Assembly: GCF_009805705.1 (NCBI RefSeq)
Contig: NZ_VSMB01000001.1
Span: forward strand, 124,001-188,000
From: Ruania rhizosphaerae
GTDB lineage: Bacteria; Actinomycetota; Actinomycetes; Actinomycetales; Beutenbergiaceae
Length of the DNA stretch: 64,000 bases
Direction: 5' to 3'
Position numbers and translations under genes: made by a program. The notes under the pieces were generated by a model that saw only the letters and a program-made list of their open reading frames with translations, did no database searches and was not told the origin of the DNA. Shown in pieces: positions 1 to 64,000 of this stretch; within the stretch, counting starts at the first letter, position 1; each line of letters opens with the position of its first letter.

Positions 1-1
1 G

Positions 2-571
2 TCCACCGGGTTCGTCACCCACCTGATGGCCGGTCACCTCTCGCTCACTGCGTTCACCGCGCTCGTGAGGCAGCACCGCGCCATCTACGCCTCGCTGGAG
101 CGCCTGGGCAAGCGCGTCGAGGACCAGCCCGGCGCTGCGGCACTGGTGCGCCCCGAGCTGGCCCGCTCGTCAGCCCTGCACCGCGATCTCGCCGATCTCA
201 CCGATCTCACGGGCGCGGTCCCCGAGATCGAACCGGCCACCCGCCGTTACACCGAACGCATGGACGCGATCAACAATCTGCCCGGTTACGCCGCCCACGC
301 CTACACCCGCTACCTCGGCGACCTCTCCGGCGGCCAGGTCATCAGGACAATGATGCAGCGCCACTACGGCCTGACCACGGGGCTGAGCTTCTATACCTTC
401 GACCAGATCGAGAAGATCCCTCCGTTCAAGGCCTCCTATCGCGAGGCGCTCGACGCCCTCCCCCTCGACGACGCCGGCCGCGAGCGCCTCGTGACCGAAG
501 CGCGTGAGGCGTTCGCATTCAACGAGGCGGTCTTCACCGACCTGGGGAAGCGATTCCCACCGGCCGCCTGA
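2..571 (+). CDS. Heme oxygenase (biliverdin-producing), 5' end outside window
   Basis: Oxidatively cleaves heme to biliverdin, iron and CO in the cytoplasm, probably for iron acquisition or heme turnover. The reading frame is open to the left edge, and the residues before the first in-window ATG (position 26) still look like heme oxygenase, so the true start and the N-terminal proximal histidine lie off the window. The family signature YLGDLSGGQ is clear at about 310-340, and the C-terminal half matches the usual all-helical fold. It runs convergently with the next gene, with 39 nt between the stops. The family call is firm. The role in iron supply is inference because no heme transporter is visible. 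Confidence 0.93.
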   Translation, partial: STGFVTHLMAGHLSLTAFTALVRQHRAIYASLERLGKRVEDQPGAAALVRPELARSSALHRDLADLTDLTGAVPEIEPATRRYTERMDAINNLPGYAAHAYTRYLGDLSGGQVIRTMMQRHYGLTTGLSFYTFDQIEKIPPFKASYREALDALPLDDAGRERLVTEAREAFAFNEAVFTDLGKRFPPAA

Positions 572-610
572 CAGCCGACCGCAGCCCTGCGGCGCGGCAG
601 GAGTAGCCGC

Positions 611-2476
611 TCAGCCGAACAGTGGCAGCGTCAACTCCGCCTCACCACCTGCGGCCACCCGCACCGGGATCCCCCAGTCCTGCTGCGCCAGGTGGCACGC
701 CGGGAACTCCACCGCAGGGTCCGCGTCGCACGCAGCCGCACGAGCGCTCACGTGCAGCACCCCCTGCCCTTCGGTGAGGTGCAGTGTCCGGCGGAGGTCC
801 GTCTCCTCGCCGTGGCCCCAGGCGAGCAGGGAGGGCGGGGTCGCCGAGACGCTCAGCTGCGTCGCTGGGCCGAACCGGTCGTCCAGTTTCGTGCCGGGCG
901 CCGGGGTGAAGAGCACCCGTAGCTCCACCTGCTCCCCCACCTCTGCGACCGGACGCTGCACGTGGTGAGCTGCGCCGTCGTGGGTGAGCTCGTGCCCGAT
1001 CTGCACGGCGGTGAGGCGATGCGCGGTGGACTCCACGACGAGCAGACGCCCGCCTGCCACAAGCACATCGGAGGGCTCGGCGAGGCCGGTGGCGAGCGTG
1101 GTGACCTCACGCGTGATCGGGTCGTAGCGGCGCACCGCGCCGTTGTAGGTGTCGGCGACAGCGACGCTGCCGTCCGGCAGGAGGCACACCCCGAGCGGGT
1201 GCTGCAGCAAGGGTTCAGTTCCGGCAGTACCGGCTGTGCCGTCTCGGTGACCGAACTCGAACAACCCCTGCCCGACGGCGGTGCTCACCTCTCCCTCGAA
1301 TCCGCCTGTCATGTGCACCAGCCGCAGTGCCGAGGTCTCCGCGTCGGCGAGCCAGACTTGGCCGGGCTCCCCCACGGCCAGCCCGGAGGGCTGAGCGAAC
1401 CACGCCTGGGTGAGCTCGCCGTCCACGAGACCCTCGTTCATCGTGCCGGCCACGTGCCAGATGTGGCCCTGTTCGCCGTCGAACTCCCACAGAGCGTGGG
1501 TGCCGGCCATCGCCACCAGGAAGCCACCCATCCGCGGCACCCAGGCCACGTCCCACGGGGAGGAAAGGTTCTGACCGAGCGGGCCGGGAGCCTCCGGGGC
1601 GGTGTTGTCCGGCGCCCCCACCCGGTAGGGCCGGCCCGACCCGGCCACGGTGCTCACGTGCCCATCGTCCAGCCGCACCCCGCGCAGCAGGTGGTTCACG
1701 GTGTCGGCGACCACCACGTCGTAGCCGAGGGAGCGCCGCAGCTCCGGCGGCACCAGGCACAGGCCATTCGGTTCGTTGAAGGAGGCCTCGTCCGGGGCCC
1801 CGTCGGTGGCCCCACGTTCACCGGAGCCGATCCTGCGCACCAGGGTCTCGCCGTCGGGGGCGAGCTCAGCGAGGCTGTGGTGACCGGCGTCGGCCACGAG
1901 CAGGGTGCCGCCGGTCAACTCGATCGCCTTGGCAGGGAAACGCAGGGTCGTCGACGGCGGCTCCGGCGACACATAGGGGCCGTCGCCTCGGTGCAGCGTG
2001 CCCTTCGTCTCGTGCTCGGTGATCAGATCCTCGATCAGCGCCGCGAGGCTGGGCGCGTGCCCCTCACCGGCGAGCTGGGCCACGACGTATCCCTCGGGAT
2101 CGATCACCACGAGTGTGGGCCAGGCTCGCGCGGTGTAGGCCGTCCAGGTGGTCATATCCGCGTCGTCGAGCACCGGGTGGGCCACGCCGTAGCGTTCGAC
2201 CGCGGCGGCGAGCGCATCCGGCTCCGCCTCGTGGGTGAACTTCGGCGAATGCACTCCGACGATCACGAGCTCATCGGCGTACCTGTGCTCCAGATCCCGC
2301 AGTTCGTCGAGGACGTGCAGGCAGTTGATGCAGCAGAAGGTCCAGAAGTCCAGCAGCACGATCTTGCCGCGCAGGTCCGCGAGAGTGAGGTCGCGGCCGC
2401 CGGTGTTCAACCAACCGCGGCCGGTCAGCTCGCTGGCGCGGACGCGGGGCAGGCGCGGGCTCTCCGATGCAGTCAC
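611..2476 (-). CDS. Thioredoxin-like / NHL-repeat protein
   Basis: A 621-residue fusion of an N-terminal TlpA/thioredoxin-like domain (about residues 20-150) and a C-terminal NHL beta-propeller (about 170-500), resembling NHLRC2-type proteins. The redox motif is visible as FCCINC near residue 50, inside a thioredoxin context with FWTFCC and a downstream Trp-Pro. The propeller part has repeated LAV/VADAGHH/VADTYN-type strands. No signal peptide is apparent, so it is probably cytoplasmic. GTG start, with no strong ribosome site. The protein likely performs disulfide chemistry on an unknown partner; the physiological role is not known to me. Confidence 0.85.
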   Translation of the reverse strand: MTASESPRLPRVRASELTGRGWLNTGGRDLTLADLRGKIVLLDFWTFCCINCLHVLDELRDLEHRYADELVIVGVHSPKFTHEAEPDALAAAVERYGVAHPVLDDADMTTWTAYTARAWPTLVVIDPEGYVVAQLAGEGHAPSLAALIEDLITEHETKGTLHRGDGPYVSPEPPSTTLRFPAKAIELTGGTLLVADAGHHSLAELAPDGETLVRRIGSGERGATDGAPDEASFNEPNGLCLVPPELRRSLGYDVVVADTVNHLLRGVRLDDGHVSTVAGSGRPYRVGAPDNTAPEAPGPLGQNLSSPWDVAWVPRMGGFLVAMAGTHALWEFDGEQGHIWHVAGTMNEGLVDGELTQAWFAQPSGLAVGEPGQVWLADAETSALRLVHMTGGFEGEVSTAVGQGLFEFGHRDGTAGTAGTEPLLQHPLGVCLLPDGSVAVADTYNGAVRRYDPITREVTTLATGLAEPSDVLVAGGRLLVVESTAHRLTAVQIGHELTHDGAAHHVQRPVAEVGEQVELRVLFTPAPGTKLDDRFGPATQLSVSATPPSLLAWGHGEETDLRRTLHLTEGQGVLHVSARAAACDADPAVEFPACHLAQQDWGIPVRVAAGGEAELTLPLFG

Positions 2477-2537
2477 CTGGGAACCCTACGACGGTCTTTC
2501 GTCCAGGTAGCGACCACCCGCTCGCGGCCCAACGACG

Positions 2538-3227
2538 TCAGAACCCACGGACCCGGCGGATGGTGCGGATCAGGTCACTGCGGTCCACGTCGAGCCCCAT
2601 GGTCGGGATGACGATCTTTCGGTCGTTGCCGCGCAACTCCACGCGGCGGGCGTCAGAGGTCACGATCGTCGGAACCTCGGCCCAAGAGGCGCGGCGAATG
2701 GTCCCGTATCGACGCTCGATTCCCTCGGGATCCAGCACTACCCGGGCGCTGCCGACCAGCAGTCCCATGGCGGCCAGCACCACCCCGCACCCGGCGATGG
2801 TGCCGAGCGCGACCCACCGGTCCTCCTCCACAGCGGACCACACGAACACGCCGATCAGGGCGAAGAACCCACCCATGCCCCCCAGCACCACGGCGACCGC
2901 GCGCCGACCGCGCACCACGTACAGCCCGTCCCGCTCAGCGATCCCGTAGGGCAGGGGGTCCTGCGACTCGCCCAGGGCAGCACGTTCCTCCTGCTCAACG
3001 ACCCGAGCGCGTTCACCGAGCGCGCGTGCGCCGCGGAACGCGACCGCCATGATCGCGAACGCCACCGCCGCGACGATGACCGCGGCCACCCAGTTCGAGC
3101 GCCAGTCATCGAGCAGCGCACGGATCACGGCGAGGCCAACGATCACGGCCCCGATGGCCGCCATGAGCACCAGCACCCGCACACTACGCAGGCGGCGGGT
3201 ACGGGGCAGGTCACGTGCGGCAGGCAT
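2538..3227 (-). CDS. PH-like membrane protein, paralogue of the adjacent gene
   Basis: A 229-residue protein with two N-terminal membrane helices (about residues 18-36 and 46-66), a central pair of helices (about 110-155) and a C-terminal soluble stretch that ends with a basic RTIRRVRGF tail, as in bacterial PH-like membrane proteins. It shares the pattern MP-x-(A/S)-x-x-(L/M)PRTR at its N-terminus and a similar RxIRxxRGF tail with the gene at 3306-4019, so the pair is a tandem duplication. Function unknown. Confidence 0.7.
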   Translation of the reverse strand: MPAARDLPRTRRLRSVRVLVLMAAIGAVIVGLAVIRALLDDWRSNWVAAVIVAAVAFAIMAVAFRGARALGERARVVEQEERAALGESQDPLPYGIAERDGLYVVRGRRAVAVVLGGMGGFFALIGVFVWSAVEEDRWVALGTIAGCGVVLAAMGLLVGSARVVLDPEGIERRYGTIRRASWAEVPTIVTSDARRVELRGNDRKIVIPTMGLDVDRSDLIRTIRRVRGF

Positions 3228-3305
3228 GAACGCATGTCACCAGGTCGCGCCCGATCGCGCCAGTCCACGGGCACTGGCACCACGCGGGCCGACAGGACCG
3301 GGACA

Positions 3306-4019
3306 TCAGAATCCCCGCTGACTGCGGATGAAGCGCACCAGGTCCACAGCGCTCACCTCCAGCACGGCCACCGGCAGGATCAGCCGGGGCCGGCGCCCAC
3401 CTGGCCCGGTGAGCTGGACGTAGTCGGAGCCGCGCCGCACGCGCACGGACCGGATGATCGGCACGTCGTCCCATGCCCAGCACCGCGGCCACGGCCGCCG
3501 GACCTCGATCCCGTCGGTGTCGATCACATAGCGCACGCCCGCGAAGATCACCACGAAGAGGAGGCTGAGCAGGGCGAAGCCGCTGAAGCTGATCAGCGAG
3601 CGCATCCCGTACTCGTCAGGCAAGGACGCCACCCCCGCAGCCGCGAAGCCCAGGGTGAGCACGCACCCAGCCACGACCGCCGTCACGCTGGTGCGCACCT
3701 GAAATCGTCCGTCTCGCTCCTCGATCCCGTACGGTGTCCCGTCCCAGTTCGGCAGAGCCTGCACGTCGGCCCGCATCGTCTGCTGCAAGGTGTCGGATGC
3801 CCAGCGTGTGAGGCGGCGGGCGAGCCACACCCCGAGCACCCCGATGCCGGCAACGGCGATGACACCCACTATCGAGGCCAGGTCCCACTCTCCGGCAACC
3901 TCGAAGCCGACGACGATGAACAGGACGATCCAGAGCGCGGCCACCACCTGGATCGCGATGCCGAGCGCGCGAAGGCCACGGCGTACCCGTGTGCGGGGCA
4001 TCTGCGACGCGCGTGGCAT
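3306..4019 (-). CDS. PH-like membrane protein, paralogue of the downstream gene
   Basis: A membrane protein of about 237 residues with the same layout as its downstream neighbour: basic N-terminus, two helices, a further helix pair, and a C-terminal soluble domain that ends FIRSQRGF. The open frame extends upstream to 4151, but I chose the ATG at 4019 because MPRASQMPRTR then aligns with MPAARDLPRTR of the paralogue, and the upstream extension is low-complexity and would run into the leader of the divergent YCII gene. Function unknown; both copies probably sit in one leftward transcript, 78 nt apart. Confidence 0.68.
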   Translation of the reverse strand: MPRASQMPRTRVRRGLRALGIAIQVVAALWIVLFIVVGFEVAGEWDLASIVGVIAVAGIGVLGVWLARRLTRWASDTLQQTMRADVQALPNWDGTPYGIEERDGRFQVRTSVTAVVAGCVLTLGFAAAGVASLPDEYGMRSLISFSGFALLSLLFVVIFAGVRYVIDTDGIEVRRPWPRCWAWDDVPIIRSVRVRRGSDYVQLTGPGGRRPRLILPVAVLEVSAVDLVRFIRSQRGF

Positions 4020-4103
4020 GCCGATCAGGCAACCACACCCGGGCGTCTCCGGCCAGGGCGCACCATGGTCAGCACTATCCTCCGAGATCATTCTGTCGCC
4101 GAG

Positions 4104-4163
4104 TGTCGATTTCCCTCGTCCTCGTTCGTGGAGAGGATGAGAGGCGGGCACCGGGCCCGCCTC
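4104..4163 (+). promoter_or_regulatory. Candidate ECF42 promoter and 5'-UTR hairpin
   Basis: TGTCGA at 4104-4109 matches the -35 motif that I recall for ECF42 sigma factors. A CGT-containing -10 candidate lies about 17 nt downstream (4127-4130). A perfect 9-bp hairpin follows (GAGGCGGGC at 4141-4149 with GCCCGCCTC at 4155-4163, 5-nt loop), ending 6 nt before the AAGGAG ribosome site. The arrangement suggests autoregulation by the ECF42 factor encoded two genes on. The -10 assignment is weak. Confidence 0.5.
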
Positions 4164-4182
4164 ACGATCAAGGAGTTCGACG

Positions 4183-4533
4183 ATGACGCAGTACCTGCTC
4201 TCCGTGTGGCACGACTACGACCAGCCGACCTACCCCGACGACGCCACCATGCAGCAGGCGTTCGCCCAGGTGGACGCCTTCAACACGCGTATCACCGAGG
4301 CCGGGCAGTGGGTCTTCGGTGGCGGCCTCGAAGCCCCCAGCTCGGCCACCACGGTGGACAACAGCAAAGGAAAGGGGCTGGTGACAGACGCCCCGCTCGC
4401 CGAGACCCGCGAGCAGATCGGCGGTTTCTGGGTGGTCGAGGTCGAGGACCTGGACGCGGCTCTCGCACTCGCGCAGGACGCGTCCGCCGCCTGCATGGGG
4501 CCGGTCGAAGTGCGGCCGTTCCAGTCCGAGTGA
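4183..4533 (+). CDS. YCII/DGPF-domain protein
   Basis: A 116-residue YCII-fold protein (also called DGPF family) with the typical start MTQYLLSV, the central GGGL/ETREQIGGFWVVEV core and an acidic C-terminus that ends VEVRPFQSE. An AAGGAG ribosome site lies 7 nt before the ATG. Four nucleotides separate it from the sigma factor downstream, which is the standard arrangement for ECF42 sigma factors. The biochemical role of these small proteins is unknown; they are usually the regulated partner of the sigma factor. Confidence 0.9.
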   Translation: MTQYLLSVWHDYDQPTYPDDATMQQAFAQVDAFNTRITEAGQWVFGGGLEAPSSATTVDNSKGKGLVTDAPLAETREQIGGFWVVEVEDLDAALALAQDASAACMGPVEVRPFQSE

Positions 4534-4537
4534 GCCA

Positions 4538-5773
4538 GTGACGAGAGCCGAGCACGAGACTGGCACAGCGCACGAGGCCGGGGTGGCCCGCGTCTACCGC
4601 GAGGAGTACGGCAGGTGCGTGGCCACGCTGACCCGTGTGCTGGGCGACCTCTCCCTCGCAGAGGACGTGGTGCAGGAGGCGTTCACCGCGGCCCTGACCG
4701 CGTGGGCGGATCGCATCCCGCCCAACCCGGGCGCCTGGATCGTGGTCACGGCCCGGCACCGCGCGATCGACCGCCTGCGCCGCGAGGCGAAGCGCGAACA
4801 GAAGCATGCGGAGGCGGTGCTGGTGCACCCTCCGCCCGAGCCCGAGGAGGTGGGACCGGTGGCCGATGACCAGTTGCGCCTGATCTTCACCTGCTGCCAC
4901 CCGGCGCTCGCCCCCGAGGCGCAGGTGGCCCTCACCCTGCGCACTCTGGGCGGCTTGACCACACCCGAAGTGGCGCGGGCATTCCTCGTACCGGAGCCCA
5001 CGATCGCCCAACGCATCGTGCGGGCGAAGAAGAAGATCGCCAGTGCAGGCATCCCCTACCGGCGGCCGGCAGACCACGACCTGCCGGACAGGCTCTCCTC
5101 CGTGCTCGCCGTGATCTATCTGATCTTCACCCAGGGCTACGCGCCGAGCACCGGTGCCGAACTCGTGCGCACCGACCTGTGCGCGGAGGCGATCCGGCTC
5201 GCCCGGCTCCTCGTCGCGTTGATGCCCGACGAGGAGGAGGCGGTCGGTCTGCTCGCGCTGCTGCTGCTCACCGAGTCCCGCCAGCCGGCGCGCACCGACC
5301 CCGGCGGAGCACTCGTTCCGCTCGCAGAGCAGGACCGATCCCGGTGGGACGCCGACCTGATCGACGAAGGTCAGGCATGGGTGCGCTGGTGTCTCCAGCG
5401 CAACCGCCCGGGTTCCTACCAGGTGCAGGCTGCCATCGCTGCCGTTCACAGCGACGCCGCCACCGCCGGGGCGACTGACTGGCACCAGATCCTCGCCCTC
5501 TACGACCAACTCCTCACGCTGGCACCCTCCCCCGTGGTCGCCCTCAACCGGGCAGTAGCCCTGGCCGAGGTGCGTGGACCTGCGGAGGCGTTGTCCGCCG
5601 TCGAGGATCTCGACCTGGACGGCTACTACCTGCTGCAGGCCACACGTGCCGATCTGCTCACCCGCCTCGGACGCGCCAGGGAGGCGGCCGCGGCATGGCG
5701 CCGAGCCGGCGAGCTGACGGCGAACGAGGTGGAGCGGCAGTTCATCGCCGGCCGGATCGCAGCGCTGGAGTGA
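4538..5773 (+). CDS. ECF42-family RNA polymerase sigma factor with C-terminal TPR extension
   Basis: A 411-residue sigma factor. Region 2 covers about residues 15-85 (the LAEDVVQEAF and RHRAIDRLRREAKREQ stretches) and region 4 about 120-165, with the HTH around TTPEVARAFLVPEPTIAQRI. A long helical, TPR-like C-terminal extension (about 180-410, DUF6596-like) ends with a DLLTRLGRAREAAAAWRRA stretch. This layout plus the upstream YCII gene defines group ECF42, which lacks a classical anti-sigma factor and is controlled through the extension. GTG start 4 nt after the previous stop, so the two are co-translated. It probably transcribes its own operon from the TGTCGA promoter upstream. Confidence 0.92.
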   Translation: MTRAEHETGTAHEAGVARVYREEYGRCVATLTRVLGDLSLAEDVVQEAFTAALTAWADRIPPNPGAWIVVTARHRAIDRLRREAKREQKHAEAVLVHPPPEPEEVGPVADDQLRLIFTCCHPALAPEAQVALTLRTLGGLTTPEVARAFLVPEPTIAQRIVRAKKKIASAGIPYRRPADHDLPDRLSSVLAVIYLIFTQGYAPSTGAELVRTDLCAEAIRLARLLVALMPDEEEAVGLLALLLLTESRQPARTDPGGALVPLAEQDRSRWDADLIDEGQAWVRWCLQRNRPGSYQVQAAIAAVHSDAATAGATDWHQILALYDQLLTLAPSPVVALNRAVALAEVRGPAEALSAVEDLDLDGYYLLQATRADLLTRLGRAREAAAAWRRAGELTANEVERQFIAGRIAALE

Positions 5774-5796
5774 CGTCACCGGCGTACCGTGGATCG

Positions 5797-6504
5797 ATGG
5801 ACATCGTGGTTCCCTCCCAGTTCAACGGTCCGCCTCACTCCGGCAACGGTGGCTGGACCAGTGGGCACCTGGCCGCACTGCTGCCCGATCACGACGGCGC
5901 AGCTTCCGTCCGGCTGTTCTCTCCCCCGCCGCTGGACACTCCCATGCAGGTGAGGACCGATCCTGGCTCGGGGGAGCTGACCGCCCTGCATGGGCAGGTG
6001 AAGGTCGCCTCTGCTCGGGTCGCGCCCCCGGTGGGGACGGAGGATGTCCCCGGGCCGGTGCGATTCACGGAGGCGGAGGCGGCCGGCGACTCCTACGCCG
6101 GTCTGGTGGATCACCCCTTCCCCACCTGCTTCTCGTGCGGCATCGAGCGTGATCCGAGCGAGGCGTTGTGCCTACGCACCGGCGTGGTGCGCGAGGGGGT
6201 GTACGCCGCGGCCTGGGTGCCACGCGAGGTGACGCCGGAGATCGTGTGGGCCGCGATCGATTGCCCGAGCGGGTGGGCGCTGGGGGTGGCCGGGCGGCCG
6301 GTGGTGCTCGGCACGATGACCGTCCAGGTCGATGAGCTGCCCGAGCCCGGGTCCGAGTTGGTGGTGCTCGCGTGGCCGATCTCCTCCCAGGGGCGCAAGC
6401 ACCAGGCGGGCACAGCGCTGCTGCAGGGTGACCGCATGCTGGCGCAGGCGCGATCGGTGTGGATCAGCGTGGATCCGGAGTCGGTCCGGCCGATCGCCGG
6501 ATGA
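5797..6504 (+). CDS. Hotdog-like (thioesterase-superfamily) protein
   Basis: A 235-residue protein that begins MDIVVPSQFNGPP and holds SGNGGWTSGHLAALL near its N-terminus and a conserved FPTCFSCG segment in the middle, features I associate with actinobacterial proteins annotated as thioesterase-like or hotdog-fold. The open frame runs upstream to 5695 inside the sigma factor gene, but the ATG at 5797 (23 nt after that gene's stop) gives a compact start at the conserved region. There is no ribosome site, so it may be leaderless. Substrate unknown; the family assignment is moderate. Confidence 0.6.
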   Translation: MDIVVPSQFNGPPHSGNGGWTSGHLAALLPDHDGAASVRLFSPPPLDTPMQVRTDPGSGELTALHGQVKVASARVAPPVGTEDVPGPVRFTEAEAAGDSYAGLVDHPFPTCFSCGIERDPSEALCLRTGVVREGVYAAAWVPREVTPEIVWAAIDCPSGWALGVAGRPVVLGTMTVQVDELPEPGSELVVLAWPISSQGRKHQAGTALLQGDRMLAQARSVWISVDPESVRPIAG

Positions 6505-6507
6505 AAT

Positions 6508-6565
6508 CGACGGTCATACTGCCAACCAGGTCCGTATACGCACCTGGTTGGCAGTATCACCGTCG
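6508..6565. terminator. Bidirectional terminator, near-perfect 58-nt palindrome
   Basis: Arms at 6508-6531 and 6542-6565 pair over 24 bp with one mismatch, and the 10-nt loop itself contains the palindrome CGTATACG. TTTT follows on the + strand. It sits between convergent genes, and its right arm includes the last codons and stop of the Erm-like gene (stop at 6557-6559). Confidence 0.75.
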
Positions 6566-7084
6566 TTTTCGTACCCGACGCAGCACCAGCACGGCCGAGT
6601 CGCTGCGCGGTGGCGGCACGAACGCGGCTGCGGGCACATGCGCGCCCAACTCGGCTGTGAAGCCGTGCGGCGGGGAGGCGGCGTACCGGCGCGCCATCCA
6701 CCGCGGCAGCACCAGGTCGGCCCGGGTCAGTGCCGAGTGCCGCGCGGTGATCCGGCGCACGAGGGCGGCCCCGATCGCGTACGGCGGGTTCGCTACCACC
6801 CGGAACGGGCGCCGCGGTAGTGGCACCTCGAGCAGGTCCGCCTGCACCACAGTGACGGCGTCGGACGACCCTAACGCAGCCGTCAGCCCGCTCACCCGGC
6901 CGGAGTGCAACTCAACCGCAATCACGCGACCGGCATGCCTGGCGAGGGGTCGGGTCAGCGCCCCGGTTCCCGCGCCCAGATCGAGGACGAGTTCACCGCC
7001 ACGGAGCCCGGCACCGCGGATGATCCGATCAGCCCAGGAGCCCTTCAGCCGGTGCGACCCCCAGCGCCGCCCGTTCCCGGACAC
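6557..7084 (-). CDS. Short Erm(37)-like 23S rRNA adenine N6-methyltransferase
   Basis: Methylates 23S rRNA near A2058 in characterised relatives, giving macrolide/lincosamide/streptogramin resistance. The 175-residue protein has SAM motif I as LDLGAGTG (about 35-42) and the catalytic NPPY motif at about 99-102. Its length, N-terminus (RRWGSHRL) and C-terminus (FVPPPRSDSAVLVLRR) closely resemble mycobacterial Erm(37)/Rv1988 (about 179 aa), which like this protein lacks the C-terminal helical domain of classical Erm enzymes (about 250 aa). GTG start, no clear ribosome site. No leader-peptide attenuator is evident upstream. Resistance is inference; the family call is strong. Confidence 0.88.
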   Translation of the reverse strand: MSGNGRRWGSHRLKGSWADRIIRGAGLRGGELVLDLGAGTGALTRPLARHAGRVIAVELHSGRVSGLTAALGSSDAVTVVQADLLEVPLPRRPFRVVANPPYAIGAALVRRITARHSALTRADLVLPRWMARRYAASPPHGFTAELGAHVPAAAFVPPPRSDSAVLVLRRVRKRR

Positions 7085-7180
7085 GACGCACCATCACCAT
7101 GTACATACCCATGGCCGTGAGGGTAGGCAGCGGTGTGGTGCGAGCGCCACGGATTTTCGGCCCGCGCATCCCACGCCCGA

Positions 7181-7267
7181 GAAATCCGACGTCGATCTGG
7201 CGGTTCACACCCCGGAATCCGACGTCGATCTGGCGGTTCGCGGCAGCCATATCGACGAGTGATTCCG
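7181..7267. repeat. Dispersed repeat family, locus A
   Basis: Two direct copies (7181-7206 and 7214-7239) of the unit GRAATC-N3-CGTCGATCTGGCG, followed by an inverted copy at 7248-7267 (CCATATCGACGAGTGATTCC). The direct and inverted copies can pair into a hairpin with a 3-nt internal mismatch. The locus lies in the divergent gap between the Erm-like and LmeA-like genes. The same unit occurs at 42256-42362 and 54966-55102. Confidence 0.85.
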
Positions 7268-7300
7268 GGAGTCCCAGGTGAGCCGGTTATCGTGACCGCC

Positions 7301-8002
7301 ATGTCACGTTCGGGCAAGGCCGCGATCGGCACGCTGGCGCTTCTCCTGGTCCTGGTCGGTGGCGCCTACGCGCTGGACCGGTGGGCGGTGGCGCAGGCTG
7401 AGGATCGGGTCCGTACCGAATTGAGCACCGCCTTCCCCGACGCCGAGCACCTTGAGGTCTCGATCGCAGGGGCGCTGTTCCTTCCGCAGGTGATCACCGG
7501 CTCTCTGAGCACGGTGGAGCTGTCGGCCGACGGCATCCGGTACGAGGGCCTGGACGTCGCCAATGTGGAGGTCCTCGCCCAAGGGGTGGATGTGGGTGAG
7601 CCGCGAACCGTGGAGGAACTCACGGTGAGCGCCACCGTGCCGGGAACGACCGTTCAGGCTGCGGTGGCGGCCTCGGGCCGCGTACCCGAGGGGGTCACAA
7701 TCGAGATCACCGGCGGTGACCTGGTCGCGAGCGCGACCGTACTGGGCGTTCCCCTGGAGGCGACCCTGCAGCCGGTGGTCTCCGACGGCGAGCTCCAGCT
7801 CGAGCCGCAGACCTTCTCCCTCGGCGGGCTGGAGGTCGATGCCGACGCGATCCCGGGCGACCTGCTCGGGGATCTCGGCTCGCTCCAGGTGCCGGCTGAC
7901 GCCCTTCCGGATGCGCTCACCCTCACCTCTGCCGAGGTGATCGGCGACGAGGTCAGGCTCGAGGTGACCGGCAGCCAGGTGGCGCTCGATGATCTCAACT
8001 GA
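7301..8002 (+). CDS. LmeA-like DUF2993 phospholipid-binding protein
   Basis: A 233-residue membrane-anchored protein: short basic N-terminus, one hydrophobic helix (about residues 6-25), then a periplasmic/extracellular DUF2993 domain rich in beta-strands with the typical V.VSI.G..FLPQVITGSLS.VE segment. In mycobacteria LmeA binds phospholipid and helps lipomannan maturation. The open frame extends upstream into the repeat locus A, but the ATG at 7301 gives the signal anchor directly at the N-terminus; a GTG at 7292 is an alternative. Stands alone, divergent from the Erm-like gene. Confidence 0.8.
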   Translation: MSRSGKAAIGTLALLLVLVGGAYALDRWAVAQAEDRVRTELSTAFPDAEHLEVSIAGALFLPQVITGSLSTVELSADGIRYEGLDVANVEVLAQGVDVGEPRTVEELTVSATVPGTTVQAAVAASGRVPEGVTIEITGGDLVASATVLGVPLEATLQPVVSDGELQLEPQTFSLGGLEVDADAIPGDLLGDLGSLQVPADALPDALTLTSAEVIGDEVRLEVTGSQVALDDLN

Positions 8003-8038
8003 GCGCGAGCGACTCCGCGGGCGGGCATACTGCGCCAC

Positions 8039-8695
8039 GTGACTAGTTCCGCTCCACGCCGACGCCCCCGCAAAGACGCATTGGCCAATCGCGACCGCAT
8101 TCTCGACCATGCCGAGCATGTGTTCGCCGCGGAGGGTCTCGACGTGAGCCTGCACCGTCTTGCCGAGGACCTGTCCCTGGGGATCGGGACGGTTTACCGC
8201 CACTTCCCCACCCGCGAGGACCTTCTCCTCGGCCTGTATCACCGGCTCCAGGAACGCGTCGATGAGGCGGGCCAGGCACTCCTCAGTATCGAGGGCGCGT
8301 ACGAACGCGTCGTCGCCTTCATCGACCAGACGGTGCAGTTCTCCCTCGATGTTCCGGTCGCCCGGACGGTCGGGGCCAGGGTGCACCGTCTCTTTCCCGA
8401 CGAGGTGCGGGTCAGCCCGACCGCGGGGGTGGTCGCGCACGCGGTCGAGGAGGCCAAGGCGGCGGGCAGGATCCGCGACGACGTCGCCGCTACCGATATC
8501 GCGTCGCTGGCCGGGATGCTCGCGGATCTGGTGTGGGTGCGAGAACCGGAGCGCTCGGTCGTGATCCCCCGGATGCGCGTGCTCGTCCTCGATGCGCTCC
8601 GGCCTCAGGGCGAACCCCGGCCGGGCCTCCCGGCAGGACCGGTCTCGATGACCGAACTCACCCGGATGGCGCACCGCAACCGGATGAGGCCCTGA
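8039..8695 (+). CDS. TetR-family transcriptional regulator
   Basis: A 218-residue repressor with an N-terminal TetR DNA-binding domain (about residues 12-60: RDRILDHAEHVFAAEG, then the HTH around LHRLAEDLSLGIGTVYRHFPTR) and a helical C-terminal ligand-binding domain. GTG start. The neighbours are unrelated (LmeA-like upstream, RCC1 surface protein downstream), so its target is unknown; an imperfect hairpin CGGAC-TTTTC-GTCCG just upstream of the next gene (8712-8726) is the only operator-like element nearby. Ligand unknown. Confidence 0.9.
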   Translation: MTSSAPRRRPRKDALANRDRILDHAEHVFAAEGLDVSLHRLAEDLSLGIGTVYRHFPTREDLLLGLYHRLQERVDEAGQALLSIEGAYERVVAFIDQTVQFSLDVPVARTVGARVHRLFPDEVRVSPTAGVVAHAVEEAKAAGRIRDDVAATDIASLAGMLADLVWVREPERSVVIPRMRVLVLDALRPQGEPRPGLPAGPVSMTELTRMAHRNRMRP

Positions 8696-8728
8696 CCCCA
8701 GTATTGTTAAACGGACTTTTCGTCCGCT

Positions 8729-10708
8729 ATGTTCGATGCCGTGACGTGGATGCGCAGGGGTGTCGTGGGAGCCGTGGTCGCGGGTGCGCTGGCGACCGGA
8801 GTGGCGGGTGCTCCGGCATCGGCCGACGAGCCGGTGGTCCCGGGCGGTTCCGCCATTGCCTTCGGGTCTAGCGGGTCCGGACAGACGGAGGTACCGGACC
8901 TGCCGCCCGGGGCGACCTACACCGCCCTCGCCGCCGGAGAGAACCACACGGTGCTGCTGCGCTCAGACGGCCAGGTGTTGGCCTTCGGGTCTAGCGGGTC
9001 CGGACAGACGGAGGTACCGGACCTGCCGCCCGGGGTGACCTACACCGACGTCGCCGGCGGCACCGACCACACGGTGCTGCTGCGCTCAGACGGCGAGGCC
9101 GTGGCCTTCGGCAGCAACAGCTACGGGCAGACGGAGGTACCGGAGCTGCCAGAGGGCGTGGTCTACACCGACGCCGCCGCGGGCTGGGGACAGACGTTGC
9201 TGCTGCGCTCAGACGGGAACGTCGAAGCCTTCGGCCACAGCGCCGCCGGAAAGACCGAGGTACCGGATCTACCACCCGGGGTGACCTACACCAGCGTCGC
9301 CGCCGGCGTCAACCACACAGTGCTGCTGCGCTCAGACGGCGAGGCCGTGGCCTTCGGCGAGGACCGCCACGGCCAGACGGAGGTACCGGAGCTGCCGGAG
9401 GGCGTGGTCTACACCGCCGCCACCGCCGGCGGCTGGCATTCGGTGCTGCTGCGCTCAGACGGGAACGTCGAAGCCTTCGGCGCCAGCACCCAGGGACGGA
9501 CCGACGTGCCGGACCTGCCACCCGGGACGACCTACACCGACGTCGCCGGTGGTGGCCTCCATACCGTGCTGCTGCGCTCAGACGGCGAGGCCGTGGCCTT
9601 CGGCAGCGACAACTTCGGGCGAACGGACGTGCCGGAGTTACCAGAGGGGATGGTCTACACCGACGTGGCGGCTGGCTACGGGCACACCGTGCTGCTGCGG
9701 TCGGCCGTAGACACCGAGGTGAGCCTAGAGGCTCCTGACTCGATCGCCGCCACCGACGCCGAGGTGGAGGTCAGCGCGAGCGTCGACGCCGCTGGTGAAG
9801 ACCAGCCCGGTGTCGCGTTCAGCGGCACGGTGCGCTTCACCATCGACGGCCAGGATCCGATCGACGTCAACGTCAACGACGAGGGAGAGGCCACCACCAC
9901 AGTCGACGGGCTCCCCACCACCGCAGGCAGCACCATCGCTGTCAGTGCCACCTACCTCGGATCCACCGACGGCGCCTATCTCGCCTCAGCTGTACCGGCC
10001 GACCACGACATCGAGATCACCGCTGGACCGGTGGATGCGATCGAGGTCTCGCCGTCGGCGGAGCAGATCGTCGCGGGAGAGTCGGTGACCTACACGGTCA
10101 ACGGGACCGACCGCTTCGGCAACGACCTCGGCGACCTGACTGACACCACCACCATCGCCCCCGGCACCAACACGGGAGCCGAGGTCGACGGCAACACCGT
10201 CACTTTCACCACCGTCGGTGCCCACACCATCACCGCCACAGTGGACTCCGACCCCGAGATCGCCACCACAGCCACCGTGGACGTCACCGCTGCACCACTG
10301 GCCGCGATCGACCTGCGCGCACCGGATGGCCTCGAGATCCGCGAGGGTGGATCCCTCACGTTCGCCGTAGATGGAACCGACGCCTACGGCAACCGGGTGG
10401 ACATCGAGAACGACGCCGTCACGCTGACCAGCGACCAGTCCAGTGACATCGTCGACGGCCTCACGGTCACCTTTCCCGAGGCGAGCCCCCACCGGATCAC
10501 GGCGACCGTCGGCAACCTCACCGACACTGTCACCGTGGAGGTCACCCCGAGCACCCCCGCACCGGCGAACCCCGAACCAAGCGCCCCCGAACTTCCAGAA
10601 ACTGGCGCAGGTGTCGGCACCCCGCTCACCGGCGCCGCACTCCTGCTGCTCCTTGGAGCGGCACTGACCATGGCGGCCCACCGCACGGCTCGCCCGCAGC
10701 ACACGTGA
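8729..10708 (+). CDS. Sortase-anchored RCC1-repeat surface protein
   Basis: A 659-residue secreted protein. A signal peptide (GVVGAVVAGALATGVAGAPASA) is followed by seven RCC1-type repeats of exactly 41 residues each (about residues 44-330), with the recurring HTVLLRSDG and AFG motifs. Two or three Ig-like/bacterial surface domains follow (about 330-610), then a Pro-rich spacer, LPETG at about 621, a hydrophobic helix and a basic tail, the standard cell-wall sorting signal. Start is ATG 8729 or 8750. No sortase gene is in the window. It probably forms a beta-propeller exposed on the wall; ligand unknown. Confidence 0.9.
   Translation: MFDAVTWMRRGVVGAVVAGALATGVAGAPASADEPVVPGGSAIAFGSSGSGQTEVPDLPPGATYTALAAGENHTVLLRSDGQVLAFGSSGSGQTEVPDLPPGVTYTDVAGGTDHTVLLRSDGEAVAFGSNSYGQTEVPELPEGVVYTDAAAGWGQTLLLRSDGNVEAFGHSAAGKTEVPDLPPGVTYTSVAAGVNHTVLLRSDGEAVAFGEDRHGQTEVPELPEGVVYTAATAGGWHSVLLRSDGNVEAFGASTQGRTDVPDLPPGTTYTDVAGGGLHTVLLRSDGEAVAFGSDNFGRTDVPELPEGMVYTDVAAGYGHTVLLRSAVDTEVSLEAPDSIAATDAEVEVSASVDAAGEDQPGVAFSGTVRFTIDGQDPIDVNVNDEGEATTTVDGLPTTAGSTIAVSATYLGSTDGAYLASAVPADHDIEITAGPVDAIEVSPSAEQIVAGESVTYTVNGTDRFGNDLGDLTDTTTIAPGTNTGAEVDGNTVTFTTVGAHTITATVDSDPEIATTATVDVTAAPLAAIDLRAPDGLEIREGGSLTFAVDGTDAYGNRVDIENDAVTLTSDQSSDIVDGLTVTFPEASPHRITATVGNLTDTVTVEVTPSTPAPANPEPSAPELPETGAGVGTPLTGAALLLLLGAALTMAAHRTARPQHT
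8858..9718 (+). repeat. Seven tandem 123-bp repeats encoding RCC1 blades
   Basis: Units begin at 8858, 8981, 9104, 9227, 9350, 9473 and 9596, all exactly 123 bp. Units 1 and 2 are nearly identical over their first 70 bp. From unit 2 on, the VPDLPPG and VPELPEG versions alternate, as expected from duplication of a 246-bp pair. Confidence 0.9.
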
Positions 10709-10737
10709 CCTGCTCCCTCGCGTGGTAGGACTGCCTG

Positions 10738-11427
10738 ATGGCAGCCCGTTTCGAAGAGCTCGACTTCCAACAGACTCCGGTCGGTGAGATCAGCCTCCGA
10801 CGGCGCTACGACCTCACGGCGAAGACCGACGTGTACGAGGTGCGCCTGGGCGAGGAGTACCTGATGTCGAGCCTGTTCACGGTCGCCGAGAAGGCACTCG
10901 CCACTCTCGCCCTCGACGCGCTCGACCGTGACGGCGCACGGGTACTGGTGGGCGGTCTCGGTCTCGGCTACACCGCGCACACAGCGCTGGCTGATCCACG
11001 CGTGGCGGACCTGACGGTGATGGACGTGGCCGAACCGGTGATCGACTGGCACCGCCGCGGCCTGTTACCCGAGACCGCCGGCCTCGCCGACGATCCCCGC
11101 AGCCGCCTGGTGCTGCGCGACTTCTTCCAGCTTGTCACCACCGAGCCCGGGACCACCTACGACGCGATCCTGCTCGATGTGGACCACACCCCGCGCCATG
11201 TGCTGCACCCGAGTCATGCCGATTTCTACACCCCGGCGGGACTGCGGCAGATGCAGCGTCACCTCACCGCGGGAGGGGTGTTCGCGCTGTGGTCGGATGA
11301 CCCACCCGATCCCCAGTTCGAGGCCGTGCTCGCGCAGGTGTTCGGCTCCACCGCGGCCGAGGTGGTCACGTTCGCCAACCCGCTCACCGGTGGTGAGTCG
11401 AGCAACACCGTGTACCTGGCCCGCTGA
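10738..11427 (+). CDS. Spermidine-synthase-like / class I methyltransferase-fold protein
   Basis: A 229-residue cytoplasmic protein with the Rossmann fold of the spermidine synthase family: VLVGGLGLGYTA (about residues 68-79), the acidic strand VMDVAEPVIDW (about 95-105) and YDAILLDVDHTP (about 139-150). The N-terminal beta-hairpin region of spermidine synthases is reduced. Enzymatic activity as an aminopropyltransferase is uncertain because the polyamine-binding region is not clearly conserved; a role as a methyltransferase-like protein is equally possible. ATG start 30 nt after the previous stop; convergent with the S9 peptidase gene. Confidence 0.72.
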   Translation: MAARFEELDFQQTPVGEISLRRRYDLTAKTDVYEVRLGEEYLMSSLFTVAEKALATLALDALDRDGARVLVGGLGLGYTAHTALADPRVADLTVMDVAEPVIDWHRRGLLPETAGLADDPRSRLVLRDFFQLVTTEPGTTYDAILLDVDHTPRHVLHPSHADFYTPAGLRQMQRHLTAGGVFALWSDDPPDPQFEAVLAQVFGSTAAEVVTFANPLTGGESSNTVYLAR

Positions 11428-11454
11428 CGGGCCGGCCGGCCTCGACCAGCGCTC

Positions 11455-13515
11455 CTACCCGAGCAACTCTGGCAGCTCCGGCGCCGCCTGCCCCAGCACA
11501 TGCTCAGCCAGGAACGCCGAGACCACCTGGTACCAGATCTTCGCGTGCTGCGGGGTAAGGATCCAGTGGTTCTCGTCCGGGAAGTACAGGAACCGGTGGA
11601 CGGTGGAGCCGTCCTCACCGGCGGGCAGTCCGGAGGAGCTGAGCAGGTCGTACCAGAGCCGCAGCCCCTCACCGATCGGCACCCGGTAGTCCTTGTCTCC
11701 GTGGATCACCAGCATGGGGGTGCGGATATCGGCGACGGCGCGGTGGGGGGAGTTCTGCTCCGCCATTTCCGGCGTCATCTCGCGGGTCCAGTAGAACGCC
11801 GCATCGGTGGTGCCACCAAAGGCGTCCAAGCCCCACAGGCTGGCGTGCGTGACGATCGCGTCGAACCGGTCGGTGTGTCCGGCAACCCAGTTGGCCATGT
11901 ATCCACCGAACGAGCCACCCATGGCGGCTGTGCGGGTCTGATCGATCTCCGGCAATGCCTCGGCAGCGTCGGTCGCAGCCATGAGGTCGGTGAACGGCGC
12001 CTGACCCCAGGCACCCCACCCACGCTGGATGAAGTCCTGCCCATACCCGGTGCTCAGGGCCGGGTCCGGCAACAGCACGGCATAGCCCTGCGCGACCAGC
12101 AGCCACGGGCACCACCGCCAGCTCCATGCGTTCCAGGACCCGAGCGGGCCACCGTGGATCCACAACAGCAGTGGAGCAGGCTCGTCCTCGCTCGCCGCGT
12201 CCGGCAGCGCCAACCAGGACCGGACGCGCGTGCCGTCCTCGGCCGTCGCCTCCACCTCGCGCAGCGTTCCGGGCAGCACCGGCCGCGGCACCGGACCGCG
12301 CAGCGCTGTCACGTCCCCGGAATCCAGATCGATGCGCACCACCTCGGCCGGGAACTCGTAGGAGGACCGCAGTGCGTAGGCGGTCCCGCCGTCCGGTGCG
12401 GCAACCACACTGGTGTACGCGGCGTCGTCGTCAGTCACCTGGGTGACCACACCCTCCAGGGTGACGTGAAAGACGGGCGAGCGGCCGCCGTCATCGGTGG
12501 CCATCAGCAGCCCGGACGAATCCGGCAGCCACACCGGTTCCCCCGGCCAGCGGTCCCACTCCGCGGCGATCCGGCGCGGCGCCGACCCGTCGATCCCGCA
12601 CACCCACAGACTCACCTCGGGCGCACGCTCGGGAGTGGTGATCGTCTCGCGGCCGTAGGCGACGAGTTGCCCGTCCGGGCTGATGCGGGGCGTCAGGAAC
12701 TCTGCCTCCGAGTCGTCCACCAGCACGGTGCGCCCGCCATCGGCCACGTCGATGCGAACGAGCTGGGTGCGTACGGCACCCCTGCCCATGGGCACCCGCC
12801 ACGTGCTCACGACGGCGGAGCCATCCGGGGCGAGATCGGCCTCAGCCTCGATGAGGTACTTCCCGGCGTCGGGGGTCAGGTCGCGCAGCTCGATCTCGTC
12901 CTGAGTGCTCGCCTCGCCGGCGAAGTACCGGGGAGCGGCGGGGCCGAGATCGTGATCCCAGTACCGCACGGGGTAATCGCTGTGCAGGATCGCGGACACC
13001 TTGTTCTCCGAGCGCGCGTCCCAGATGGCCTGCTCGGACTCGTCATCGGCGGCCGAGGGCATGGCATCGGCAGTGACGACCACCGTGCCGGCGGTACGGG
13101 CGGCCCGCACTCCGGAGACGCCACCGGGGCGGGTCGCCACCTGCCGGGCCTCCCCGCCGGCGGCCGGAAGCAGCCATAGCGCCGGCGTGACCTTGTCCTC
13201 GGATGCGCCCTCCGTGGGGCGCTTGGCGACGAACAACAGGTCGCCGTCGGAGGTGAAAGCGGCTCCGCTCTCTCCGGTGAGTCCGTGCGTCAGGCGCCGC
13301 GCCGGCTGGACACCCTCCGGATCAACTTCCCACAGTGCGGTCAGATACTTGGTGGCATCGGAGCTCAGGGTGGAGACACCGACGACGATGCTCTCACCGT
13401 CCGGTGAGAGCGTCAGCCCGCCCACACGCGGGAGGGCGATGTAGGAGTCGAGGTCGTGGAACGGGGTGGCCGGAGGGGTTGCCTCAGCCCCGGAGGTGTC
13501 GGTGGTGGTGTTCAC
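11455..13515 (-). CDS. S9-family prolyl oligopeptidase / acylaminoacyl peptidase
   Basis: A 686-residue serine peptidase with an N-terminal WD-like beta-propeller (about residues 20-400) and a C-terminal alpha/beta hydrolase domain. The nucleophile motif is GGSFGGYM with Ser at about 535, followed by HGDKDYRVP (Asp of the triad near 618) and DENHWI (His near 650). No signal peptide is apparent, so it is probably cytoplasmic and acts on short oligopeptides. GTG start without an obvious ribosome site. The call is firm for the family; substrate specificity is not predictable. Confidence 0.92.
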   Translation of the reverse strand: MNTTTDTSGAEATPPATPFHDLDSYIALPRVGGLTLSPDGESIVVGVSTLSSDATKYLTALWEVDPEGVQPARRLTHGLTGESGAAFTSDGDLLFVAKRPTEGASEDKVTPALWLLPAAGGEARQVATRPGGVSGVRAARTAGTVVVTADAMPSAADDESEQAIWDARSENKVSAILHSDYPVRYWDHDLGPAAPRYFAGEASTQDEIELRDLTPDAGKYLIEAEADLAPDGSAVVSTWRVPMGRGAVRTQLVRIDVADGGRTVLVDDSEAEFLTPRISPDGQLVAYGRETITTPERAPEVSLWVCGIDGSAPRRIAAEWDRWPGEPVWLPDSSGLLMATDDGGRSPVFHVTLEGVVTQVTDDDAAYTSVVAAPDGGTAYALRSSYEFPAEVVRIDLDSGDVTALRGPVPRPVLPGTLREVEATAEDGTRVRSWLALPDAASEDEPAPLLLWIHGGPLGSWNAWSWRWCPWLLVAQGYAVLLPDPALSTGYGQDFIQRGWGAWGQAPFTDLMAATDAAEALPEIDQTRTAAMGGSFGGYMANWVAGHTDRFDAIVTHASLWGLDAFGGTTDAAFYWTREMTPEMAEQNSPHRAVADIRTPMLVIHGDKDYRVPIGEGLRLWYDLLSSSGLPAGEDGSTVHRFLYFPDENHWILTPQHAKIWYQVVSAFLAEHVLGQAAPELPELLG

Positions 13516-13556
13516 GAGACGTTCGTATCACGCCGAACCGACAGTGGCGAGAACAA

Positions 13557-14546
13557 TCACCACGACACCCTCTCCGGCCGGCCGCGAGCACCAGCACCGG
13601 ACCGCACACCGGGCACTGTCCGGATCTGTTCGAGCCATGCATCGGTCGTGCGCGCAAAGGCCACAGGGTTGTCCCGCCGCACGAAGTGCCCGGCTCCCGC
13701 GATCGCCACCACCTCGGCGCCGCGATCGGACAGAACGCGCCGATGGTCGGGCGTCATCCCGACATCGGGGGCTGTACCGGTCACCACCAGCACCGGCGCA
13801 GATGCGGCGATTGCAGTGACGGTGTCCGGCCACGGCGCCGTCGGGATGACGTGACCGTTGCGCACGAGCAGGGCGTCGGCCTGGCGCTGGGCGCGCGCCC
13901 ATTGCCGCACCTCCCACGCCTGCCATCCAGGGTGGGAAGACGTACCGTGGGCCTCCAGCCGCTGTTGCCCCCACGTTTGATACGCGAGCAACTCACGCGC
14001 CGCTCGTGCGGCCACGAACCGGTCCTGGAATGCAGTCACCGGAAGCCGCCAGAACGGATCCTCGAGCAGTACCCCGTGCACCACGGCGGCCTGCTCGGCC
14101 GCGGCTGCGGCGATCGCCCCGCCCGCGGAGTGCCCGTAGAACACCACTTCGTCGTCGCGCCCCGCCCGGGCCAGGTATGGTCCGACGGCGTCCCTGACGT
14201 CGGCGAGCAGACGGTCACCAGGATGCAGTGGGTCGGCCGGGTCCCATCGGGGCGAGCGACCGTGTCCGCGCAGGTCTGGCACCACCACGTCCCAGCCGTG
14301 GGCAGCCCAGTTCGTCGCGAGCCGGTGCAGTGTGTCGGCACTCTCCCTCAGCCCGTGCAGCGCGACGATCGTGCCACGCCGCTCACCAGCCGACCTGGGG
14401 TGGTACTCGGTGGAGATGCCTCCCACGGGCGGACGCACTCCTCGGCGCCTGGCAACCCGAGAACGTGGTCGCACAGAGCCGGCGTCCACGTGCACCCCCG
14501 TGCGACCAGGTGCTCGCGACTGGGTCAGCGATCGCATCGCGACCAT
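13557..14546 (-). CDS. Alpha/beta hydrolase
   Basis: About 329 residues with the alpha/beta hydrolase fold: oxyanion strand VALHGLRESADT, VPDLRGHGRSP, the nucleophile elbow GHSAGG and a late GAGHFVRRD histidine. The open frame extends to 14630, but I prefer the ATG at 14546 because it precedes the conserved domain and leaves the operator-like site at 14556-14569 upstream of the gene. It is divergent from the ABC importer operon, so the shared 270-bp gap may co-regulate both. It might hydrolyse an ester on the imported sugar; that is inference. Confidence 0.8.
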   Translation of the reverse strand: MVAMRSLTQSRAPGRTGVHVDAGSVRPRSRVARRRGVRPPVGGISTEYHPRSAGERRGTIVALHGLRESADTLHRLATNWAAHGWDVVVPDLRGHGRSPRWDPADPLHPGDRLLADVRDAVGPYLARAGRDDEVVFYGHSAGGAIAAAAAEQAAVVHGVLLEDPFWRLPVTAFQDRFVAARAARELLAYQTWGQQRLEAHGTSSHPGWQAWEVRQWARAQRQADALLVRNGHVIPTAPWPDTVTAIAASAPVLVVTGTAPDVGMTPDHRRVLSDRGAEVVAIAGAGHFVRRDNPVAFARTTDAWLEQIRTVPGVRSGAGARGRPERVSW

Positions 14547-14555
14547 CCCATCCAC

Positions 14556-14569
14556 TGAAAGCGCATTCA
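14556..14569. promoter_or_regulatory. LacI-type operator candidate O1
   Basis: TGAAAGCGCATTCA is a 14-nt palindrome with one mismatched pair, in the style of LacI/CRE operators. It is matched at 12 of 14 positions, in the opposite orientation, by the site at 14667-14680. It lies 10 bp upstream of the hydrolase start. Confidence 0.55.
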
Positions 14570-14666
14570 CCAATAACACCACGTGAGCCCGCCAGACCCT
14601 GTGAACGCACCCGTATCGAGACACACGCACCTGATGCCGTCGCCATCATGCGCCGACACCCCGAAC

Positions 14667-14680
14667 GGCATGCGCTTTCA
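14667..14680. promoter_or_regulatory. LacI-type operator candidate O2
   Basis: GGCATGCGCTTTCA matches the reverse complement of O1 at 12 of 14 positions. It ends 7 bp before the -35 box of the importer promoter; the centres of O1 and O2 are 111 bp apart, compatible with looping. The LacI gene at 19422 is the likely regulator. Confidence 0.5.
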
Positions 14681-14687
14681 TTCTTTC

Positions 14688-14716
14688 TTGACATCTTTCA
14701 CCAACGGCCATAGCGT
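14688..14716 (+). promoter_or_regulatory. Promoter of the LplB/LplC/LplA importer operon
   Basis: TTGACA at 14688-14693 is separated by 17 nt from TAGCGT at 14711-14716, the best sigma-70-like promoter in the window. It drives the leader peptide at 14760 and the permease at 14816. Confidence 0.65.
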
Positions 14717-14759
14717 CTCCCCCGAGACAGCGACCACCCTTCGACGGAGAAGAGATCCC

Positions 14760-14816
14760 GTGACGCTCCCGGCACTCCCCGCGCCGCTGGCACGCATCGA
14801 CCTTCGGGCGATCTGA
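14760..14816 (+). CDS. Putative 18-residue leader peptide coupled to the importer
   Basis: A GTG-started ORF (VTLPALPAPLARIDLRAI) preceded by a GGAGAAGA ribosome site at about 14746-14753, in a different frame from the permease. Its stop overlaps the permease start as TGATG (14814-14818), so the permease, which lacks a strong site of its own, is probably translated by coupling. The peptide is rich in Leu, Pro and Ala. It could be a simple coupling cistron, or an attenuator reading codon supply. There is no known family. Confidence 0.45.
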   Translation: MTLPALPAPLARIDLRAI

Positions 14817-15796
14817 TGACCGCGCCACCGCAGACCACACCCAGGGCAGCAGCCCGGCAGTCACCGAGTTCTCGCCCGGCCAGGAACCCGCGACAACGCC
14901 GGGACTACGGTCTGGTGATCCTCGCGGCTCCTGCAGTGATCCTGCTGCTGGTGTTCGCCTACGGTCCGATGGCGGGCCTGGTCGTCGCGTTCCAGGACTT
15001 CAACGTCGCCGACGGGGTCTTCGCCTCACCCTGGGCAGGACTGGAGAACTTCCGGTTCTTCTTCACCTCGGGCGACGCGACGCGCATTATGCGCAACACG
15101 CTGCTGCTGAACGTGCTGTTCCTCAGCGCCACGCTCGCGGTCGGCGTGATGTTGGCGCTGATGCTGAACGAGATCCGGGGCAAGGTCACCAAACGGTTCT
15201 TCCAGTCGGTGATCTTCGTGCCCTATTTCGTCTCGCCGATCGTGGTCAGCATCTTCCTGCAGGCCTTCCTGGCAGGGCCGGGTGGGCGCGGCGGCCTCAT
15301 CAACGACGCCGCCGGACTCTTCGGCATACCCTCGGTGACCTGGTACACCGAACCGGGGCCGTGGCCGTGGATCCTCACTCTCGTCAAGGTGTGGCAACTC
15401 GGCGGATACATGAGCGTGATCTTTCTCGCCGCTATCACCGCCATCCCGGAGGAGGTCTACGAGGCCGGTGAGATCGACGGTGCGAGCCGGGCCCAGATGG
15501 CCTGGCGGATCACCACGCCGTTGCTCAAACCGACCGCGGCCATCCTCCTCGTGCTCGGTGTCGGCCGGATCTTCTACGGCGACTTCGCCACCATCTACGC
15601 GATCGTCGGCGACAACGGCACCCTATTCCCGACCACCGACGTGATCGACACCTACGTCTTCCGCGCGTTGCGCACCCGCGGCGACTTCGGGGTCACGGCG
15701 GCGATCGGACTCGTCCAGTCCGTCGTCGGCTTCGTGCTCGTGGTCATCGCCACGATGGTGCAGCGCCGCTACGCCAAGGAGACATCGATCCTGTGA
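14816..15796 (+). CDS. Sugar ABC transporter permease, LplB type
   Basis: A 326-residue inner-membrane permease with six predicted helices and the EAA loop near its C-terminal third (YEAGEIDGASRAQMAWRITTP, about residues 220-240), which docks the ATPase. The layout and sequence resemble LplB/YtcP permeases that import oligosaccharides. A basic, Ala/Pro-rich N-terminal tail precedes the first helix. ATG start overlaps the leader peptide stop. Partner permease at 15793 and binding protein at 16753; no ATPase gene is present, as is common for MsiK-energised importers in this phylum. Confidence 0.93.
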   Translation: MTAPPQTTPRAAARQSPSSRPARNPRQRRDYGLVILAAPAVILLLVFAYGPMAGLVVAFQDFNVADGVFASPWAGLENFRFFFTSGDATRIMRNTLLLNVLFLSATLAVGVMLALMLNEIRGKVTKRFFQSVIFVPYFVSPIVVSIFLQAFLAGPGGRGGLINDAAGLFGIPSVTWYTEPGPWPWILTLVKVWQLGGYMSVIFLAAITAIPEEVYEAGEIDGASRAQMAWRITTPLLKPTAAILLVLGVGRIFYGDFATIYAIVGDNGTLFPTTDVIDTYVFRALRTRGDFGVTAAIGLVQSVVGFVLVVIATMVQRRYAKETSIL

Positions 15797-16710
15797 CTGC
15801 CACCGTTGAACGCACAGCACCCGTGACCAGGGTGAGGCCCCCTTCTCGGCGCAAGAGCCGCCGTCTGGAGCCATTCACCATCGCCAGCTACGCGGGCGTG
15901 ATCTGCTTCGGCCTGGTCTGCGCCATCCCGTTCTGGATGGTGGTGGCCGGATCTCTGACGGCGGAGAGCGCACTCTCCCAGCGCGGATACTCCTTCTGGC
16001 CCACCCCCTTCTCCCTGGACGCCTACACCACCCTGTTCCAGGGCACCCGGGTCTGGCTCTCCTACGGCGCCACCATCTTCATCACCGGCATCGGAACAGC
16101 CATCGCGGTGGCGGCCACCTCCGGGATCGCGTGGGTCATCGCCCGCGGCCTTCCGCGCGTCAGCCGCCCGCTGGCCGTCTTCGCCTACATCCCGATGCTG
16201 TTCAACGGCGGCCTGGTGCCCATGTACATCCTCATCACTCAGGTTCTCCAGCTGCAGAACTCATGGTTCGCGGTGATCCTGCCGCTGGTGATCGCCCCGT
16301 TCCTAGTGTTCGTGCAGGTGAGCTTCTTCCGCGCGACGCCGCAGGAGATCCTCGACGCGGCCCGGATCGACGGCGCCGGTGAGCTGCGGATCTTCTTCCA
16401 GGTGGTGCTGCCGCTGTCGAAGCCGGTGATCGCCGTGATCGCCCTGTTCTACGCCGTGACCTTCTGGAACGAGTGGTTCCACGCGCTGCTGTTCCTCAGC
16501 CAGCCGGAGAAGTTCCCGCTGCAGCTGGTGCTCCAGAATCTCATCTCCTCCGTCACCAACGCCGCCGAGCTCGGCACCACGAGCGCGGCACCCGTCTACC
16601 AGATGCGACTCGCGATGACGGTCATCACGATCGGCCCGATCCTGCTCGCCTACCCGTTCGCCCAGCGGTACTTCGTCAAGGGCCTCACCCTCGGCGCCAC
16701 CAAGGGCTGA
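15793..16710 (+). CDS. Sugar ABC transporter permease, LplC type
   Basis: A 305-residue permease, second subunit of the importer. Six hydrophobic helices and the EAA motif around ILDAARIDGAGELRIFFQVVLP (about residues 185-205) are clear. It has the LplC/YtcP C-terminal signature QRYFVKGLTLGATKG. The GTG start overlaps the upstream stop as GTGA, so the two permeases are translationally coupled and likely form a heterodimer. Confidence 0.93.
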   Translation: MTATVERTAPVTRVRPPSRRKSRRLEPFTIASYAGVICFGLVCAIPFWMVVAGSLTAESALSQRGYSFWPTPFSLDAYTTLFQGTRVWLSYGATIFITGIGTAIAVAATSGIAWVIARGLPRVSRPLAVFAYIPMLFNGGLVPMYILITQVLQLQNSWFAVILPLVIAPFLVFVQVSFFRATPQEILDAARIDGAGELRIFFQVVLPLSKPVIAVIALFYAVTFWNEWFHALLFLSQPEKFPLQLVLQNLISSVTNAAELGTTSAAPVYQMRLAMTVITIGPILLAYPFAQRYFVKGLTLGATKG

Positions 16711-16752
16711 CGCGGCCCACCTGCACAGATCACACCCAACGAAGGGAACATG

Positions 16753-18309
16753 ATGTCTGCCCACCACACCTTCTCCCGCCGGTCGTTCCTCGCCGGTACC
16801 GGAGCGGCCATGACCGCCGTCGGAATCGCCGCCTGTGGCAACGGTTCCGGCAACGGCAATGGCTCGGGGAGCTCGACCTACTCCTTGCTCCTCCCCGGGG
16901 ACACACCCACGGACTGGACCCGGGTCCGTGACGCAGTGAACGAGAAACTGCGCGCCGACCTCGGGTTCGAGATCGAGCCCCAGTTCATCAACTGGAGCAA
17001 CTTCGCCAACCAGTCACTGCTGAAGTTCACCGCCGGTGAGGATTTCCAGACGTCGCTCTCTGCCCGCTGGCTCAACATCGCCCAGCTGATCGAGGGCGGG
17101 TCGCTGCAGCCGATGGACGATCTGCTCGCGAGCGGGGACTACGGCAACCTCACCGCTGCGGTCGACGAGAGCGCGTTCGACGCCAACCGGTGGAGCGACG
17201 GGAACGTCTACGGCGTCCCGGCCGTCAACAGCGCCGCCCGGATCCACTGCTACGTCGCCCGCGGCGACCTCATCGACCGCTACGCCGGCGGCGAGATCAC
17301 CAGCTTCGACCAGTTGGAGCAGTTCTGGTACGACGTACACGCCGGCGAGGGAATCGTCGGCTACGTCAAGAACAACTCGGTCTTCGACGTGCTCGGCGCT
17401 CCCACCGGGACGATGTTCGCCGAAGGGTGGGAATCGCCGTCGATGATCCCGCTGTACTTCTCCAGCGACTCCCTGCTGTTCGTCCCCTCCCGCGATGCCG
17501 CGAGCAGCGGCGTCACGGACGCGGTGCCATTCTGGGAGTACCAGCCCTACGTCGATGCGCTACGCCGTGCCCGCCGCTACTACGAGGACGGCATCATCAA
17601 CGCCGACCGGCTCAATGTCGACTCCGCCACGGCCGGGGCGCTGTTCAAGTCCGGTGGCGCTGCCACCACCTGGGCCATCACCGACGGAGCGAACACCTCC
17701 GCACACCTGAGCCAGCTCGAGGCGGCCGTGCCCGGCGCCAGCCTGGTGACACTGCTGCCGTTCGCCGACGGTATGGACGCCCGCCCGAACCAGACCTTCC
17801 AGGCCGACAACCTGGTGGTAGTCAATGCGGCGGCGGCCGACGCCGAGGCCGCTATGGCACTCTTGGACTGGGTATCGATCCAGGAGAACCACGACCTGCT
17901 CCAGTACGGCATCGAAGGCACCGACTGGACTCCCGTGGGCGAGGACGCGTACGAGCCGACCAGCGACTACGCGAACTTCCCCGGCTATGCCCTCAGCTGG
18001 CGGATCCCACTGGAGCGCCGGTACTCACGCATGAGCGAGTCGGAACAGGCGTGGTTCGAGTGGTCCAAGGACTACAACAACTTCACCCAGGACCCGTTCG
18101 CCGGGTTCATCCCCGACCTGAGCGCGATCGAGACCGAACACGCACAGATCACCGCAGCGATCGGCGAGTACGGCAACCCGTTGTGGGCCGGCGCGGTCGA
18201 CGTGGACGAAGGCCTCGACAACCTCAAGCATGCCGTCGAGCAGGCCGGCCTCGCCACCGTGCAGGAAGAACTGAACCGGCAGGCCGACGCCTACCTCGCC
18301 GGCCAGTAG
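16753..18309 (+). CDS. Extracellular sugar-binding lipoprotein, LplA type
   Basis: The substrate-binding subunit of the importer, about 518 residues. The N-terminus has a twin-arginine motif (SRRSFLAG) and a lipobox IAAC with Cys at about 30, followed by a Gly/Asn-rich linker, so it is probably Tat-exported and lipid-anchored. Conserved aromatic-rich segments near the C-terminus (FPGYALSWRIPLERRY, EQAWFEW) match the LplA family. The ATG at 16753 is better spaced from GAAGGG (16741-16746) than the ATG at 16750. The substrate is probably an oligosaccharide. Confidence 0.92.
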   Translation: MSAHHTFSRRSFLAGTGAAMTAVGIAACGNGSGNGNGSGSSTYSLLLPGDTPTDWTRVRDAVNEKLRADLGFEIEPQFINWSNFANQSLLKFTAGEDFQTSLSARWLNIAQLIEGGSLQPMDDLLASGDYGNLTAAVDESAFDANRWSDGNVYGVPAVNSAARIHCYVARGDLIDRYAGGEITSFDQLEQFWYDVHAGEGIVGYVKNNSVFDVLGAPTGTMFAEGWESPSMIPLYFSSDSLLFVPSRDAASSGVTDAVPFWEYQPYVDALRRARRYYEDGIINADRLNVDSATAGALFKSGGAATTWAITDGANTSAHLSQLEAAVPGASLVTLLPFADGMDARPNQTFQADNLVVVNAAAADAEAAMALLDWVSIQENHDLLQYGIEGTDWTPVGEDAYEPTSDYANFPGYALSWRIPLERRYSRMSESEQAWFEWSKDYNNFTQDPFAGFIPDLSAIETEHAQITAAIGEYGNPLWAGAVDVDEGLDNLKHAVEQAGLATVQEELNRQADAYLAGQ

Positions 18310-18378
18310 CGGCCAGCCCGCCCTCACCCCGTTCATCCCCGCACGGCCCCTCGCCGGCCTCGTTCGTGAAGGAACTCT

Positions 18379-19353
18379 GTGATCGACTATGCCCTCGCCG
18401 TCGGCTCGGCCAGGCTGACCGAACGACTCTTCGGCACGTCCCTGGACGTCCTGCGCGACGTCCAGGGACGGCGGGTCGGTGACATCCTGCACGACCTGCG
18501 GTCCCCGGCCTCCGACCAGACCCTCGCGCAGGCAGAAGCACTCGTGACGGGCTGGGATACCGCGCCACTCACCGCGGACATCCTCGCCCGCGCACCGCGG
18601 CTGCGCCTGGTGGTGCACGCCGGCGGGGGCACCGATCACCTGCTTCCCGACGGATGCGGGGACCTGACGGTCTTCGACGTGGGTGATGCCAACGCCGTGC
18701 CGGTAGCGGAGTACACCCTCGCGATGATCCTGCTGGCCAACAAGGAGACGTTCCGCGCTCAGCAGCTCTACCGGCGCCGGCGCGCCGTCGTCGACCGGGA
18801 GGAGGAGTTCCCCTCGGCCGGGAACTTCGACCGCAGTGTCGGCGTCATCAGTGCTTCCCGGATCGGCCGTCTGGTGATCGACCACCTTGAGGGCTTCCCG
18901 GGTTTGCGCACACTCCTGTACGACCCGCATCCGAGCGCCCGGGCAGGCCTTCCACCCGGGGTGGTGCACGTCGATCTGGACACCTTGCTGACATCGTCCG
19001 ACGTGGTCACCGTGCACGCCCCGGTACTGCCGGAGACGCACCGGATGATCGGCTCCCGGGAGCTGTCGCTGCTGCGCGACGGCGCAACGCTCATCAACAC
19101 CTCTCGCGGATCGATCATCGACGCCGGCGCTCTGGAGGCCGAACTGGTCAGCGGCCGGATTCAGGCGATCCTCGACGTCACCGACCCCGAACCGCTACCT
19201 GCGCAGTCTCCGCTCTACGACCTCCCCAACGTGCTGCTCACCCCGCATATGGCCGGGTCGGTGGGGACCGAACTACGCCGGATGGGCGCCGCCGTCGCTG
19301 ACCATCTCACCGCGGCGGCACAACAGCGCGCGAGACTACCGGTACCGCGATGA
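18379..19353 (+). CDS. D-isomer-specific 2-hydroxyacid dehydrogenase
   Basis: A 324-residue NAD-dependent dehydrogenase with the nucleotide-binding strand VGVISASRIGRL (about residues 154-165; the usual GxGxxG is altered to ISASRIG), catalytic Arg in LINTSRGSIID, Glu in DVTDPEPL and His in LTPHMAGS. Cytoplasmic; reduces or oxidises a 2-oxo/2-hydroxyacid, perhaps from the imported sugar. GTG start with AAGGAA upstream, 69 nt after the binding-protein gene, in the same operon. Substrate unknown. Confidence 0.88.
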   Translation: MIDYALAVGSARLTERLFGTSLDVLRDVQGRRVGDILHDLRSPASDQTLAQAEALVTGWDTAPLTADILARAPRLRLVVHAGGGTDHLLPDGCGDLTVFDVGDANAVPVAEYTLAMILLANKETFRAQQLYRRRRAVVDREEEFPSAGNFDRSVGVISASRIGRLVIDHLEGFPGLRTLLYDPHPSARAGLPPGVVHVDLDTLLTSSDVVTVHAPVLPETHRMIGSRELSLLRDGATLINTSRGSIIDAGALEAELVSGRIQAILDVTDPEPLPAQSPLYDLPNVLLTPHMAGSVGTELRRMGAAVADHLTAAAQQRARLPVPR

Positions 19354-19421
19354 GAGGTTCAGACGTCACCGGAGTGCGACGTGGATACGATCGATCCTCA
19401 GGACCCAAGGGCAGGAGGACC

Positions 19422-20459
19422 ATGGCGGAGGAGCCACCGCTCGCGCGTGCAGCACGCCTCGCCGACGTCGCCGAACTAGCGGGCGTGTCTCCGGCGACAG
19501 CATCGCGGGTGCTCAACGGCGGTCATCGCGGTGTCCGCGAGGCCAACCGGCAACGGGTCCTCGATGCGGCTAAGCAACTGGGCTACACGGCCAACCTCGC
19601 AGCCCAGACCGTCGCGCGCGGACGCGGGCGCGGCGTGACGCTCCTGGCCAGCGGCATGCCGGACGACTATGCCAACCCGGTCACCGCCGGCGTGGTTGCG
19701 GCGGCCCAGCGACGAGGGCTGCCGTTCACGCTGATCTCCGCCGGCACCGAACCGGCCGACCTGGTCGAAGCGGTCAACATGGCCCGCGGCAACCGGCCCG
19801 AGCTCCTCATGCTCGCCGGTGGGCGGATGGCCGACGACGCCACGATCCCCGATCTCGTCGACGCGTTGCAGCGGTACGAGGACGAGGGGGGTCGCGTCGT
19901 CCTCATCACCCAGAAGGGGCTCCCCTTCGACACGGTCGCGTACGCGAACCGCCAGGGTGGCCGAGACATGGCGGCCACGCTGGTGGAGCTCGGCTACCGC
20001 GACTTCGCCGTGATCTCCGGCCTCAAACACGGCCTCACCCAGCGCGAGCGCACCGAGGGATTCATCGATGGCTTGGCTGCCGCCGGGATCACCCTGCCGG
20101 CCGACCGGGTACTGATCGGCCAGTTCGACCGGGATGCTGCTTACGCCTTGACCGGTGAACTCCTCCGCCGGCCGATCGAGGTCGACGCGATCTTCGCCGT
20201 CAACGATGCGATGGCGCTCGGCGTGCTGACGTTCCTGCGGGACAGGGGAGAGACCGCACCCCGCATCGCGGTCGCCGGCTTCGACGACATCAAGGCTCTG
20301 CGGGACGTGACCCCGGCGCTGACCACAGTGCACCTGCCGTGGGAGAGCGCGGCCGACGAGGCGCTGCGTATGGGACTGGGACCGCGGTCGCCGGAGCCGC
20401 AGGTCTCAGTGATCGAGGGCCATGTGGTCGTCCGTGAGAGCACACCGCCGCTGCGTTGA
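19422..20459 (+). CDS. LacI-family transcriptional regulator of the importer locus
   Basis: A sugar-responsive repressor of about 345 residues. The HTH lies at about residues 10-55 (LADVAELAGVSPATASRVLN), followed by the hinge and a periplasmic-binding-protein-like effector domain with VDAIFAVNDAMALGVL and VAGFDDI motifs. An ATG at 19350 overlaps the previous stop, but AGGAGG at 19413-19418 directs the start at 19422, which places the HTH close to the N-terminus as usual. The operator-like sites O1 and O2 upstream of 14816 are its likely targets. Confidence 0.93.
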   Translation: MAEEPPLARAARLADVAELAGVSPATASRVLNGGHRGVREANRQRVLDAAKQLGYTANLAAQTVARGRGRGVTLLASGMPDDYANPVTAGVVAAAQRRGLPFTLISAGTEPADLVEAVNMARGNRPELLMLAGGRMADDATIPDLVDALQRYEDEGGRVVLITQKGLPFDTVAYANRQGGRDMAATLVELGYRDFAVISGLKHGLTQRERTEGFIDGLAAAGITLPADRVLIGQFDRDAAYALTGELLRRPIEVDAIFAVNDAMALGVLTFLRDRGETAPRIAVAGFDDIKALRDVTPALTTVHLPWESAADEALRMGLGPRSPEPQVSVIEGHVVVRESTPPLR

Positions 20460-20475
20460 CGGCAGAGCCGGCGCC

Positions 20476-20512
20476 GAACCCGTTCAGATGTTCAGTAGTG
20501 TGTTCCGGGTTC
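20476..20512. promoter_or_regulatory. Inverted repeat before the esterase gene
   Basis: GAACCCG (20476-20482) and CGGGTTC (20506-20512) form a perfect 7-bp inverted repeat with a 23-nt interval that also contains repeated GTTC. It lies just upstream of the AAGGAG site of the esterase. It could be a hairpin or an operator. Confidence 0.3.
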
Positions 20513-20531
20513 ATCGATCAAGGAGCACCAG

Positions 20532-21515
20532 TTGACAGTGCCGCCGTTCCAGGCGTGGTTCCCCGACGCACCGTTCGACGCCACACACGGCTATGACCTC
20601 GACGCGTTGCTACAGGTGCAGCCACCAGCAGCGCCTGCGGGCTTCGACGACTTCTGGCAGCAGGTCTACACCGATGCCCGCACCGTGGACCCGCAGCCGT
20701 GGATGACGCCGGACCCGATGACCGGCCGCCACCACGAGGTGCACCACGTCGACCTGACGACCCTGGACGGTCTGCGCCTGGGCGGCTGGGTGGCCCTCCC
20801 CCACGGGCCCGCCCGCATCGGCGTGGTGATCAGCCACGGCTACGGGGGCCGTGCCGAGCCCGATCTGACAGCGCTGCCGGCAGATGCGGCCGCGATCTTC
20901 CCTGTGGCCCGCGGACTCCCCACGATGAGCCTCATGCCCGAAGTGCTCCGGCCTGAGGACGGGCACGTCATCGACGGGATCGAGTCGGTCGACACCTACG
21001 TGCTGCGCGGTTGCGCGGCCGACGTGTGGTGCGCCGCGACAGCACTGCACCAGCTGCTGGAGCGGGAGCTGCCGTTGGTGTTCGTCGGTGGCAGCTTCGG
21101 CGGCGGGCAGGGCGCGCTCGCACTCCCGTGGGATGAGCGGTTCGTCGCCGCGGCGTTGAACGTCCCGAGCTTCGGGCAGTACGACCTGCGGCTGGCCCAG
21201 CAGTGCACCGGAAGTGGTGCGCGGGTGACCGAGTACGTGAAGGACCACCCGCAGGCACGCGAGGTGCTGCGCTACTTCGACGCTGCCACGGCCGCCACCC
21301 GATTGCAGATCCCCACCCTGATGGCGTGCGCGCTGTGGGACCCGGCGGTTCCTCCGGCCGGGCAGTTCGCGGTGCACAACGCGGCGCGGTCGGCCACCGG
21401 TGACGCCGCCCGGCTGCAGGTGCTCAGCGCCGGTCACGCCGAGTACCCCTCCCAGGTGGGCGAAGCGGCCGTGTGGCTGCGGGGCGTACGTGACCTGATC
21501 AACGCGGCCGCGTAG
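20532..21515 (+). CDS. AXE1-type acetyl esterase (acetylxylan esterase / cephalosporin-C deacetylase family)
   Basis: A 327-residue alpha/beta hydrolase that removes acetyl groups from sugars or oligosaccharides. It has the AXE1 features: FDDFWQQ near residue 40, the nucleophile motif GGSFGGGQG (Ser about 188), Asp in ALWDPAVPP and His in SAGHAEYP. No signal peptide, so it probably deacetylates imported oligosaccharides in the cytoplasm. I chose the TTG at 20532 because AAGGAG (20520-20525) lies 6 nt upstream; a GTG at 20538 is an alternative. Transcribed with the importer locus. Confidence 0.88.
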   Translation: MTVPPFQAWFPDAPFDATHGYDLDALLQVQPPAAPAGFDDFWQQVYTDARTVDPQPWMTPDPMTGRHHEVHHVDLTTLDGLRLGGWVALPHGPARIGVVISHGYGGRAEPDLTALPADAAAIFPVARGLPTMSLMPEVLRPEDGHVIDGIESVDTYVLRGCAADVWCAATALHQLLERELPLVFVGGSFGGGQGALALPWDERFVAAALNVPSFGQYDLRLAQQCTGSGARVTEYVKDHPQAREVLRYFDAATAATRLQIPTLMACALWDPAVPPAGQFAVHNAARSATGDAARLQVLSAGHAEYPSQVGEAAVWLRGVRDLINAAA

Positions 21516-21722
21516 GTAGTCGCGCCGCTGGGAGCGCATGCCCCCGACGGCGTATCCCGCCATGTGGTCCTCCCTCACCTCCCGCATGCTCTGGTTCGCA
21601 GCACGGGCGTACAGTGATCGGCGACCGACCCGACCGCTCCCTGCGCAGACAGGCACACACTGCGCTGACCGGCCGGACGATTCCTGCAGAGGCGGCCCGG
21701 CGCCGCGGAAGGAAGCTGCCCC

Positions 21723-22001
21723 ATGTCGCAGACGCAACGCTCCCGGGCCACCGGTGTGGTCGCGATCGTGCTGGGGGTGCTGCTCGCCGCCCTCATGGTC
21801 TACCCGTGGCCGCAGCACACCCCGACCCCCATCATCGGTGGCGTGATCCCGGCACCACTGTTCTTCTGGATCATCTGGACCGCGCTGTTCGTCGGGTATG
21901 TCGCCTGGATCGCCTACCGGTGGGACCCCTACGCCGCTGTCGCACGCCGCGCTGAGGCTCTCGCCGCGCAGCAGAACGACGCAAACGGGGAGGAGCGCTG
22001 A
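21723..22001 (+). CDS. DUF3311 small membrane protein
   Basis: A 92-residue protein with two transmembrane helices (about residues 9-27 and 43-66) and a charged C-terminal tail. Small DUF3311 proteins are regularly encoded directly before SSS-family symporters, as here, and are thought to be accessory subunits (YhdT-like). A GGAAGGA ribosome site precedes the ATG, and the stop overlaps the symporter start as TGATG. Function in detail unknown. Confidence 0.85.
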   Translation: MSQTQRSRATGVVAIVLGVLLAALMVYPWPQHTPTPIIGGVIPAPLFFWIIWTALFVGYVAWIAYRWDPYAAVARRAEALAAQQNDANGEER

Positions 22002-23506
22002 TGTCTGCCACCACCATGTGGATCGCGCTCGCGGTCTTCGCCGGGTTGCTGGTCTTCCTGGGCTACCTCGGGCACCGGGGCTCGACCAACACGCTCGAGG
22101 ACTTCGTGCTCGGCAGCCGGAAGCTGAGCAACATCCCGGCATTCTTCACGGTCACCGCCACGTTGTTCAGTGCTTTCAGCTACTTCGGGATCACCGGCCA
22201 GTTCTACACCAGCGGCATCGGCGCCTGGATTCAGGTGGCCACCACCGCGGCCGTCGGCCCGATTCTGTACTTCGCCGGCACCCGCATCTGGGTGGTCGCC
22301 CGCAAGTACGGCATCGTGAACGTGACCGAGTACCTCACCGACCGCTACCGCTCACGGTGGGTAGGTCTCGTGGCGGGCGTGATCATGATCGCCGCGCTCG
22401 TGCCCTACATGGGTGCCCAGTTCCGCGGCAGCGGCCTCACCCTGGAGGCCGTCACCAGTGGGGGTATCCCCTACTGGGCCGGTGCGGTCTTCCTCGCCGT
22501 GGTGGTCACCCTGTATGTGATGAGTGGTGGTTTCCGCTCCGTGGTCTGGACCGATGTGATCCAGGGCGGGCTCATGTACGTGCTGCTCGCGATCGCAGCG
22601 ATCATCCTGGTCGCCACCCACACTGACGGCCTCGGCAACCTGCTCGACATGGTCGAGGAGCAGGGCCAGTCCGCACTGCTGTCCAACCCGGGAGCCGACG
22701 GCCTGTTCGGTCTGCCGTACCTGATCTCGGTGCTGGTGATCTTCGCAGCCGCTCACTTCACGATGCCGCAGTTGCAGCAGCGGTGGATGGCGGCCCGCAG
22801 CCACTCGACGCTCAAGTTCATGGCGATCTCGCTGCCGGTGGGTACGGCGATCATCTACTTCTGCCTGTTCTACATCGCGATGGTCGGGGTGGTCACCCGC
22901 CCAGGCGATCCGGCACCGGAGGCGATCTACCCGGCGATGATCATGGAGGTGCTCCCGCAGTGGTTGCTGCTGGTGGCCATCCTCGCGATCATCGCGGCCA
23001 CCGGCTCCACCGCGAACTCGATCGTGCTGACCCTGAGCTCGATCGTGGCGAAGGAGTACGTGAACCCGGCACGTCGCCGCCGGGGCAAGGTCAGCCCCGA
23101 GCAGGAGAACAAGACGCTCACCACCACCGCACGCGCCCTGCTGCCAGTCCTGGTGGCCGGTGGCCTGCTGGTCGCGTTCTTCGGGCCGAGCAGCATCATC
23201 AGCATCATCGTCTCGATCACCTGGCCGGCGGTATTCCTGATCTTCCCGACGCTGCTGGCGGGCCTGTACTGGCGCCGGGCCACGGCACCCGCGGCAGTCG
23301 CCTCGATGGTGGTCTCCGAGCTGATCTTCCTCAGCCTGAACCAGGGCTGGCTGCCGATCTCGCTCGGTGGCTGGCACCCCGCGATCCCGGCCGCGATCGT
23401 CGGTGTGATCCTGCTGGTCGGAGGCAGCTACCTCACGAAGCCGCCGTCGAAGGAGCACATCGAGCGGCACTTCGAGCTGTTCGAGACTGATCCGGCGAGA
23501 ATCTGA
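22001..23506 (+). CDS. Sodium:solute symporter (SSS family)
   Basis: A 501-residue integral membrane protein with about 13 helices that couples solute uptake to a sodium gradient. The N-terminal helix is followed by the family segment YLGHRGSTNTLEDFVLGSRK; the core contains LVAGVIMIAALVPYMGAQ and the late SANSIVLTLSSIV-like stretch (GSTANSIVLTLSS). The start overlaps the DUF3311 stop, with GGAGGAG upstream. Substrate cannot be inferred; in this locus a sugar acid or monosaccharide product is plausible. Confidence 0.9.
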   Translation: MSATTMWIALAVFAGLLVFLGYLGHRGSTNTLEDFVLGSRKLSNIPAFFTVTATLFSAFSYFGITGQFYTSGIGAWIQVATTAAVGPILYFAGTRIWVVARKYGIVNVTEYLTDRYRSRWVGLVAGVIMIAALVPYMGAQFRGSGLTLEAVTSGGIPYWAGAVFLAVVVTLYVMSGGFRSVVWTDVIQGGLMYVLLAIAAIILVATHTDGLGNLLDMVEEQGQSALLSNPGADGLFGLPYLISVLVIFAAAHFTMPQLQQRWMAARSHSTLKFMAISLPVGTAIIYFCLFYIAMVGVVTRPGDPAPEAIYPAMIMEVLPQWLLLVAILAIIAATGSTANSIVLTLSSIVAKEYVNPARRRRGKVSPEQENKTLTTTARALLPVLVAGGLLVAFFGPSSIISIIVSITWPAVFLIFPTLLAGLYWRRATAPAAVASMVVSELIFLSLNQGWLPISLGGWHPAIPAAIVGVILLVGGSYLTKPPSKEHIERHFELFETDPARI

Positions 23507-23551
23507 GGTGGACCGGGGCGTAACCGTGCACGCCCCAGGCACAATGGCACG

Positions 23552-24418
23552 ATGGGTGTCGACCGGAAGGCAATGCTGAAGGTCGACGCCCATCACCATC
23601 TGTGGGATCCACGCCGTCGGCAGTACCCGTGGCTGAGGGCTCGGGGAGACGACCTTCTGCTCACCCCCTTCACGGCGGCACAGTTCGAGGCCCTCGCCGA
23701 CCGGCACCGGATCGGCGCCAGCGTACTGGTTCAGACACTCACGGATGCCGGAGAGACGGTCGAGTTCCTCTCCACAGCCGCCACCAGCCCGGTCGTCGCC
23801 GCCGTGGTGGGGTGGGTTGATCTGACCTCAGGACGTGTGGCGGAAGACCTCGATGTCCTCCAGTCCGGCCCGGGTGGGAGCTTCCTTCGCGGAATCCGTC
23901 ATCCACTCCCCCGCGAAGCTGACCTGAACTGGCTCGGACGCGACGATGTCCGGTCCGGACTGCGTGAACTGGCTCGGCGCGGGTTGGCGTTCGACGTCCT
24001 CGCCGACGAACGCCACCTTCCTGCGGCCACAGCGGTTGCGCAGGCGCACCCTGACCTGCCGTTGGTCATCAACCATGCGGCCAAGCCGCCGTTGCGCGGT
24101 GGCGACCTCACCCGGTGGCGCGAGGCGATCATCGACCTCGCCGTAACCGACAACGTCACCTGCAAGGTCTCGGGACTGGTCACCGAGGCGGACCATGCCC
24201 GGTGGACGATCAACGACCTTCGCCCGGCCGTCGAATTGGTCCTGGAGGTCTTCGGGCCAGGACGGGTGATGCTCGGCTCGGACTGGCCCGTCTGCCTTGT
24301 CGCCGGAAGCTACGACCGGGTGCTGGATGCCTATCGTGGCCTGCTGGATGGTCTCAGCGTCGCGGAGCGGGACAGCGTCGAAGGGGGCGTGGCGGAACGG
24401 GTATACAACTTGGCGTAG
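23552..24418 (+). CDS. L-fuconolactonase-like amidohydrolase (COG3618)
   Basis: A 288-residue TIM-barrel hydrolase of the COG3618 group, which opens L-fucono-, L-rhamnono- or related lactones. The metal-site motif DAHHHLWDP is near residue 12, with LRGIRHPL, INHAAKPP, CKVSGLVT and MLGSDWPVC later in the chain, all in the expected order. The second ATG (23573, with GGAAGG before it) would begin the protein MLKVDAHHH, typical of the family, and may be the true start. Together with the aldo/keto reductase at 38071 it would form an oxidative L-fucose route. Confidence 0.87.
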   Translation: MGVDRKAMLKVDAHHHLWDPRRRQYPWLRARGDDLLLTPFTAAQFEALADRHRIGASVLVQTLTDAGETVEFLSTAATSPVVAAVVGWVDLTSGRVAEDLDVLQSGPGGSFLRGIRHPLPREADLNWLGRDDVRSGLRELARRGLAFDVLADERHLPAATAVAQAHPDLPLVINHAAKPPLRGGDLTRWREAIIDLAVTDNVTCKVSGLVTEADHARWTINDLRPAVELVLEVFGPGRVMLGSDWPVCLVAGSYDRVLDAYRGLLDGLSVAERDSVEGGVAERVYNLA

Positions 24419-24443
24419 ACCGTCCGCCTTCGCCTCCGGCCGA

Positions 24444-26750
24444 CTACCCGGACCTGGGTTCTACCCGCGGTTCGAGGTGAACCGTCGCGCCGTCCGCGAC
24501 CACAGTCCGAGGTCCAGGCGGACACCCGTCCCGTGCAGCCTCCGGGGCAACGGCCGCGACGGTAAAGTCCGCTCCCTGTGCCTCCAGGGCGATCGTCCCG
24601 CGAGCGTCGAGACCGACCGACAGCCGACCGTCCTGGCCGTCGCCGAACACCAAAGGATCCGCGCCAACCTCCGATCCACTGACATACGGGGCCAGCGTGA
24701 GATCGGTCCAGCCCTCCCGGGGCCGTCCGCTCTGCCGGTAACCGAGTACAGCGCCGTCACGAACAAAGATCGGCAGGCCCTCCGGCCGATACAGGGGCGC
24801 GTCGACGACGTAAGAGCGACCACCCGCATACATCGCGCCAGACCAGAAGTCGTGCCAGATGCCCGGTGGGAGGTACACACTGCGCTCCTGCCAGCCCTCG
24901 TCGGCCACCGGAGCAACGAGCAGCGAGCGCCCGACCAGCACCTGATCCCATACCGACGCAACGCGGTCGTCGTCGGGATAGTCGAAGATCAGCGGCCGGA
25001 CCATGGGAACGGCACGCTCGACGGCGTCGATCGCCGCGGAGTAGAAGGTGGGCGCGAGGCGGTGCCGGAGCCGCATGAACGTGAGCAGCAGCTCCGAGAC
25101 GGGTTCACGATAGCGCCACGGCAGCTTGGGGTCCGTCCGAACGCTGCTGTGCAGGCGCGGTACCGGGACGAAGAGGAACCCGTGGGCGATGCGGCGAATC
25201 ACGTTCTCGTCGCTGTCGATGAGCCCCAGGCCCGAGGAAGCGTGTTCGGTGAATCCGCCGAGGTCCACGGAGGAGAAGGGGAAACCGGTCATCGCAGTGT
25301 TCATGACGAAGTTGAGGTCTTCGCGCACCCGGCTCACCCCGGCGGAAGTGTCCCCCGGCCACGGGATCGCCACCGTCTGGTCCCCGAGCCATCCGCCCCG
25401 CGTCAGCGTGTAGCTGGGTTGGCCAGTGAGGCGACGGGTGCGAGTGGTCAGGTCCTGATTCCACATGCTGCTGTAGAAGTTACGGGACGGAACACCACTG
25501 GGGAGCTTCCCTTCGACTCGTTCGCTGTTGTCGATCCACCACCCTGCGGCGCCGTCGGATACTCGTTGCGCATACTGGCGCCAGGCCCATTCCTCAGCCT
25601 CAGGATTGCCCAGGTCGGCGACCCACTGCTCGTGCGTACCGTCGCGCAGGTAGCCGCGAGATCTCCCCTCAGCCGCCACCTCACCGCTGTACATCCTCGT
25701 GTTGACGTGCAGAACGAGATCGATCTGCCGCTCCTGCAGGTCGGTGACTAGACCCGCGGACGTCCCGTAACGCTGTTGGTCCCATTCCAGATTCGCCCCG
25801 TCACCGCTCTCCTCGTCCTTGAAGAACGTTCCGGCGCGCCAGTGCAGATCGAGGGCAAGCACGTCCAAGGGAATCTCCTGGACCGCGAACTGCTCCACCC
25901 AGGCGCGATAGTCGTCTGCGGACGCCTCCCCCGCCCACGAGAACCAGGCCCCGAACCATTGCGGTCGCGGCACGGGTGGACGCCCCGTCAACGCGTGCAG
26001 CAGCGTAATCCACTCCTGGGGACCCTTCCCCGCACTCATCACGAGGTCTACCGGGCCGTCCGGGATGTCGAGCGACCACTCGAGTGGGTTCTCCTGCCCG
26101 AGATCGACGTACACGTGCGGGTATGGATTGAGCAGCACTGCCGCGAACGCTCCGGGTGAGCAGAAGGCGGGAATCGGAAAGCCGCCGTAGTCACCGCGTT
26201 GATGGTAGGCCTTCACCGCGAGCATGTCCGAGGCCGTGCCCGACTTGTCCGGGTCGCTGATCCGTCCGCCGAGCCCCAAGACGGGACGCTCAGGGCGGCG
26301 AGTGAAGACCAGACGGACGGCACCGCTGTCCGGATCCCGCGCCACCGTGGTCGAGTGGGTCACGCACTCGCCGGTGTAGCGGCGGGTCACGGCCATGCTC
26401 AGGTCGGGGTAGCCGAGGTGGAGGACCGTTCCCCCGACGGCGATGCTCACCTGGGAGCCGTCGTCACTGAGTTCGCTGGTCCCGCGATCCCGGCCCGCGC
26501 GCAGCACCCGACGGGCGATGTCACTCTCCGGCGAACCGTGCCTTCCGAGCCGCACACGGACCGAGCCATCGACCTCGGCCTCAGCATGCACGCTCAGCTC
26601 TGAGTTGTGCAGTCCGACCAAGCGTCCCTCGCGGTAGAACGGTCGCAGGTCACCGATCGGATCGAGGGTCTCGTCGGAACTCTCGAGGCGCCACTCCATC
26701 TCAGCAGGCCAGGTGATGTCCTGGTGACGCCTGGTTCTCCTGATCCTCAC
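24444..26750 (-). CDS. Glycoside hydrolase family 31
   Basis: A 768-residue GH31 enzyme: N-terminal beta-sandwich, catalytic TIM barrel (about residues 270-600) and C-terminal sandwich domains. The nucleophile Asp is in GWWIDNSE (about 407) and the acid/base Asp in WPGDTSAG (about 467). GH31 enzymes act on alpha-linked glucose, xylose, galactose or sulfoquinovose. No signal peptide, so it works on imported oligosaccharides. The GTG start overlaps the upstream stop (GTGA); an ATG at 26699 is an alternative. Last gene of the leftward operon, 25 nt from the convergent fuconolactonase. Confidence 0.9.
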   Translation of the reverse strand: MRIRRTRRHQDITWPAEMEWRLESSDETLDPIGDLRPFYREGRLVGLHNSELSVHAEAEVDGSVRVRLGRHGSPESDIARRVLRAGRDRGTSELSDDGSQVSIAVGGTVLHLGYPDLSMAVTRRYTGECVTHSTTVARDPDSGAVRLVFTRRPERPVLGLGGRISDPDKSGTASDMLAVKAYHQRGDYGGFPIPAFCSPGAFAAVLLNPYPHVYVDLGQENPLEWSLDIPDGPVDLVMSAGKGPQEWITLLHALTGRPPVPRPQWFGAWFSWAGEASADDYRAWVEQFAVQEIPLDVLALDLHWRAGTFFKDEESGDGANLEWDQQRYGTSAGLVTDLQERQIDLVLHVNTRMYSGEVAAEGRSRGYLRDGTHEQWVADLGNPEAEEWAWRQYAQRVSDGAAGWWIDNSERVEGKLPSGVPSRNFYSSMWNQDLTTRTRRLTGQPSYTLTRGGWLGDQTVAIPWPGDTSAGVSRVREDLNFVMNTAMTGFPFSSVDLGGFTEHASSGLGLIDSDENVIRRIAHGFLFVPVPRLHSSVRTDPKLPWRYREPVSELLLTFMRLRHRLAPTFYSAAIDAVERAVPMVRPLIFDYPDDDRVASVWDQVLVGRSLLVAPVADEGWQERSVYLPPGIWHDFWSGAMYAGGRSYVVDAPLYRPEGLPIFVRDGAVLGYRQSGRPREGWTDLTLAPYVSGSEVGADPLVFGDGQDGRLSVGLDARGTIALEAQGADFTVAAVAPEAARDGCPPGPRTVVADGATVHLEPRVEPRSG

Positions 26751-28057
26751 TGTAGCTCGACCCCGAGATCACCGATCCGGACGGCGTCTCCCGTCTCGAG
26801 CGATCGGTTGCCGGCGATACCTACGGCAACCGCACGGACGCCGTCGAGCGCTCCTGCTCGCTGCCCCAGAGGGTCGGGCCGCTGCCCAGGTCGGAACACA
26901 TCCTGCAGCAGGATCGCGTCACCTCCACCGTGCCCGCCCGTGCCACGGGGAATCTCAACCTCCCGCGCACGCTCCCAGTGACGCTGCACCACCAGCCGCC
27001 CTCCCACCGGTCGCACCCCGTCGATCTCATCCACCTCGGTCGCGGACGGATCCACCACCCGCCCACCGGTCTCGAGCGGCACGTAGGACCGCTCAACCAC
27101 ATCGAGTTCGGCACGGCCCGCTGACCCGTTCACCACGACCCGGTACCCCTCCCAGGGCCCGTGCGCCGTCAGGGAGTAGGTCAGCATGGCACCGGAGTCG
27201 TAGTGCACCATCACGGCGAGGTCGTCTTCGATGGTGATACCCGGCGCGAAGGGGTCCTGGTCCCTGCGGTAGCCGTCGTGGTGCTCGGCGTCGAGGTAGA
27301 GCGCCTGCAGGCGCGGGTCGCTGCGCAGGTCGAGGGACCAGGGGTCGTTGGCCGCCCCCGAAGAGCCACGATCGGGGCGCGGCCCCGCACCCGAAGCACC
27401 AGCGCCGTCAGGCCCATAGAACATCAAACCACCGGCCGCGTAGACACGAACGGGCACCGCACCGATCCACCAGTTCACCAGGTCGAAGTGGTGGGATGAC
27501 TTGTGCACGAGGAGCCCGCCGGACCTCGCCTTCTCCCGATGCCACCTGCGGAAGTAGTCGGCGCCGTGAGACGTGTCCAGGACCCACTCGAAGTGCACCG
27601 AAAGCACCTGCCCGATCTCACCGGCGGCAAGCACCCGGCGCAACTCACTGTTGCGCGGTGCGTAGCGGTAATTGAAGGTAGTCACCAGATCCCGCCCCGT
27701 CTCCTGAACGGCGTCAGTGATCTCGGCGATCCCGGCCGCCGTTGTCGTCAGGGGCTTCTCGACGACGACGTCCGCACCGGCTCGCAACGCCCGGCTGACC
27801 ATGTCGGCATGGGTGTGATCGGGCGAGGTGACGACGACGCGGTCGACCTGATGGTCGGCGATCAGCTGCTCGAGGTCGTCCGGGTCGTAGCGGGGAACCG
27901 AGAACTCGTGGAGCGTGCTGTAGTGGGCCGCCCGTGTCGGGTTCGGTTCGCACAGGGCGACCAGCTCACCGTCTGCGCGATGCTCTCCCGCCAGGGCGCC
28001 CAGGTACATCCGCGCCCTGTTGCCCGTCCCTGCCACGGCATAGCGTCGTCGTGTCAT
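26747..28057 (-). CDS. Gfo/Idh/MocA-family oxidoreductase
   Basis: A 436-residue NAD(P)-dependent sugar oxidoreductase. The N-terminal Rossmann fold begins YAVAGTGNRARMYL; the EKPLTTT motif (about 100) supplies the conserved Lys of the family, and the C-terminal domain follows. Such enzymes oxidise, epimerise or eliminate at sugar hydroxyls, including unusual deglycosylation by 3-keto chemistry. The open frame reaches 28147, but the ATG at 28057 with GGAGG upstream begins directly before the nucleotide-binding strand. Gap of 31 nt to the sulfatase. Confidence 0.92.
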   Translation of the reverse strand: MTRRRYAVAGTGNRARMYLGALAGEHRADGELVALCEPNPTRAAHYSTLHEFSVPRYDPDDLEQLIADHQVDRVVVTSPDHTHADMVSRALRAGADVVVEKPLTTTAAGIAEITDAVQETGRDLVTTFNYRYAPRNSELRRVLAAGEIGQVLSVHFEWVLDTSHGADYFRRWHREKARSGGLLVHKSSHHFDLVNWWIGAVPVRVYAAGGLMFYGPDGAGASGAGPRPDRGSSGAANDPWSLDLRSDPRLQALYLDAEHHDGYRRDQDPFAPGITIEDDLAVMVHYDSGAMLTYSLTAHGPWEGYRVVVNGSAGRAELDVVERSYVPLETGGRVVDPSATEVDEIDGVRPVGGRLVVQRHWERAREVEIPRGTGGHGGGDAILLQDVFRPGQRPDPLGQRAGALDGVRAVAVGIAGNRSLETGDAVRIGDLGVELQ

Positions 28058-28088
28058 CTGTACCTCCGTTGTTCGTTGAGCACTGGGG

Positions 28089-29558
28089 TTAGTGCAGGCC
28101 GCGTTGGCCGGACAGACCGCGCGTTGGTGGAGCATCGGGGCCGGCACTGCCGCCGCTGTCGGCGCGACCCGGGTTTCCGATCCACTTCCCCTCGCGCGTC
28201 CACTCTTCGGCTTCTACGCCCAGCTCCGAGACCAAGACGTTCGAGAGCCGCTCGAGGACGTCCTGGTGGTCGGGCGAGGAAGCCAGGTCGTCGAGTTCGG
28301 CCGGATCGACATCCAGGTCGAACAGCTGCCGTTGGTTTCCGTGGGGGTAGTAGATGAGTTTGTACCGGTCGTCGCGGGCCATGCAGGTGGCCTTCACCCC
28401 GGCTCCGACGGCGCCCGTGAAGTGCCCACGCTGCGCCCCGGTGACCACGGAGCGGCCGTCGAGCCCAGCGGGTGGGTCGATGCCGGCCAGGTCGAGGAGC
28501 GTGGGCATGACGTCTTGGAGCCCGCATAGTCGCTGGTCCACCTGGCCGGGTGACACGCGGTCGTCCCCGACGGGACCGGTGAGGATCATCGGCACCCGCG
28601 CGGCGCCTTCGTAGAAGAGTGACTTGGCCCAGGTGCCGTGGTCGCCGAGCATCTCGCCGTGGTCTGAGGTGAACAGGATCACCGTGTCCTCGAGCATGCC
28701 TTCCTCACGCAACGTGCCGATGACCACACGTAGTTGGTGATCGATGTGGGTGCATAGGGCGTAGAACGCCCGCCGGGCGTCCTCGCGCAGAGCTTCCGGT
28801 GGTGCCGAGCGTTGCCGTTCGCGCACCGGCCAGGGCGCTGCGTCCGGATCATCCGCCCACTGCCCGTGGACCGGTGGGTCCATCTCCCGGCGACGGTAGA
28901 GATCGAGGTATTCCGCGGGTGGGACCAGCGGCGGGTGCGGGTGCGTGTAGGAGAGGTAGAAGAATCCGGGCCGGGTGGGGTCCCGGCGCTTGATCTGGCG
29001 CGCCATCTGCTCCGTGGCCCAGTTCGTCACATGCAACCGTTCCGGCAGGTGCCACGCGCGGGAGAGGTACTGGTTATTGCCCATCCCGTGCGTGAAGGCC
29101 TGACCGTGGAACCCAGCGTCGGTCAGCGCAGCCTCGTAGTCGTCGACCACGCCCCACTGGGTCCGACCTTCTTCGGTGAGCAGGACGTCGTCGAACCCGA
29201 TGCGGTCCCGTTGCGGGTGCACATGGAGTTTCCCGACGGCGTAGGTCTGGTAGCCGTGGTCACGGAACGTTGAGGCGAGGGTCGCCAGGTCCGGCATGGG
29301 CGCTTCCGGTTCGTTCCACCTCACGCCGTGGGTGCGGGCCGTGGTCCCGGTCATCAGCCCTCGGCGCGCGGGAACGCACACCGGCGTCTCGCTGTAGGCG
29401 CGGGTGTAGCGGATCCCGGTCGCGGCCAGCTCGTCGAGGGTGGGCGTCTGCACGACGGGATGACCAGCCGACTGCAACAGGTGCCCGGGCCACTGGTCGA
29501 CGGTGACGAGGAGGACGTGCGGGCGGCGCGCCGCCGGCGTCTCTGCAGCTGCCGTCAT
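28089..29558 (-). CDS. Sulfatase (formylglycine-dependent)
   Basis: A 489-residue type I sulfatase that removes sulfate esters, probably from an imported oligosaccharide. The modification motif CVPAR (Cys61 to formylglycine) and the metal-binding VTVDQW near the N-terminus are present, as is the TSDHGEMLGDHG metal motif at about 290-302. There is no signal peptide, so it is probably cytoplasmic. The ATG overlaps the stop of the DUF1961 gene (ATGA), with GAGGAG upstream. No formylglycine-generating enzyme is visible in the window. Confidence 0.94.
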   Translation of the reverse strand: MTAAAETPAARRPHVLLVTVDQWPGHLLQSAGHPVVQTPTLDELAATGIRYTRAYSETPVCVPARRGLMTGTTARTHGVRWNEPEAPMPDLATLASTFRDHGYQTYAVGKLHVHPQRDRIGFDDVLLTEEGRTQWGVVDDYEAALTDAGFHGQAFTHGMGNNQYLSRAWHLPERLHVTNWATEQMARQIKRRDPTRPGFFYLSYTHPHPPLVPPAEYLDLYRRREMDPPVHGQWADDPDAAPWPVRERQRSAPPEALREDARRAFYALCTHIDHQLRVVIGTLREEGMLEDTVILFTSDHGEMLGDHGTWAKSLFYEGAARVPMILTGPVGDDRVSPGQVDQRLCGLQDVMPTLLDLAGIDPPAGLDGRSVVTGAQRGHFTGAVGAGVKATCMARDDRYKLIYYPHGNQRQLFDLDVDPAELDDLASSPDHQDVLERLSNVLVSELGVEAEEWTREGKWIGNPGRADSGGSAGPDAPPTRGLSGQRGLH

Positions 29559-30262
29559 CTCGCGATCTCCTCGTCGTGTGCTGCCTCTTCGAGGAGCGCT
29601 ACCTCGAGGTCGGTGTACTCGCCGATCAGGGGTGCCATTTGCCGGAATCCGATCTGGCCGCCGGCCAACACCTCCCCGGTGGTGGCGTCGTCGGTCCAGG
29701 TGAAGCAGCGCAGCGCGTTGATCCAGAACTCCACGTGGGGCCCGTCTTTGATCACGGTGATGGTGTAGGGCGGGTCGGCGTCGGCTACGTCGGGGATCGG
29801 GTCACCGCCTTGCGTCACGAGGTGGAAGCCCGGGCTCTTGCGCAGGTTGCAGGTGTGGAAGGCCCGTTCGTGGGGCTGCTTGCGGCGGAAGTAGGACACG
29901 TGCAAGGTGCGCAGGTCACTGCTGTGGTATTGCGGGTACTCACCGGTGCGCCGGGCCAGGGCGTCGTCGTGGACGTTCTCACCGCCCATTCCCGTGGCGG
30001 CGAAGAACATGATCGCCAGGCCCGGTTCGCGGATCGGCCAGAACTTCCACCGGATCGCCACCCGATCGGGGAGAACCTCCGGACACCAAAACACGAGATT
30101 GGCGGCCTGCCCGTCCTCGACCGGCCTCGTGCTCTCGAGCCGCATCCGCCCTTGCGGGAATGTCACCACGCCGTCTCCCTCCATCCGGAATCCGTCCACG
30201 TCCGACGGCGACCGCAGCGGGTTGGCATAGATGGTGCGACCGAGCGCGGGGTGCTCTGGCAT
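29555..30262 (-). CDS. DUF1961 family protein (lectin/lyase-like fold)
   Basis: A 235-residue protein of the DUF1961 family, a beta-jelly-roll-like group found in polysaccharide-utilisation loci. Conserved stretches include WKFWPIREPGLAIMFF, YHSSDLRTLHVSYFRR and CNLRKSPGFHLV. No signal peptide is visible, so cytoplasmic action on an oligosaccharide is likely. ATG with GGAGGATC upstream (strong). It lies between the esterase/propeller fusion and the sulfatase, with overlap to the latter. The biochemical activity is not established to my knowledge. Confidence 0.82.
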   Translation of the reverse strand: MPEHPALGRTIYANPLRSPSDVDGFRMEGDGVVTFPQGRMRLESTRPVEDGQAANLVFWCPEVLPDRVAIRWKFWPIREPGLAIMFFAATGMGGENVHDDALARRTGEYPQYHSSDLRTLHVSYFRRKQPHERAFHTCNLRKSPGFHLVTQGGDPIPDVADADPPYTITVIKDGPHVEFWINALRCFTWTDDATTGEVLAGGQIGFRQMAPLIGEYTDLEVALLEEAAHDEEIAR

Positions 30263-30296
30263 GGGGATCCTCCAGGTCTCAGATGTCCACGGCTTC

Positions 30297-32222
30297 TCAG
30301 ATGTCCACGACGCAGAGCTGGGAGTAGCCGGAGGCGTCGCTGGCGAACAGGACGCTGCGTGAGTCGTGGGACCAAACCGGGTGCAGGTGTGTGCCCCGGT
30401 GAGAGTGATCGGTGACGGCGACTTCGACCAGCTGGCGGATGGAGTGGTCGGTCGTGTCGATCAGGTTGAGGGTGGCGATGCCCTCACTGTTGATGACATG
30501 GTCGACCACGATCCATCGCCCGTCCGGGGAGAAGGATGGGTGGCCGTGGCCGCCGATCGCATCGGCGGCCAGCTCACGGTCCCCGGTGAGGGTGTCGATC
30601 AGGACCAGGCTGTAGCCGGGGCGGTCACCGAATGCCGCGTTCGCGAGAAGACGTCGTCCGTCCGGATGCCAGCTCGGGTGGTTCCCGAACTCACCGAGCC
30701 TGCGTAGGTCGCTGCCGTCAGCATTCACCGAGTAGAGGTCCTTCACCCGCGGAAGCTCGGCGAACTTCGTGTCGTAGAACTTCTCGTTCGTGAAGACGAA
30801 CATCAACCGCTGACCGTCACGAGACCACTTGGTGTGCTTGATGTACAGGTGCCAGTCCGCGATCTCTGCACGCCGAGGATGGAGGTCCAGCGCGTCCTGG
30901 ACCGTGGCGACAGTCCGCTCGCCAGCATCGGTGAAGGAACGGATGACGACGCCGCTCGTGGTCTTGGAGCGCCGGACGCTTTCGTCGTCGCGGCGGGCAC
31001 GATCGGTGAAGTAGACGAGTTCATCGTGACCGGGGCGCATCATCCGCAGGTCGCCCGGTGTGGACTCGAGTGCACCGGTTGCCATATCGACCGTCGAAAC
31101 GAGCGGGCCGCGTTCGTCGACGTCCCGGAAGTACAACCGCGCGCCGTCGGCCGACCACTGCGGCATCGCACCATCATTGGCCGTCATGGCCGCCGATCTG
31201 GCCACCACTGTCAGATCCGATCCGTCCGGCCCCATGACACAGATCTCGCCATCACTGCTGCCACGGTGACGGCTGAAAGCGATCCGCCCGTCCGCACGCG
31301 ACCACGGTGGCAGGTCGTAGTACCCGTGTACCGAGTGAGCCCGGCCGTGGGTCAACTGACGGATCGTCGATCCGGTGATCGGATCGACGCGCCGCGTGCT
31401 GCCGCCCGTGTCAGATTCTGTGGCATCACTCGAAGCGTCCGCGGCGGCCAGCACCAGATCGACAATGGCGTCGGCCACGTACTCACCAATCGTCCGGGCA
31501 CCGAGGAAGGAGGAGTGGCTATCGTCCTGCAGGCCGTCGGGGAACTGGGTGCTGGGTGCGCGGTGGGTGAAGTAATCGACCGACCCCTCCGGACCCAGCC
31601 GTTCGTACAGCTCGTGGGTCATCGCGTGCAGGTCGATCAGTGACAGGGACCGTTCCGTAGCCAGCTCGCGGACCACCTGCGGGTACCGCCCGTGGGTGTC
31701 GGTCAGGGTCGCGCCATCCCACACGCGTCGCGCCACCGACGTGCACAGGACCGGCGTGGCTCCCGCAGCCTCGACCTCGTCCACGAAGCGGATGAGGTTC
31801 GTGCGGTACTGACCGCCCGCACCCAGGTGCTCGTGCTTGGCGTCGTTATGACCGAACTGGATAAGCACGACATCACCCCCGCGCACCAAACCCAACAACT
31901 CACCCCACAGGCCGCTCTCCCGGAACGACTCCGTACTAGCGCCTCCCTGCGCGAAATTGCACACCGGCACCGTCAGCGGCGGCAGCCCCCGCTGCACGCG
32001 GCGAGCAGTCACAAGAGCGTTCAACTCAGCACCCAGGTGACTTCCCCACCCAAACGACGGCTTCTCGTGGATAGGACGCGAAGCGACGGTCGAGTCACCC
32101 GCCAGGTAGATGGCCGGACCCCCGGTTCGGCGGGGCCGCAGTCCGTGGTCGGTCTTCTCCATCGCGTCCTCTCTGGTGGATCGAACGTTCTGATCCTCAA
32201 ACTCACGCAGCGAGGCGGTCAT
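30297..32222 (-). CDS. Fusion of SGNH esterase (rhamnogalacturonan acetylesterase-like) and TolB/oligogalacturonate-lyase-like propeller
   Basis: A 641-residue two-domain enzyme. Residues about 36-262 are an SGNH esterase: AGDST (Ser44), GHND (Asn126) and a DDSH triad end (Asp233/His236), as in rhamnogalacturonan acetylesterases. Residues about 278-641 form a beta-propeller with repeated WSxDGxR blades and late His-rich motifs (GHGHPSFSPDG, THLHPVWS) that recall PL22 oligogalacturonate lyases. The lyase call is tentative. The ATG at 32222 overlaps the permease stop; an ATG at 32162 (AGAGGA upstream) would remove 20 residues. Confidence 0.8.
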   Translation of the reverse strand: MTASLREFEDQNVRSTREDAMEKTDHGLRPRRTGGPAIYLAGDSTVASRPIHEKPSFGWGSHLGAELNALVTARRVQRGLPPLTVPVCNFAQGGASTESFRESGLWGELLGLVRGGDVVLIQFGHNDAKHEHLGAGGQYRTNLIRFVDEVEAAGATPVLCTSVARRVWDGATLTDTHGRYPQVVRELATERSLSLIDLHAMTHELYERLGPEGSVDYFTHRAPSTQFPDGLQDDSHSSFLGARTIGEYVADAIVDLVLAAADASSDATESDTGGSTRRVDPITGSTIRQLTHGRAHSVHGYYDLPPWSRADGRIAFSRHRGSSDGEICVMGPDGSDLTVVARSAAMTANDGAMPQWSADGARLYFRDVDERGPLVSTVDMATGALESTPGDLRMMRPGHDELVYFTDRARRDDESVRRSKTTSGVVIRSFTDAGERTVATVQDALDLHPRRAEIADWHLYIKHTKWSRDGQRLMFVFTNEKFYDTKFAELPRVKDLYSVNADGSDLRRLGEFGNHPSWHPDGRRLLANAAFGDRPGYSLVLIDTLTGDRELAADAIGGHGHPSFSPDGRWIVVDHVINSEGIATLNLIDTTDHSIRQLVEVAVTDHSHRGTHLHPVWSHDSRSVLFASDASGYSQLCVVDI

Positions 32223-33118
32223 CCCTTGAGCGCCCCACCCATGATGGTGGCCCCCCGCAGAACGATCCGCTGGGCGAAGATCAGGACCAGCAGCACCGGA
32301 AGCATGGTCAGCAACGTGGCAAGCACGACCTCTGGGATACCGATGTCGGACTGCACGATGGAGTTCGGATTGAGTTCGGGTGCCACCGAGGCCAGGAGCG
32401 CGAGCCCGACCGGCAACGGGAAGTCATCACTCGAGAGCATGATGTACGGCAGCAGGAACTCGCCCCAGTTCCGGGTGAAGGAGAAGAAGGTCACCAACGC
32501 GGCGATCGGTGCCGCAAGCGGCATCGCCACCTTCAGGAAGACCTTCCACTCGCTGCATCCGTCGATCCGGGCCGCGTCATAGACATCGCGACCGATCGTG
32601 CTGGAGAAGTAGATAAAGGTCAGGTAGAGCCCGAGCGGGAAAACCGCCCCTGGAAGAATGACGGCCCACCTGGTTCCAACCAGTCCTAGCGCCACCATCT
32701 CCAGGAACTGCGGCAGCACGAGCGCACCGCCGGGCAGCAGAATCAGACCGAGGGTGGCCATGAGGATCGGCTTGCGCATCCGGAAGGTGCACGCGCCGAG
32801 CGCATACCCAGCGGGAACGGTCGCCACGAGCGTCAGCACCATCTGCGCGCCCGTCAGGATCACGGTGTTCCCCAACCACCGGTACAAGACGCCGTCGTTG
32901 AACTCGGCCAGGTGCTCCCACGACTCCCCGACCCGCGCGAAGGAACCGAACGCGAAGGGGTGCTCGGTCGCCAGTGCGGCACCTGATTTCGTTGCCGCCA
33001 GGACCAGCCAGAGCATCGGCAGGATCGCGAAAGCTGCCCAGAGCAGCAGGCCGATCCAGGCGAATGTGCGGGCCGCCGAAGCAGACAGGATCGTGCGATC
33101 GATTCGCATATCACGCAT
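32219..33118 (-). CDS. Sugar ABC transporter permease, MalG type
   Basis: A 299-residue permease with six helices and the EAA loop VYDAARIDGCSEWKVFLKVAMP near residue 190. The open frame extends to 33415, but the ATG at 33118 is 2 nt from the stop of the partner permease and begins a normal N-terminus (MRDMRIDRTILSASAARTF) before the first helix, so I use it. Forms a heterodimer with the 33121-34065 product; no ATPase is encoded nearby. Confidence 0.92.
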   Translation of the reverse strand: MRDMRIDRTILSASAARTFAWIGLLLWAAFAILPMLWLVLAATKSGAALATEHPFAFGSFARVGESWEHLAEFNDGVLYRWLGNTVILTGAQMVLTLVATVPAGYALGACTFRMRKPILMATLGLILLPGGALVLPQFLEMVALGLVGTRWAVILPGAVFPLGLYLTFIYFSSTIGRDVYDAARIDGCSEWKVFLKVAMPLAAPIAALVTFFSFTRNWGEFLLPYIMLSSDDFPLPVGLALLASVAPELNPNSIVQSDIGIPEVVLATLLTMLPVLLVLIFAQRIVLRGATIMGGALKG

Positions 33119-33120
33119 AT

Positions 33121-34065
33121 CTAGACCTCCACCCGGAACATCCCGGTCTTCTTCACCACGAGCACGGCCCCGCCCAGGCCGAGCAGGAGCAGCTGGATCG
33201 ACAACGCCGCTGACGCTGGGAAGTTGCCGTACTGGTAGGCGAACGTGTAGGCCAGTTGCAGCGGCGAGAAGTTGGTCCCCACCGCACCGTTCGTCACCGC
33301 TGACATCAGCTGCGGCTCGGCGAACAACTGCGTGGACGCGGCCACGCTCGTGATCAGCAGGTACGCGACCCACTTGCGCAGCAGGGGCAACTTGATGTGC
33401 CAGACCATCTGCCACGCGTTAGCACCGTCAATGGATGCCGCTTCCTCCACCTCCTGAGGAACAGACGACAGCGCGGCGAACATCAGCAAGATGCCCTGCC
33501 CCGAGGTCCACACGGCAATGATCGCGAACAGCACCGCCAGACTCGCCGGGTTGCCCGGCCGGACCACGTCGTAGAACTGCTCCATCCCCAGCGACTCCAG
33601 CAACCCGCCGATCGGCGAGACCCGCGGGGTCAGCAGGAACAGCCACAGCAGCACGGCAGCGACACCGATCACCGAGTGCGGCAGGTAGTACAGCACCCGG
33701 AACGTCGACGCCACACCGGTCCTGCGCCCGTGCAGCAAGAGGGCCAGCCCGATTGAGATCACCAACGTCGGCACCAGGAACACCAGGGCGTACACCCCAA
33801 GGTTCTTGAACGTCGCCACATACCGGAAGTCGGTGGCCACGGTGATGAAGTTTCCGATCCCGGCGAACCCTCCTCCGGGCCGGACGAACGCAAGGTAGAC
33901 CGCATACACCGCCGGCAGGAACGCGAAGGCGACGAACAACAGCACATACAGGCTGGACAGCACATACCCGGCAGTTGCCTGTCCACGCGTCACGGACCGG
34001 CCCGAGGGCCGGTCGGTGGGCACCGACCGGCTCCGCGGGGGGCGTACCGCAGTGGGAGCACTCAT
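33121..34065 (-). CDS. Sugar ABC transporter permease, MalF type
   Basis: A 314-residue permease with a basic N-terminal tail, six helices and the EAA loop VEEAASIDGANAWQMVWHIKLPL at about residue 205. It is the first permease after the binding-protein gene (37-nt gap) and 2 nt from the MalG-type permease. It imports the glycan breakdown product bound by the 34103 lipoprotein. Confidence 0.92.
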   Translation of the reverse strand: MSAPTAVRPPRSRSVPTDRPSGRSVTRGQATAGYVLSSLYVLLFVAFAFLPAVYAVYLAFVRPGGGFAGIGNFITVATDFRYVATFKNLGVYALVFLVPTLVISIGLALLLHGRRTGVASTFRVLYYLPHSVIGVAAVLLWLFLLTPRVSPIGGLLESLGMEQFYDVVRPGNPASLAVLFAIIAVWTSGQGILLMFAALSSVPQEVEEAASIDGANAWQMVWHIKLPLLRKWVAYLLITSVAASTQLFAEPQLMSAVTNGAVGTNFSPLQLAYTFAYQYGNFPASAALSIQLLLLGLGGAVLVVKKTGMFRVEV

Positions 34066-34102
34066 GCGCTCACGCCTGGGTAGTGGTTGATCATCGCGGC
34101 GA

Positions 34103-35461
34103 TCATCCTTCCTCGACGGTCCAGCCGGCCGCCTGCGCCTCGTTCACGATGAGCTCTTGCCACGCGGGGACCAGGTCGAAGATGGACTCACCCTGTCGCA
34201 GACCCGGTTCGACCGCTTGGGCGTAACTGGAGCGGATGGATCCAACGTTCAGCTCGTCCCAGTAGGGGGACAGCTGCGACTCCGACGCCTCGACAACGTC
34301 GCCCAGTTCCCCGTCTTCGACATAGAACATGTCGGTGTGGTTCTCGATCCAGTTGTCCTGCGCGGGCCGGTAGGCGGGGAAGGTCGGCGTCTCCGGCGCC
34401 GTCTGATAGGGGCCGGTGGCCATCCAGGCCGCGAGCTCGGCGGCTGCCTCCAGGTGCTCGCTGTGCCGCGAGACGGCATAGGCAACACCGCCGCCGTAGT
34501 AGTTGTGCACCTCGTCCTCGTCCTCCCAGCGCAACGGAGGAGCGATACCCACAGACCCCTCAGGCCATTCGTAGGCGTTGATGAATCCGTACTGACCGCG
34601 GTGCAGTGGCTGGACCGACATCAGCAGGTGCCGGTTCGCGGCGTAGTCGGCGATGAACTCCGGGTCATTGGGCGACATGGGCGAGAGTGCCCCGGCGGCG
34701 AGCATGTTGTCGATCATCTCGAACACACGCGTGCAGTTCGGATCCTCCAGATCGACCTGCAGGCTCATATCGCCCACCACCTGCGCCATCGGGCACCGCG
34801 AGACCGGCAGGTACTGCATGGTGGCGATGTGGCCCATGATGTACCCAGGGTGCTCTTCCGCCAGCTGCAGCCCCAGCGCCTCGAACTCTTCCCACGTGGT
34901 CGGCAACTCGTACCCGAACTCCTCCATCAGGTCCTTGTCATACCAGAGCACCAGAGGCGAGAGGTCGTTGTTGATGCAATAGAGGGCGTCCCCGTCCGTG
35001 CATAGGTCGAGGATGGCCGGCGAGAACTCGCCGAGCAGATCCTCCGGCACGTACGGCGAGATGTCCGCCGAGAACTCATACGGCGCGTCGGCGAAGGCCG
35101 CCATCTGCTGCGTCTTCACTACGATCATGTCCGGCCATCCCTCGCCGGCCTGGTTGGCCAACTGGAGCCGCGACTCGATGTCATCAGGCAACGTCTCGAT
35201 CTGGAGATCGACCTCCGGGTTCTCGTCCTGGTACATCTCGAACCCAACCTGACGGTTCGGATCGGTCCAGATGACCAACTCGGCGGGACCTTCAGCCTGC
35301 GACGCCGTCTCGGTGGCGGGATCCTCCGTACCTTCGCCCTGGCCCGGGACACATGCGGCCAGAGCCAGCGCCGCGCCGATACCGAGCACGACCCAGGGCC
35401 TCCCCCGGCGACGTCCTGTTGCGTGATCGAACCGTCCGGTCCGCGTTCTCCCTGCAGCCAT
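34103..35461 (-). CDS. Extracellular sugar-binding lipoprotein (family 1)
   Basis: A 452-residue solute-binding lipoprotein. After a basic N-terminus (GRRRGRPW) comes a hydrophobic segment and lipobox ALAAC with Cys at about 37, then an acidic Glu/Thr-rich linker. The body begins LVIWTDPNRQVGFEMYQDENP, the classic family-1 start. The upstream frame reaches 35563, but the ATG at 35461 has GAAGGAG 8-9 nt upstream and places the lipobox properly. First gene of the leftward eight-gene operon; its promoter is at 35563-35591. Confidence 0.93.
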   Translation of the reverse strand: MAAGRTRTGRFDHATGRRRGRPWVVLGIGAALALAACVPGQGEGTEDPATETASQAEGPAELVIWTDPNRQVGFEMYQDENPEVDLQIETLPDDIESRLQLANQAGEGWPDMIVVKTQQMAAFADAPYEFSADISPYVPEDLLGEFSPAILDLCTDGDALYCINNDLSPLVLWYDKDLMEEFGYELPTTWEEFEALGLQLAEEHPGYIMGHIATMQYLPVSRCPMAQVVGDMSLQVDLEDPNCTRVFEMIDNMLAAGALSPMSPNDPEFIADYAANRHLLMSVQPLHRGQYGFINAYEWPEGSVGIAPPLRWEDEDEVHNYYGGGVAYAVSRHSEHLEAAAELAAWMATGPYQTAPETPTFPAYRPAQDNWIENHTDMFYVEDGELGDVVEASESQLSPYWDELNVGSIRSSYAQAVEPGLRQGESIFDLVPAWQELIVNEAQAAGWTVEEG

Positions 35462-35816
35462 CTCTCGCTCCTTCGGTGCGTGCTGTGCAGCGTCCTCATC
35501 GACTTCAGCGACCGTCGCGCGCAATGACCTGAAGCACCACTGCGGGCCGCGAATGAATACCAACCATATTCATATCGGCCAGGTCGGTCAACCACCATGT
35601 ATGCACTTCATTGCTCAGGAACCGCTTCACCAGGCGATCAGCAACGCAGCCTGCCGATCGACCGGATCGACTCTCCATTGTTGCTGTTGAGCGGTCAACC
35701 GCTCGCCCAAGGGTTCCCTACGACCGACGGATACTGGTTCGCATCACGCCGGCCGATCGGGCTAGCGATCAGCCAACGAGCCATGTATAGTTACCATCTA
35801 CTTGCTAGGAGGCGAC
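35462..35816. other. 355-bp divergent regulatory region
   Basis: No gene is seen. It holds the leader (about 95 nt) and promoter/operator of the leftward operon, a perfect 7+7 palindrome GAGCGGT-CA-ACCGCTC at 35690-35705, and a TATAGT -10 candidate at 35786-35791 for the GntR gene with a weak -35 (TAGCGA, 35763-35768). AGGAGG at 35807-35812 serves the GntR start. Confidence 0.6.
35553..35591 (-). promoter_or_regulatory. Promoter and operator of the leftward glycan operon
   Basis: Read on the minus strand: TTGACC (35591-35586), 17-nt spacer, TATGGT (35568-35563). A perfect inverted repeat ATGAATA-7 nt-TATTCAT (35553-35573) covers the -10 box, which is the position expected for a repressor site. 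The GntR regulator across the gap is the likely binder. Confidence 0.65.
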
Positions 35817-36599
35817 GTGGAGAAGAACACCAAGAAGGCTGGCGCGTCGAACAAGGGAAGCCGCGCACAGACCTACCGGCCGGGCTACGAGATCGCGGCG
35901 GAGCGAATCCTCGCCCTGATCGACCGTGAGGGACACGCACCAGGCGACCGACTCCCCACCGAGAAGGACCTCGCCTCCCGCCTCGAGGTGAGCCACACCG
36001 TGGCGCGCGAGGCGATCAAGCTGCTCTCGGCCCGCGGTCAGGTTGTCACGCGCAAGGGGGCCGGCATTTTCGTCGCCAACCCCACTACCACCCTCACTCC
36101 GGGCACATGGGAACCGCTGCTGCTGCAGAACCTCGACCACGTCGAGATGCTCTACGAGGCGAGGCGGACACTCGAGGTCGAGGCAGCTGCGCAAGCGGCG
36201 AAACGCTCCAACCCTTCAGAGCTCAAGCAGATCCGGGATGCTGCCCAGGCCACGGTCGACGCGGCCGCCGAGGGAGCGTTCGACGCCTACATCGCAGCCG
36301 ACGAGCAACTCCATCTGGCGATCGCGCAGGGCTCGCACAACATGTTCTTCTGCTCACTCATCGAGAACCTCTCGGCGCTGAAGCGGCGAGTCATGACGGT
36401 CGGCTTCGAAGGTGAGGCAGGCGATGTGATCCGTCGTGGCGCGGGCGAGCATGCACGCATCGCCGCAGCCATATCGGATGGTGACGCCGACGAGGCCGGC
36501 GCAGCGATGGGCCACCACGTCGACATGGCACTGGATCAGTACCGGCAGCAAGTACAGAAGAGGCTCCTGCACGAGCCGCGCGAACCCATCGGAGAGTGA
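35817..36599 (+). CDS. GntR/FadR-family transcriptional regulator
   Basis: A 260-residue regulator with an N-terminal winged HTH (about residues 22-90: GYEIAAERILALIDREGHAPGDRLPTEKDLASRLEV context, then VSHTVAREAIKLL) and a helical FCD effector domain with the metal-binding Asp/His pattern (DEQLHLAIAQGSHN; HARIAAAI near 215). FadR-type regulators sense organic or sugar acids. The start is the GTG at 35817, 4 nt after AGGAGG; an ATG at 35802 lies before that site. The stop overlaps the sulfatase start, so the regulator is made with the sulfatase and reductase it probably controls. Confidence 0.92.
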   Translation: MEKNTKKAGASNKGSRAQTYRPGYEIAAERILALIDREGHAPGDRLPTEKDLASRLEVSHTVAREAIKLLSARGQVVTRKGAGIFVANPTTTLTPGTWEPLLLQNLDHVEMLYEARRTLEVEAAAQAAKRSNPSELKQIRDAAQATVDAAAEGAFDAYIAADEQLHLAIAQGSHNMFFCSLIENLSALKRRVMTVGFEGEAGDVIRRGAGEHARIAAAISDGDADEAGAAMGHHVDMALDQYRQQVQKRLLHEPREPIGE

Positions 36600-38074
36600 G
36601 CACCGTGTCGTCGAAGCGCCCGAACCTCCTCTATATCCTGTCCGATCAGCATGCAGCGTCGGTCATGGGATGCAGTGGAGACCCTGTCGCCCGCACACCC
36701 CACCTGGATCGGTTAGCGGACCGCGGCGTGCGCCTGACGAATCTGTACTGCCCGTCACCGATCTGCACCCCATCCCGCATGTCACTCCTGACCGGTCGCG
36801 AGCCGTATGAGAACCAGGTCTGGACGAACGAGAACATCCTCAGCGGCGCCCATGCCACCTGGCCGCACGCTCTGGGAGCCGCCGGATACCGCCCCGAGCT
36901 CGTCGGTCGCCTCCACTCCCGCGGACGCGACCAGCTGCTTGGCTACGCCGAGCGGGCAGTCGGAGACCACTCGCCCAACCACCCAGGGGGCCCAGAACCC
37001 GCTCGCGGCAGCCTCCACGGAACGAATGACCCGCTTCGGGTCAGTCTCAGCAAGACCGGAGCCGGTTCGAACCCGTACGAGTTTCACGACGAAGACGTCA
37101 CTGAGCACGCGGTGACCAGGCTGGATGAGATCGGAAGGGCACGAACCGCCGGCGACAGCACACCGTTCGCCCTCTCCATCGGCCTCATGCTCCCGCACCA
37201 GCCCTATGTGGCCAACCGGGAGGACTACGACTTGTTTGACGGCGCAGTGCCCCCACCCCGGTACCCGTCTGTGTCCGAGCACCCATACCACGCGGGGTGG
37301 CGAGCAGAGACGGGAATCGACGACGTCACCGCCGACGAGTCCAGCCGCGCCAGAACCGCGTACTACGCCTTGGTGTATCGCATGGACGCCATGATCGGAC
37401 GGATCCTCGACGCGCTTGACCGGAACGACCTGGCTGAGGACACCTTCGTCATCTATCTCTCGGACCACGGGGATCACTTGGGAGAGCACGGACTCTGGTG
37501 GAAGCAGACGTTCTTCGAGGAGTCCGTTCGCATCCCCGGCATCGTGTCCTGGCCGGGCCACCTGCCGGCCGGCACGACCTGCGACCGGGTGGCGTCCGGA
37601 ACGGATCTGACGGCAACTCTCCTGGACGCTGCGGGTGCACCTGCCCTGCCGAACAGTTCCGCGCGTTCTATGATCCCGATCCTGACGGAGAACACCGCGA
37701 ACTCCAGCGCATGGGAAGACCGGGCATTCTCCGAGTACGTGACCACGAGCGGTCGCACCCACCGGATGCTCCGGCGCGATCGTTGGAAGTTCTGCTACTA
37801 CGCCGATCAGCCGGAGCAGCTCTTCGATCTGGAGTCCGATCCACACGAGCAGGTCGATCTTGGCCAGCACCCCGACTACGCGACGATCGTCGCCGAACTA
37901 CGCATGGACCTTCTCCACGACTGGGACCCGGAGACCGTTCAGCGTCTCTGTGCGGAGAGCGCACGCGATCTCGAGGTGCTCCGGGTCTGGGCTGAACGCG
38001 TCGAGCCTCCCGAGCAGCATCGATGGCTGATGGAAGAGAGCATGAGCCGCCTGGACCAGCCGCAACCGGCGTGA
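36596..38074 (+). CDS. Sulfatase (formylglycine-dependent), second copy
   Basis: A 492-residue type I sulfatase, distinct from the 28089 copy. The modification motif CTPSR (Cys57) and the N-terminal YILSDQH metal site are present, with YLSDHGDHLGEHGLWW at about 286-300. No signal peptide. The GTG start overlaps the regulator stop (GTGA) and the stop overlaps the aldo/keto reductase start (GTGA), so the three are translated as a unit. Two different sulfatases in one locus imply a glycan sulfated at more than one position. Confidence 0.94.
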   Translation: MSTVSSKRPNLLYILSDQHAASVMGCSGDPVARTPHLDRLADRGVRLTNLYCPSPICTPSRMSLLTGREPYENQVWTNENILSGAHATWPHALGAAGYRPELVGRLHSRGRDQLLGYAERAVGDHSPNHPGGPEPARGSLHGTNDPLRVSLSKTGAGSNPYEFHDEDVTEHAVTRLDEIGRARTAGDSTPFALSIGLMLPHQPYVANREDYDLFDGAVPPPRYPSVSEHPYHAGWRAETGIDDVTADESSRARTAYYALVYRMDAMIGRILDALDRNDLAEDTFVIYLSDHGDHLGEHGLWWKQTFFEESVRIPGIVSWPGHLPAGTTCDRVASGTDLTATLLDAAGAPALPNSSARSMIPILTENTANSSAWEDRAFSEYVTTSGRTHRMLRRDRWKFCYYADQPEQLFDLESDPHEQVDLGQHPDYATIVAELRMDLLHDWDPETVQRLCAESARDLEVLRVWAERVEPPEQHRWLMEESMSRLDQPQPA

Positions 38075-39048
38075 CACCCCCGGAGCGGATGTCCCTGTTC
38101 AGCGGCTCGGTGACCACGTCCGGTCAGATTCCGCTCTCACTCGGTTGCGCTCAACTGGGCAATCTCCATCGACACTTGAGCGATGAGAGCGCCGCATCGA
38201 TCGTCGAATCGGCGTGGGACCACGGTCTCCGATACTTCGACACGGCACCCCACTACGGGCTCGGCCTGTCGGAGCGACGGCTCGGGCAGTCTCTGCGCGG
38301 GCGACCGCGTGGCTCCTTCATCATATCGACGAAGGTCGGACGCCTGCTGGAACCGCGTTCAGTTGACGGCATGCCCAGCCGCGATCACCTCCACGATGTG
38401 CCCGCCACACACGAACGCGTCTGGGACTTCAGCCGGGACGGTGTGCGGCGCTCGCTCGAGGAGAGCCTCGAGCGACTCGGGATGGATCGCGTGGACGTCG
38501 TGTACCTCCACGACCCGGATGACCACGCCGCGGAGGCCCTGGATGACGCCTACCCGGCACTGGAAGAGCTCCGCGCTCAAGGAGTGGTGCGCGCCATCGG
38601 CGCAGGCATGAACCAGTCGGCACTGCTCACCCGGTTCGTCCGCGAGACCGACATGGACGTGGTCATGATCGCGGGTCGCCTCACCTTGCTGGACAGCTCG
38701 GCCACCGACGACCTGGTGCCGGCGTGCTCCGATCGTGGCGTCGGCATTGCTGCGGCAGGCGTGTTCAACTCGGGAGTCCTCGCCACGCTCGGCTCGGATG
38801 AGCCCGTGACCTACGACTACGCGCCCGCACCCGATGCCGTGCTCCACCGAGCGCGGCGCATCCAGGATCTCTGCCACTGCTATGGCACGGACCTCGTGGC
38901 GGTTGCACTCCAGTTCCCGCTCAGGTTCGGACCGGTCGCGACCGTCACAGTGGGCTGCAACAGCGCCGAGCAAGTCGCGAGCAATGTCGCAGCCGTGCAC
39001 GCACCAGTCCCGGCGGGACTGTGGGAAGCACTCCAGCTGCAGCATTAA
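38071..39048 (+). CDS. Aldo/keto reductase (candidate L-fucose / D-threo-aldose 1-dehydrogenase)
   Basis: A 325-residue TIM-barrel oxidoreductase of the aldo/keto reductase superfamily: LGCAQLGNL at the start, YFDTAPHYGLGLSERRLGQ (Asp/Tyr of the catalytic tetrad), STKVGR (Lys) and VVYLHDPDD (His). The subfamily with RLLEPR and GVVRAIGAGMNQ resembles D-threo-aldose 1-dehydrogenases, which oxidise L-fucose to the lactone. The GTG at 38071 overlaps the sulfatase stop; an ATG at 38089 is an alternative. The fuconolactonase at 23552 would process the product. Confidence 0.85.
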   Translation: MTPPERMSLFSGSVTTSGQIPLSLGCAQLGNLHRHLSDESAASIVESAWDHGLRYFDTAPHYGLGLSERRLGQSLRGRPRGSFIISTKVGRLLEPRSVDGMPSRDHLHDVPATHERVWDFSRDGVRRSLEESLERLGMDRVDVVYLHDPDDHAAEALDDAYPALEELRAQGVVRAIGAGMNQSALLTRFVRETDMDVVMIAGRLTLLDSSATDDLVPACSDRGVGIAAAGVFNSGVLATLGSDEPVTYDYAPAPDAVLHRARRIQDLCHCYGTDLVAVALQFPLRFGPVATVTVGCNSAEQVASNVAAVHAPVPAGLWEALQLQH

Positions 39049-39121
39049 TGCTATCTATAGGAAGCCGGTTTGCGCTTGAATAGCATCTACTGTTGCCTGT
39101 CATGCTCACATCTGGCATGAT
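39041..39121 (+). promoter_or_regulatory. Promoter and palindrome cluster before the secreted GH-like gene
   Basis: Contains AGCATTAATGCT (39041-39052, perfect palindrome), CTATCTATAG, and GAATAGCATCTAC (39078-39090); ATGCTAT and ATAGCAT form an inverted pair. TTGCCT (39093-39098), 17 nt, CATGAT (39116-39121) is a fair promoter. The CATCTAC word also occurs at the GntR promoter (TTACCATCTAC, 35791-35801). Confidence 0.4.
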
Positions 39122-39284
39122 TATCAGCGTCAGAGCCGACAGCGTTCGAGATGACTGGGCGATAGACCCTATCCATTGGGTCGCCAGGAACGCCGTTCCG
39201 CACGGCAGGAGCCAGCGCGGTCCACTCACGTCCCCCGTGAGTCCGGAGGCAGATGCTCACCCGCAACAAGGAGGTTCAGCGGCC

Positions 39285-41366
39285 ATGACCACGAACACAC
39301 CGATCGACCGTGAGGCGGGCTCACCCACCGGCCCCGCCCGGCGTACCGTTCTCGGCCTGGGTGCCGCCACGGCCGGCTGGTTCCTCGTGCCGACACCTGC
39401 GATCGCAGCACCGGGCGCACGCACACCACCGCACGCCACGTCGGGCAGCGGAACCGGGCGCGGCGTCCCGTTCTGGTACGACGCGAACCGCGTCCAGGGG
39501 CACACGCGCCTGATGATCGACCGCTATCACGACACTCCCCAGTTCTCCGACGCTGCCGAGCGCTTCCAGCAGCTGGGGGCCGGCGCGTTCACACGTCACG
39601 CCAAATTCGGCGACGAGCAGCCCTGGTGGCCCACGGCACTCCCACTCGGGCCGGACGGCAACCCCCTCTCGGACCACGACCGCATCATCAGGGGCGTGGA
39701 GGTCGAGGCGGGACGGAACATTCCGCAGGAGTACATCGACTATGCGCATAGCCTCGGCATGCGGGTCATCGCGTACTACTGGCACATGTCGGAGGCCTGG
39801 TACCGGGACAACGAACCCTCCTACATCTGCCGCACGCCCGACGGCGACCCGCTCGAACACGGGAGAGGTACCCACCTCGACATCACCGGTCCGTACGGCG
39901 ACGTCGTGCTGACCCGACTACGTGAGCTCGCCGCGATGGGGGCCGACGGGTTCTTTTTCGACGAGAACCACCTCCCCCAGGTGGGTGCCTGGGGGTCGAC
40001 GCTTGCACTTGACTGGGAATCCGAGACAAGCACTCCAGCGCCCGTCCCCCCAGGCGACCCGTCATCGTGGCCCACCTGGCCGCCCGAGACCTGGAACGAC
40101 CCGTCCTACCTCGCCTATCTCGACTTCCGGGCACGCCGGATCGAGGACACGTTCCAGTACTGGATGGACGACGTTAAAGCCGACTATCCGGAGATCGTCT
40201 TCATCATCAGCGCGACCGAGCTGCCGGGGATGACGAGGCGGGGAATGACCACGCGACTCGCTCGAGTCGCTGACTCGGCGAAGAACGAGTTCGACACCGC
40301 CTGGAAGCACAACTACAGCTACAACGTCTTCCTGGACTACCCCGACCTGCTGCAACCCGCGCACCATGTCCGCCAGGCACTGAGCTTCTCAGTGATGCGG
40401 GACTCCTCGGACGGTCGCCCTCCGCTGATCTGGGTGACAGGCTTGCCGAACGAAGACCACGCGGAGGGATTCGCCGCTTCCGTCACCACTTTCGGCGGCA
40501 TCGCCAGCATGGACACGCAAGAAGGTACGACCCTGATCGGCGAGGACCCGCCGGCCTGGCCGGACGGACTGAAGACCCCGCTCGCCGGCTTGGAGGCGGC
40601 GTTCGAGCTCGGCACCGCGATCTCGCCGCGCCTGGCGGGTACCAGGCCAGTCCGCTGGGCCGCCGTGCACTACAGCGAACGGATCCGCAATGCACGTGAG
40701 GGAGACTTCCGCGCTGCGTGGGAAGAGGTCATCTGGCCGACGATCGGTGTGTACCAGACCGTGACAGAGGACGGGTTGCCCATCGGGATCGTGAATGACC
40801 ATCAGCTCGCTGAGAACGAGCTGGACGGGTATCAGGTACTCATCCTGCCGAACCCCACCGAGCTCACGGGTGCAGAACAAGCGGCGGTGGACGACTTCAC
40901 TGCCGGTGGGGGCGCGGTCATTACGATGGACCCGTCGTGGGAGTGGAGCACCGAAGCCGGGAACCCGCTTGCGGCCGCATCGCTGCGCACCGCGCTCGCG
41001 CCCCACACCGGTTCGGCAACCGTTCAAGTCGTGGGTGGCCCAGCCGGACGGTACGGCGTTGCCTACGAACGTCAGGCACACACGTACACGATCGCGATCA
41101 CCAACGACTTCAGTTGGGTTCAGGACTCGGGCTATGCCAAACGCTGGGGAGACGGCACGATCAACCCCGCAGCTCCACCCGCCGAAGGTCTCTCGGTCCA
41201 TCTGCGCGACATGCCGAACGTGAACGCCCTCGCAGCAACTGATGCGGTCAGCGGCGAAGACCTCGACGTCGTCGCAACCGCGGACGGTGTGCGAGTGGAC
41301 GTCCCCGCCTTCGATCGGATGGCCTGCATCGTGGTCTCCTGCGGGAACACGAACCAGCCGTCGTGA
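39285..41366 (+). CDS. Secreted glycoside-hydrolase-like protein (GHL6 / beta-galactosidase-trimerisation type)
   Basis: A 693-residue exported protein. The N-terminus has a twin-arginine motif (ARRTVLGLG) and an AIAAPG cleavage region. Residues about 55-420 look like a hydrolase TIM barrel (YIDYAHSLGMRVIAYYWHM, then HLDITGPYGD and GADGFFFDENHLP with an Asp-Glu pair that could be catalytic). Residues about 490-590 resemble the flavodoxin-like trimerisation domain of GH42 enzymes. The family assignment is tentative. The ATG at 39285 follows AAGGAGG (39268-39274). Only clearly secreted enzyme of the locus, so it may make the first cut in the polymer. Confidence 0.65.
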   Translation: MTTNTPIDREAGSPTGPARRTVLGLGAATAGWFLVPTPAIAAPGARTPPHATSGSGTGRGVPFWYDANRVQGHTRLMIDRYHDTPQFSDAAERFQQLGAGAFTRHAKFGDEQPWWPTALPLGPDGNPLSDHDRIIRGVEVEAGRNIPQEYIDYAHSLGMRVIAYYWHMSEAWYRDNEPSYICRTPDGDPLEHGRGTHLDITGPYGDVVLTRLRELAAMGADGFFFDENHLPQVGAWGSTLALDWESETSTPAPVPPGDPSSWPTWPPETWNDPSYLAYLDFRARRIEDTFQYWMDDVKADYPEIVFIISATELPGMTRRGMTTRLARVADSAKNEFDTAWKHNYSYNVFLDYPDLLQPAHHVRQALSFSVMRDSSDGRPPLIWVTGLPNEDHAEGFAASVTTFGGIASMDTQEGTTLIGEDPPAWPDGLKTPLAGLEAAFELGTAISPRLAGTRPVRWAAVHYSERIRNAREGDFRAAWEEVIWPTIGVYQTVTEDGLPIGIVNDHQLAENELDGYQVLILPNPTELTGAEQAAVDDFTAGGGAVITMDPSWEWSTEAGNPLAAASLRTALAPHTGSATVQVVGGPAGRYGVAYERQAHTYTIAITNDFSWVQDSGYAKRWGDGTINPAAPPAEGLSVHLRDMPNVNALAATDAVSGEDLDVVATADGVRVDVPAFDRMACIVVSCGNTNQPS

Positions 41367-41372
41367 CCTCCT

Positions 41373-41425
41373 GAGCCGGCCGGCCGGGCAATCCTCAGCA
41401 GGCAGGATGCCCGGCCGGCCGGCTC
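41373..41425. terminator. Strong hairpin terminator after the GH-like gene
   Basis: Perfect 18-bp stem (41373-41390 with 41408-41425), almost entirely G/C with repeated CCGG, and a 17-nt loop. GTTTCG follows. It ends the glycan locus before the SDR gene. Confidence 0.8.
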
Positions 41426-41500
41426 GTTTCGTCCTGGGGTACCGTCGTGTCCTGCCCACCGGCGAAACCATCCCCGCTGTCGATAGGAAACCGGCACACC

Positions 41501-42247
41501 GTGACCTCACCCCCCGCGGAACAACCTGTCGTCGTCATCACCGGCGGCTCGGCTGGCATCGGCCGGGCCGTCGGTGAGCGCCTACACCGCTCCGGGTACC
41601 AGGTGGTGAGCCTGTCCCGTCAGGCGGCCGACCCCGAGTCGGACTGGGTGCCGGACGTCCAGCACGAGGTGGACGTGGCCGATGCCGACGGCGTCGCTAC
41701 CGTCGCCGCGCGGGTACTGTCGGAGCAGGGCCGGGTGGACGCCGTGGTCACGTGCGCCGGGACCGTCACCCGAGGCGACCTCATCGAGACCTCAGCCGGA
41801 CAGGCAGAGCGACAGATCGCCGTCAACCTGCTCGGGACGATGAACGCCTGCCGCGCCTTCGCCCCGGCGTTGCGGGCCCCTCAGGGCGCCATCGTCACCC
41901 TGAGTTCCTCGATCGCGGCCAACCCGCAGGGCTCGGTGAGCGCGTACGCGGCCGCGAAGGGCGGCGTGGAGTCCTTCAGCCGTGCCCTCGCTCTGGAGCT
42001 GGCGCCGGTGCGGGTGAACGTGGTGCGCCCCTCGCTGGTCGACACCGGCATCTGGGTGAGCGGCGGCCTGGACCCCGACGCCTACTCCACCCTGATCGCC
42101 ACCCGGAGCACTGAGTACCCCCTCGGCCGAGTGGGGCGCCCGGAGGACGTCGCGGCCGCCGTCGCGTTCCTGCTCTCCGAAGACGCCGCCTGGATCACCG
42201 GCACCGTGCTCCCGGTCGACGGCGGCGCCGACCTCATCGGCCGCTAG
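41501..42247 (+). CDS. Short-chain dehydrogenase/reductase
   Basis: A 248-residue SDR with the cofactor motif ITGGSAGIGRAVG near the N-terminus, NxxG-like VTCAGTV, catalytic Ser in VTLSSSIA and YAAAK (Tyr/Lys) and the C-terminal TGTVLPVDGGADL that closes classical SDRs. The start is uncertain: the frame is open from 41447, but the GTG at 41501 begins just before the first strand. Alone in its transcript. Substrate unknown. Confidence 0.9.
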   Translation: MTSPPAEQPVVVITGGSAGIGRAVGERLHRSGYQVVSLSRQAADPESDWVPDVQHEVDVADADGVATVAARVLSEQGRVDAVVTCAGTVTRGDLIETSAGQAERQIAVNLLGTMNACRAFAPALRAPQGAIVTLSSSIAANPQGSVSAYAAAKGGVESFSRALALELAPVRVNVVRPSLVDTGIWVSGGLDPDAYSTLIATRSTEYPLGRVGRPEDVAAAVAFLLSEDAAWITGTVLPVDGGADLIGR

Positions 42248-42255
42248 CCCACCCA

Positions 42256-42362
42256 GGAATCACACGTCGATCTGGCGGGCCGCTCCAGGAATCAATCGTC
42301 GATCTGGCGCCCTCATCCCCGGGCATCGCCCGCCCCGGCCAGCCACATCGACGAGTGATTTC
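42256..42362. repeat. Dispersed repeat family, locus B
   Basis: Direct copies at 42256-42277 and 42288-42309 and an inverted copy at 42343-42362 (CCACATCGACGAGTGATTTC), between convergent genes. The inverted copy overlaps the stop codon of the thioesterase gene (42361-42363). Same unit as at 7181-7267 and 54966-55102. Confidence 0.85.
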
Positions 42363-42789
42363 AGGACGGGGCGACCGCCGTGCTGTACAACCCTCGCGCC
42401 ACGGCTAGCTTCTTCCCGTCGCCGTTGGTGACCACCGCATCGGCCACCCCGAGCGAGCGCCCGCGCCGCACCACGGTGCCGGTCGCCAGCAGCCGGTCCC
42501 CCGGCCGTGCCGGGCGCAGGTAGTCCACCCGCAGGTCGATCGTGGGCAGCCCGACGCCGAGCTCGGTCACCAGCGCGAAATCCCCGGCCACATCCAGCAG
42601 CGTGGCGAGGATGCCGCCGTGCACGTAGCTGCCGTCGACGTCGGCGGTCAGCTCGTCGCGGCAGTCCATCGCGATCTCCACCTCCCCCGGCGCCGCGCGC
42701 ACCAGCTCCAGCCCGAGCCACCGGTGATAGGCAGGGGTGGTGAGCAGTCGCTCGACGGTCTCGCTATCCACCAGGGATGTCTCGGTCAT
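42361..42789 (-). CDS. PaaI-family hotdog thioesterase
   Basis: A 142-residue single-hotdog-domain acyl-CoA thioesterase. The core segment YVHGGILATLLDVAGDFAL (about residues 52-70) holds the HGG motif of PaaI-type enzymes. ATG overlaps the stop of the AMP ligase (ATGA). It would hydrolyse the CoA ester made by the ligase, or proof-read it. Last gene of a three-gene leftward operon. Confidence 0.9.
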   Translation of the reverse strand: MTETSLVDSETVERLLTTPAYHRWLGLELVRAAPGEVEIAMDCRDELTADVDGSYVHGGILATLLDVAGDFALVTELGVGLPTIDLRVDYLRPARPGDRLLATGTVVRRGRSLGVADAVVTNGDGKKLAVARGLYSTAVAPS

Positions 42790-44441
42790 GTGCTCTCCTC
42801 CGTCTGCACGTTCTGCGGCACGTTCTCCTGCGCCCCGCCCTGCACGTTCTCCTGGGCCAGCGCACTCAACCGGGCGTAGTCCACCTTCCCGGTCCCACCC
42901 AGCGGCAGCTCATCGAGGAACCACACCCGCCGCGGGTGCGCGTGCGCCGCCCCATGGGTGAGCGCGTACTGCTTCACCTCGTCCTCGGTCAGCCCCTCGG
43001 CCACCACGAACGCCGCCGGCACCTGCCCCTTACGCTCGTGCGGGATCGGCACCACCGCTGCCTGCCCCGCTCCGGGCATCGTGCGCAGCAGCTTCTCCAC
43101 CTCCAGTGGGTACACGTTTTCCCCGCCCACATTCATCATGTCGTCCGCGCGGCCCAGCACCCGCAGGTACCCGTCAGCATCCGCAGCGGCCAGGTCACCC
43201 GTGCGCAGCCACCCGTCGGAGATCCGCTCCGCCGTCACCTCCGGCAACCGGTGGTACCCGGCGGTCACGCCGGGGTTACGCACCCAGAGCTCCCCCACCT
43301 CGCCCACAGGAAGATCACGGGCCTGGGCGAGCTGCGCCGTCGGGAGATCGGGATCGAGCACCCGCACCTCGCACCCCGGCAGCGGCAGCCCGGCCCGCCC
43401 GTAACGCGGCGAATCGGTGCGCGGATTCATCAGCACCTGCGGCCCACCCTCGGTGAGCCCGTACGCCTCGATCACCGGCACCCCGAGCCCCGCGGCGAAC
43501 CGCTGCCCGAGCGCATCCGAGAGCGGCGCCGACCCGCAGATCACGAACCGCAGCGAGCTCAGGTCGTGCCGGAGGTGCTCGCCACTCCCCAGCAGCATCT
43601 CGTAGGTCGCCGGCACCCCGGTGGTGTACGTACAGCGGTGCTCGGCCACCTCCACGGGGATGCCGGCCGGGTCCGGTCGGCGCCCGATCACGATCGTGCC
43701 GCCCACCAGCAGCAGCGGCTTGACCACGCAGATCATCGCGTTCTTGTGATAGAGCGGTGCGGTGATCAGGCCGCGGTCGTCGCCCGCGAGCTCCCACACC
43801 CGCGCCACGGTGCTCGCGTTCCACGTCTGCCCGGCGTGCGTGAGCAGGCACCCCTTCGGGTTGCCGGTGGATCCGGAGGTGTAGGGCTGCAGGCAGATGT
43901 CCCCGGGCCGCACGGGCTGCGGTCCGTCAGCCCCCGACGGCGGAGCCTGCGTCCCGTCGGCTTCGCGCCACCCGTCCGTGGTTGCCTGGAGCGTGGGCAC
44001 CTCGGCTGGTGCCGCGAGCTCGGTCGCTCGCTCGGCCAGCGGGTCGTGAGTGAGGAGCACCCGGGGTTCGGCGTCGGCCATCACATGCTCGAGCGAGGCG
44101 CGCCCGGCGCGGGTGTTGAGGGGAACGGCGACCGCACCGATCCAGATCGTGGCGAGCAGCGCCTCGACGAATCGGTGATCGTTGCCGAACAATAGCGCCA
44201 CCCGGTCGCCCGGCCCGACCCCGAGGCCACGCAAGGTCGCTGCGGTGGTGCGGACCGCCGTCGTGAGCTGACGGTAGGTGACCACCTCCGACCCCTGCAG
44301 GATCGCGGGGCGGCCGGGGTGGTCAGCGGCGCCGGCAAGGAGGCGGACGGCGAGATTGTCAGCGAGGTGGGGCCCATCGCCGTGCGTGCCTGAATCGTGT
44401 GGAGTGCCTGCGGCGCTGCCGGGGGCCTCGCCCTGCGTCAC
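42786..44441 (-). CDS. AMP-dependent acyl-CoA synthetase/ligase
   Basis: A 551-residue ANL-superfamily enzyme that activates a carboxylic acid to its CoA thioester. Motifs are in order: YTSGSTGNPKG (P-loop), the EAYGLTEGGP core, WLRTGDLAAADADGYL and the Lys-containing GTGKVDYARL near the end. The frame extends upstream to 44678, but the GTG at 44441 overlaps the stop of the oxidoreductase (GTGA) and begins a normal N-terminus. An odd Gln/Glu/Asn-Val-rich tail of about 20 residues with three copies of Q(E)NV follows the catalytic Lys region. Confidence 0.92.
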   Translation of the reverse strand: MTQGEAPGSAAGTPHDSGTHGDGPHLADNLAVRLLAGAADHPGRPAILQGSEVVTYRQLTTAVRTTAATLRGLGVGPGDRVALLFGNDHRFVEALLATIWIGAVAVPLNTRAGRASLEHVMADAEPRVLLTHDPLAERATELAAPAEVPTLQATTDGWREADGTQAPPSGADGPQPVRPGDICLQPYTSGSTGNPKGCLLTHAGQTWNASTVARVWELAGDDRGLITAPLYHKNAMICVVKPLLLVGGTIVIGRRPDPAGIPVEVAEHRCTYTTGVPATYEMLLGSGEHLRHDLSSLRFVICGSAPLSDALGQRFAAGLGVPVIEAYGLTEGGPQVLMNPRTDSPRYGRAGLPLPGCEVRVLDPDLPTAQLAQARDLPVGEVGELWVRNPGVTAGYHRLPEVTAERISDGWLRTGDLAAADADGYLRVLGRADDMMNVGGENVYPLEVEKLLRTMPGAGQAAVVPIPHERKGQVPAAFVVAEGLTEDEVKQYALTHGAAHAHPRRVWFLDELPLGGTGKVDYARLSALAQENVQGGAQENVPQNVQTEEST

Positions 44442-45448
44442 AGGGTGATCACCACCTTGCCGATCACAGCCCGGTCCTCCAGCAACTGCTCGGCCTCGCG
44501 GATCTGATCCAAGGGGAACGTGCGGTCGATCACCGGCTCCAGGTCGCCCGAGGCCACCATCGCCAGGAGGGCTTCGAGGTCCTCCCGGCGCCAGCCGTTG
44601 CTGCCGCGGATGTCGAGCTCGCGCACCCACACATACGGCTGGAACTGGGTGACCTCGTAGCCGCTGGTCGCGCCGCACGTGACCACGCGCCCGCCGACCT
44701 TCGTGGCGCGGATGGAGGACTGCCAGGTGGCGGCGCCGGTGTTGTCGACCATGAGGTCCACGCCCTGCTTGCCCGTGGCCTTCCAGATCTGCGCGCCCCA
44801 GTCCTCCGCGCTGGAGTCGATCACGATGTCGGCCCCGAGCTCGGTGAGACGCTCGCGCTTCTCGGCCGAGCTGGCACAGGCGATCACGGTGGCGCCGACG
44901 GCCTTGGCGATCAACACCGCACCGGTGCCCAGGCCTCCTGCGGCGCCGAGGATGGCCACGGTCTCCCCGGCCTGTAGGCCGCCGCGGGTGATGAGCTGGC
45001 GGCGGGCGGTGCCGTAGGCGATGGGGAGGGCAGCGGCCCGGGCGAAGTCGACGTCGTCGGGCAGCGGGATGATGTTGGTGGCCGGGACGGCGGCATATTC
45101 GGCCAGCCCGCCCTGCATGTCCTCCCCGAGGGCCTTGCCGCCGACGAGCGGGTCGATGAGGATGCGCTGGCCGATTTGGATGTCGGTGACCCCGGAGCCG
45201 AGGGCGGCGATCTCGCCCGCGATATCGCCGCCGGAGATGTGCGGCAGCGGCAGGTGCTGACCGGCCACGCCCTTGCGAACGAAGACGTCCAGGTGGTTCA
45301 GCGAGCAGGCGCGCACCCGGACGAGTACATCGCCGGCGCCGACCCCGGGCACCGGGTGCTCCCCGACGACGCGGCCTTCCGGTCCGCCGCGCTCGACGAT
45401 GAGTGCCGCGCGCATGGTCTCGGGCTGGCTGGGCGCCTCGGGCATCAC
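44438..45448 (-). CDS. Zinc-free medium-chain dehydrogenase (quinone oxidoreductase-like)
   Basis: A 336-residue MDR-superfamily enzyme with the GroES-like N-terminal domain and the cofactor motif ILGAAGGLGTGAV (about residues 165-177). The catalytic zinc ligands of alcohol dehydrogenases are not all in place, which fits the quinone oxidoreductase/enoyl reductase branch. GAGGAGG precedes both a GTG at 45448 and an ATG at 45445. First gene of the operon with the ligase and thioesterase; together they could handle a fatty or aromatic acid. Confidence 0.87.
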   Translation of the reverse strand: MMPEAPSQPETMRAALIVERGGPEGRVVGEHPVPGVGAGDVLVRVRACSLNHLDVFVRKGVAGQHLPLPHISGGDIAGEIAALGSGVTDIQIGQRILIDPLVGGKALGEDMQGGLAEYAAVPATNIIPLPDDVDFARAAALPIAYGTARRQLITRGGLQAGETVAILGAAGGLGTGAVLIAKAVGATVIACASSAEKRERLTELGADIVIDSSAEDWGAQIWKATGKQGVDLMVDNTGAATWQSSIRATKVGGRVVTCGATSGYEVTQFQPYVWVRELDIRGSNGWRREDLEALLAMVASGDLEPVIDRTFPLDQIREAEQLLEDRAVIGKVVITL

Positions 45449-45710
45449 AGTTCCTCCTCGTTCCGGTGGCGCTGCGCTGAGGGGGCGCGGCGCCGTGCTG
45501 ATGTCACTTTCTCACGGCCGGCGCGCCGCACCCCACGGCGTCCGAGACCGCGCCCGCGACGGGAGCGACACGGCCGCGCAGGTCTGCGGCAGCATCGTGC
45601 CGCAATCCACGTATCTGTGTCGCTCCGGTCACGGGACAACGTGGCCGTCGGCTGGGGAGCCGGCCGGTGAGTGCCACCGGTCAATGACCCACGTCGATAG
45701 TCTGGCGATC

Positions 45711-46346
45711 ATGACTGTGATCGATCACCTGGTGTACGCCGGGCCGGACCTGCAGGCACTCGTGCGAGAGGTCGCCGACCTGACCGGCGTCGAACCCGTC
45801 GACGGCGGCCGCCACGAGGGGCGCGGCACCGCGAACGCGCTGCTCGGCTTGGGCGAGGGTCGCTACCTGGAGCTGCTCGGGCCGGACCCGGACCAGCCGG
45901 AGCCGGCGCGCCCGCGCCCGTTGCGGGTCGATGAGGTCAGCACGCCGACGATGGTCGGCTGGGCGGTGAACCTCGGCGGGGCCGGTCGCAACATCGAGGC
46001 GCTGGTCACCTCGTCCCAGGCCGATGGTTACGACCCCGGCCCGGTGGCCCCGATGAGCCGCCGCACCGCCGACGGCGACCTGCTGGCGTGGCGCTTGACC
46101 CCACCCGAGGGGGGCCTGGGCGGCGCGATCCCGTTCCTCATCGACTGGGGCACCACCCCGCACCCGTCCGCCGACCTGCCTTCAGTGGAGCTGACCGGTC
46201 TGCGCCTGGAGCACCCCGAGCCCGAGGTGGTGCGCGCGGCCCTGACTGCCGTGGACGCCGTCGGGCTGGTGCAGGTGAGCACGGGTGAGCGGCTACGGAT
46301 CACGGCCGAGCTGCGGACCCCGCGGGGCACAGTCACGCTCGGCTGA
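45711..46346 (+). CDS. Glyoxalase-like domain protein (VOC superfamily, Glyoxalase_3)
   Basis: A 211-residue protein that begins MTVIDHLVYAGPDLQALV, the standard VOC start, with YLELLGPDPDQPEP and IPFLIDWGTTPHPS further on, which match the Glyoxalase_3 group. The frame is open back to 45273; the ATG at 45711 coincides with the domain start (an ATG at 45684 is an alternative). The 260-bp gap upstream, shared with the divergent oxidoreductase, holds no other gene that I can see. Function unknown. Confidence 0.78.
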   Translation: MTVIDHLVYAGPDLQALVREVADLTGVEPVDGGRHEGRGTANALLGLGEGRYLELLGPDPDQPEPARPRPLRVDEVSTPTMVGWAVNLGGAGRNIEALVTSSQADGYDPGPVAPMSRRTADGDLLAWRLTPPEGGLGGAIPFLIDWGTTPHPSADLPSVELTGLRLEHPEPEVVRAALTAVDAVGLVQVSTGERLRITAELRTPRGTVTLG

Positions 46347-46354
46347 GCACCCTG

Positions 46355-46456
46355 GTCGCACTCGAACCCGCGTTGGAATCCCGGTCCGGCGTTCGAGTCC
46401 CGGTCGAGCGGCACGGAACGGGATTCGAGCACGCTAGCGGGATTCGAATGCGAGCG
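46355..46456. repeat. Cluster of TCGAATCCCG-like motifs
   Basis: Five degenerate copies of a TCGAATCCCG word: three direct (CTCGAACCCG near 46361, TTGGAATCCCGG near 46373, TTCGAGTCCCGG near 46392) and two inverted (CGGGATTCGAG near 46419, GCGGGATTCGAATG near 46438). Outer copies pair over about 17 bp with a few mismatches. It lies between the glyoxalase-like gene and msrA. It does not form a tRNA. Confidence 0.6.
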
Positions 46457-46518
46457 CGCGCGGAACATTGCGGGAGCGTGCGGAGTTGAGCGGGTAGGAC
46501 GTCCAGCAGGAGGCACAC

Positions 46519-47052
46519 ATGACTGACACCGGCACGATCACCCGCACCCCCGGCACCGAGACGGCGGTACTCGCAGGGGGCTGCTTCTGGGGGATGCAGG
46601 ATCTGATCCGCGCCCAACCGGGGGTGCTCAGCACCCGGGTCGGCTACACCGGCGGTTCCAACGACCACGCCACTTACCGCCATCACCCCGGGCATGCGGA
46701 AGCGGTGGAGATCGTGTTCGACCCGGAGCAGACCAGCTACCGCGACATCCTCGCGTTCTTCTTCCAGATCCACGACCCCAGCACCCTGAACCGGCAAGGC
46801 AACGACGTCGGCACGAGTTACCGGTCGGCGATTTTCCCGCTCGGCCCGGAGCAGGAAAGGACGGCGCGGGAGACCATCGCCGACGTCGACGCCTCGGGCC
46901 TGTGGCCCGGGCCGGCCGTGACAACGATCGAGTCCGCGGGTGCGTTCTGGGAGGCCGAGGCCGAGCACCAGGACTACCTGCAGCACTACCCGAACGGGTA
47001 CACCTGCCACTTCCCACGACCAGGATGGGTGCTGCCGCGGCGCGACGCGTAG
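46519..47052 (+). CDS. msrA: Peptide-methionine (S)-S-oxide reductase
   Basis: A 177-residue MsrA that repairs oxidised methionine. The active-site motif GGCFWG (Cys22) and the conserved [18 protein letters not shown] and [23 protein letters not shown] regions are complete, followed by an [14 protein letters not shown]-type end with a resolving Cys. Length is normal. ATG with an AGGAGG element upstream (46507-46512). Single-gene transcript. Confidence 0.97.
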
Positions 47053-47088
47053 TAGACACATCGACTGCGTATGACTGGGTCGACATAT

Positions 47089-47138
47089 CGCGGCTCACCG
47101 AGCGCTCGCCTCACCTCCGGCCACACCGCTGAGCCGCG
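47089..47138. terminator. Candidate bidirectional terminator
   Basis: CGCGGCTCA (47089-47097) and TGAGCCGCG (47130-47138) form a perfect 9-bp stem in the gap between the convergent msrA and ctaG-like genes. No U-run, long loop. Confidence 0.4.
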
Positions 47139-47141
47139 CAC

Positions 47142-49238
47142 TCAGTCCCGACGCCCCTCGCCCTTCGCCATCCGCTGCATCATCGCGTTGTAGGCCGCCA
47201 ACTCGGCATCGTCGTCCCGGTCGGCCTTGCGGTCCCGGCGCCGGGCCTCCCGCGTGTCACTACGCGCCCACTGCACCGCCACCCCGATCGCGAGCGCCAG
47301 CGAGGGCACCTCGCCGATCCCCCAGGTGATCTCGCCGCCGGTCTCCTGATCAGCGAGGGCGTCCACACCCCACGGCAGCCCGAGGGCGCCGAAGTAGTCG
47401 GCCGCCAAGAGCGTGTTCATCGAGATGATTGCGATCCCGAAGAAGGCATGGAACGCCATGGTGGCGAACAGCAGCACCAGCCGCAGCGGGTAGATCGGGC
47501 GCCGCGGGCCGGGGTCGATCCCGATGAGCACGTTGACGAAGACATACCCGGCGAGGCTGAAGTGCACGACCATCGCGACGTGCCCGATATGCGTGGTCAG
47601 CGCGAGCTCGAACAGCGGTGTGAAGTAGAACAGGATCATCGAGCCGGCGAAGTTCACGGCGGCGATCACCGGGTGGGAGGCGAAGCGCGCCCAGCGCGAG
47701 TGAACGATCGCTAGCAACCACTCCCGCGGGCCCCGGGTGCCGTCGGTACGAGCCGGGAGGGCACGGAGAGCGAGCGTGACCGGGGCGCCGAGGGTGAACA
47801 GGATCGGCAGCACCATCACCAGGGTCATGTGCTGGACCATGTGCGCGCTGAACAAGATCCGCCCGTACACGGCCGGCCCGCCGAAGGTGATCCACGCGAA
47901 GCCGGCCGCTCCCACCAGCCAGACGACGGTGCGCCCGAGCGGCCACCGGTCGCCGCGCCGGTGCAGCCGCACGACCCACATCACATAGACGACGGCGAGC
48001 ACCGCGGCAAGGCACGCGAACAGCAGGTCCGGAACGCCCTGGGTGAACCATCGTTCGAACGTCGGCGGCGCCGGCACAGGCTGCTGCGAGAGCTCCTCGG
48101 CGGGGCTGAGATTCTCCTGCGCCTCCTGCGGAACTGGTGGCCCGGTGTCCGCCAGGGCCACCGCCACCCCCATGACGGCGCCCATCACCAGTACCTCGAC
48201 GGCCGCCAACCGCCAGAACGCCTTCGGCGTTCCGCCGTCGGGCCGAGGTTCCAGGGTACGGATCGTCCGCACCCGGTGCAGCAGCCCGATCCCGCCGAGG
48301 GCGCAGAAGATCACGATCTTGACCGCGAGCAGCGCACCGTAGGTGCCGAGGAAACCTTCCCAGCCACCGAGCCGAAGCCAGGCGTTGGCGGCGCCCGAGA
48401 CTCCGACGCCGAGGAAGCACCACAGGGCGATCCTCGAGTACCGGGCCGCGGCGCCGGCCAGGTCACGCCCCAGACGCGGCGCACTCAGGCACAGCACCAC
48501 CAGGCCACCCACCCAGATCGCCGCGAACAGTAGGTGCCCGAACATGCCGGACATGCCGAGCTCGTGGTAGGCGCTACCGGAGGCGTGACCCGAGGTGGCG
48601 ATCGGGATCAGGACGGCGACCGCCAGCACCGCAGCGATCGCGGCGGTGCCGTAGCCGGCCACCGCGACGCACGCCACCGACATGATCGCCGCGAGTACCG
48701 CGGCCACCAGCGCGGCCCGGCCGGTGGAGATCTCGGTGAGATAGAAGGCGAGCTCGTCACCGAACCCGGCCCCACCGATGGGACGACCGGCGACGGTGGC
48801 GTAGCCGAGCACGAGGTCGATCACCAGACAGGCCGCCCAGACCGGGCCGGCGATCATCACCGCGCGGGTGGCGATCGGCCACGCTTCACCCGCTCCTCTC
48901 GGCCGGTTCCCCCGAGACGGACGGTTCGGATTGTTCGTGCGGTTGTGCCCCGGCGCCACCTCTGGCCCAGCGACCCCACCCCGTCCATCTGCCGGGGGGC
49001 TGAGCACGAACAGCAGCAGCATCAGCCCGCCGATGGTGACCGAGGCGGCGAGCTGCCAGGTCACGGAGATCAGTGGCCGGCTCCAGCGCACGAGCGGGCC
49101 GGCGTCGGCGAGCTCGGTCGGGCCAGCAGCCCCGGAGAAGGCAAGGCCGAACAGGGCGGCAAGCATCGCCGTCGGGAGCAACGCCCAGGCGGCCCGCGGG
49201 GCTCGCTGAACGGCATGAGCGGAGGGCGAGACGGACAC
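47142..49238 (-). CDS. CopD / cytochrome c oxidase assembly factor CtaG fusion
   Basis: A 698-residue membrane protein. The N-terminal half (about residues 15-360) contains eight or so helices of the CopD copper-resistance family; the C-terminal half (about 400-660) is a caa3-type CtaG domain, with HMVQHMTLVMVLP and the MAFHAFFGIAII helix bearing conserved His. Such fusions are common in Actinomycetota and deliver copper to cytochrome oxidase. The cytoplasmic tail is highly charged (Arg/Asp-rich). GTG start; divergent from moxR. Confidence 0.92.
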   Translation of the reverse strand: MSVSPSAHAVQRAPRAAWALLPTAMLAALFGLAFSGAAGPTELADAGPLVRWSRPLISVTWQLAASVTIGGLMLLLFVLSPPADGRGGVAGPEVAPGHNRTNNPNRPSRGNRPRGAGEAWPIATRAVMIAGPVWAACLVIDLVLGYATVAGRPIGGAGFGDELAFYLTEISTGRAALVAAVLAAIMSVACVAVAGYGTAAIAAVLAVAVLIPIATSGHASGSAYHELGMSGMFGHLLFAAIWVGGLVVLCLSAPRLGRDLAGAAARYSRIALWCFLGVGVSGAANAWLRLGGWEGFLGTYGALLAVKIVIFCALGGIGLLHRVRTIRTLEPRPDGGTPKAFWRLAAVEVLVMGAVMGVAVALADTGPPVPQEAQENLSPAEELSQQPVPAPPTFERWFTQGVPDLLFACLAAVLAVVYVMWVVRLHRRGDRWPLGRTVVWLVGAAGFAWITFGGPAVYGRILFSAHMVQHMTLVMVLPILFTLGAPVTLALRALPARTDGTRGPREWLLAIVHSRWARFASHPVIAAVNFAGSMILFYFTPLFELALTTHIGHVAMVVHFSLAGYVFVNVLIGIDPGPRRPIYPLRLVLLFATMAFHAFFGIAIISMNTLLAADYFGALGLPWGVDALADQETGGEITWGIGEVPSLALAIGVAVQWARSDTREARRRDRKADRDDDAELAAYNAMMQRMAKGEGRRD

Positions 49239-49399
49239 ACCGTGAGCCTACGCGGCGCACTCATCGACCACCGACGACTCGGCCGGGACGTGGCCCGCAG
49301 CCGGGTCATGGGGACTCCTCCCCTCAGGCCACCCCGACGACGTCAGCCCCGGCTGGCATAATCGGCCGCGACCCACGTCCTCGTACAGAGCCGGAGCTC

Positions 49400-50422
49400 A
49401 TGTCCAGTCCCGTTGCCCCCCACCTGGCGCCGCCGACGGCGACGATCTCCTACGACGACATCCAACGCGCGTCCGAGCGGCTCGGCCATGTGGCCCGGGT
49501 GTTCGATCAGCGCATCGTCGGCCAGCACGGGCTGCGCACCGCGCTGGTGAGCTGCATGCTTGCCGGCGGGCACGTGCTGCTGGAGTCGGTTCCCGGCCTG
49601 GCGAAGACGACCGCGGCGCAGACCCTGGCCGACTCGGTCTCGGGCACCTTCCACCGCATCCAGTGCACCCCGGACCTGATGCCGAACGACATCGTCGGCA
49701 CCCAGATCTACAACTACGCCACGGGTGAGTTCTCCACCCAGCTCGGCCCGGTGCACGCGAACATGGTGCTGCTGGACGAGATCAACCGCTCCTCCGCCAA
49801 GACGCAGTCGGCGATGCTGGAGGCGATGCAGGAGAAGCAGACCTCCATCGGTGGCGAGATCTTCAAGCTGCCGAAGCCATTCATGGTGATGGCCACCCAG
49901 AACCCGATCGAGGAGGAGGGAACCTACGTCCTCCCCGAGGCGCAGATGGACCGCTTCCTCATGAAGGAGGTGCTCACCTACCCGGCCCCGGACGAGGAGG
50001 TGGACATCCTGGAGATGATCCAGTCCGGCCGGATGAGCGCCCCGCTGACGGCGCAGCCCATCTCGATCCAGGACGTCGAGTTCCTGCAACGCCTGGTCGG
50101 GCAGGTGTATGTGGACACCTCGATCAAGCAGTACATCGTCGCAATCATCAACACCACGCGCGGTGGCGGCCCAAGGCCGCTGCCGAACCTGAACCAGCAC
50201 GTGCGTGTCGGCGCCAGCCCCCGTGGTGGGATCGCGCTGATGCAGATCGCGCAGGCGCTGGCCCTGCAGGCGGGCCGCGCCTACGTGGTGCCCGACGACG
50301 TCAAGGCGCTGCGCCACTCAGTGCTGCGGCACCGCATCGTGCGCACCTACGACGCCCTCGCCAACAACGTGGCACCGGAGTCGCTCATCGACGCTGTCTT
50401 CGCTGCGGTGCCGAGCCCCTAG
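49400..50422 (+). CDS. MoxR-family AAA+ ATPase
   Basis: A 340-residue MoxR ATPase, a chaperone-like assembly factor that works with VWA proteins. Walker A is SVPGLAKT (about 63-70), Walker B is MVLLDEINR (about 122-130), and sensor ATQNPIEEEGTY follows. The frame is open upstream to 49073, but the ATG at 49400 (GGAG upstream) gives the normal MoxR N-terminus. First gene of a six-gene rightward operon with DUF58, a small membrane protein, two VWA proteins and a TPR-like protein, similar to Bat (aerotolerance) operons. Confidence 0.95.
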   Translation: MSSPVAPHLAPPTATISYDDIQRASERLGHVARVFDQRIVGQHGLRTALVSCMLAGGHVLLESVPGLAKTTAAQTLADSVSGTFHRIQCTPDLMPNDIVGTQIYNYATGEFSTQLGPVHANMVLLDEINRSSAKTQSAMLEAMQEKQTSIGGEIFKLPKPFMVMATQNPIEEEGTYVLPEAQMDRFLMKEVLTYPAPDEEVDILEMIQSGRMSAPLTAQPISIQDVEFLQRLVGQVYVDTSIKQYIVAIINTTRGGGPRPLPNLNQHVRVGASPRGGIALMQIAQALALQAGRAYVVPDDVKALRHSVLRHRIVRTYDALANNVAPESLIDAVFAAVPSP

Positions 50423-50509
50423 CCGGTCGCGAGCTGCCCATGCACCGACCATGAGCCGACCCTGACACAGGCGCCCGAGGCGCCGCCCCACCATCAAGGA
50501 GAGTTCCGC

Positions 50510-51397
50510 GTGGTCTCGACGTCCCGTCTGGCGAAGGTCCGAGCACGGCTCGACCTGCCCACGGTGCGGCGCGCCGCCGGACTGCTGGAGGGGCGCCACC
50601 GCTCCATCTATTCCGGGCACGGCCAGGACTTCGACGAGATGGCCGAGTACCGGATGGGAGACGACGTCTCCGATATCGACTGGAAGGCGAGCGCCTCCTA
50701 CGGCGAGCCCGTGATCCGCCGGTTCGTGCGCGACTCCAACCTGGCAATGGTGCTGGCGGTGGACACCGGCCGGAACATGGCCGCAGCCGCACCCGACGGC
50801 GGCAGCAAGGCCGAGATCGCCACCTTCGCATCCGAGATCGTCTGCTACCTGGCCCGCGGGCGTGGCGACACGGTGGCGCTGGTGGCCGGCGATGCGGAAC
50901 GGATCGTCCAGGTCCCCGCCCGGGGCGGCACCGAGCACATGGAGATGATGCTGCGGCGGGTGGAGGCGATGCTCACCCTCGATGCCGGGCCGAGCGACCT
51001 GAACCGGGTGATGGACCGGATCCTGACCTGGTTCAACCGCCGGTCGCTGGTGGTACTCATCACCGATGAGGCACGGCCGCAGCCGGAGCACGAGCTCGGC
51101 CTGAAGCGCCTGCGCACGCGGCACGAGGTGATGGTGATCCAGGTGGCCGACGCCCTTCCCACCACATTCGGGGACCGGCCGATCGACGATGTGGACCAGC
51201 CTCTCGACATCCCCGAGTACATGCGCTCGCACAAGACACTGGCCGAGGAGGCCCGGACCGCGGTGGAGCGGCGACGGGCCGACGTCGCGGCGATGCTGCG
51301 CCGTCAGGGTGTGGAAGGGGTCACGGCCGACAGCGAGGAGACGCTGATCGACGCGCTGATCGACCTGCTGAGGAGGCAACGCCGTGTTCGCCGATGA
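50510..51397 (+). CDS. DUF58 domain protein
   Basis: A 295-residue soluble DUF58 protein, the usual partner of MoxR. The diagnostic YRMGDDVSDIDWKASAS motif is at about residues 47-63, and a vWA-like segment (VLAVDTGRNM; SLVVLITDEARP) follows. The GTG at 50510 has AAGGAG upstream (50497-50502), with 87 nt of gap to moxR. Overlaps the next gene by 14 nt. Role in the pathway is unknown. Confidence 0.92.
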   Translation: MVSTSRLAKVRARLDLPTVRRAAGLLEGRHRSIYSGHGQDFDEMAEYRMGDDVSDIDWKASASYGEPVIRRFVRDSNLAMVLAVDTGRNMAAAAPDGGSKAEIATFASEIVCYLARGRGDTVALVAGDAERIVQVPARGGTEHMEMMLRRVEAMLTLDAGPSDLNRVMDRILTWFNRRSLVVLITDEARPQPEHELGLKRLRTRHEVMVIQVADALPTTFGDRPIDDVDQPLDIPEYMRSHKTLAEEARTAVERRRADVAAMLRRQGVEGVTADSEETLIDALIDLLRRQRRVRR

Positions 51398-51890
51398 CGT
51401 CCTCGCCGTGCCGTCGGCGGCACTCGTGGCCGCACCGATCAACGACCCGGTCGCCCCGGCCGCCTACTCCGCCTGGGTGTGGATCGTCGGCATCGTGCTG
51501 CTCGCGCTCATCGGCGCGTGGTTCTGGTTCGTCTTCTACAACACCCGCAAGCGCCCCTATGAAGAGGACGAGGGTGCGCGGGACCGGTACGCCACCCTGC
51601 GCACCACGATGCTCGAGCAGGTCGACGCGGCCGAGGCCCGCTACCGCGAAGGCGAGTCCGACCTGCGCACGCTGCACCTGGATCTGAACCACATCCTGCG
51701 TGAGTTCGCCAACGGGCGGATGCGGATGGACACCTCCTCGCTGACCGTCCGGGAGATCGCCCGGCTGGAGGGCACCGACCGGCTGGTGGCACTGCTGAGC
51801 GAGTACGAGGAGCCGGCGTTCGCGATCGACTCCGACGCCGAGGCGTTGTCCGCCACCGACAGCGCGAGGGCGGTGGTGCGCGAATGGTGA
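51384..51890 (+). CDS. Single-pass membrane protein of the MoxR/VWA operon
   Basis: A 168-residue protein with one transmembrane helix (about residues 28-48) and a soluble acidic domain, EEDEGARDRY then a helical region with repeated Glu/Arg. It starts at GTG 51384 behind GAGGAGG, inside the end of the DUF58 gene, and overlaps the VWA gene by 7 nt. I do not recognise a family; position alone suggests a Bat-like accessory subunit. Confidence 0.75.
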   Translation: MFADDVLAVPSAALVAAPINDPVAPAAYSAWVWIVGIVLLALIGAWFWFVFYNTRKRPYEEDEGARDRYATLRTTMLEQVDAAEARYREGESDLRTLHLDLNHILREFANGRMRMDTSSLTVREIARLEGTDRLVALLSEYEEPAFAIDSDAEALSATDSARAVVREW

Positions 51891-52924
51891 CCAGCATGCT
51901 GATGCACCCGTGGGCGATCTGGGTGGTCGTGGCCGTCGTGATCGCGGCGTTGGTCCTGGGCTGGTTCGCACGGGCCGCCAAGCAGGAGCGACGCCGGGTG
52001 GCGTGGGTGGCCAACGCCGGCTATCTGACGGCGCTGCCGTCGTTCAAGTCACGAATCTCGCAGTACCGGGTACTGCTGTCGTGCCTGGTGGTCGTCCTCT
52101 TCGGGGCCTCGATCGCCGCAGGCTTCCTGGTATCGCGCCCAGTCGACCGGGAGGTGCGCTCGGATGAGCTCGCCACCCGGGACATCGTGCTGTGCCTGGA
52201 CGTCTCGGGGTCGATGGTCGAGTACGACACCGAGATCGTGCAGCGGTTCCTGGAGCTACTGCCGAGCTTCCACGGCGAGCGGATCGCACTGTCGATCTTC
52301 AACTCCACCTCACGCACGGTGTTCCCGCTCACCGACGACTACGCGCTGGTCGAGGAGCAGCTGACCGAAGCGGCCGAGGCTCTCGACTTCGACGTGGACT
52401 CCCTCGACGACTTCTCCTACGACGCCGAGGCGCTGGACCGGCTGCTGGCATTCCTCGCGGGGACCGAGGGCCTCGGGCAGGACGCGTCCTCCCTGGTCGG
52501 TGACGGGCTGGCCACCTGTGCCCTGGCCTTCGACCTGGAGGACGAAGAACGATCGCGCTCGATCATCCTCGCCACCGACAACGAGGTGTTCGGCGAACCG
52601 CTGTACACGCTGCCGGAAGCCGCTGACCTGGTGGCTGAGCGCGACATCACCCTGCACGGTTTCTATGCCGGGGCAGTGACCGCAGACTCGGCAGCGCAGG
52701 AAAAGGAGTACCGCGATGCCGTCGAGGACCATGGCGGGTTGTTCTACGCCAGTGACGATCCGGACGCGGTCTCCGGGATCGTCGACCAGATCTCGGCTCA
52801 GCAGGCGGCCGAGCTGGACGCCGATGCGGACGTGATCATCACCGACACCCCGGAGACGTACTTCGCCTGGCTGATGGGGCTACTGGCCCTGTACCTCCTC
52901 GCCGTGTGGAGGTTGCGCTCATGA
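51884..52924 (+). CDS. VWA-domain membrane protein (BatA/BatB-like), first
   Basis: A 346-residue protein with two N-terminal helices (about 8-28 and 60-82), a von Willebrand factor A domain (MIDAS motif LCLDVSGSMVE, about residues 103-113; further Thr/Asp in ILATDNEVFG) and a C-terminal helix, the BatA/BatB topology. The ATG overlaps the previous stop (ATGGTGA); GTG 51887 or ATG 51896 are possible starts. The stop overlaps the next gene as ATGA. Confidence 0.9.
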   Translation: MVTSMLMHPWAIWVVVAVVIAALVLGWFARAAKQERRRVAWVANAGYLTALPSFKSRISQYRVLLSCLVVVLFGASIAAGFLVSRPVDREVRSDELATRDIVLCLDVSGSMVEYDTEIVQRFLELLPSFHGERIALSIFNSTSRTVFPLTDDYALVEEQLTEAAEALDFDVDSLDDFSYDAEALDRLLAFLAGTEGLGQDASSLVGDGLATCALAFDLEDEERSRSIILATDNEVFGEPLYTLPEAADLVAERDITLHGFYAGAVTADSAAQEKEYRDAVEDHGGLFYASDDPDAVSGIVDQISAQQAAELDADADVIITDTPETYFAWLMGLLALYLLAVWRLRS

Positions 52925-54018
52925 CACTGCGGATGATGTGGCCCCTGTGGCTGACACTGCTGGTCTTCGTTCCACTGCTGGTGCTGGCCGTGTGGAAGAT
53001 CCGCACCTCGCATGGGCAGCGGCGCCGGGACTGGTGGCGCCGTGGCGCCATCGTGCTCACCGCCCTGGTGATCGCGTTGACGCCGAGTGTGCCGCGCACG
53101 ATGGAGGAGTCCCTGATCACCAACGTCGAGATGTACTTCGTGGTGGACCGGACCGGGTCCATGGCCGCCGAGGACTACGACGGCGACCAGGCTCGCCTGG
53201 TCGGAGTTCAGCAGGACATGGTCGCGCTCACCCAGGCGATGCCGGCCGCCCGCTACAGCATCCTGGCCTTCGACTCCCAGACCACCTCCCAGCTCCCGCT
53301 GACGACGGACTCGCGTGCGGTGCGCGCGTGGGCGGACACGGTGACGCAGGAGATCACGGCGTACTCGGCCGGGTCGGCGATCGACCGGCCGCTCGCGGCC
53401 CTGAGCGAGACCCTGGCCGCCGCGGCGGAGCGGAACCCGGAGAACGTGCGCCTGGTGTTCCTGTTCTCCGACGGTGAGAACACCGACGGCTCGGACTCGC
53501 AGGCGGGTGGCGGCTTCGAGTCCTTCGCCGGGCTCGAACCCCTCGTGGACGGTGGAGCCGTGCTGGGATACGGGACCCCGGACGGCGGGAACATGCGTTC
53601 CTACGACGGGTCCTCCGGCACCGGGTTCGGGTCCGACGCTCCGTACATCACCGATGACACCGGGCAACCAGCCGTCTCCCGCATCGACGAGACCGCCCTA
53701 CGCACGGTGGCCGACCAGCTGGGCGTGGAGTACAACCACCGCATCACGCCGGACCCGGTGGAGCCGTTGGTGGCCGGCGTGGACGTGGAGGAGATCGCTG
53801 CGGACGGCCGGCGCGATCTGACCACCTACGAGGACGTCTACTGGCCGTTCGCGATCGTGCTGGCACTGCTGCTCGCCTGGGAAGCCTGGGACCTGACCAG
53901 GGAAGTCCCCCGGGCGGGGCGCAAACGTCCACGCGACGACGATGACTTCGGCACTGCCGATGACGATGCTGACGATCGTGCAGCGGTGCCCGCGGGCGCC
54001 GGGAACGGAGGCCGGTGA
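52921..54018 (+). CDS. VWA-domain membrane protein (BatA/BatB-like), second
   Basis: A 365-residue paralogue of the preceding protein: two N-terminal helices, VWA domain with an altered MIDAS (FVVDRTGSMAAED), a conserved VFLFSDGENTDGS, a C-terminal helix and an acidic/basic tail (RKRPRDDDDFGTADDDADD). The ATG at 52921 overlaps the upstream stop (ATGA). The pair probably forms a heteromeric complex whose partner is loaded by MoxR. Confidence 0.9.
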   Translation: MTLRMMWPLWLTLLVFVPLLVLAVWKIRTSHGQRRRDWWRRGAIVLTALVIALTPSVPRTMEESLITNVEMYFVVDRTGSMAAEDYDGDQARLVGVQQDMVALTQAMPAARYSILAFDSQTTSQLPLTTDSRAVRAWADTVTQEITAYSAGSAIDRPLAALSETLAAAAERNPENVRLVFLFSDGENTDGSDSQAGGGFESFAGLEPLVDGGAVLGYGTPDGGNMRSYDGSSGTGFGSDAPYITDDTGQPAVSRIDETALRTVADQLGVEYNHRITPDPVEPLVAGVDVEEIAADGRRDLTTYEDVYWPFAIVLALLLAWEAWDLTREVPRAGRKRPRDDDDFGTADDDADDRAAVPAGAGNGGR

Positions 54019-54947
54019 TGAGCACGGACCTGCTGCCCCCACCCGGTGAGTTCCGCACCACCGAGGAGATCCGCGATGCCCAGTTCCACGAGCGGCTGGC
54101 GCGCCGCCGCAAGCTGATGCTGCTGTGGTCCGCCCCGGTGGTGGCCATCGCACTCCTGGCGGCGCTGAAGCTGTTGAGCGCGACGGTGATCAACCTGGCC
54201 GGAACGAGCGCCTACGACAACGCCAACTACGTCACGGCCACCGATCGGTTCGAATCGCTGGAGTTCTTCAACGTGGTGCAGCCGTGGAAGGCACACTTCA
54301 ATCAGGGAACGGCCATCTACGCCAGCGGCGACTTCTTCAACGCCACCGTCCAGCTGGAGGTCGCGCTCGGCCTGGTACCGCAGGCGCCGCAGGGTGAGCC
54401 GCGCGGTGAGGACGAGTGCAAGGTGCGAACCAACTATTCGCTGGCGCTGGAAGGTCTGGGGGACGAGGCCTCGATCGCCTCCGACTTCGCCACGGCCACC
54501 GACTACTACGAGCAGGCGCAGACGATCCTCTCCGACTGCGGCGAGTCCGGCGGCAACGGCAGCGAGGAAGCGCAGGAGGCCGAGGAACGGCAGCAGGAGT
54601 CGCAGGAGCAGAGCGAGCAGCAGCAACAGGAGCAGGAGCAGCAGGGACAGGACGGGCAGGAGGGCGACCCGAGCGAGTCGCCGAGCGAGGGTGAGTCCGG
54701 CGGGGAGTCCGAGTCCCCCAGTGAGGGTGAGTCCGGCGGGGAGTCGGAGTCACCCAGCGAGGGTGAGTCCGGCGGCGAGTCCGAGTCACCCAGCGAGGGC
54801 GAATCCGGCGGGGAGAGCCCGTCACCGACCGAGTCGGCGGACCCGCGGCAGGAAGAGTTGGAGAGCCGCAACCAGGAGGCGCAGGAATCACGCGAGGCCT
54901 CCGAGCAGCAATCCGGCGGGGGTAACGGTTCCGGGCAGAACTGGTAG
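54018..54947 (+). CDS. TPR-like membrane protein with Glu/Ser/Gly repeat tail
   Basis: A 309-residue protein with one helix (about residues 33-56), a TPR-like region (about 65-180: FESLEFFNVVQPWKAHFNQGTAIYASGDFFNATVQLE context) and a highly acidic low-complexity tail. The tail has a Gln/Glu-rich part and then four 12-residue ESPSEGESGGES units. It takes the BatC/BatE position. The ATG overlaps the previous stop as TGATG. The tail is probably disordered and outside or at the membrane surface. Confidence 0.82.
   Translation: MSTDLLPPPGEFRTTEEIRDAQFHERLARRRKLMLLWSAPVVAIALLAALKLLSATVINLAGTSAYDNANYVTATDRFESLEFFNVVQPWKAHFNQGTAIYASGDFFNATVQLEVALGLVPQAPQGEPRGEDECKVRTNYSLALEGLGDEASIASDFATATDYYEQAQTILSDCGESGGNGSEEAQEAEERQQESQEQSEQQQQEQEQQGQDGQEGDPSESPSEGESGGESESPSEGESGGESESPSEGESGGESESPSEGESGGESPSPTESADPRQEELESRNQEAQESREASEQQSGGGNGSGQNW
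54675..54818 (+). repeat. Four 36-bp tandem repeats in the acidic tail
   Basis: Units at 54675, 54711, 54747 and 54783 encode ESPSEGESGGES; the last is partly degenerate. The high similarity suggests recent expansion and possible length variation between strains. Confidence 0.85.
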
Positions 54948-54965
54948 CCGAGCCTCTCCCACCAC

Positions 54966-55102
54966 GAAATCGCTCGTCGATCTGGCGCCTCCCCACGCCC
55001 ACCACCAGGAAATCGCTCGTCGATCTGGTGCCTCGCCACAACCACCAGGAAAATCGCTCGTCGATCTGGCGGATCGGCGTGACCAAATCGACGAGCAATT
55101 TC
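54966..55102. repeat. Dispersed repeat family, locus C
   Basis: Three direct copies (54966-54987, 55009-55030, 55049-55071) of GAAATCGCTCGTCGATCTGG, with CACCAGG before two of them, and an inverted copy at 55083-55102 (CCAAATCGACGAGCAATTTC). The locus lies between two rightward genes. Largest of the three loci (7181-7267, 42256-42362). Confidence 0.88.
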
Positions 55103-55131
55103 AGGTTGCGCCGACCGCATAGAGTCCTGGT

Positions 55132-56400
55132 GTGGACTACGTCTTCGACACCCTGAACCTGCACGACGACTCTGCTGAATCCGTTGCCCGCCGCAACGCG
55201 TGGTTCGGCTCCGTGGCCCGGGCCTTCCATGAGCCTCGGCCCGCCCCGGAGCAGATCCAGCACATGGTCACCAGCGCCCGCGCCGACGGCGCGGTCTGCC
55301 GGGGTGCGTGGCTACCGGACGGGGAGTTCGGCGCCGGACAAGCGCCCGTGGCCACGTTCATCAGTTTCGACAAGACGATCAACGCCGGTCATGACCTGCT
55401 CCGTGTACGCATGATCAGCGACGTCACGGCGAGCCCGGCGCACCGTCGCCGCGGACTGGTGCGCACGCTGATGGAGGCCGACCTCTCCGACGCTGCGACC
55501 AGCGGAGCTGCACTCTCGGCACTGACTGTCTCCGAGGCGACGATCTACGGGCGCTGGGGATTCGGCCCGGCCACGCTCGTGCGCACGTTCGAGCTCGAGA
55601 CGGGCCCGCGGTTCGGGCTGCGCTCGTTCACCGATCCAGGTCGCATGGAGTTGATCGAACCCGCCGATGCCTGGCCGCACATCAGCAGCGTCTTCGAGAC
55701 GTTCCATCGCACCAGGCGCGGGTCGATCGAACGCCCCACCTTCTACGAGGTCATGCACACGGGCGCGTTCGACTTCTCCGAAGGTGGACCGGCGAAGAAG
55801 CTCCGCGGCGCCGTGCACCTGGACGCAGCCGGTTCCGTGGACGGCTTCGTGCTCTACGAGTTCGACGGCAGCGACCGCGACAAGCCCGCGATCAAGGTGA
55901 ACGAGATGCTGGCCTTGAATCCCACTGCTCAGCTCGCGCTGTGGGACTTCCTCGCTCACATCGACCTCTCCAACCGCGTGATCTGGCGGTTCGCCGATCC
56001 CGCCGACCCGCTGCCCTGGGCACTGACCGATCTCAACGCCCTCACCATCAGCGCCGACCGTGAGTTCATCTGGGTCCGCGTGCTCGATGTGGAGCGTGTG
56101 CTCCAGGCACGCCCATGGACGGCGGACGGTCGCCTCGTCCTGTCCGTCGAGGATCCGCAGGGCCACGCCAGCGGCACCTACGCCATCGAGAGCAACGACG
56201 GCCGCGCCGTCGTCACCCGGACCGAGGAGCAGCCCGAGATCACGGTGACGGCCGAGACGCTCGCCACCCTGTGCTTGGGCACGGCCCCGGTGACCGTGCT
56301 GGCAGCGGCAGGTCGCCTGACCGGGGCACCGGACGCCGTCGGGCGCTTCGCCGCGATGGCCGACCTCGTGGACCAGCCGTACACGACGACCTTCTTCTAA
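55132..56400 (+). CDS. Eis-like GNAT N-acetyltransferase
   Basis: A 422-residue acetyltransferase of the Eis type: tandem GNAT folds and a C-terminal SCP2-like domain that ends in an aromatic (...TTTFF), as the free C-terminal carboxylate in Eis acts in catalysis. The acetyl-CoA loop is VTASPAHRRRGLVRTLM (about residues 96-112). Eis relatives acetylate aminoglycosides or protein lysines. GTG start right after the repeat locus C. Substrate unknown. Confidence 0.9.
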   Translation: MDYVFDTLNLHDDSAESVARRNAWFGSVARAFHEPRPAPEQIQHMVTSARADGAVCRGAWLPDGEFGAGQAPVATFISFDKTINAGHDLLRVRMISDVTASPAHRRRGLVRTLMEADLSDAATSGAALSALTVSEATIYGRWGFGPATLVRTFELETGPRFGLRSFTDPGRMELIEPADAWPHISSVFETFHRTRRGSIERPTFYEVMHTGAFDFSEGGPAKKLRGAVHLDAAGSVDGFVLYEFDGSDRDKPAIKVNEMLALNPTAQLALWDFLAHIDLSNRVIWRFADPADPLPWALTDLNALTISADREFIWVRVLDVERVLQARPWTADGRLVLSVEDPQGHASGTYAIESNDGRAVVTRTEEQPEITVTAETLATLCLGTAPVTVLAAAGRLTGAPDAVGRFAAMADLVDQPYTTTFF

Positions 56401-56436
56401 GCGGTCCCCGGGGGTGGTGAGTACTCCCCATTCCCC

Positions 56437-56478
56437 CGCCTCTCGTCTCGCTCTAAGTTGAGCGCGAGACGAGAGGCG
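56437..56478 (+). promoter_or_regulatory. RBS-overlapping hairpin upstream of the toxin cassette
   Basis: A perfect 14-bp stem (56437-56450 with 56465-56478) with a 14-nt loop that can add CTC/GAG pairs. The right arm ends at the first base of the GGAGAA ribosome site of the WXG100-like gene, so the hairpin could restrict translation or end transcription from the acetyltransferase gene. Confidence 0.6.
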
Positions 56479-56487
56479 GAGAACACC

Positions 56488-57204
56488 ATGGGGATGACCA
56501 TTCCCGGCGAGCTGGACTACGTACTCGACCTGCTCGGCTACGAATGGCCGAACCTGGACGAGGACGCGATCCGTGAAGCCGCGGTGCTGATGCGCGGGCT
56601 GAGGGATGACCTCCAGGGCACTCTCGATGATCTCGACAACACGATCAACGTCGAGCTGGCCGAGGCGTTCACCTCCAAGACGGCCACGGCCTATATCGAC
56701 GCCTGGACCGACAACCGCACCCAGAACATGGACCAGATGCTCGACCTGATGCCCACCGTGGCGGACGGTATCGACATCTTCGCCGACGCCGTCCTCGCCC
56801 TCAAGGTGAAGGTGATCGCCGAACTCACCATCACCGCAGCACAACTCGCGGCCGCAGCGGCGAGCGCCGTGGTGACCCTCGGCGCGAGCGTGGCGGCGAA
56901 CGCCGCGATCATCGCCGCCCGGAAGAAGGCGCTGGACATCGCCACCGACCTCGCGATGGAACAACTGCTGGGCCAGATCCTGACGCTCGTGATCGAACCA
57001 CTCACCGACACCGCGGCCGGGCTCGCGGAGGCCGTCGTCGCAGCACCGATCACCTCCTCCGGCAGCGAGACGTCCTCCTTCGACGCCAGCTATGACCTGA
57101 TGGAGCAGCTCGCGCAGGCGATCGACGACTGCGGGGCCGAGCAGGAGGAACGCATCGACACCTTCATCTCGCAGGTCATGGGCCTGCCGATCTTCGCGTC
57201 CTGA
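56488..57204 (+). CDS. WXG100-like type VII secretion carrier (CpnT N-terminal type) of a polymorphic toxin cassette
   Basis: A 238-residue protein that begins MGMTIPGELDYVLDLLGYEW-PN-LDEDAIRE, the pattern of the WXG100_2/CpnT-like N-terminal domain that sends large toxins through type VII secretion. The rest is helical with a long Ala/Val-rich stretch (about 110-150). In known toxins this domain is fused to the nuclease; here it is a separate gene that stops 10 nt before the nuclease gene, in another frame. The start is ATG 56488 with GGAGAA upstream. No ESX machinery is in the window. Confidence 0.82.
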   Translation: MGMTIPGELDYVLDLLGYEWPNLDEDAIREAAVLMRGLRDDLQGTLDDLDNTINVELAEAFTSKTATAYIDAWTDNRTQNMDQMLDLMPTVADGIDIFADAVLALKVKVIAELTITAAQLAAAAASAVVTLGASVAANAAIIAARKKALDIATDLAMEQLLGQILTLVIEPLTDTAAGLAEAVVAAPITSSGSETSSFDASYDLMEQLAQAIDDCGAEQEERIDTFISQVMGLPIFAS

Positions 57205-57214
57205 GGAGACACCC

Positions 57215-57826
57215 ATGTCCGCACTGACACGCAACGCGCAGGAGATCCTCGAGGCGATCGAGAGCGGCTTCCAGCGCATCAAGCGAGCCCTGCGGGATCG
57301 CCAGCGCGACCAGGCGCAGAAGATCCGAGACGACAACAACCGGATCAACGAGACCGACGGCGACATGGCTGAGACCGTTCGCAAGACGGATCTGCCCGAG
57401 ACGGGTCCGCCAGGCTCCTACGGTTACGACGCCGAGGGCAACCGGCTCCCGTACGCCAACGATCGCCCGAAGTACGACGAGGGGCAGGTCGAGACGGTCT
57501 GGCAGGACACCCACGACCAGCAGGTCACCGACGCCGAGAGTGGCAACCTGGTGGACCAGGAGGGCACTCCACTGGATCCCCCAGGCGAGAACCAGGTGTG
57601 GGTTCAGCGCACGGACGACAGCTGGGATCTGGTCACCTGGGAGCCGGGGCAGAACCGGCGGGGCGTGTGGGACATGGGGCACCGGCCGGACGCCAAGTAC
57701 AGCGACCTGCGCGATCGCTACCTCAACGGGGAGATCAGCAAGGACGAGTTCCTGGCCGAGTATCGCGATCCCGACCACTATTTCGCCGAGGATCCTGGCC
57801 GGAACCAGTCACACATGGACGAATAG
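57215..57826 (+). CDS. GH-E family (HNH/Endo VII superfamily) nuclease toxin
   Basis: A 203-residue toxin. The N-terminal 60 residues are a charged helix. A linker of the LPYANDRPKYDEGQVETVW type (about 78-96), common before such toxins, precedes the C-terminal nuclease: WDMGHRPDAKYSDLRDRY (Gly155-His156) and NQSHMDE (His200, Glu203), the conserved G-H-E residues of the GH-E nuclease family. It likely cuts nucleic acid in a competitor. GAGGAGA precedes the ATG. Immunity genes follow. Confidence 0.88.
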   Translation: MSALTRNAQEILEAIESGFQRIKRALRDRQRDQAQKIRDDNNRINETDGDMAETVRKTDLPETGPPGSYGYDAEGNRLPYANDRPKYDEGQVETVWQDTHDQQVTDAESGNLVDQEGTPLDPPGENQVWVQRTDDSWDLVTWEPGQNRRGVWDMGHRPDAKYSDLRDRYLNGEISKDEFLAEYRDPDHYFAEDPGRNQSHMDE

Positions 57827-57877
57827 GCGCTGTGGAAGGATGAGACGAAGTGTGAGCACACGATCGAGAGGTGGGAC

Positions 57878-58420
57878 GTGGCCGATCCGATTCTGAGCGC
57901 CAAACGCGCGACCCTCGAGTCCTTCCTCGCCGACTATGACCCGGGAGTGACTCCGAAGTTCACGAGTGCAAGTACCGGGCAGACCGTGCTCTTCGGGGCT
58001 CTCGCCAACAAGGATCCGCACGCGCGCGCCGCCATCGCGAACCGGTTGCTCGATGACGGTGCCGACGCTGCGGTGGTCTCCAGCTCAGGTGTGAGCCTGC
58101 TCCACGTGCTGCTGGGTCAGCGCGCGCACGATCCTGGGTTGGAGGGCCCCTTGCTACGCCGGCTGCTGGAAGGCGGAGCGCCGATCAACAAGCTCGACTC
58201 ACGCGAGGGCGCACCACTCGGGATGCTCTACCGGCTCAGCACCCTCTCCGACGAGGACCGGATCCCAATGTATGAGGCGTTCTTCGACCGGCCGGATCTG
58301 GACCTCGACGCTCGCGCCACCACGACGCACACGATCCGCGAGCTCATCGAGAAGGCGGCGGAGAACCGCCCGCTCCCTCATCGATTGATGCTCGACCATG
58401 ACGCACGGCGAGGAGCCTGA
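57878..58420 (+). CDS. Ankyrin-repeat immunity protein candidate
   Basis: A 180-residue cytoplasmic protein with ankyrin-like helical repeats (VLFGALANKDPHARAAIANRLLDDGADAAVV; GVSLLHVLLGQRA; LLRRLLEGGAPINKLD). Ankyrin proteins are recurrent immunity proteins of GH-E and related nuclease toxins, and this gene follows the toxin by 51 nt. GTG start with a weak ribosome site. It is expected to bind and block the nuclease. Confidence 0.78.
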   Translation: MADPILSAKRATLESFLADYDPGVTPKFTSASTGQTVLFGALANKDPHARAAIANRLLDDGADAAVVSSSGVSLLHVLLGQRAHDPGLEGPLLRRLLEGGAPINKLDSREGAPLGMLYRLSTLSDEDRIPMYEAFFDRPDLDLDARATTTHTIRELIEKAAENRPLPHRLMLDHDARRGA

Positions 58421-58421
58421 C

Positions 58422-58811
58422 ATGCCTGATACTCCCAGCGGCGCACCGGCTGACTATCCGCAGTTCATCCCGGACGCGGGCGCCTGCCTCGCCACCACGA
58501 ACGTGCTCAGCGGCGCCGGTGTGGTGCGCTGGATGCTGCGCAAGCCCTCGCAGGCCGGCGCCGACAACGGCTGGCGGATCATGAGCCACATCGATACCAG
58601 CGACTACCTCTCCGACCCCGCGAACTGGAAGATCAGCGACTTCAATCAGGTCTGTGCGATCGAGCCGGCGCTCATCGGCATCTGGGATCTGGAGGTAGGC
58701 TCCGACCTCCAGATCGTCCGGGACTCACTCGGGGTGAGGGTCGTGGACACCGCGACCGGGCAGGCCATCCCACGAGAGAACCTGTACGTGCCGCCACAGC
58801 AGCGCGCCTGA
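58422..58811 (+). CDS. DUF2185 (Imm-type) immunity protein candidate
   Basis: A 129-residue DUF2185 protein: ACLATTNVLSGAGVVRWMLR, then DNGWRIMSH and the SDFNQVCAIEPALIGI stretch, the family's usual order. DUF2185 proteins are found with polymorphic toxins and are treated as immunity proteins. The ATG at 58422 follows AGGAG by 6 nt and the ankyrin stop by 1 nt; an ATG at 58398 would overlap that gene. Two immunity-type genes behind one toxin suggest that a second toxin module was once present or is elsewhere. Confidence 0.8.
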   Translation: MPDTPSGAPADYPQFIPDAGACLATTNVLSGAGVVRWMLRKPSQAGADNGWRIMSHIDTSDYLSDPANWKISDFNQVCAIEPALIGIWDLEVGSDLQIVRDSLGVRVVDTATGQAIPRENLYVPPQQRA

Positions 58812-58840
58812 CGCCGTCCCTCCACGTTACGCTGACCGGC

Positions 58841-59887
58841 GTGGCCACCGATGAGCACTCCAGCAACGGACGGCGTGCGCGGGTCACGATCCAACAGCTC
58901 GCCACCGAGCTCGGCGTCTCCAAGGCTGCCGTCTCGTTCGCGCTCAACGACAAGCCTGGGGTCAGCGAGGAGACTCGGCAGCGGGTCCTGGCCGCCGCCG
59001 GCGAGCGGGGCTGGGCCGCGAGCATGGCCGCCCGCGCGCTCTCGGGGCAGGGCACCGGGTCGATCGGACTGGTGCTCGCACGCGATGCCACCACGCTGGC
59101 GTTCGACAACTTCTACCTGCGATTCATCGCGGGCATCCAGGCAGTCTTGTCGCCGCGCGACCTCACGCTCACGTTTCAGCTTGTCGACACACTCGAGGCT
59201 GAATGCGCCGTGTACCGCCGATGGGTGGCGCAGGAACGGGTCGACGCCGTCATCGTGGTCGACCTGCACGTCAGGGATCCTCGGCTCCCGCTGCTCGATG
59301 CGCTCGGGCTGCCCGCCGTCATCGTCGGCGACCGCGGATCCGGCGATGGCCCGTTTGCCGAGGTGTGGACCGATGACATCGCACCCATGACCGGGCTCGT
59401 CAACACTCTCGTCGAACTCGGGCACGAGCAGATCGGCCTGATCAGCGGGCTGCCTTCGCTACGCCACACCGAACGCCGCGTGCAGGCCATGCAGGACGCC
59501 CTCGGCGCCCATGGACTCTCCGCACTCGCCACCCACTACACCGACTACAGCCGTGAACAAGGCGCCGCTGCCATGGCCGATCTGCTCGACTCCGAGGAGC
59601 GGCCGACGGCGGTCATCGCAGATAGCGATCAGCTCGCCCTCGGCGCGCTCACCGCAGCTCGCGCGGCGGGCGCCCGGATTCCGCAGGACGTCGGCATCGT
59701 CTCGTGGGAGGACACTCCGCTCTGCGAGATCACCGACCCGCAGCTGGCGGCCCTGCGGCGCGACCCGTTCGACCTCGGTTCGGTGGTGGCGAGCGCGCTG
59801 CTCGACCAGCGTGCGCGCCGGTCCCCCACCAGTTTCGAGGGGGTCGCGCCCGAGCTCATCATCCGGGGCTCGCTGACTGCACGCTGA
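58841..59887 (+). CDS. LacI-family transcriptional regulator of the hexosaminidase gene
   Basis: A 348-residue LacI repressor with the HTH at about residues 10-55 (VTIQQLATELGVSKAAVSFALN) and the effector domain (GSIGLVLARDATTLAFDNFYL; TAVIADSDQLALGALTAARA; GIVSWEDTPLCEI). GTG start. Convergent with the GH20 gene, whose far promoter holds an 18-nt palindrome that is the likely operator. The effector may be an N-acetylhexosamine-type sugar; inference. Confidence 0.92.
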   Translation: MATDEHSSNGRRARVTIQQLATELGVSKAAVSFALNDKPGVSEETRQRVLAAAGERGWAASMAARALSGQGTGSIGLVLARDATTLAFDNFYLRFIAGIQAVLSPRDLTLTFQLVDTLEAECAVYRRWVAQERVDAVIVVDLHVRDPRLPLLDALGLPAVIVGDRGSGDGPFAEVWTDDIAPMTGLVNTLVELGHEQIGLISGLPSLRHTERRVQAMQDALGAHGLSALATHYTDYSREQGAAAMADLLDSEERPTAVIADSDQLALGALTAARAAGARIPQDVGIVSWEDTPLCEITDPQLAALRRDPFDLGSVVASALLDQRARRSPTSFEGVAPELIIRGSLTAR

Positions 59888-59894
59888 CAGTCCC

Positions 59895-59941
59895 GGGTCG
59901 GATGGACGGCGCTCGGGGGAAGTCCTCCGTCCATCCGACCC
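59895..59941. terminator. Bidirectional terminator between LacI and GH20 genes
   Basis: A perfect 15-bp stem (GGGTCGGATGGACGG at 59895-59909 with CCGTCCATCCGACCC at 59927-59941) and a 17-nt loop, in the gap between two convergent stops. No U-run. Confidence 0.75.
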
Positions 59942-59954
59942 AGTGCTTGACGCG

Positions 59955-62879
59955 TTAGGTCGTGAAGCGAACCGCGCGGCGACGGCGAAGCAGGACCAGT
60001 CCACCGAGCGCGATGAGCGCCGCCGCGATGAGCGCGATCCATCTCGCGTTGCTGGCCCCGGTGTTGGCGAGGTCATCGTCCGGGTTCGAGGAATCCGGCA
60101 CGCCATCGGTGGTTCCCGGCGAGTCTGAGGAGTCCGGCGTCCCATCGGTTTCCGGCGCGCTCGAGGTCTCCTCACTGCCGCCCGAGTAGGGCGGATCGTC
60201 CGGGTCGCCAGTGACGGGTGGCTCATCCGCAACGATGTGCAGTGCGTCCAGGTCCGCGCAGCCCACGCAGGCGGTGAGCTCGGCATCTGCAGCCTCGCCG
60301 GTCACGGTGACGGTCAAGTCACGGTCGCCGCGCGGCACCAACGTGCGGTCGGACAGCGGTGCGCTGATGACGATAGACGCGCTCCGACCTGCCTGGAGGC
60401 CGATATCCCAGATGACCGCTCCGGGGACGAGTGCCACATTTCCCGTATCGGCGACCGGCAGACGCGTCGCCGCGATGTCGTCGAGCACGTCCTCGAGATC
60501 GATCCTGACTCGTGCGGAATCGAGCCTCGACTCACCTGCGGTGGCGGTGATCGACCACGTGGGTGTGTCACCGAAGCCTACCTCGCTCCCGGGGTCAGGG
60601 TCGCTGGTGACCTCGAGGCTCCACGTGGGGACGTCGGTCGCTTCGGGGACCTCCCAGACCTGCTCGGCACCGAAGTAGGAGGCGTGCCCCTGAAACCGCA
60701 AGTGCTGGTCGAAGTCGGCGAACGTGTCCACCGGCCGCTCCGAGTTCCAGGTGTCCTGCGCGAACAGCCGCAGCCGTGGCAGGAGCGTCTGGGTGAGCAC
60801 GGGTTCGGGCGCCCACCCGTGAGCGTCGTCCCAGACCGGGAAGAACTGACCTCGCACCTGGTCGCGGTACTGCACGTCGACAGTCTGAGGCGGACCGAAT
60901 CCGCCCGAGAAGAGGAACGGGCTCGGATAAGCGTTCCACGAGTACTCGGGCAGGGGGCGGTTGATGAACTCACCCATACTGCTCTCACCGCCGGTCTGAT
61001 CGGCCCGCTCCGTGGCCGGCCAGAGGTCGTGGTAACGGTCGGAGGAGGATCCGATCGTCAGGTGTCCCTCGGCGAGCAGCTCGTTGACACTGAGCGAGCC
61101 GTAGATCTGCGCCCAGTAGATGATCGTGATACTCGGGTCGATGTCGACGACGGCGTTGGAACCGTCGAGCATGTCGTTCCACATCATGGTGCGCATCCCG
61201 GCCTCGGATACCGCCTCGTTCACCTCGTTGAAGAAGGCGATGTAGGCGTCGCGGGGCGTCGCAGACGGATCCCCCGTCTCCTCGCGGATCCACTCGACCG
61301 GCTCATCGTGGGCATTCATCGACATGAACTCGTCCCCACCGAGGTGGATGTACCCGCTGCCGAACAGTTCGCCCATCTCGACGGCGACATCGGCCAGCCG
61401 TTCACGGATATCGGCGCGGCCGTAGTTGTACGACTCCTCGCCGAGCATGTACCCGGGCTCGGTGAAGATCTTGGCGTCGAGCGCCGAGTGCGCGGGCATG
61501 TCGTACTCGGGGATCACACGCACATGGAACCGCTGGGCGAACGCCACGAGGTCCTGCACCTCCTCGCGGGTCCAGTGACCGCCGTCCGGAAGGTCGTCCA
61601 CCAACTCGGGGAAGACCTCACTCTCCACACGCAGCCCCTCGTTGTCCTTGATGCGCAGCACCAGCGTGTTGAGGTTGGTGTAGGCCAGGTCCTTGATCTG
61701 CTGCTTGAGCCAGTCGATCGAGTAGTAGCGGCGGCCCGAGTCGATCTGCAGTGCGCGGAACTCCTGATCGGTCCAGTTCAGGACGGTACCCGCGGGGAGG
61801 CCGGCGTCGCCGGTCGCGGCACTGCGCGTCGCCTGGGTCAGGGTGGAGAGTGCGTACAACACCCCCGGTTCGCCGCCGGCTGTGATGCTCACACCCTCGG
61901 GGGTGATCTCGATCCGGTACGCGTCCTGCATCAGGTCGCGGGCGTTGACGGGGGCGTCGTCCGGGATCGGGACGTCGCCCAGCTCGATGAACACACCGCC
62001 AGCAGCGAGGTCGCCGGCGTCACCGTAGGAGAGCTCGACGTCCGGCGCCACACCGGCCTCGGCCATGTTGGCGGCGCCGAGATGCGCCTCGTCGGCGATG
62101 GCGTCGCGGTGCTCCTCGGCGACGATCACCCGGTCGATCGGTCCGGCGAAAGCGCCCTCCGCCGCCTCGAACGACTGCACCGCGGGGATCGTCACCGGGA
62201 AGCCGTTCTCCATCACGGGCATCTCGGCCCACGGTTCGGGCGCCTCGACCGGCGCGGCCACGGGTCCGATACGCGTGATCGAGAAGTCGTCGCAGTAGCC
62301 GGCGCTGTCCATACTGGTGCTGAAGCAGTAGAGGTTGAGTTCGGTGGTGCGCGGACCGGTGGTCACCTGAAAGGTCGTCGTCTGCCATTCGGTTCCGTTG
62401 CCGGGGGTGGCGACCCCATTGCTGTACCCACGGGCGGAGTCCCCCGTGGCGAGCCCGCGATAGTAGAGCGAGGCCTCGGTGTCGAAGGCTCCGTAGCGCA
62501 TCTGCCGGCCCTTGACCGTGATCGAGACCTCGTACACGGTCTGCGGCTGGATGTTGCTGACGGTCTTGTTCACCATGCCGCGGACGGGGCCACCACCTCG
62601 GATGGGCAGCGCGGTCCCCTCCGGCGCGAGTGAGTCACCCTCGAAGTTGAAGCCAACCTGCACGGCGGTTCCCGTGCCATCGGCACCTGGCGTGACGAAC
62701 TGCGCATGGTTGTGCTGCGTCGTCGGGTCCCACTCGGCCGACTCGAACCCGGGATCAACGATCACCGGTTCATCGTCGGCGTAAGCCGGAGCGGCGCCGA
62801 GGTCGCTGCCGACGACAAGGCCCGACATCACCAGTGCGGCAGTCACGCCGCCTACCATCCACGCTCGCAATGCTCGCAT
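59955..62879 (-). CDS. Wall-anchored GH20 beta-N-acetylhexosaminidase
   Basis: A 974-residue secreted enzyme that removes terminal GlcNAc or GalNAc. Domains: signal peptide (about 1-35, ending PAYA), N-terminal beta-sandwich binding domain (about 35-200), GH20b domain (about 215-345) and the GH20 barrel (about 350-700) with the catalytic Asp-Glu pair in HLGGDEFMS (Asp516-Glu517). A C-terminal sandwich, an acidic Ser/Thr/Pro linker, LANTG, one helix and RRRR follow, a LAXTG-type sorting signal of class E sortases. The ribosome site is GGAG, 9 nt from the ATG. Confidence 0.93.
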   Translation of the reverse strand: MRALRAWMVGGVTAALVMSGLVVGSDLGAAPAYADDEPVIVDPGFESAEWDPTTQHNHAQFVTPGADGTGTAVQVGFNFEGDSLAPEGTALPIRGGGPVRGMVNKTVSNIQPQTVYEVSITVKGRQMRYGAFDTEASLYYRGLATGDSARGYSNGVATPGNGTEWQTTTFQVTTGPRTTELNLYCFSTSMDSAGYCDDFSITRIGPVAAPVEAPEPWAEMPVMENGFPVTIPAVQSFEAAEGAFAGPIDRVIVAEEHRDAIADEAHLGAANMAEAGVAPDVELSYGDAGDLAAGGVFIELGDVPIPDDAPVNARDLMQDAYRIEITPEGVSITAGGEPGVLYALSTLTQATRSAATGDAGLPAGTVLNWTDQEFRALQIDSGRRYYSIDWLKQQIKDLAYTNLNTLVLRIKDNEGLRVESEVFPELVDDLPDGGHWTREEVQDLVAFAQRFHVRVIPEYDMPAHSALDAKIFTEPGYMLGEESYNYGRADIRERLADVAVEMGELFGSGYIHLGGDEFMSMNAHDEPVEWIREETGDPSATPRDAYIAFFNEVNEAVSEAGMRTMMWNDMLDGSNAVVDIDPSITIIYWAQIYGSLSVNELLAEGHLTIGSSSDRYHDLWPATERADQTGGESSMGEFINRPLPEYSWNAYPSPFLFSGGFGPPQTVDVQYRDQVRGQFFPVWDDAHGWAPEPVLTQTLLPRLRLFAQDTWNSERPVDTFADFDQHLRFQGHASYFGAEQVWEVPEATDVPTWSLEVTSDPDPGSEVGFGDTPTWSITATAGESRLDSARVRIDLEDVLDDIAATRLPVADTGNVALVPGAVIWDIGLQAGRSASIVISAPLSDRTLVPRGDRDLTVTVTGEAADAELTACVGCADLDALHIVADEPPVTGDPDDPPYSGGSEETSSAPETDGTPDSSDSPGTTDGVPDSSNPDDDLANTGASNARWIALIAAALIALGGLVLLRRRRAVRFTT

Positions 62880-62912
62880 CCTTGCTCTCCAGACATCGTT
62901 GTGGTGATCAGT

Positions 62913-62930
62913 AACTTATCCGGTTAAGTT
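62913..62930. promoter_or_regulatory. LacI-type operator before GH20
   Basis: AACTTATCCGGTTAAGTT is an 18-nt palindrome with one mismatched pair and a central CCGG, 34 bp upstream of the GH20 start. A related half-site CTAAGTTATC lies at 63026-63035. Confidence 0.65.
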
Positions 62931-63003
62931 GGCGAGCGCAAGAGCGCGTCGCCCGGCGTCTGAGTGCGCCGGAAGCGATGACGAAACGACCAGAGACGGA
63001 CAC

Positions 63004-63046
63004 TTGCGCCAGGCGATGACATCGCCTAAGTTATCGAATGTCGATA
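63004..63046 (+). promoter_or_regulatory. Promoter with twin palindromes before the membrane-protein/HTH operon
   Basis: TTGCGC (63004-63009), 17 nt, TAAGTT (63027-63032). AGGCGAT-GAC-ATCGCCT (63011-63027) fills the spacer, and TATCGA-ATG-TCGATA (63032-63046) covers the start region. Their centres are 20 bp apart, two helical turns. The HTH protein of the operon is the likely binder. Confidence 0.6.
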
Positions 63047-63074
63047 TTAACGAACAACGATAAGGAGTGAGCCG

Positions 63075-63710
63075 ATGTCCGAGCAACGCGTGCCCGACCG
63101 AGGGGACCGCTTCGCCCTGACAGCCGTCGCCATAGCGGCGGCGATCGTCGCCGTCGGATCGGTGGTGATGACGGTCCTACTCGCCGTCGAGGCCTTCGGC
63201 TCCACGAACCTGCTGATCTCGGGCTTCGAGGTCGAGAACGGATCCTCTCCTGACTTCCTGGCAGACGCCGCTGGTGTGATCGACTCCCACTACACCACGG
63301 TCACGCTGACCGTCGTCGAGCCAGGTGGCGTCGTCCGGCTGCTCTACTTCGTGAGCGGCTCCCTGCACCAGCTGATGGTGCTCGTCGTGGCCGGTGCCGT
63401 CTCCTGGCTGGCATGGCGCACCGCGACCGGTCGCCCGTTCGTCCGATCCGCCACGATCGCCGTCATGCTGGCGGCCGTCGCTGTCCTGGCAGGAGGCGCA
63501 TTCGGTGACCTCCTGCAAGGCATCACCCGCGCCGAGGTTGTCGCCGGGCTGGGCGAGAACGCCATCGCGACCGACACGAGCGAGGGCCTGCTCGCGCTGA
63601 TGGTCTCGTCCACACTTGGCTGGCTCGGATGGGGCCTCGCGCTCGGCGTCATCGCCCAGGTCCTCTGGATCGGTGAGCGCATGCAGAAGGACACGGAGGG
63701 GCTGGTATGA
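63075..63710 (+). CDS. DUF2975-like membrane protein
   Basis: A 211-residue membrane protein with four hydrophobic helices (about residues 13-38, 90-112, 122-147, 170-200) and an extracytoplasmic loop between the first two. The layout and the HTH gene immediately downstream are typical of the DUF2975/YozG pairs in Gram-positive bacteria. ATG with AAGGAG upstream (63062-63067). The stop overlaps the HTH start as ATGA. Function unknown; possibly the signal-sensing partner of the HTH protein. Confidence 0.75.
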   Translation: MSEQRVPDRGDRFALTAVAIAAAIVAVGSVVMTVLLAVEAFGSTNLLISGFEVENGSSPDFLADAAGVIDSHYTTVTLTVVEPGGVVRLLYFVSGSLHQLMVLVVAGAVSWLAWRTATGRPFVRSATIAVMLAAVAVLAGGAFGDLLQGITRAEVVAGLGENAIATDTSEGLLALMVSSTLGWLGWGLALGVIAQVLWIGERMQKDTEGLV

Positions 63711-63940
63711 CGCCCCGCCGCGCCGACGAGACCGAGCCGACGCTCATCCACTGCCGTCTCGACGAGTTACTCGCCGAACGCGGGATGACCCTCACGCAAC
63801 TGTCAGAGAACGTCGGGGTGAGCCTCGTGAACCTCTCGGTGCTCAAGAACGACCGGGCGAAGGCGATCCGCTACTCCACACTTGCCGCGATCTGCGACGC
63901 CCTGCAGTGCGACGTCGGCGACCTTCTCGTGCGGGCGTAG
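63707..63940 (+). CDS. YozG-type Cro/CI HTH regulator
   Basis: A 77-residue XRE-family DNA-binding protein: ITCR-like start (LIHCRLDELLAERGMTLTQLSENVGVS), recognition helix around NLSVLKNDRAKAIRYSTL, and the short C-terminal end LQCDVGDLLV that is typical of YozG. Encoded in a 4-nt overlap with the membrane protein. Likely autoregulator of the pair through the palindromes at 63011-63046. The remaining 60 bp of the window show nothing I can call. Confidence 0.92.
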   Translation: MTPRRADETEPTLIHCRLDELLAERGMTLTQLSENVGVSLVNLSVLKNDRAKAIRYSTLAAICDALQCDVGDLLVRA

Positions 63941-64000
63941 CGCGACCGGCGCTGGTTCCCGGCTGCGCGCCTCCAACCGGCCCGCATAGGGCAGGTGCGG

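Follow-up and report, generated by a model that had tools for sequence, protein, structure and literature searches.

The gene studied here, P0001, lies on the forward strand of a 64,000-nucleotide window from Ruania rhizosphaerae (the whole stretch of DNA that was analysed), downstream of genes for a regulator, a sulfatase and an aldo/keto reductase (AKR) and upstream of a short-chain dehydrogenase (SDR) gene (Table 1). The opposite strand carries a partner block, as well as genes for a Gfo/Idh oxidoreductase and a GH31 enzyme; an amidohydrolase gene lies at 23552-24415. Within the block, the sulfatase, DUF1961, GDSL-PD40 and solute-binding proteins were named from Pfam and NCBIfam, and the two permeases by eye.

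P0001 is a real, conserved gene. Compared with its 90% ortholog (L003, genome G105), it shows, over 692 codons, 57, 28 and 217 changes at first, second and third positions, respectively, concentrated at the third; its GC3 is 0.82. Short palindromes occur upstream, at 39005-39065, and had been taken in the earlier note for a palindrome-rich promoter. Conservation of these palindromes in the 90% ortholog is poor, and a scan of 38900-41600 gave no sigma-70-like site, so a conserved palindromic promoter was rejected. Downstream of the gene, the 18-bp element first described as a terminator is indeed a perfect inverted repeat, nearly conserved in the 90% ortholog, and its stretch folds far better than shuffled sequences (z -5.35). 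Its function is less certain than its existence: the hairpin lacks a T-run and a terminator scan found 0 in the region, which leaves the name terminator as a plausible one.

Table 1 Features of P0001 and of its surroundings in the window.
Feature	Position	Strand	Basis or remark
Partner block: sulfatase, DUF1961, GDSL + PD40 propeller, two ABC permeases, solute-binding protein	28089..35563	-	Conserved, syntenic with L004 in G189
FCD-type GntR regulator	35802..36599	+	Context, upstream
Sulfatase without obvious signal peptide	36596..38074	+	Context, upstream
Aldo/keto reductase (AKR)	38023..39048	+	Context, upstream
Ribosome-binding site AAGGAGG	39268..39274	+	Read in sequence; kept in L003
CDS P0001, divergent GH151-like protein	39285..41366	+	ORF (ATG at 39285, stop ending 41366, 693 aa), orthologs L003/L004, codon-position pattern
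Signal peptide of Tat type (residues 1-42; RR in positions 19-20; AxA in the cleavage region)	39285..39410	+	By eye
TIM-barrel domain, about residues 62-430	39468..40574	+	AlphaFold model (ten-residue-block pLDDT 50-97, mostly >70), 6TVK match
K107, partner of Asp at 226	39603..39605	+	Alignment of 65 proteins
D226, proposed nucleophile directly after beta-4 (222-225)	39960..39962	+	Invariant in orthologs; aligned to GH151-type Asp
E335, proposed acid/base in beta-6 (331-337)	40287..40289	+	Invariant in orthologs; E/D in 55/65 rows
Flavodoxin/Rossmann-like (GH42-M-like) domain, about residues 455-580	40647..41024	+	Pfam, model; then C-terminal stretch shorter than relatives'
C-terminal part (residues 590-690 or so), presumably rich in beta structure	41052..41354	+	pLDDT <50
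18-bp perfect inverted repeat 3' of P0001, arms 41373-41390/41408-41425	41373..41425	+	Hairpin without T-run
Short-chain dehydrogenase (SDR)	41447..42247	+	Context, downstream

Full-length matches to P0001 occur in three of the eight genomes of its genus, namely its own, G105 (90% identity) and G189 (43%; ortholog L004). Three of 24 genomes of the family have one, as do 3/297 genomes sampled from the order (the same three) and 1/396 sampled from the phylum (its own); all these figures come from genome samples and pattern scans rather than complete censuses. Two scans of a genome-contig collection and two of viral contigs (profile A1 and the GH151-type profile A3) confirmed no relative. P0001 matched a single one of 72,556 plasmid records, across 16% of its length, and L004 matched 17, over at most 58% of its length and at about 20-23% identity; GHL6-type proteins on plasmids are annotated as 'alpha-amylase family protein' or 'family 10 glycosylhydrolase'. 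As far as sampled, the lineage is limited to the genus. Among the matches listed by a literature search, we recognised no paper on this clade. L004 (ORF 1468-3753) has a C-terminal FIMAH domain (residues 686-759, 36.4 bits with a cut-off of 24.8) that P0001 lacks; papers found on FIMAH were all unrelated, and for DUF1961 only a fungal effector paper appeared.

Parts of the surroundings are conserved along with the gene. In G105, the genes tested within 22001-44678 are conserved at 86-99%, apart from that of GH31. The GH31 gene (24447-26750) sits between those of the amidohydrolase and Gfo/Idh, and has no match there in the syntenic G105 (L140 11490-11563). Beside L004 in G189, we found counterparts of the solute-binding protein (64%), the permeases (81/69%), DUF1961 (63%), the sulfatase (62%), the propeller (61%) and the GDSL part (51%). 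The GDSL esterase-like domain and the PD40 propeller are fused in the window, at 30300-32222, and are separate genes in G189 (L138 13247-14359 and 17537-18625). The PD40 beta-propeller of the window is weakly like oligogalacturonate lyase, below the cut-off.

By eye, the N-terminus of P0001 is Tat-like (ARRTVLGLG...AIAA). The RRT triplet is invariant across the three orthologs, L004 reading SRRTFL. On L004, the TAT model of Pfam reaches 16.2 bits, under its cut-off of 22.7, and it has no match in P0001 itself. The N-termini of eight other locus proteins, also inspected by eye, have no obvious signal peptide. The motif supports the export proposed in the earlier note, which saw a Tat signal and called the protein the only clearly exported enzyme of the locus. 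As the sulfatases carry no obvious signal peptides, desulfation is probably intracellular and P0001 would act in the first, extracellular step.

Standard profile models do not assign P0001 to a family. All five Pfam matches up to E 10 lie under their cut-offs, including DUF4350 at 19.6 bits, and NCBIfam gives none. The weak GHL6 likeness suspected from the start is present: PF14871 scores 16.6 bits on P0001, 17.9 on L003 and 28.7 on L004, with a curated cut-off of 35, and filing the protein under GHL6 was rejected on that score. Filing under GH29 was rejected too, its Pfam domain being absent from the five matches, and so was GH42, as Glyco_hydro_42M (GH42M) reaches 14.2 of 25.8 bits and E227 is Asn in L004. 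Searching the sequences of solved structures with P0001 returned a single match, an allergen at E 1.8; profile A1 reached 6tvk at E 1.2 only, and the best match of L004 had E 1.1.

Deeper comparison is more informative. A profile of the three orthologs matches proteins in the same organism family over both domains and in the same order. We aligned 65 proteins (set A6): the mature part of P0001, its two orthologs and 62 relatives, a selection of our own within the phylum of the window. It leaves out near-duplicates (e.g. L093, L094, L098 and L101, and also earlier loci of the same genes), the partial matches L060-L068, L072, L076 and L077, L085 with one TGA, the weak PF14871 matches L031-L047, L051 and L052, and places left unfetched; the partial rows L058, L086, L090, L115 and L128 were retained. 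Rows are called Asp-type or Asn-type after the residue at the GH151 nucleophile site, and 'core GH151-type', in our own definition, denotes the ten Asp-type rows in which a Glu is aligned with the catalytic Glu of ALfuk2 (PDB 6TVK). Some searches used profile A2, which includes P0001, so that its own matches there prove nothing.

With hhalign, the three orthologs match the 15 Asp-type relatives with E 6.6e-22, the five non-core ones among them with E 1.2e-18, the ten core GH151-type ones with E 6.5e-14, and two Asn-type groups with E 2.8e-19 (24 proteins) and 6.9e-14 (23 proteins). Three reversed controls gave E 0.68, 0.32 and 0.31. With E values of 6.6e-22 to 6.9e-14 against 0.31-0.68 in the controls, membership of P0001 in the GHL6/GH151 superfamily is clear. 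The earlier note could not place the protein in an established CAZy family; this holds for ordinary models, and the profile-profile comparison it proposed now supplies the superfamily. Proteins of the Pfam GHL6 type (PF14871) match the profile of the orthologs collinearly over both domains and, like P0001, have a conserved acid at column 335. The core group is anchored to GH151 by L026 (the gene of row L056), which matches residues 30-668 of the 6TVK chain with E 3.2e-95. In these profile comparisons the orthologs are no further from one Asn-type group than from the non-core Asp-type rows, and the core is not nearest. In an unrooted tree of the 65 rows, the three orthologs, the 15 other Asp-type and the 47 Asn-type proteins form three groups meeting at one node, which leaves the sister group of the orthologs undecided.

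An AlphaFold model computed with three sequences had a mean pLDDT of 36 and was not used further. With the 65-row alignment, the mean pLDDT rose to 69.6 and the pTM was 0.78; confidence is mostly good over residues 57-549, short loops excepted, but not over residues 550-693. The barrel and Rossmann domains are thus modelled and match 6TVK, next to a low-confidence C-terminal part, in agreement with the TIM barrel and GH42-like flavodoxin domain of the earlier note. In VIA-align, the ALfuk2 structure 6TVK ranks first, with Z 24.7 and an rmsd of 4.1 over 468 aligned residues. PgaB follows with Z 22.6. Barrels of the PgaB/Cwp19 type share the barrel fold (Z 20.6-22.6), but only the first domain is aligned with them, over 293-319 residues; GH29 structures lie at Z about 19. 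Foldseek also places 6TVK first (E 1.1e-15, TMq 0.48). As the model was built from an alignment of the same relatives, it supports the relationship without proving it independently. In BFVD, the fold search gave seven matches at E <= 0.001, six to phage proteins and one to a giant-virus GH18.

GH42 enzymes resemble the model as well, in domain order and in the flavodoxin-like second domain. Among the matches listed by VIA-align, they reach Z 18.7-21.2 over 429-505 aligned residues, at least 3.5 units below 6TVK for even the best of them. In Foldseek, where their E values start at 1.3e-15 and their TMq of 0.49-0.54 is slightly over that of 6TVK, the two kinds of enzyme are practically tied. Together with the weak GH42M match, this could suggest that P0001 is a GH42-like beta-galactosidase or alpha-L-arabinopyranosidase. 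GH42 has a conserved Glu after beta-4. The residue that we take to correspond to it, E227, is not conserved in P0001's relatives, and with the Z difference and the sub-threshold Pfam score we regard this assignment as very improbable.

The active site is better compared with GH151. Passages of PMC10154630 describe ALfuk2 as a TIM barrel followed by a Rossmann domain and a C-terminal domain, with nucleophile D154 at beta-4, acid/base E235 at beta-6 and His503 contributed by the neighbouring monomer; these are residues 183, 264 and 532 of the 6TVK chain, whose numbering is higher by 29. In its model, P0001 shares the barrel and the Rossmann domain with GH151 enzymes (ALfuk2, Blon_0346 and Mfuc3), followed by the low-confidence C-terminal part, and in the alignment D226 falls on the Asp at the end of beta-4. 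At columns 107 and 226, 18 rows read Lys and Asp, 46 Gly and Asn, and one Ala and Asn, so P0001 differs from 47 of its 62 aligned relatives; the 18:47 ratio describes this set rather than the superfamily. The 47 Asn-type proteins are all acidic at column 335 (E 23, D 24). They may lack activity or work by a different mechanism, a choice that looks testable. P0001's own genome also encodes two members of the set, L053 and L137 (C43:166227-168311 and C43:169322-171265).

The earlier note had proposed the adjacent D and E of FFFDENHLP as a catalytic pair. Its first half agrees with the GH151 nucleophile. The second is Asn in L004, and 60 of the 62 further relatives have W, I or M there; a lack of a conserved acidic pair in homologues had been named beforehand as counting against the proposal, and the D226-E227 pair was rejected. 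As judged from the alignment, D226 with E335 is the likelier pair. Column 335 holds E in 29 rows, D in 26 and P in ten, and is acidic in 52 of the 62 other aligned proteins. The rows with P are exactly those of the core GH151-type group, whose Glu lies three positions earlier, opposite A332. Glu occupies GH151's catalytic column in 11/65 rows, the ten core ones and one of Asn type. The five non-core Asp-type rows are arranged as in P0001: column 335 reads E in three of them and D in two, and GH151's catalytic column lacks Glu.

No alignment pairs the acid/base Glu of GH151 with a Glu of P0001. It falls opposite A332 (T in L004) in L-INS-i and in one hhalign run, opposite D337 (Thr in L004) in another hhalign run, and opposite a residue past 340 in a 16-row alignment. 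Given this disagreement around beta-6, E335 is the most conserved candidate and not a proven one; located near the position of the GH151 Glu, it may replace it. P0001 is likely catalytic through D226 with E335.

Other hallmarks of GH151 are missing. The motif containing His503, FxSHxxAP, has no equivalent, as none of the three orthologs contains SHxx(A/S)P. It is present in seven of the ten core rows; L116 and L117 read GHAYAP, and the partial row L115 ends before the motif. The AKxxHG motif of the core rows becomes AKFGDEQPWW in P0001, without the His of xHG. With these two His-containing motifs absent, the pocket could be very different from that of GH151, or inactive. After G543, P0001 has 150 residues, compared with 187-237 in 12 listed relatives with near-complete matches (L058, L086, L090, L115 and L128 are cut matches, and the 231 residues of L004 include its extra domain). 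Together with the motif losses, this shorter stretch argues against a standard fucose pocket. Filing under GH151 was rejected, because two of the defining features examined, the acid/base Glu and the His of the neighbouring subunit, are lacking in P0001.

P0001 might still be in essence a GH151 exo-alpha-L-fucosidase, diverged in sequence, that frees L-fucose from a sulfated fucosylated glycan. Beyond the 6TVK match and the common Asp nucleophile, the neighbourhood would suit such an enzyme: a non-phosphorylative deoxysugar pathway would need lactonase, AKR and SDR functions, P0001 is flanked by an AKR and an SDR, and the amidohydrolase (23552-24415) has an L-fuconolactonase model as its only NCBIfam match at E <= 1e-5. 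That match, with 199 bits, is far below the cut-off of 400, so the deoxysugar is only a hint. Moreover, in 38 kb around L004 there is no tblastn match (E <= 1e-10) to the AKR, SDR or amidohydrolase, nor to GH31 or the regulator. P0001 itself is only 16% identical to the core row L056, and the column of the acid/base Glu holds Ala (Thr in L004), which, along with the missing SHxxAP and xHG, makes a true fucosidase unlikely.

The same losses, the short C-terminal stretch and a long stem of the lineage (1.74 changes per column in the unrooted tree) would also fit a secreted pseudo-hydrolase that binds a polysaccharide without cutting it. However, D226, K107 and E335 are invariant between orthologs at 43% identity, and changes in the gene fall mostly at third positions. 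We consider the loss of activity an improbable explanation.

P0001 is a divergent form of a known kind, a secreted relative of GH151. Our preferred reading, with a probability of roughly 55%, places it in the GHL6/GH151 superfamily as a secreted glycoside hydrolase with a deep lineage of its own, which would use a retaining D226/E335 mechanism in a step of sulfated-polysaccharide breakdown. After export by Tat, it would bind a sugar of the sulfated polysaccharide in the pocket of its TIM barrel, where D226, which ends beta-4, would attack the anomeric carbon, with E335 in beta-6 as the putative acid/base. The neighbouring ABC transporter may then take up the products, and inside the cell the sulfatases, the GDSL esterase and other enzymes of the locus would desulfate and trim them. 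Computation supports the gene itself, its superfamily, the predicted fold, the equivalence of D226 and the conservation of E335, whereas activity, mechanism, the acid/base role of E335, substrate and the order of the steps are inferred.

The substrate is possibly a sulfated polymer, as judged from the neighbouring genes. The sulfatases do not fix it further, since the nearest solved structures of both are choline-sulfatases by name, followed by sulfatases of many kinds. More tentatively, and with odds somewhat below even, the three orthologs could found a glycoside hydrolase family of their own, with an Asp nucleophile as in GH151, the acid/base elsewhere in beta-6 and no subunit-shared His; secreted, they would cut a polymer of sulfated deoxysugars outside the reach of GH151.

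What GH151 enzymes act on in nature is itself debated. Poor activity on fucosylated substrates, and doubt over whether these are genuine fucosidases, are expressed in parts of PMC8395109, and a passage of PMC4723247 reports that Mfuc3 cut pNP-fucose and almost none of the natural substrates tested. Contrary reports, in passages of PMC10154630 and PMC8395109, describe activity with fucosyl disaccharides as substrates, and Blon_0346 acting on Fuc-alpha-1,2-Gal. Unlike P0001 with its Tat-type N-terminus, the bifidobacterial GH151 enzymes described in parts of PMC8395109 have no signal peptide. A secreted GH151 cousin among sulfatases makes sulfated glycans a testable substrate class, and D226 and E335 offer two definite targets for mutation. 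Should the activity prove new, a new CAZy family would be justified; otherwise P0001 is an ordinary divergent glycosidase. Elsewhere in the window, at 8729-10708, lies a gene for a repetitive, RCC1-like exported protein with, by eye, an LPETG-like C-terminus.
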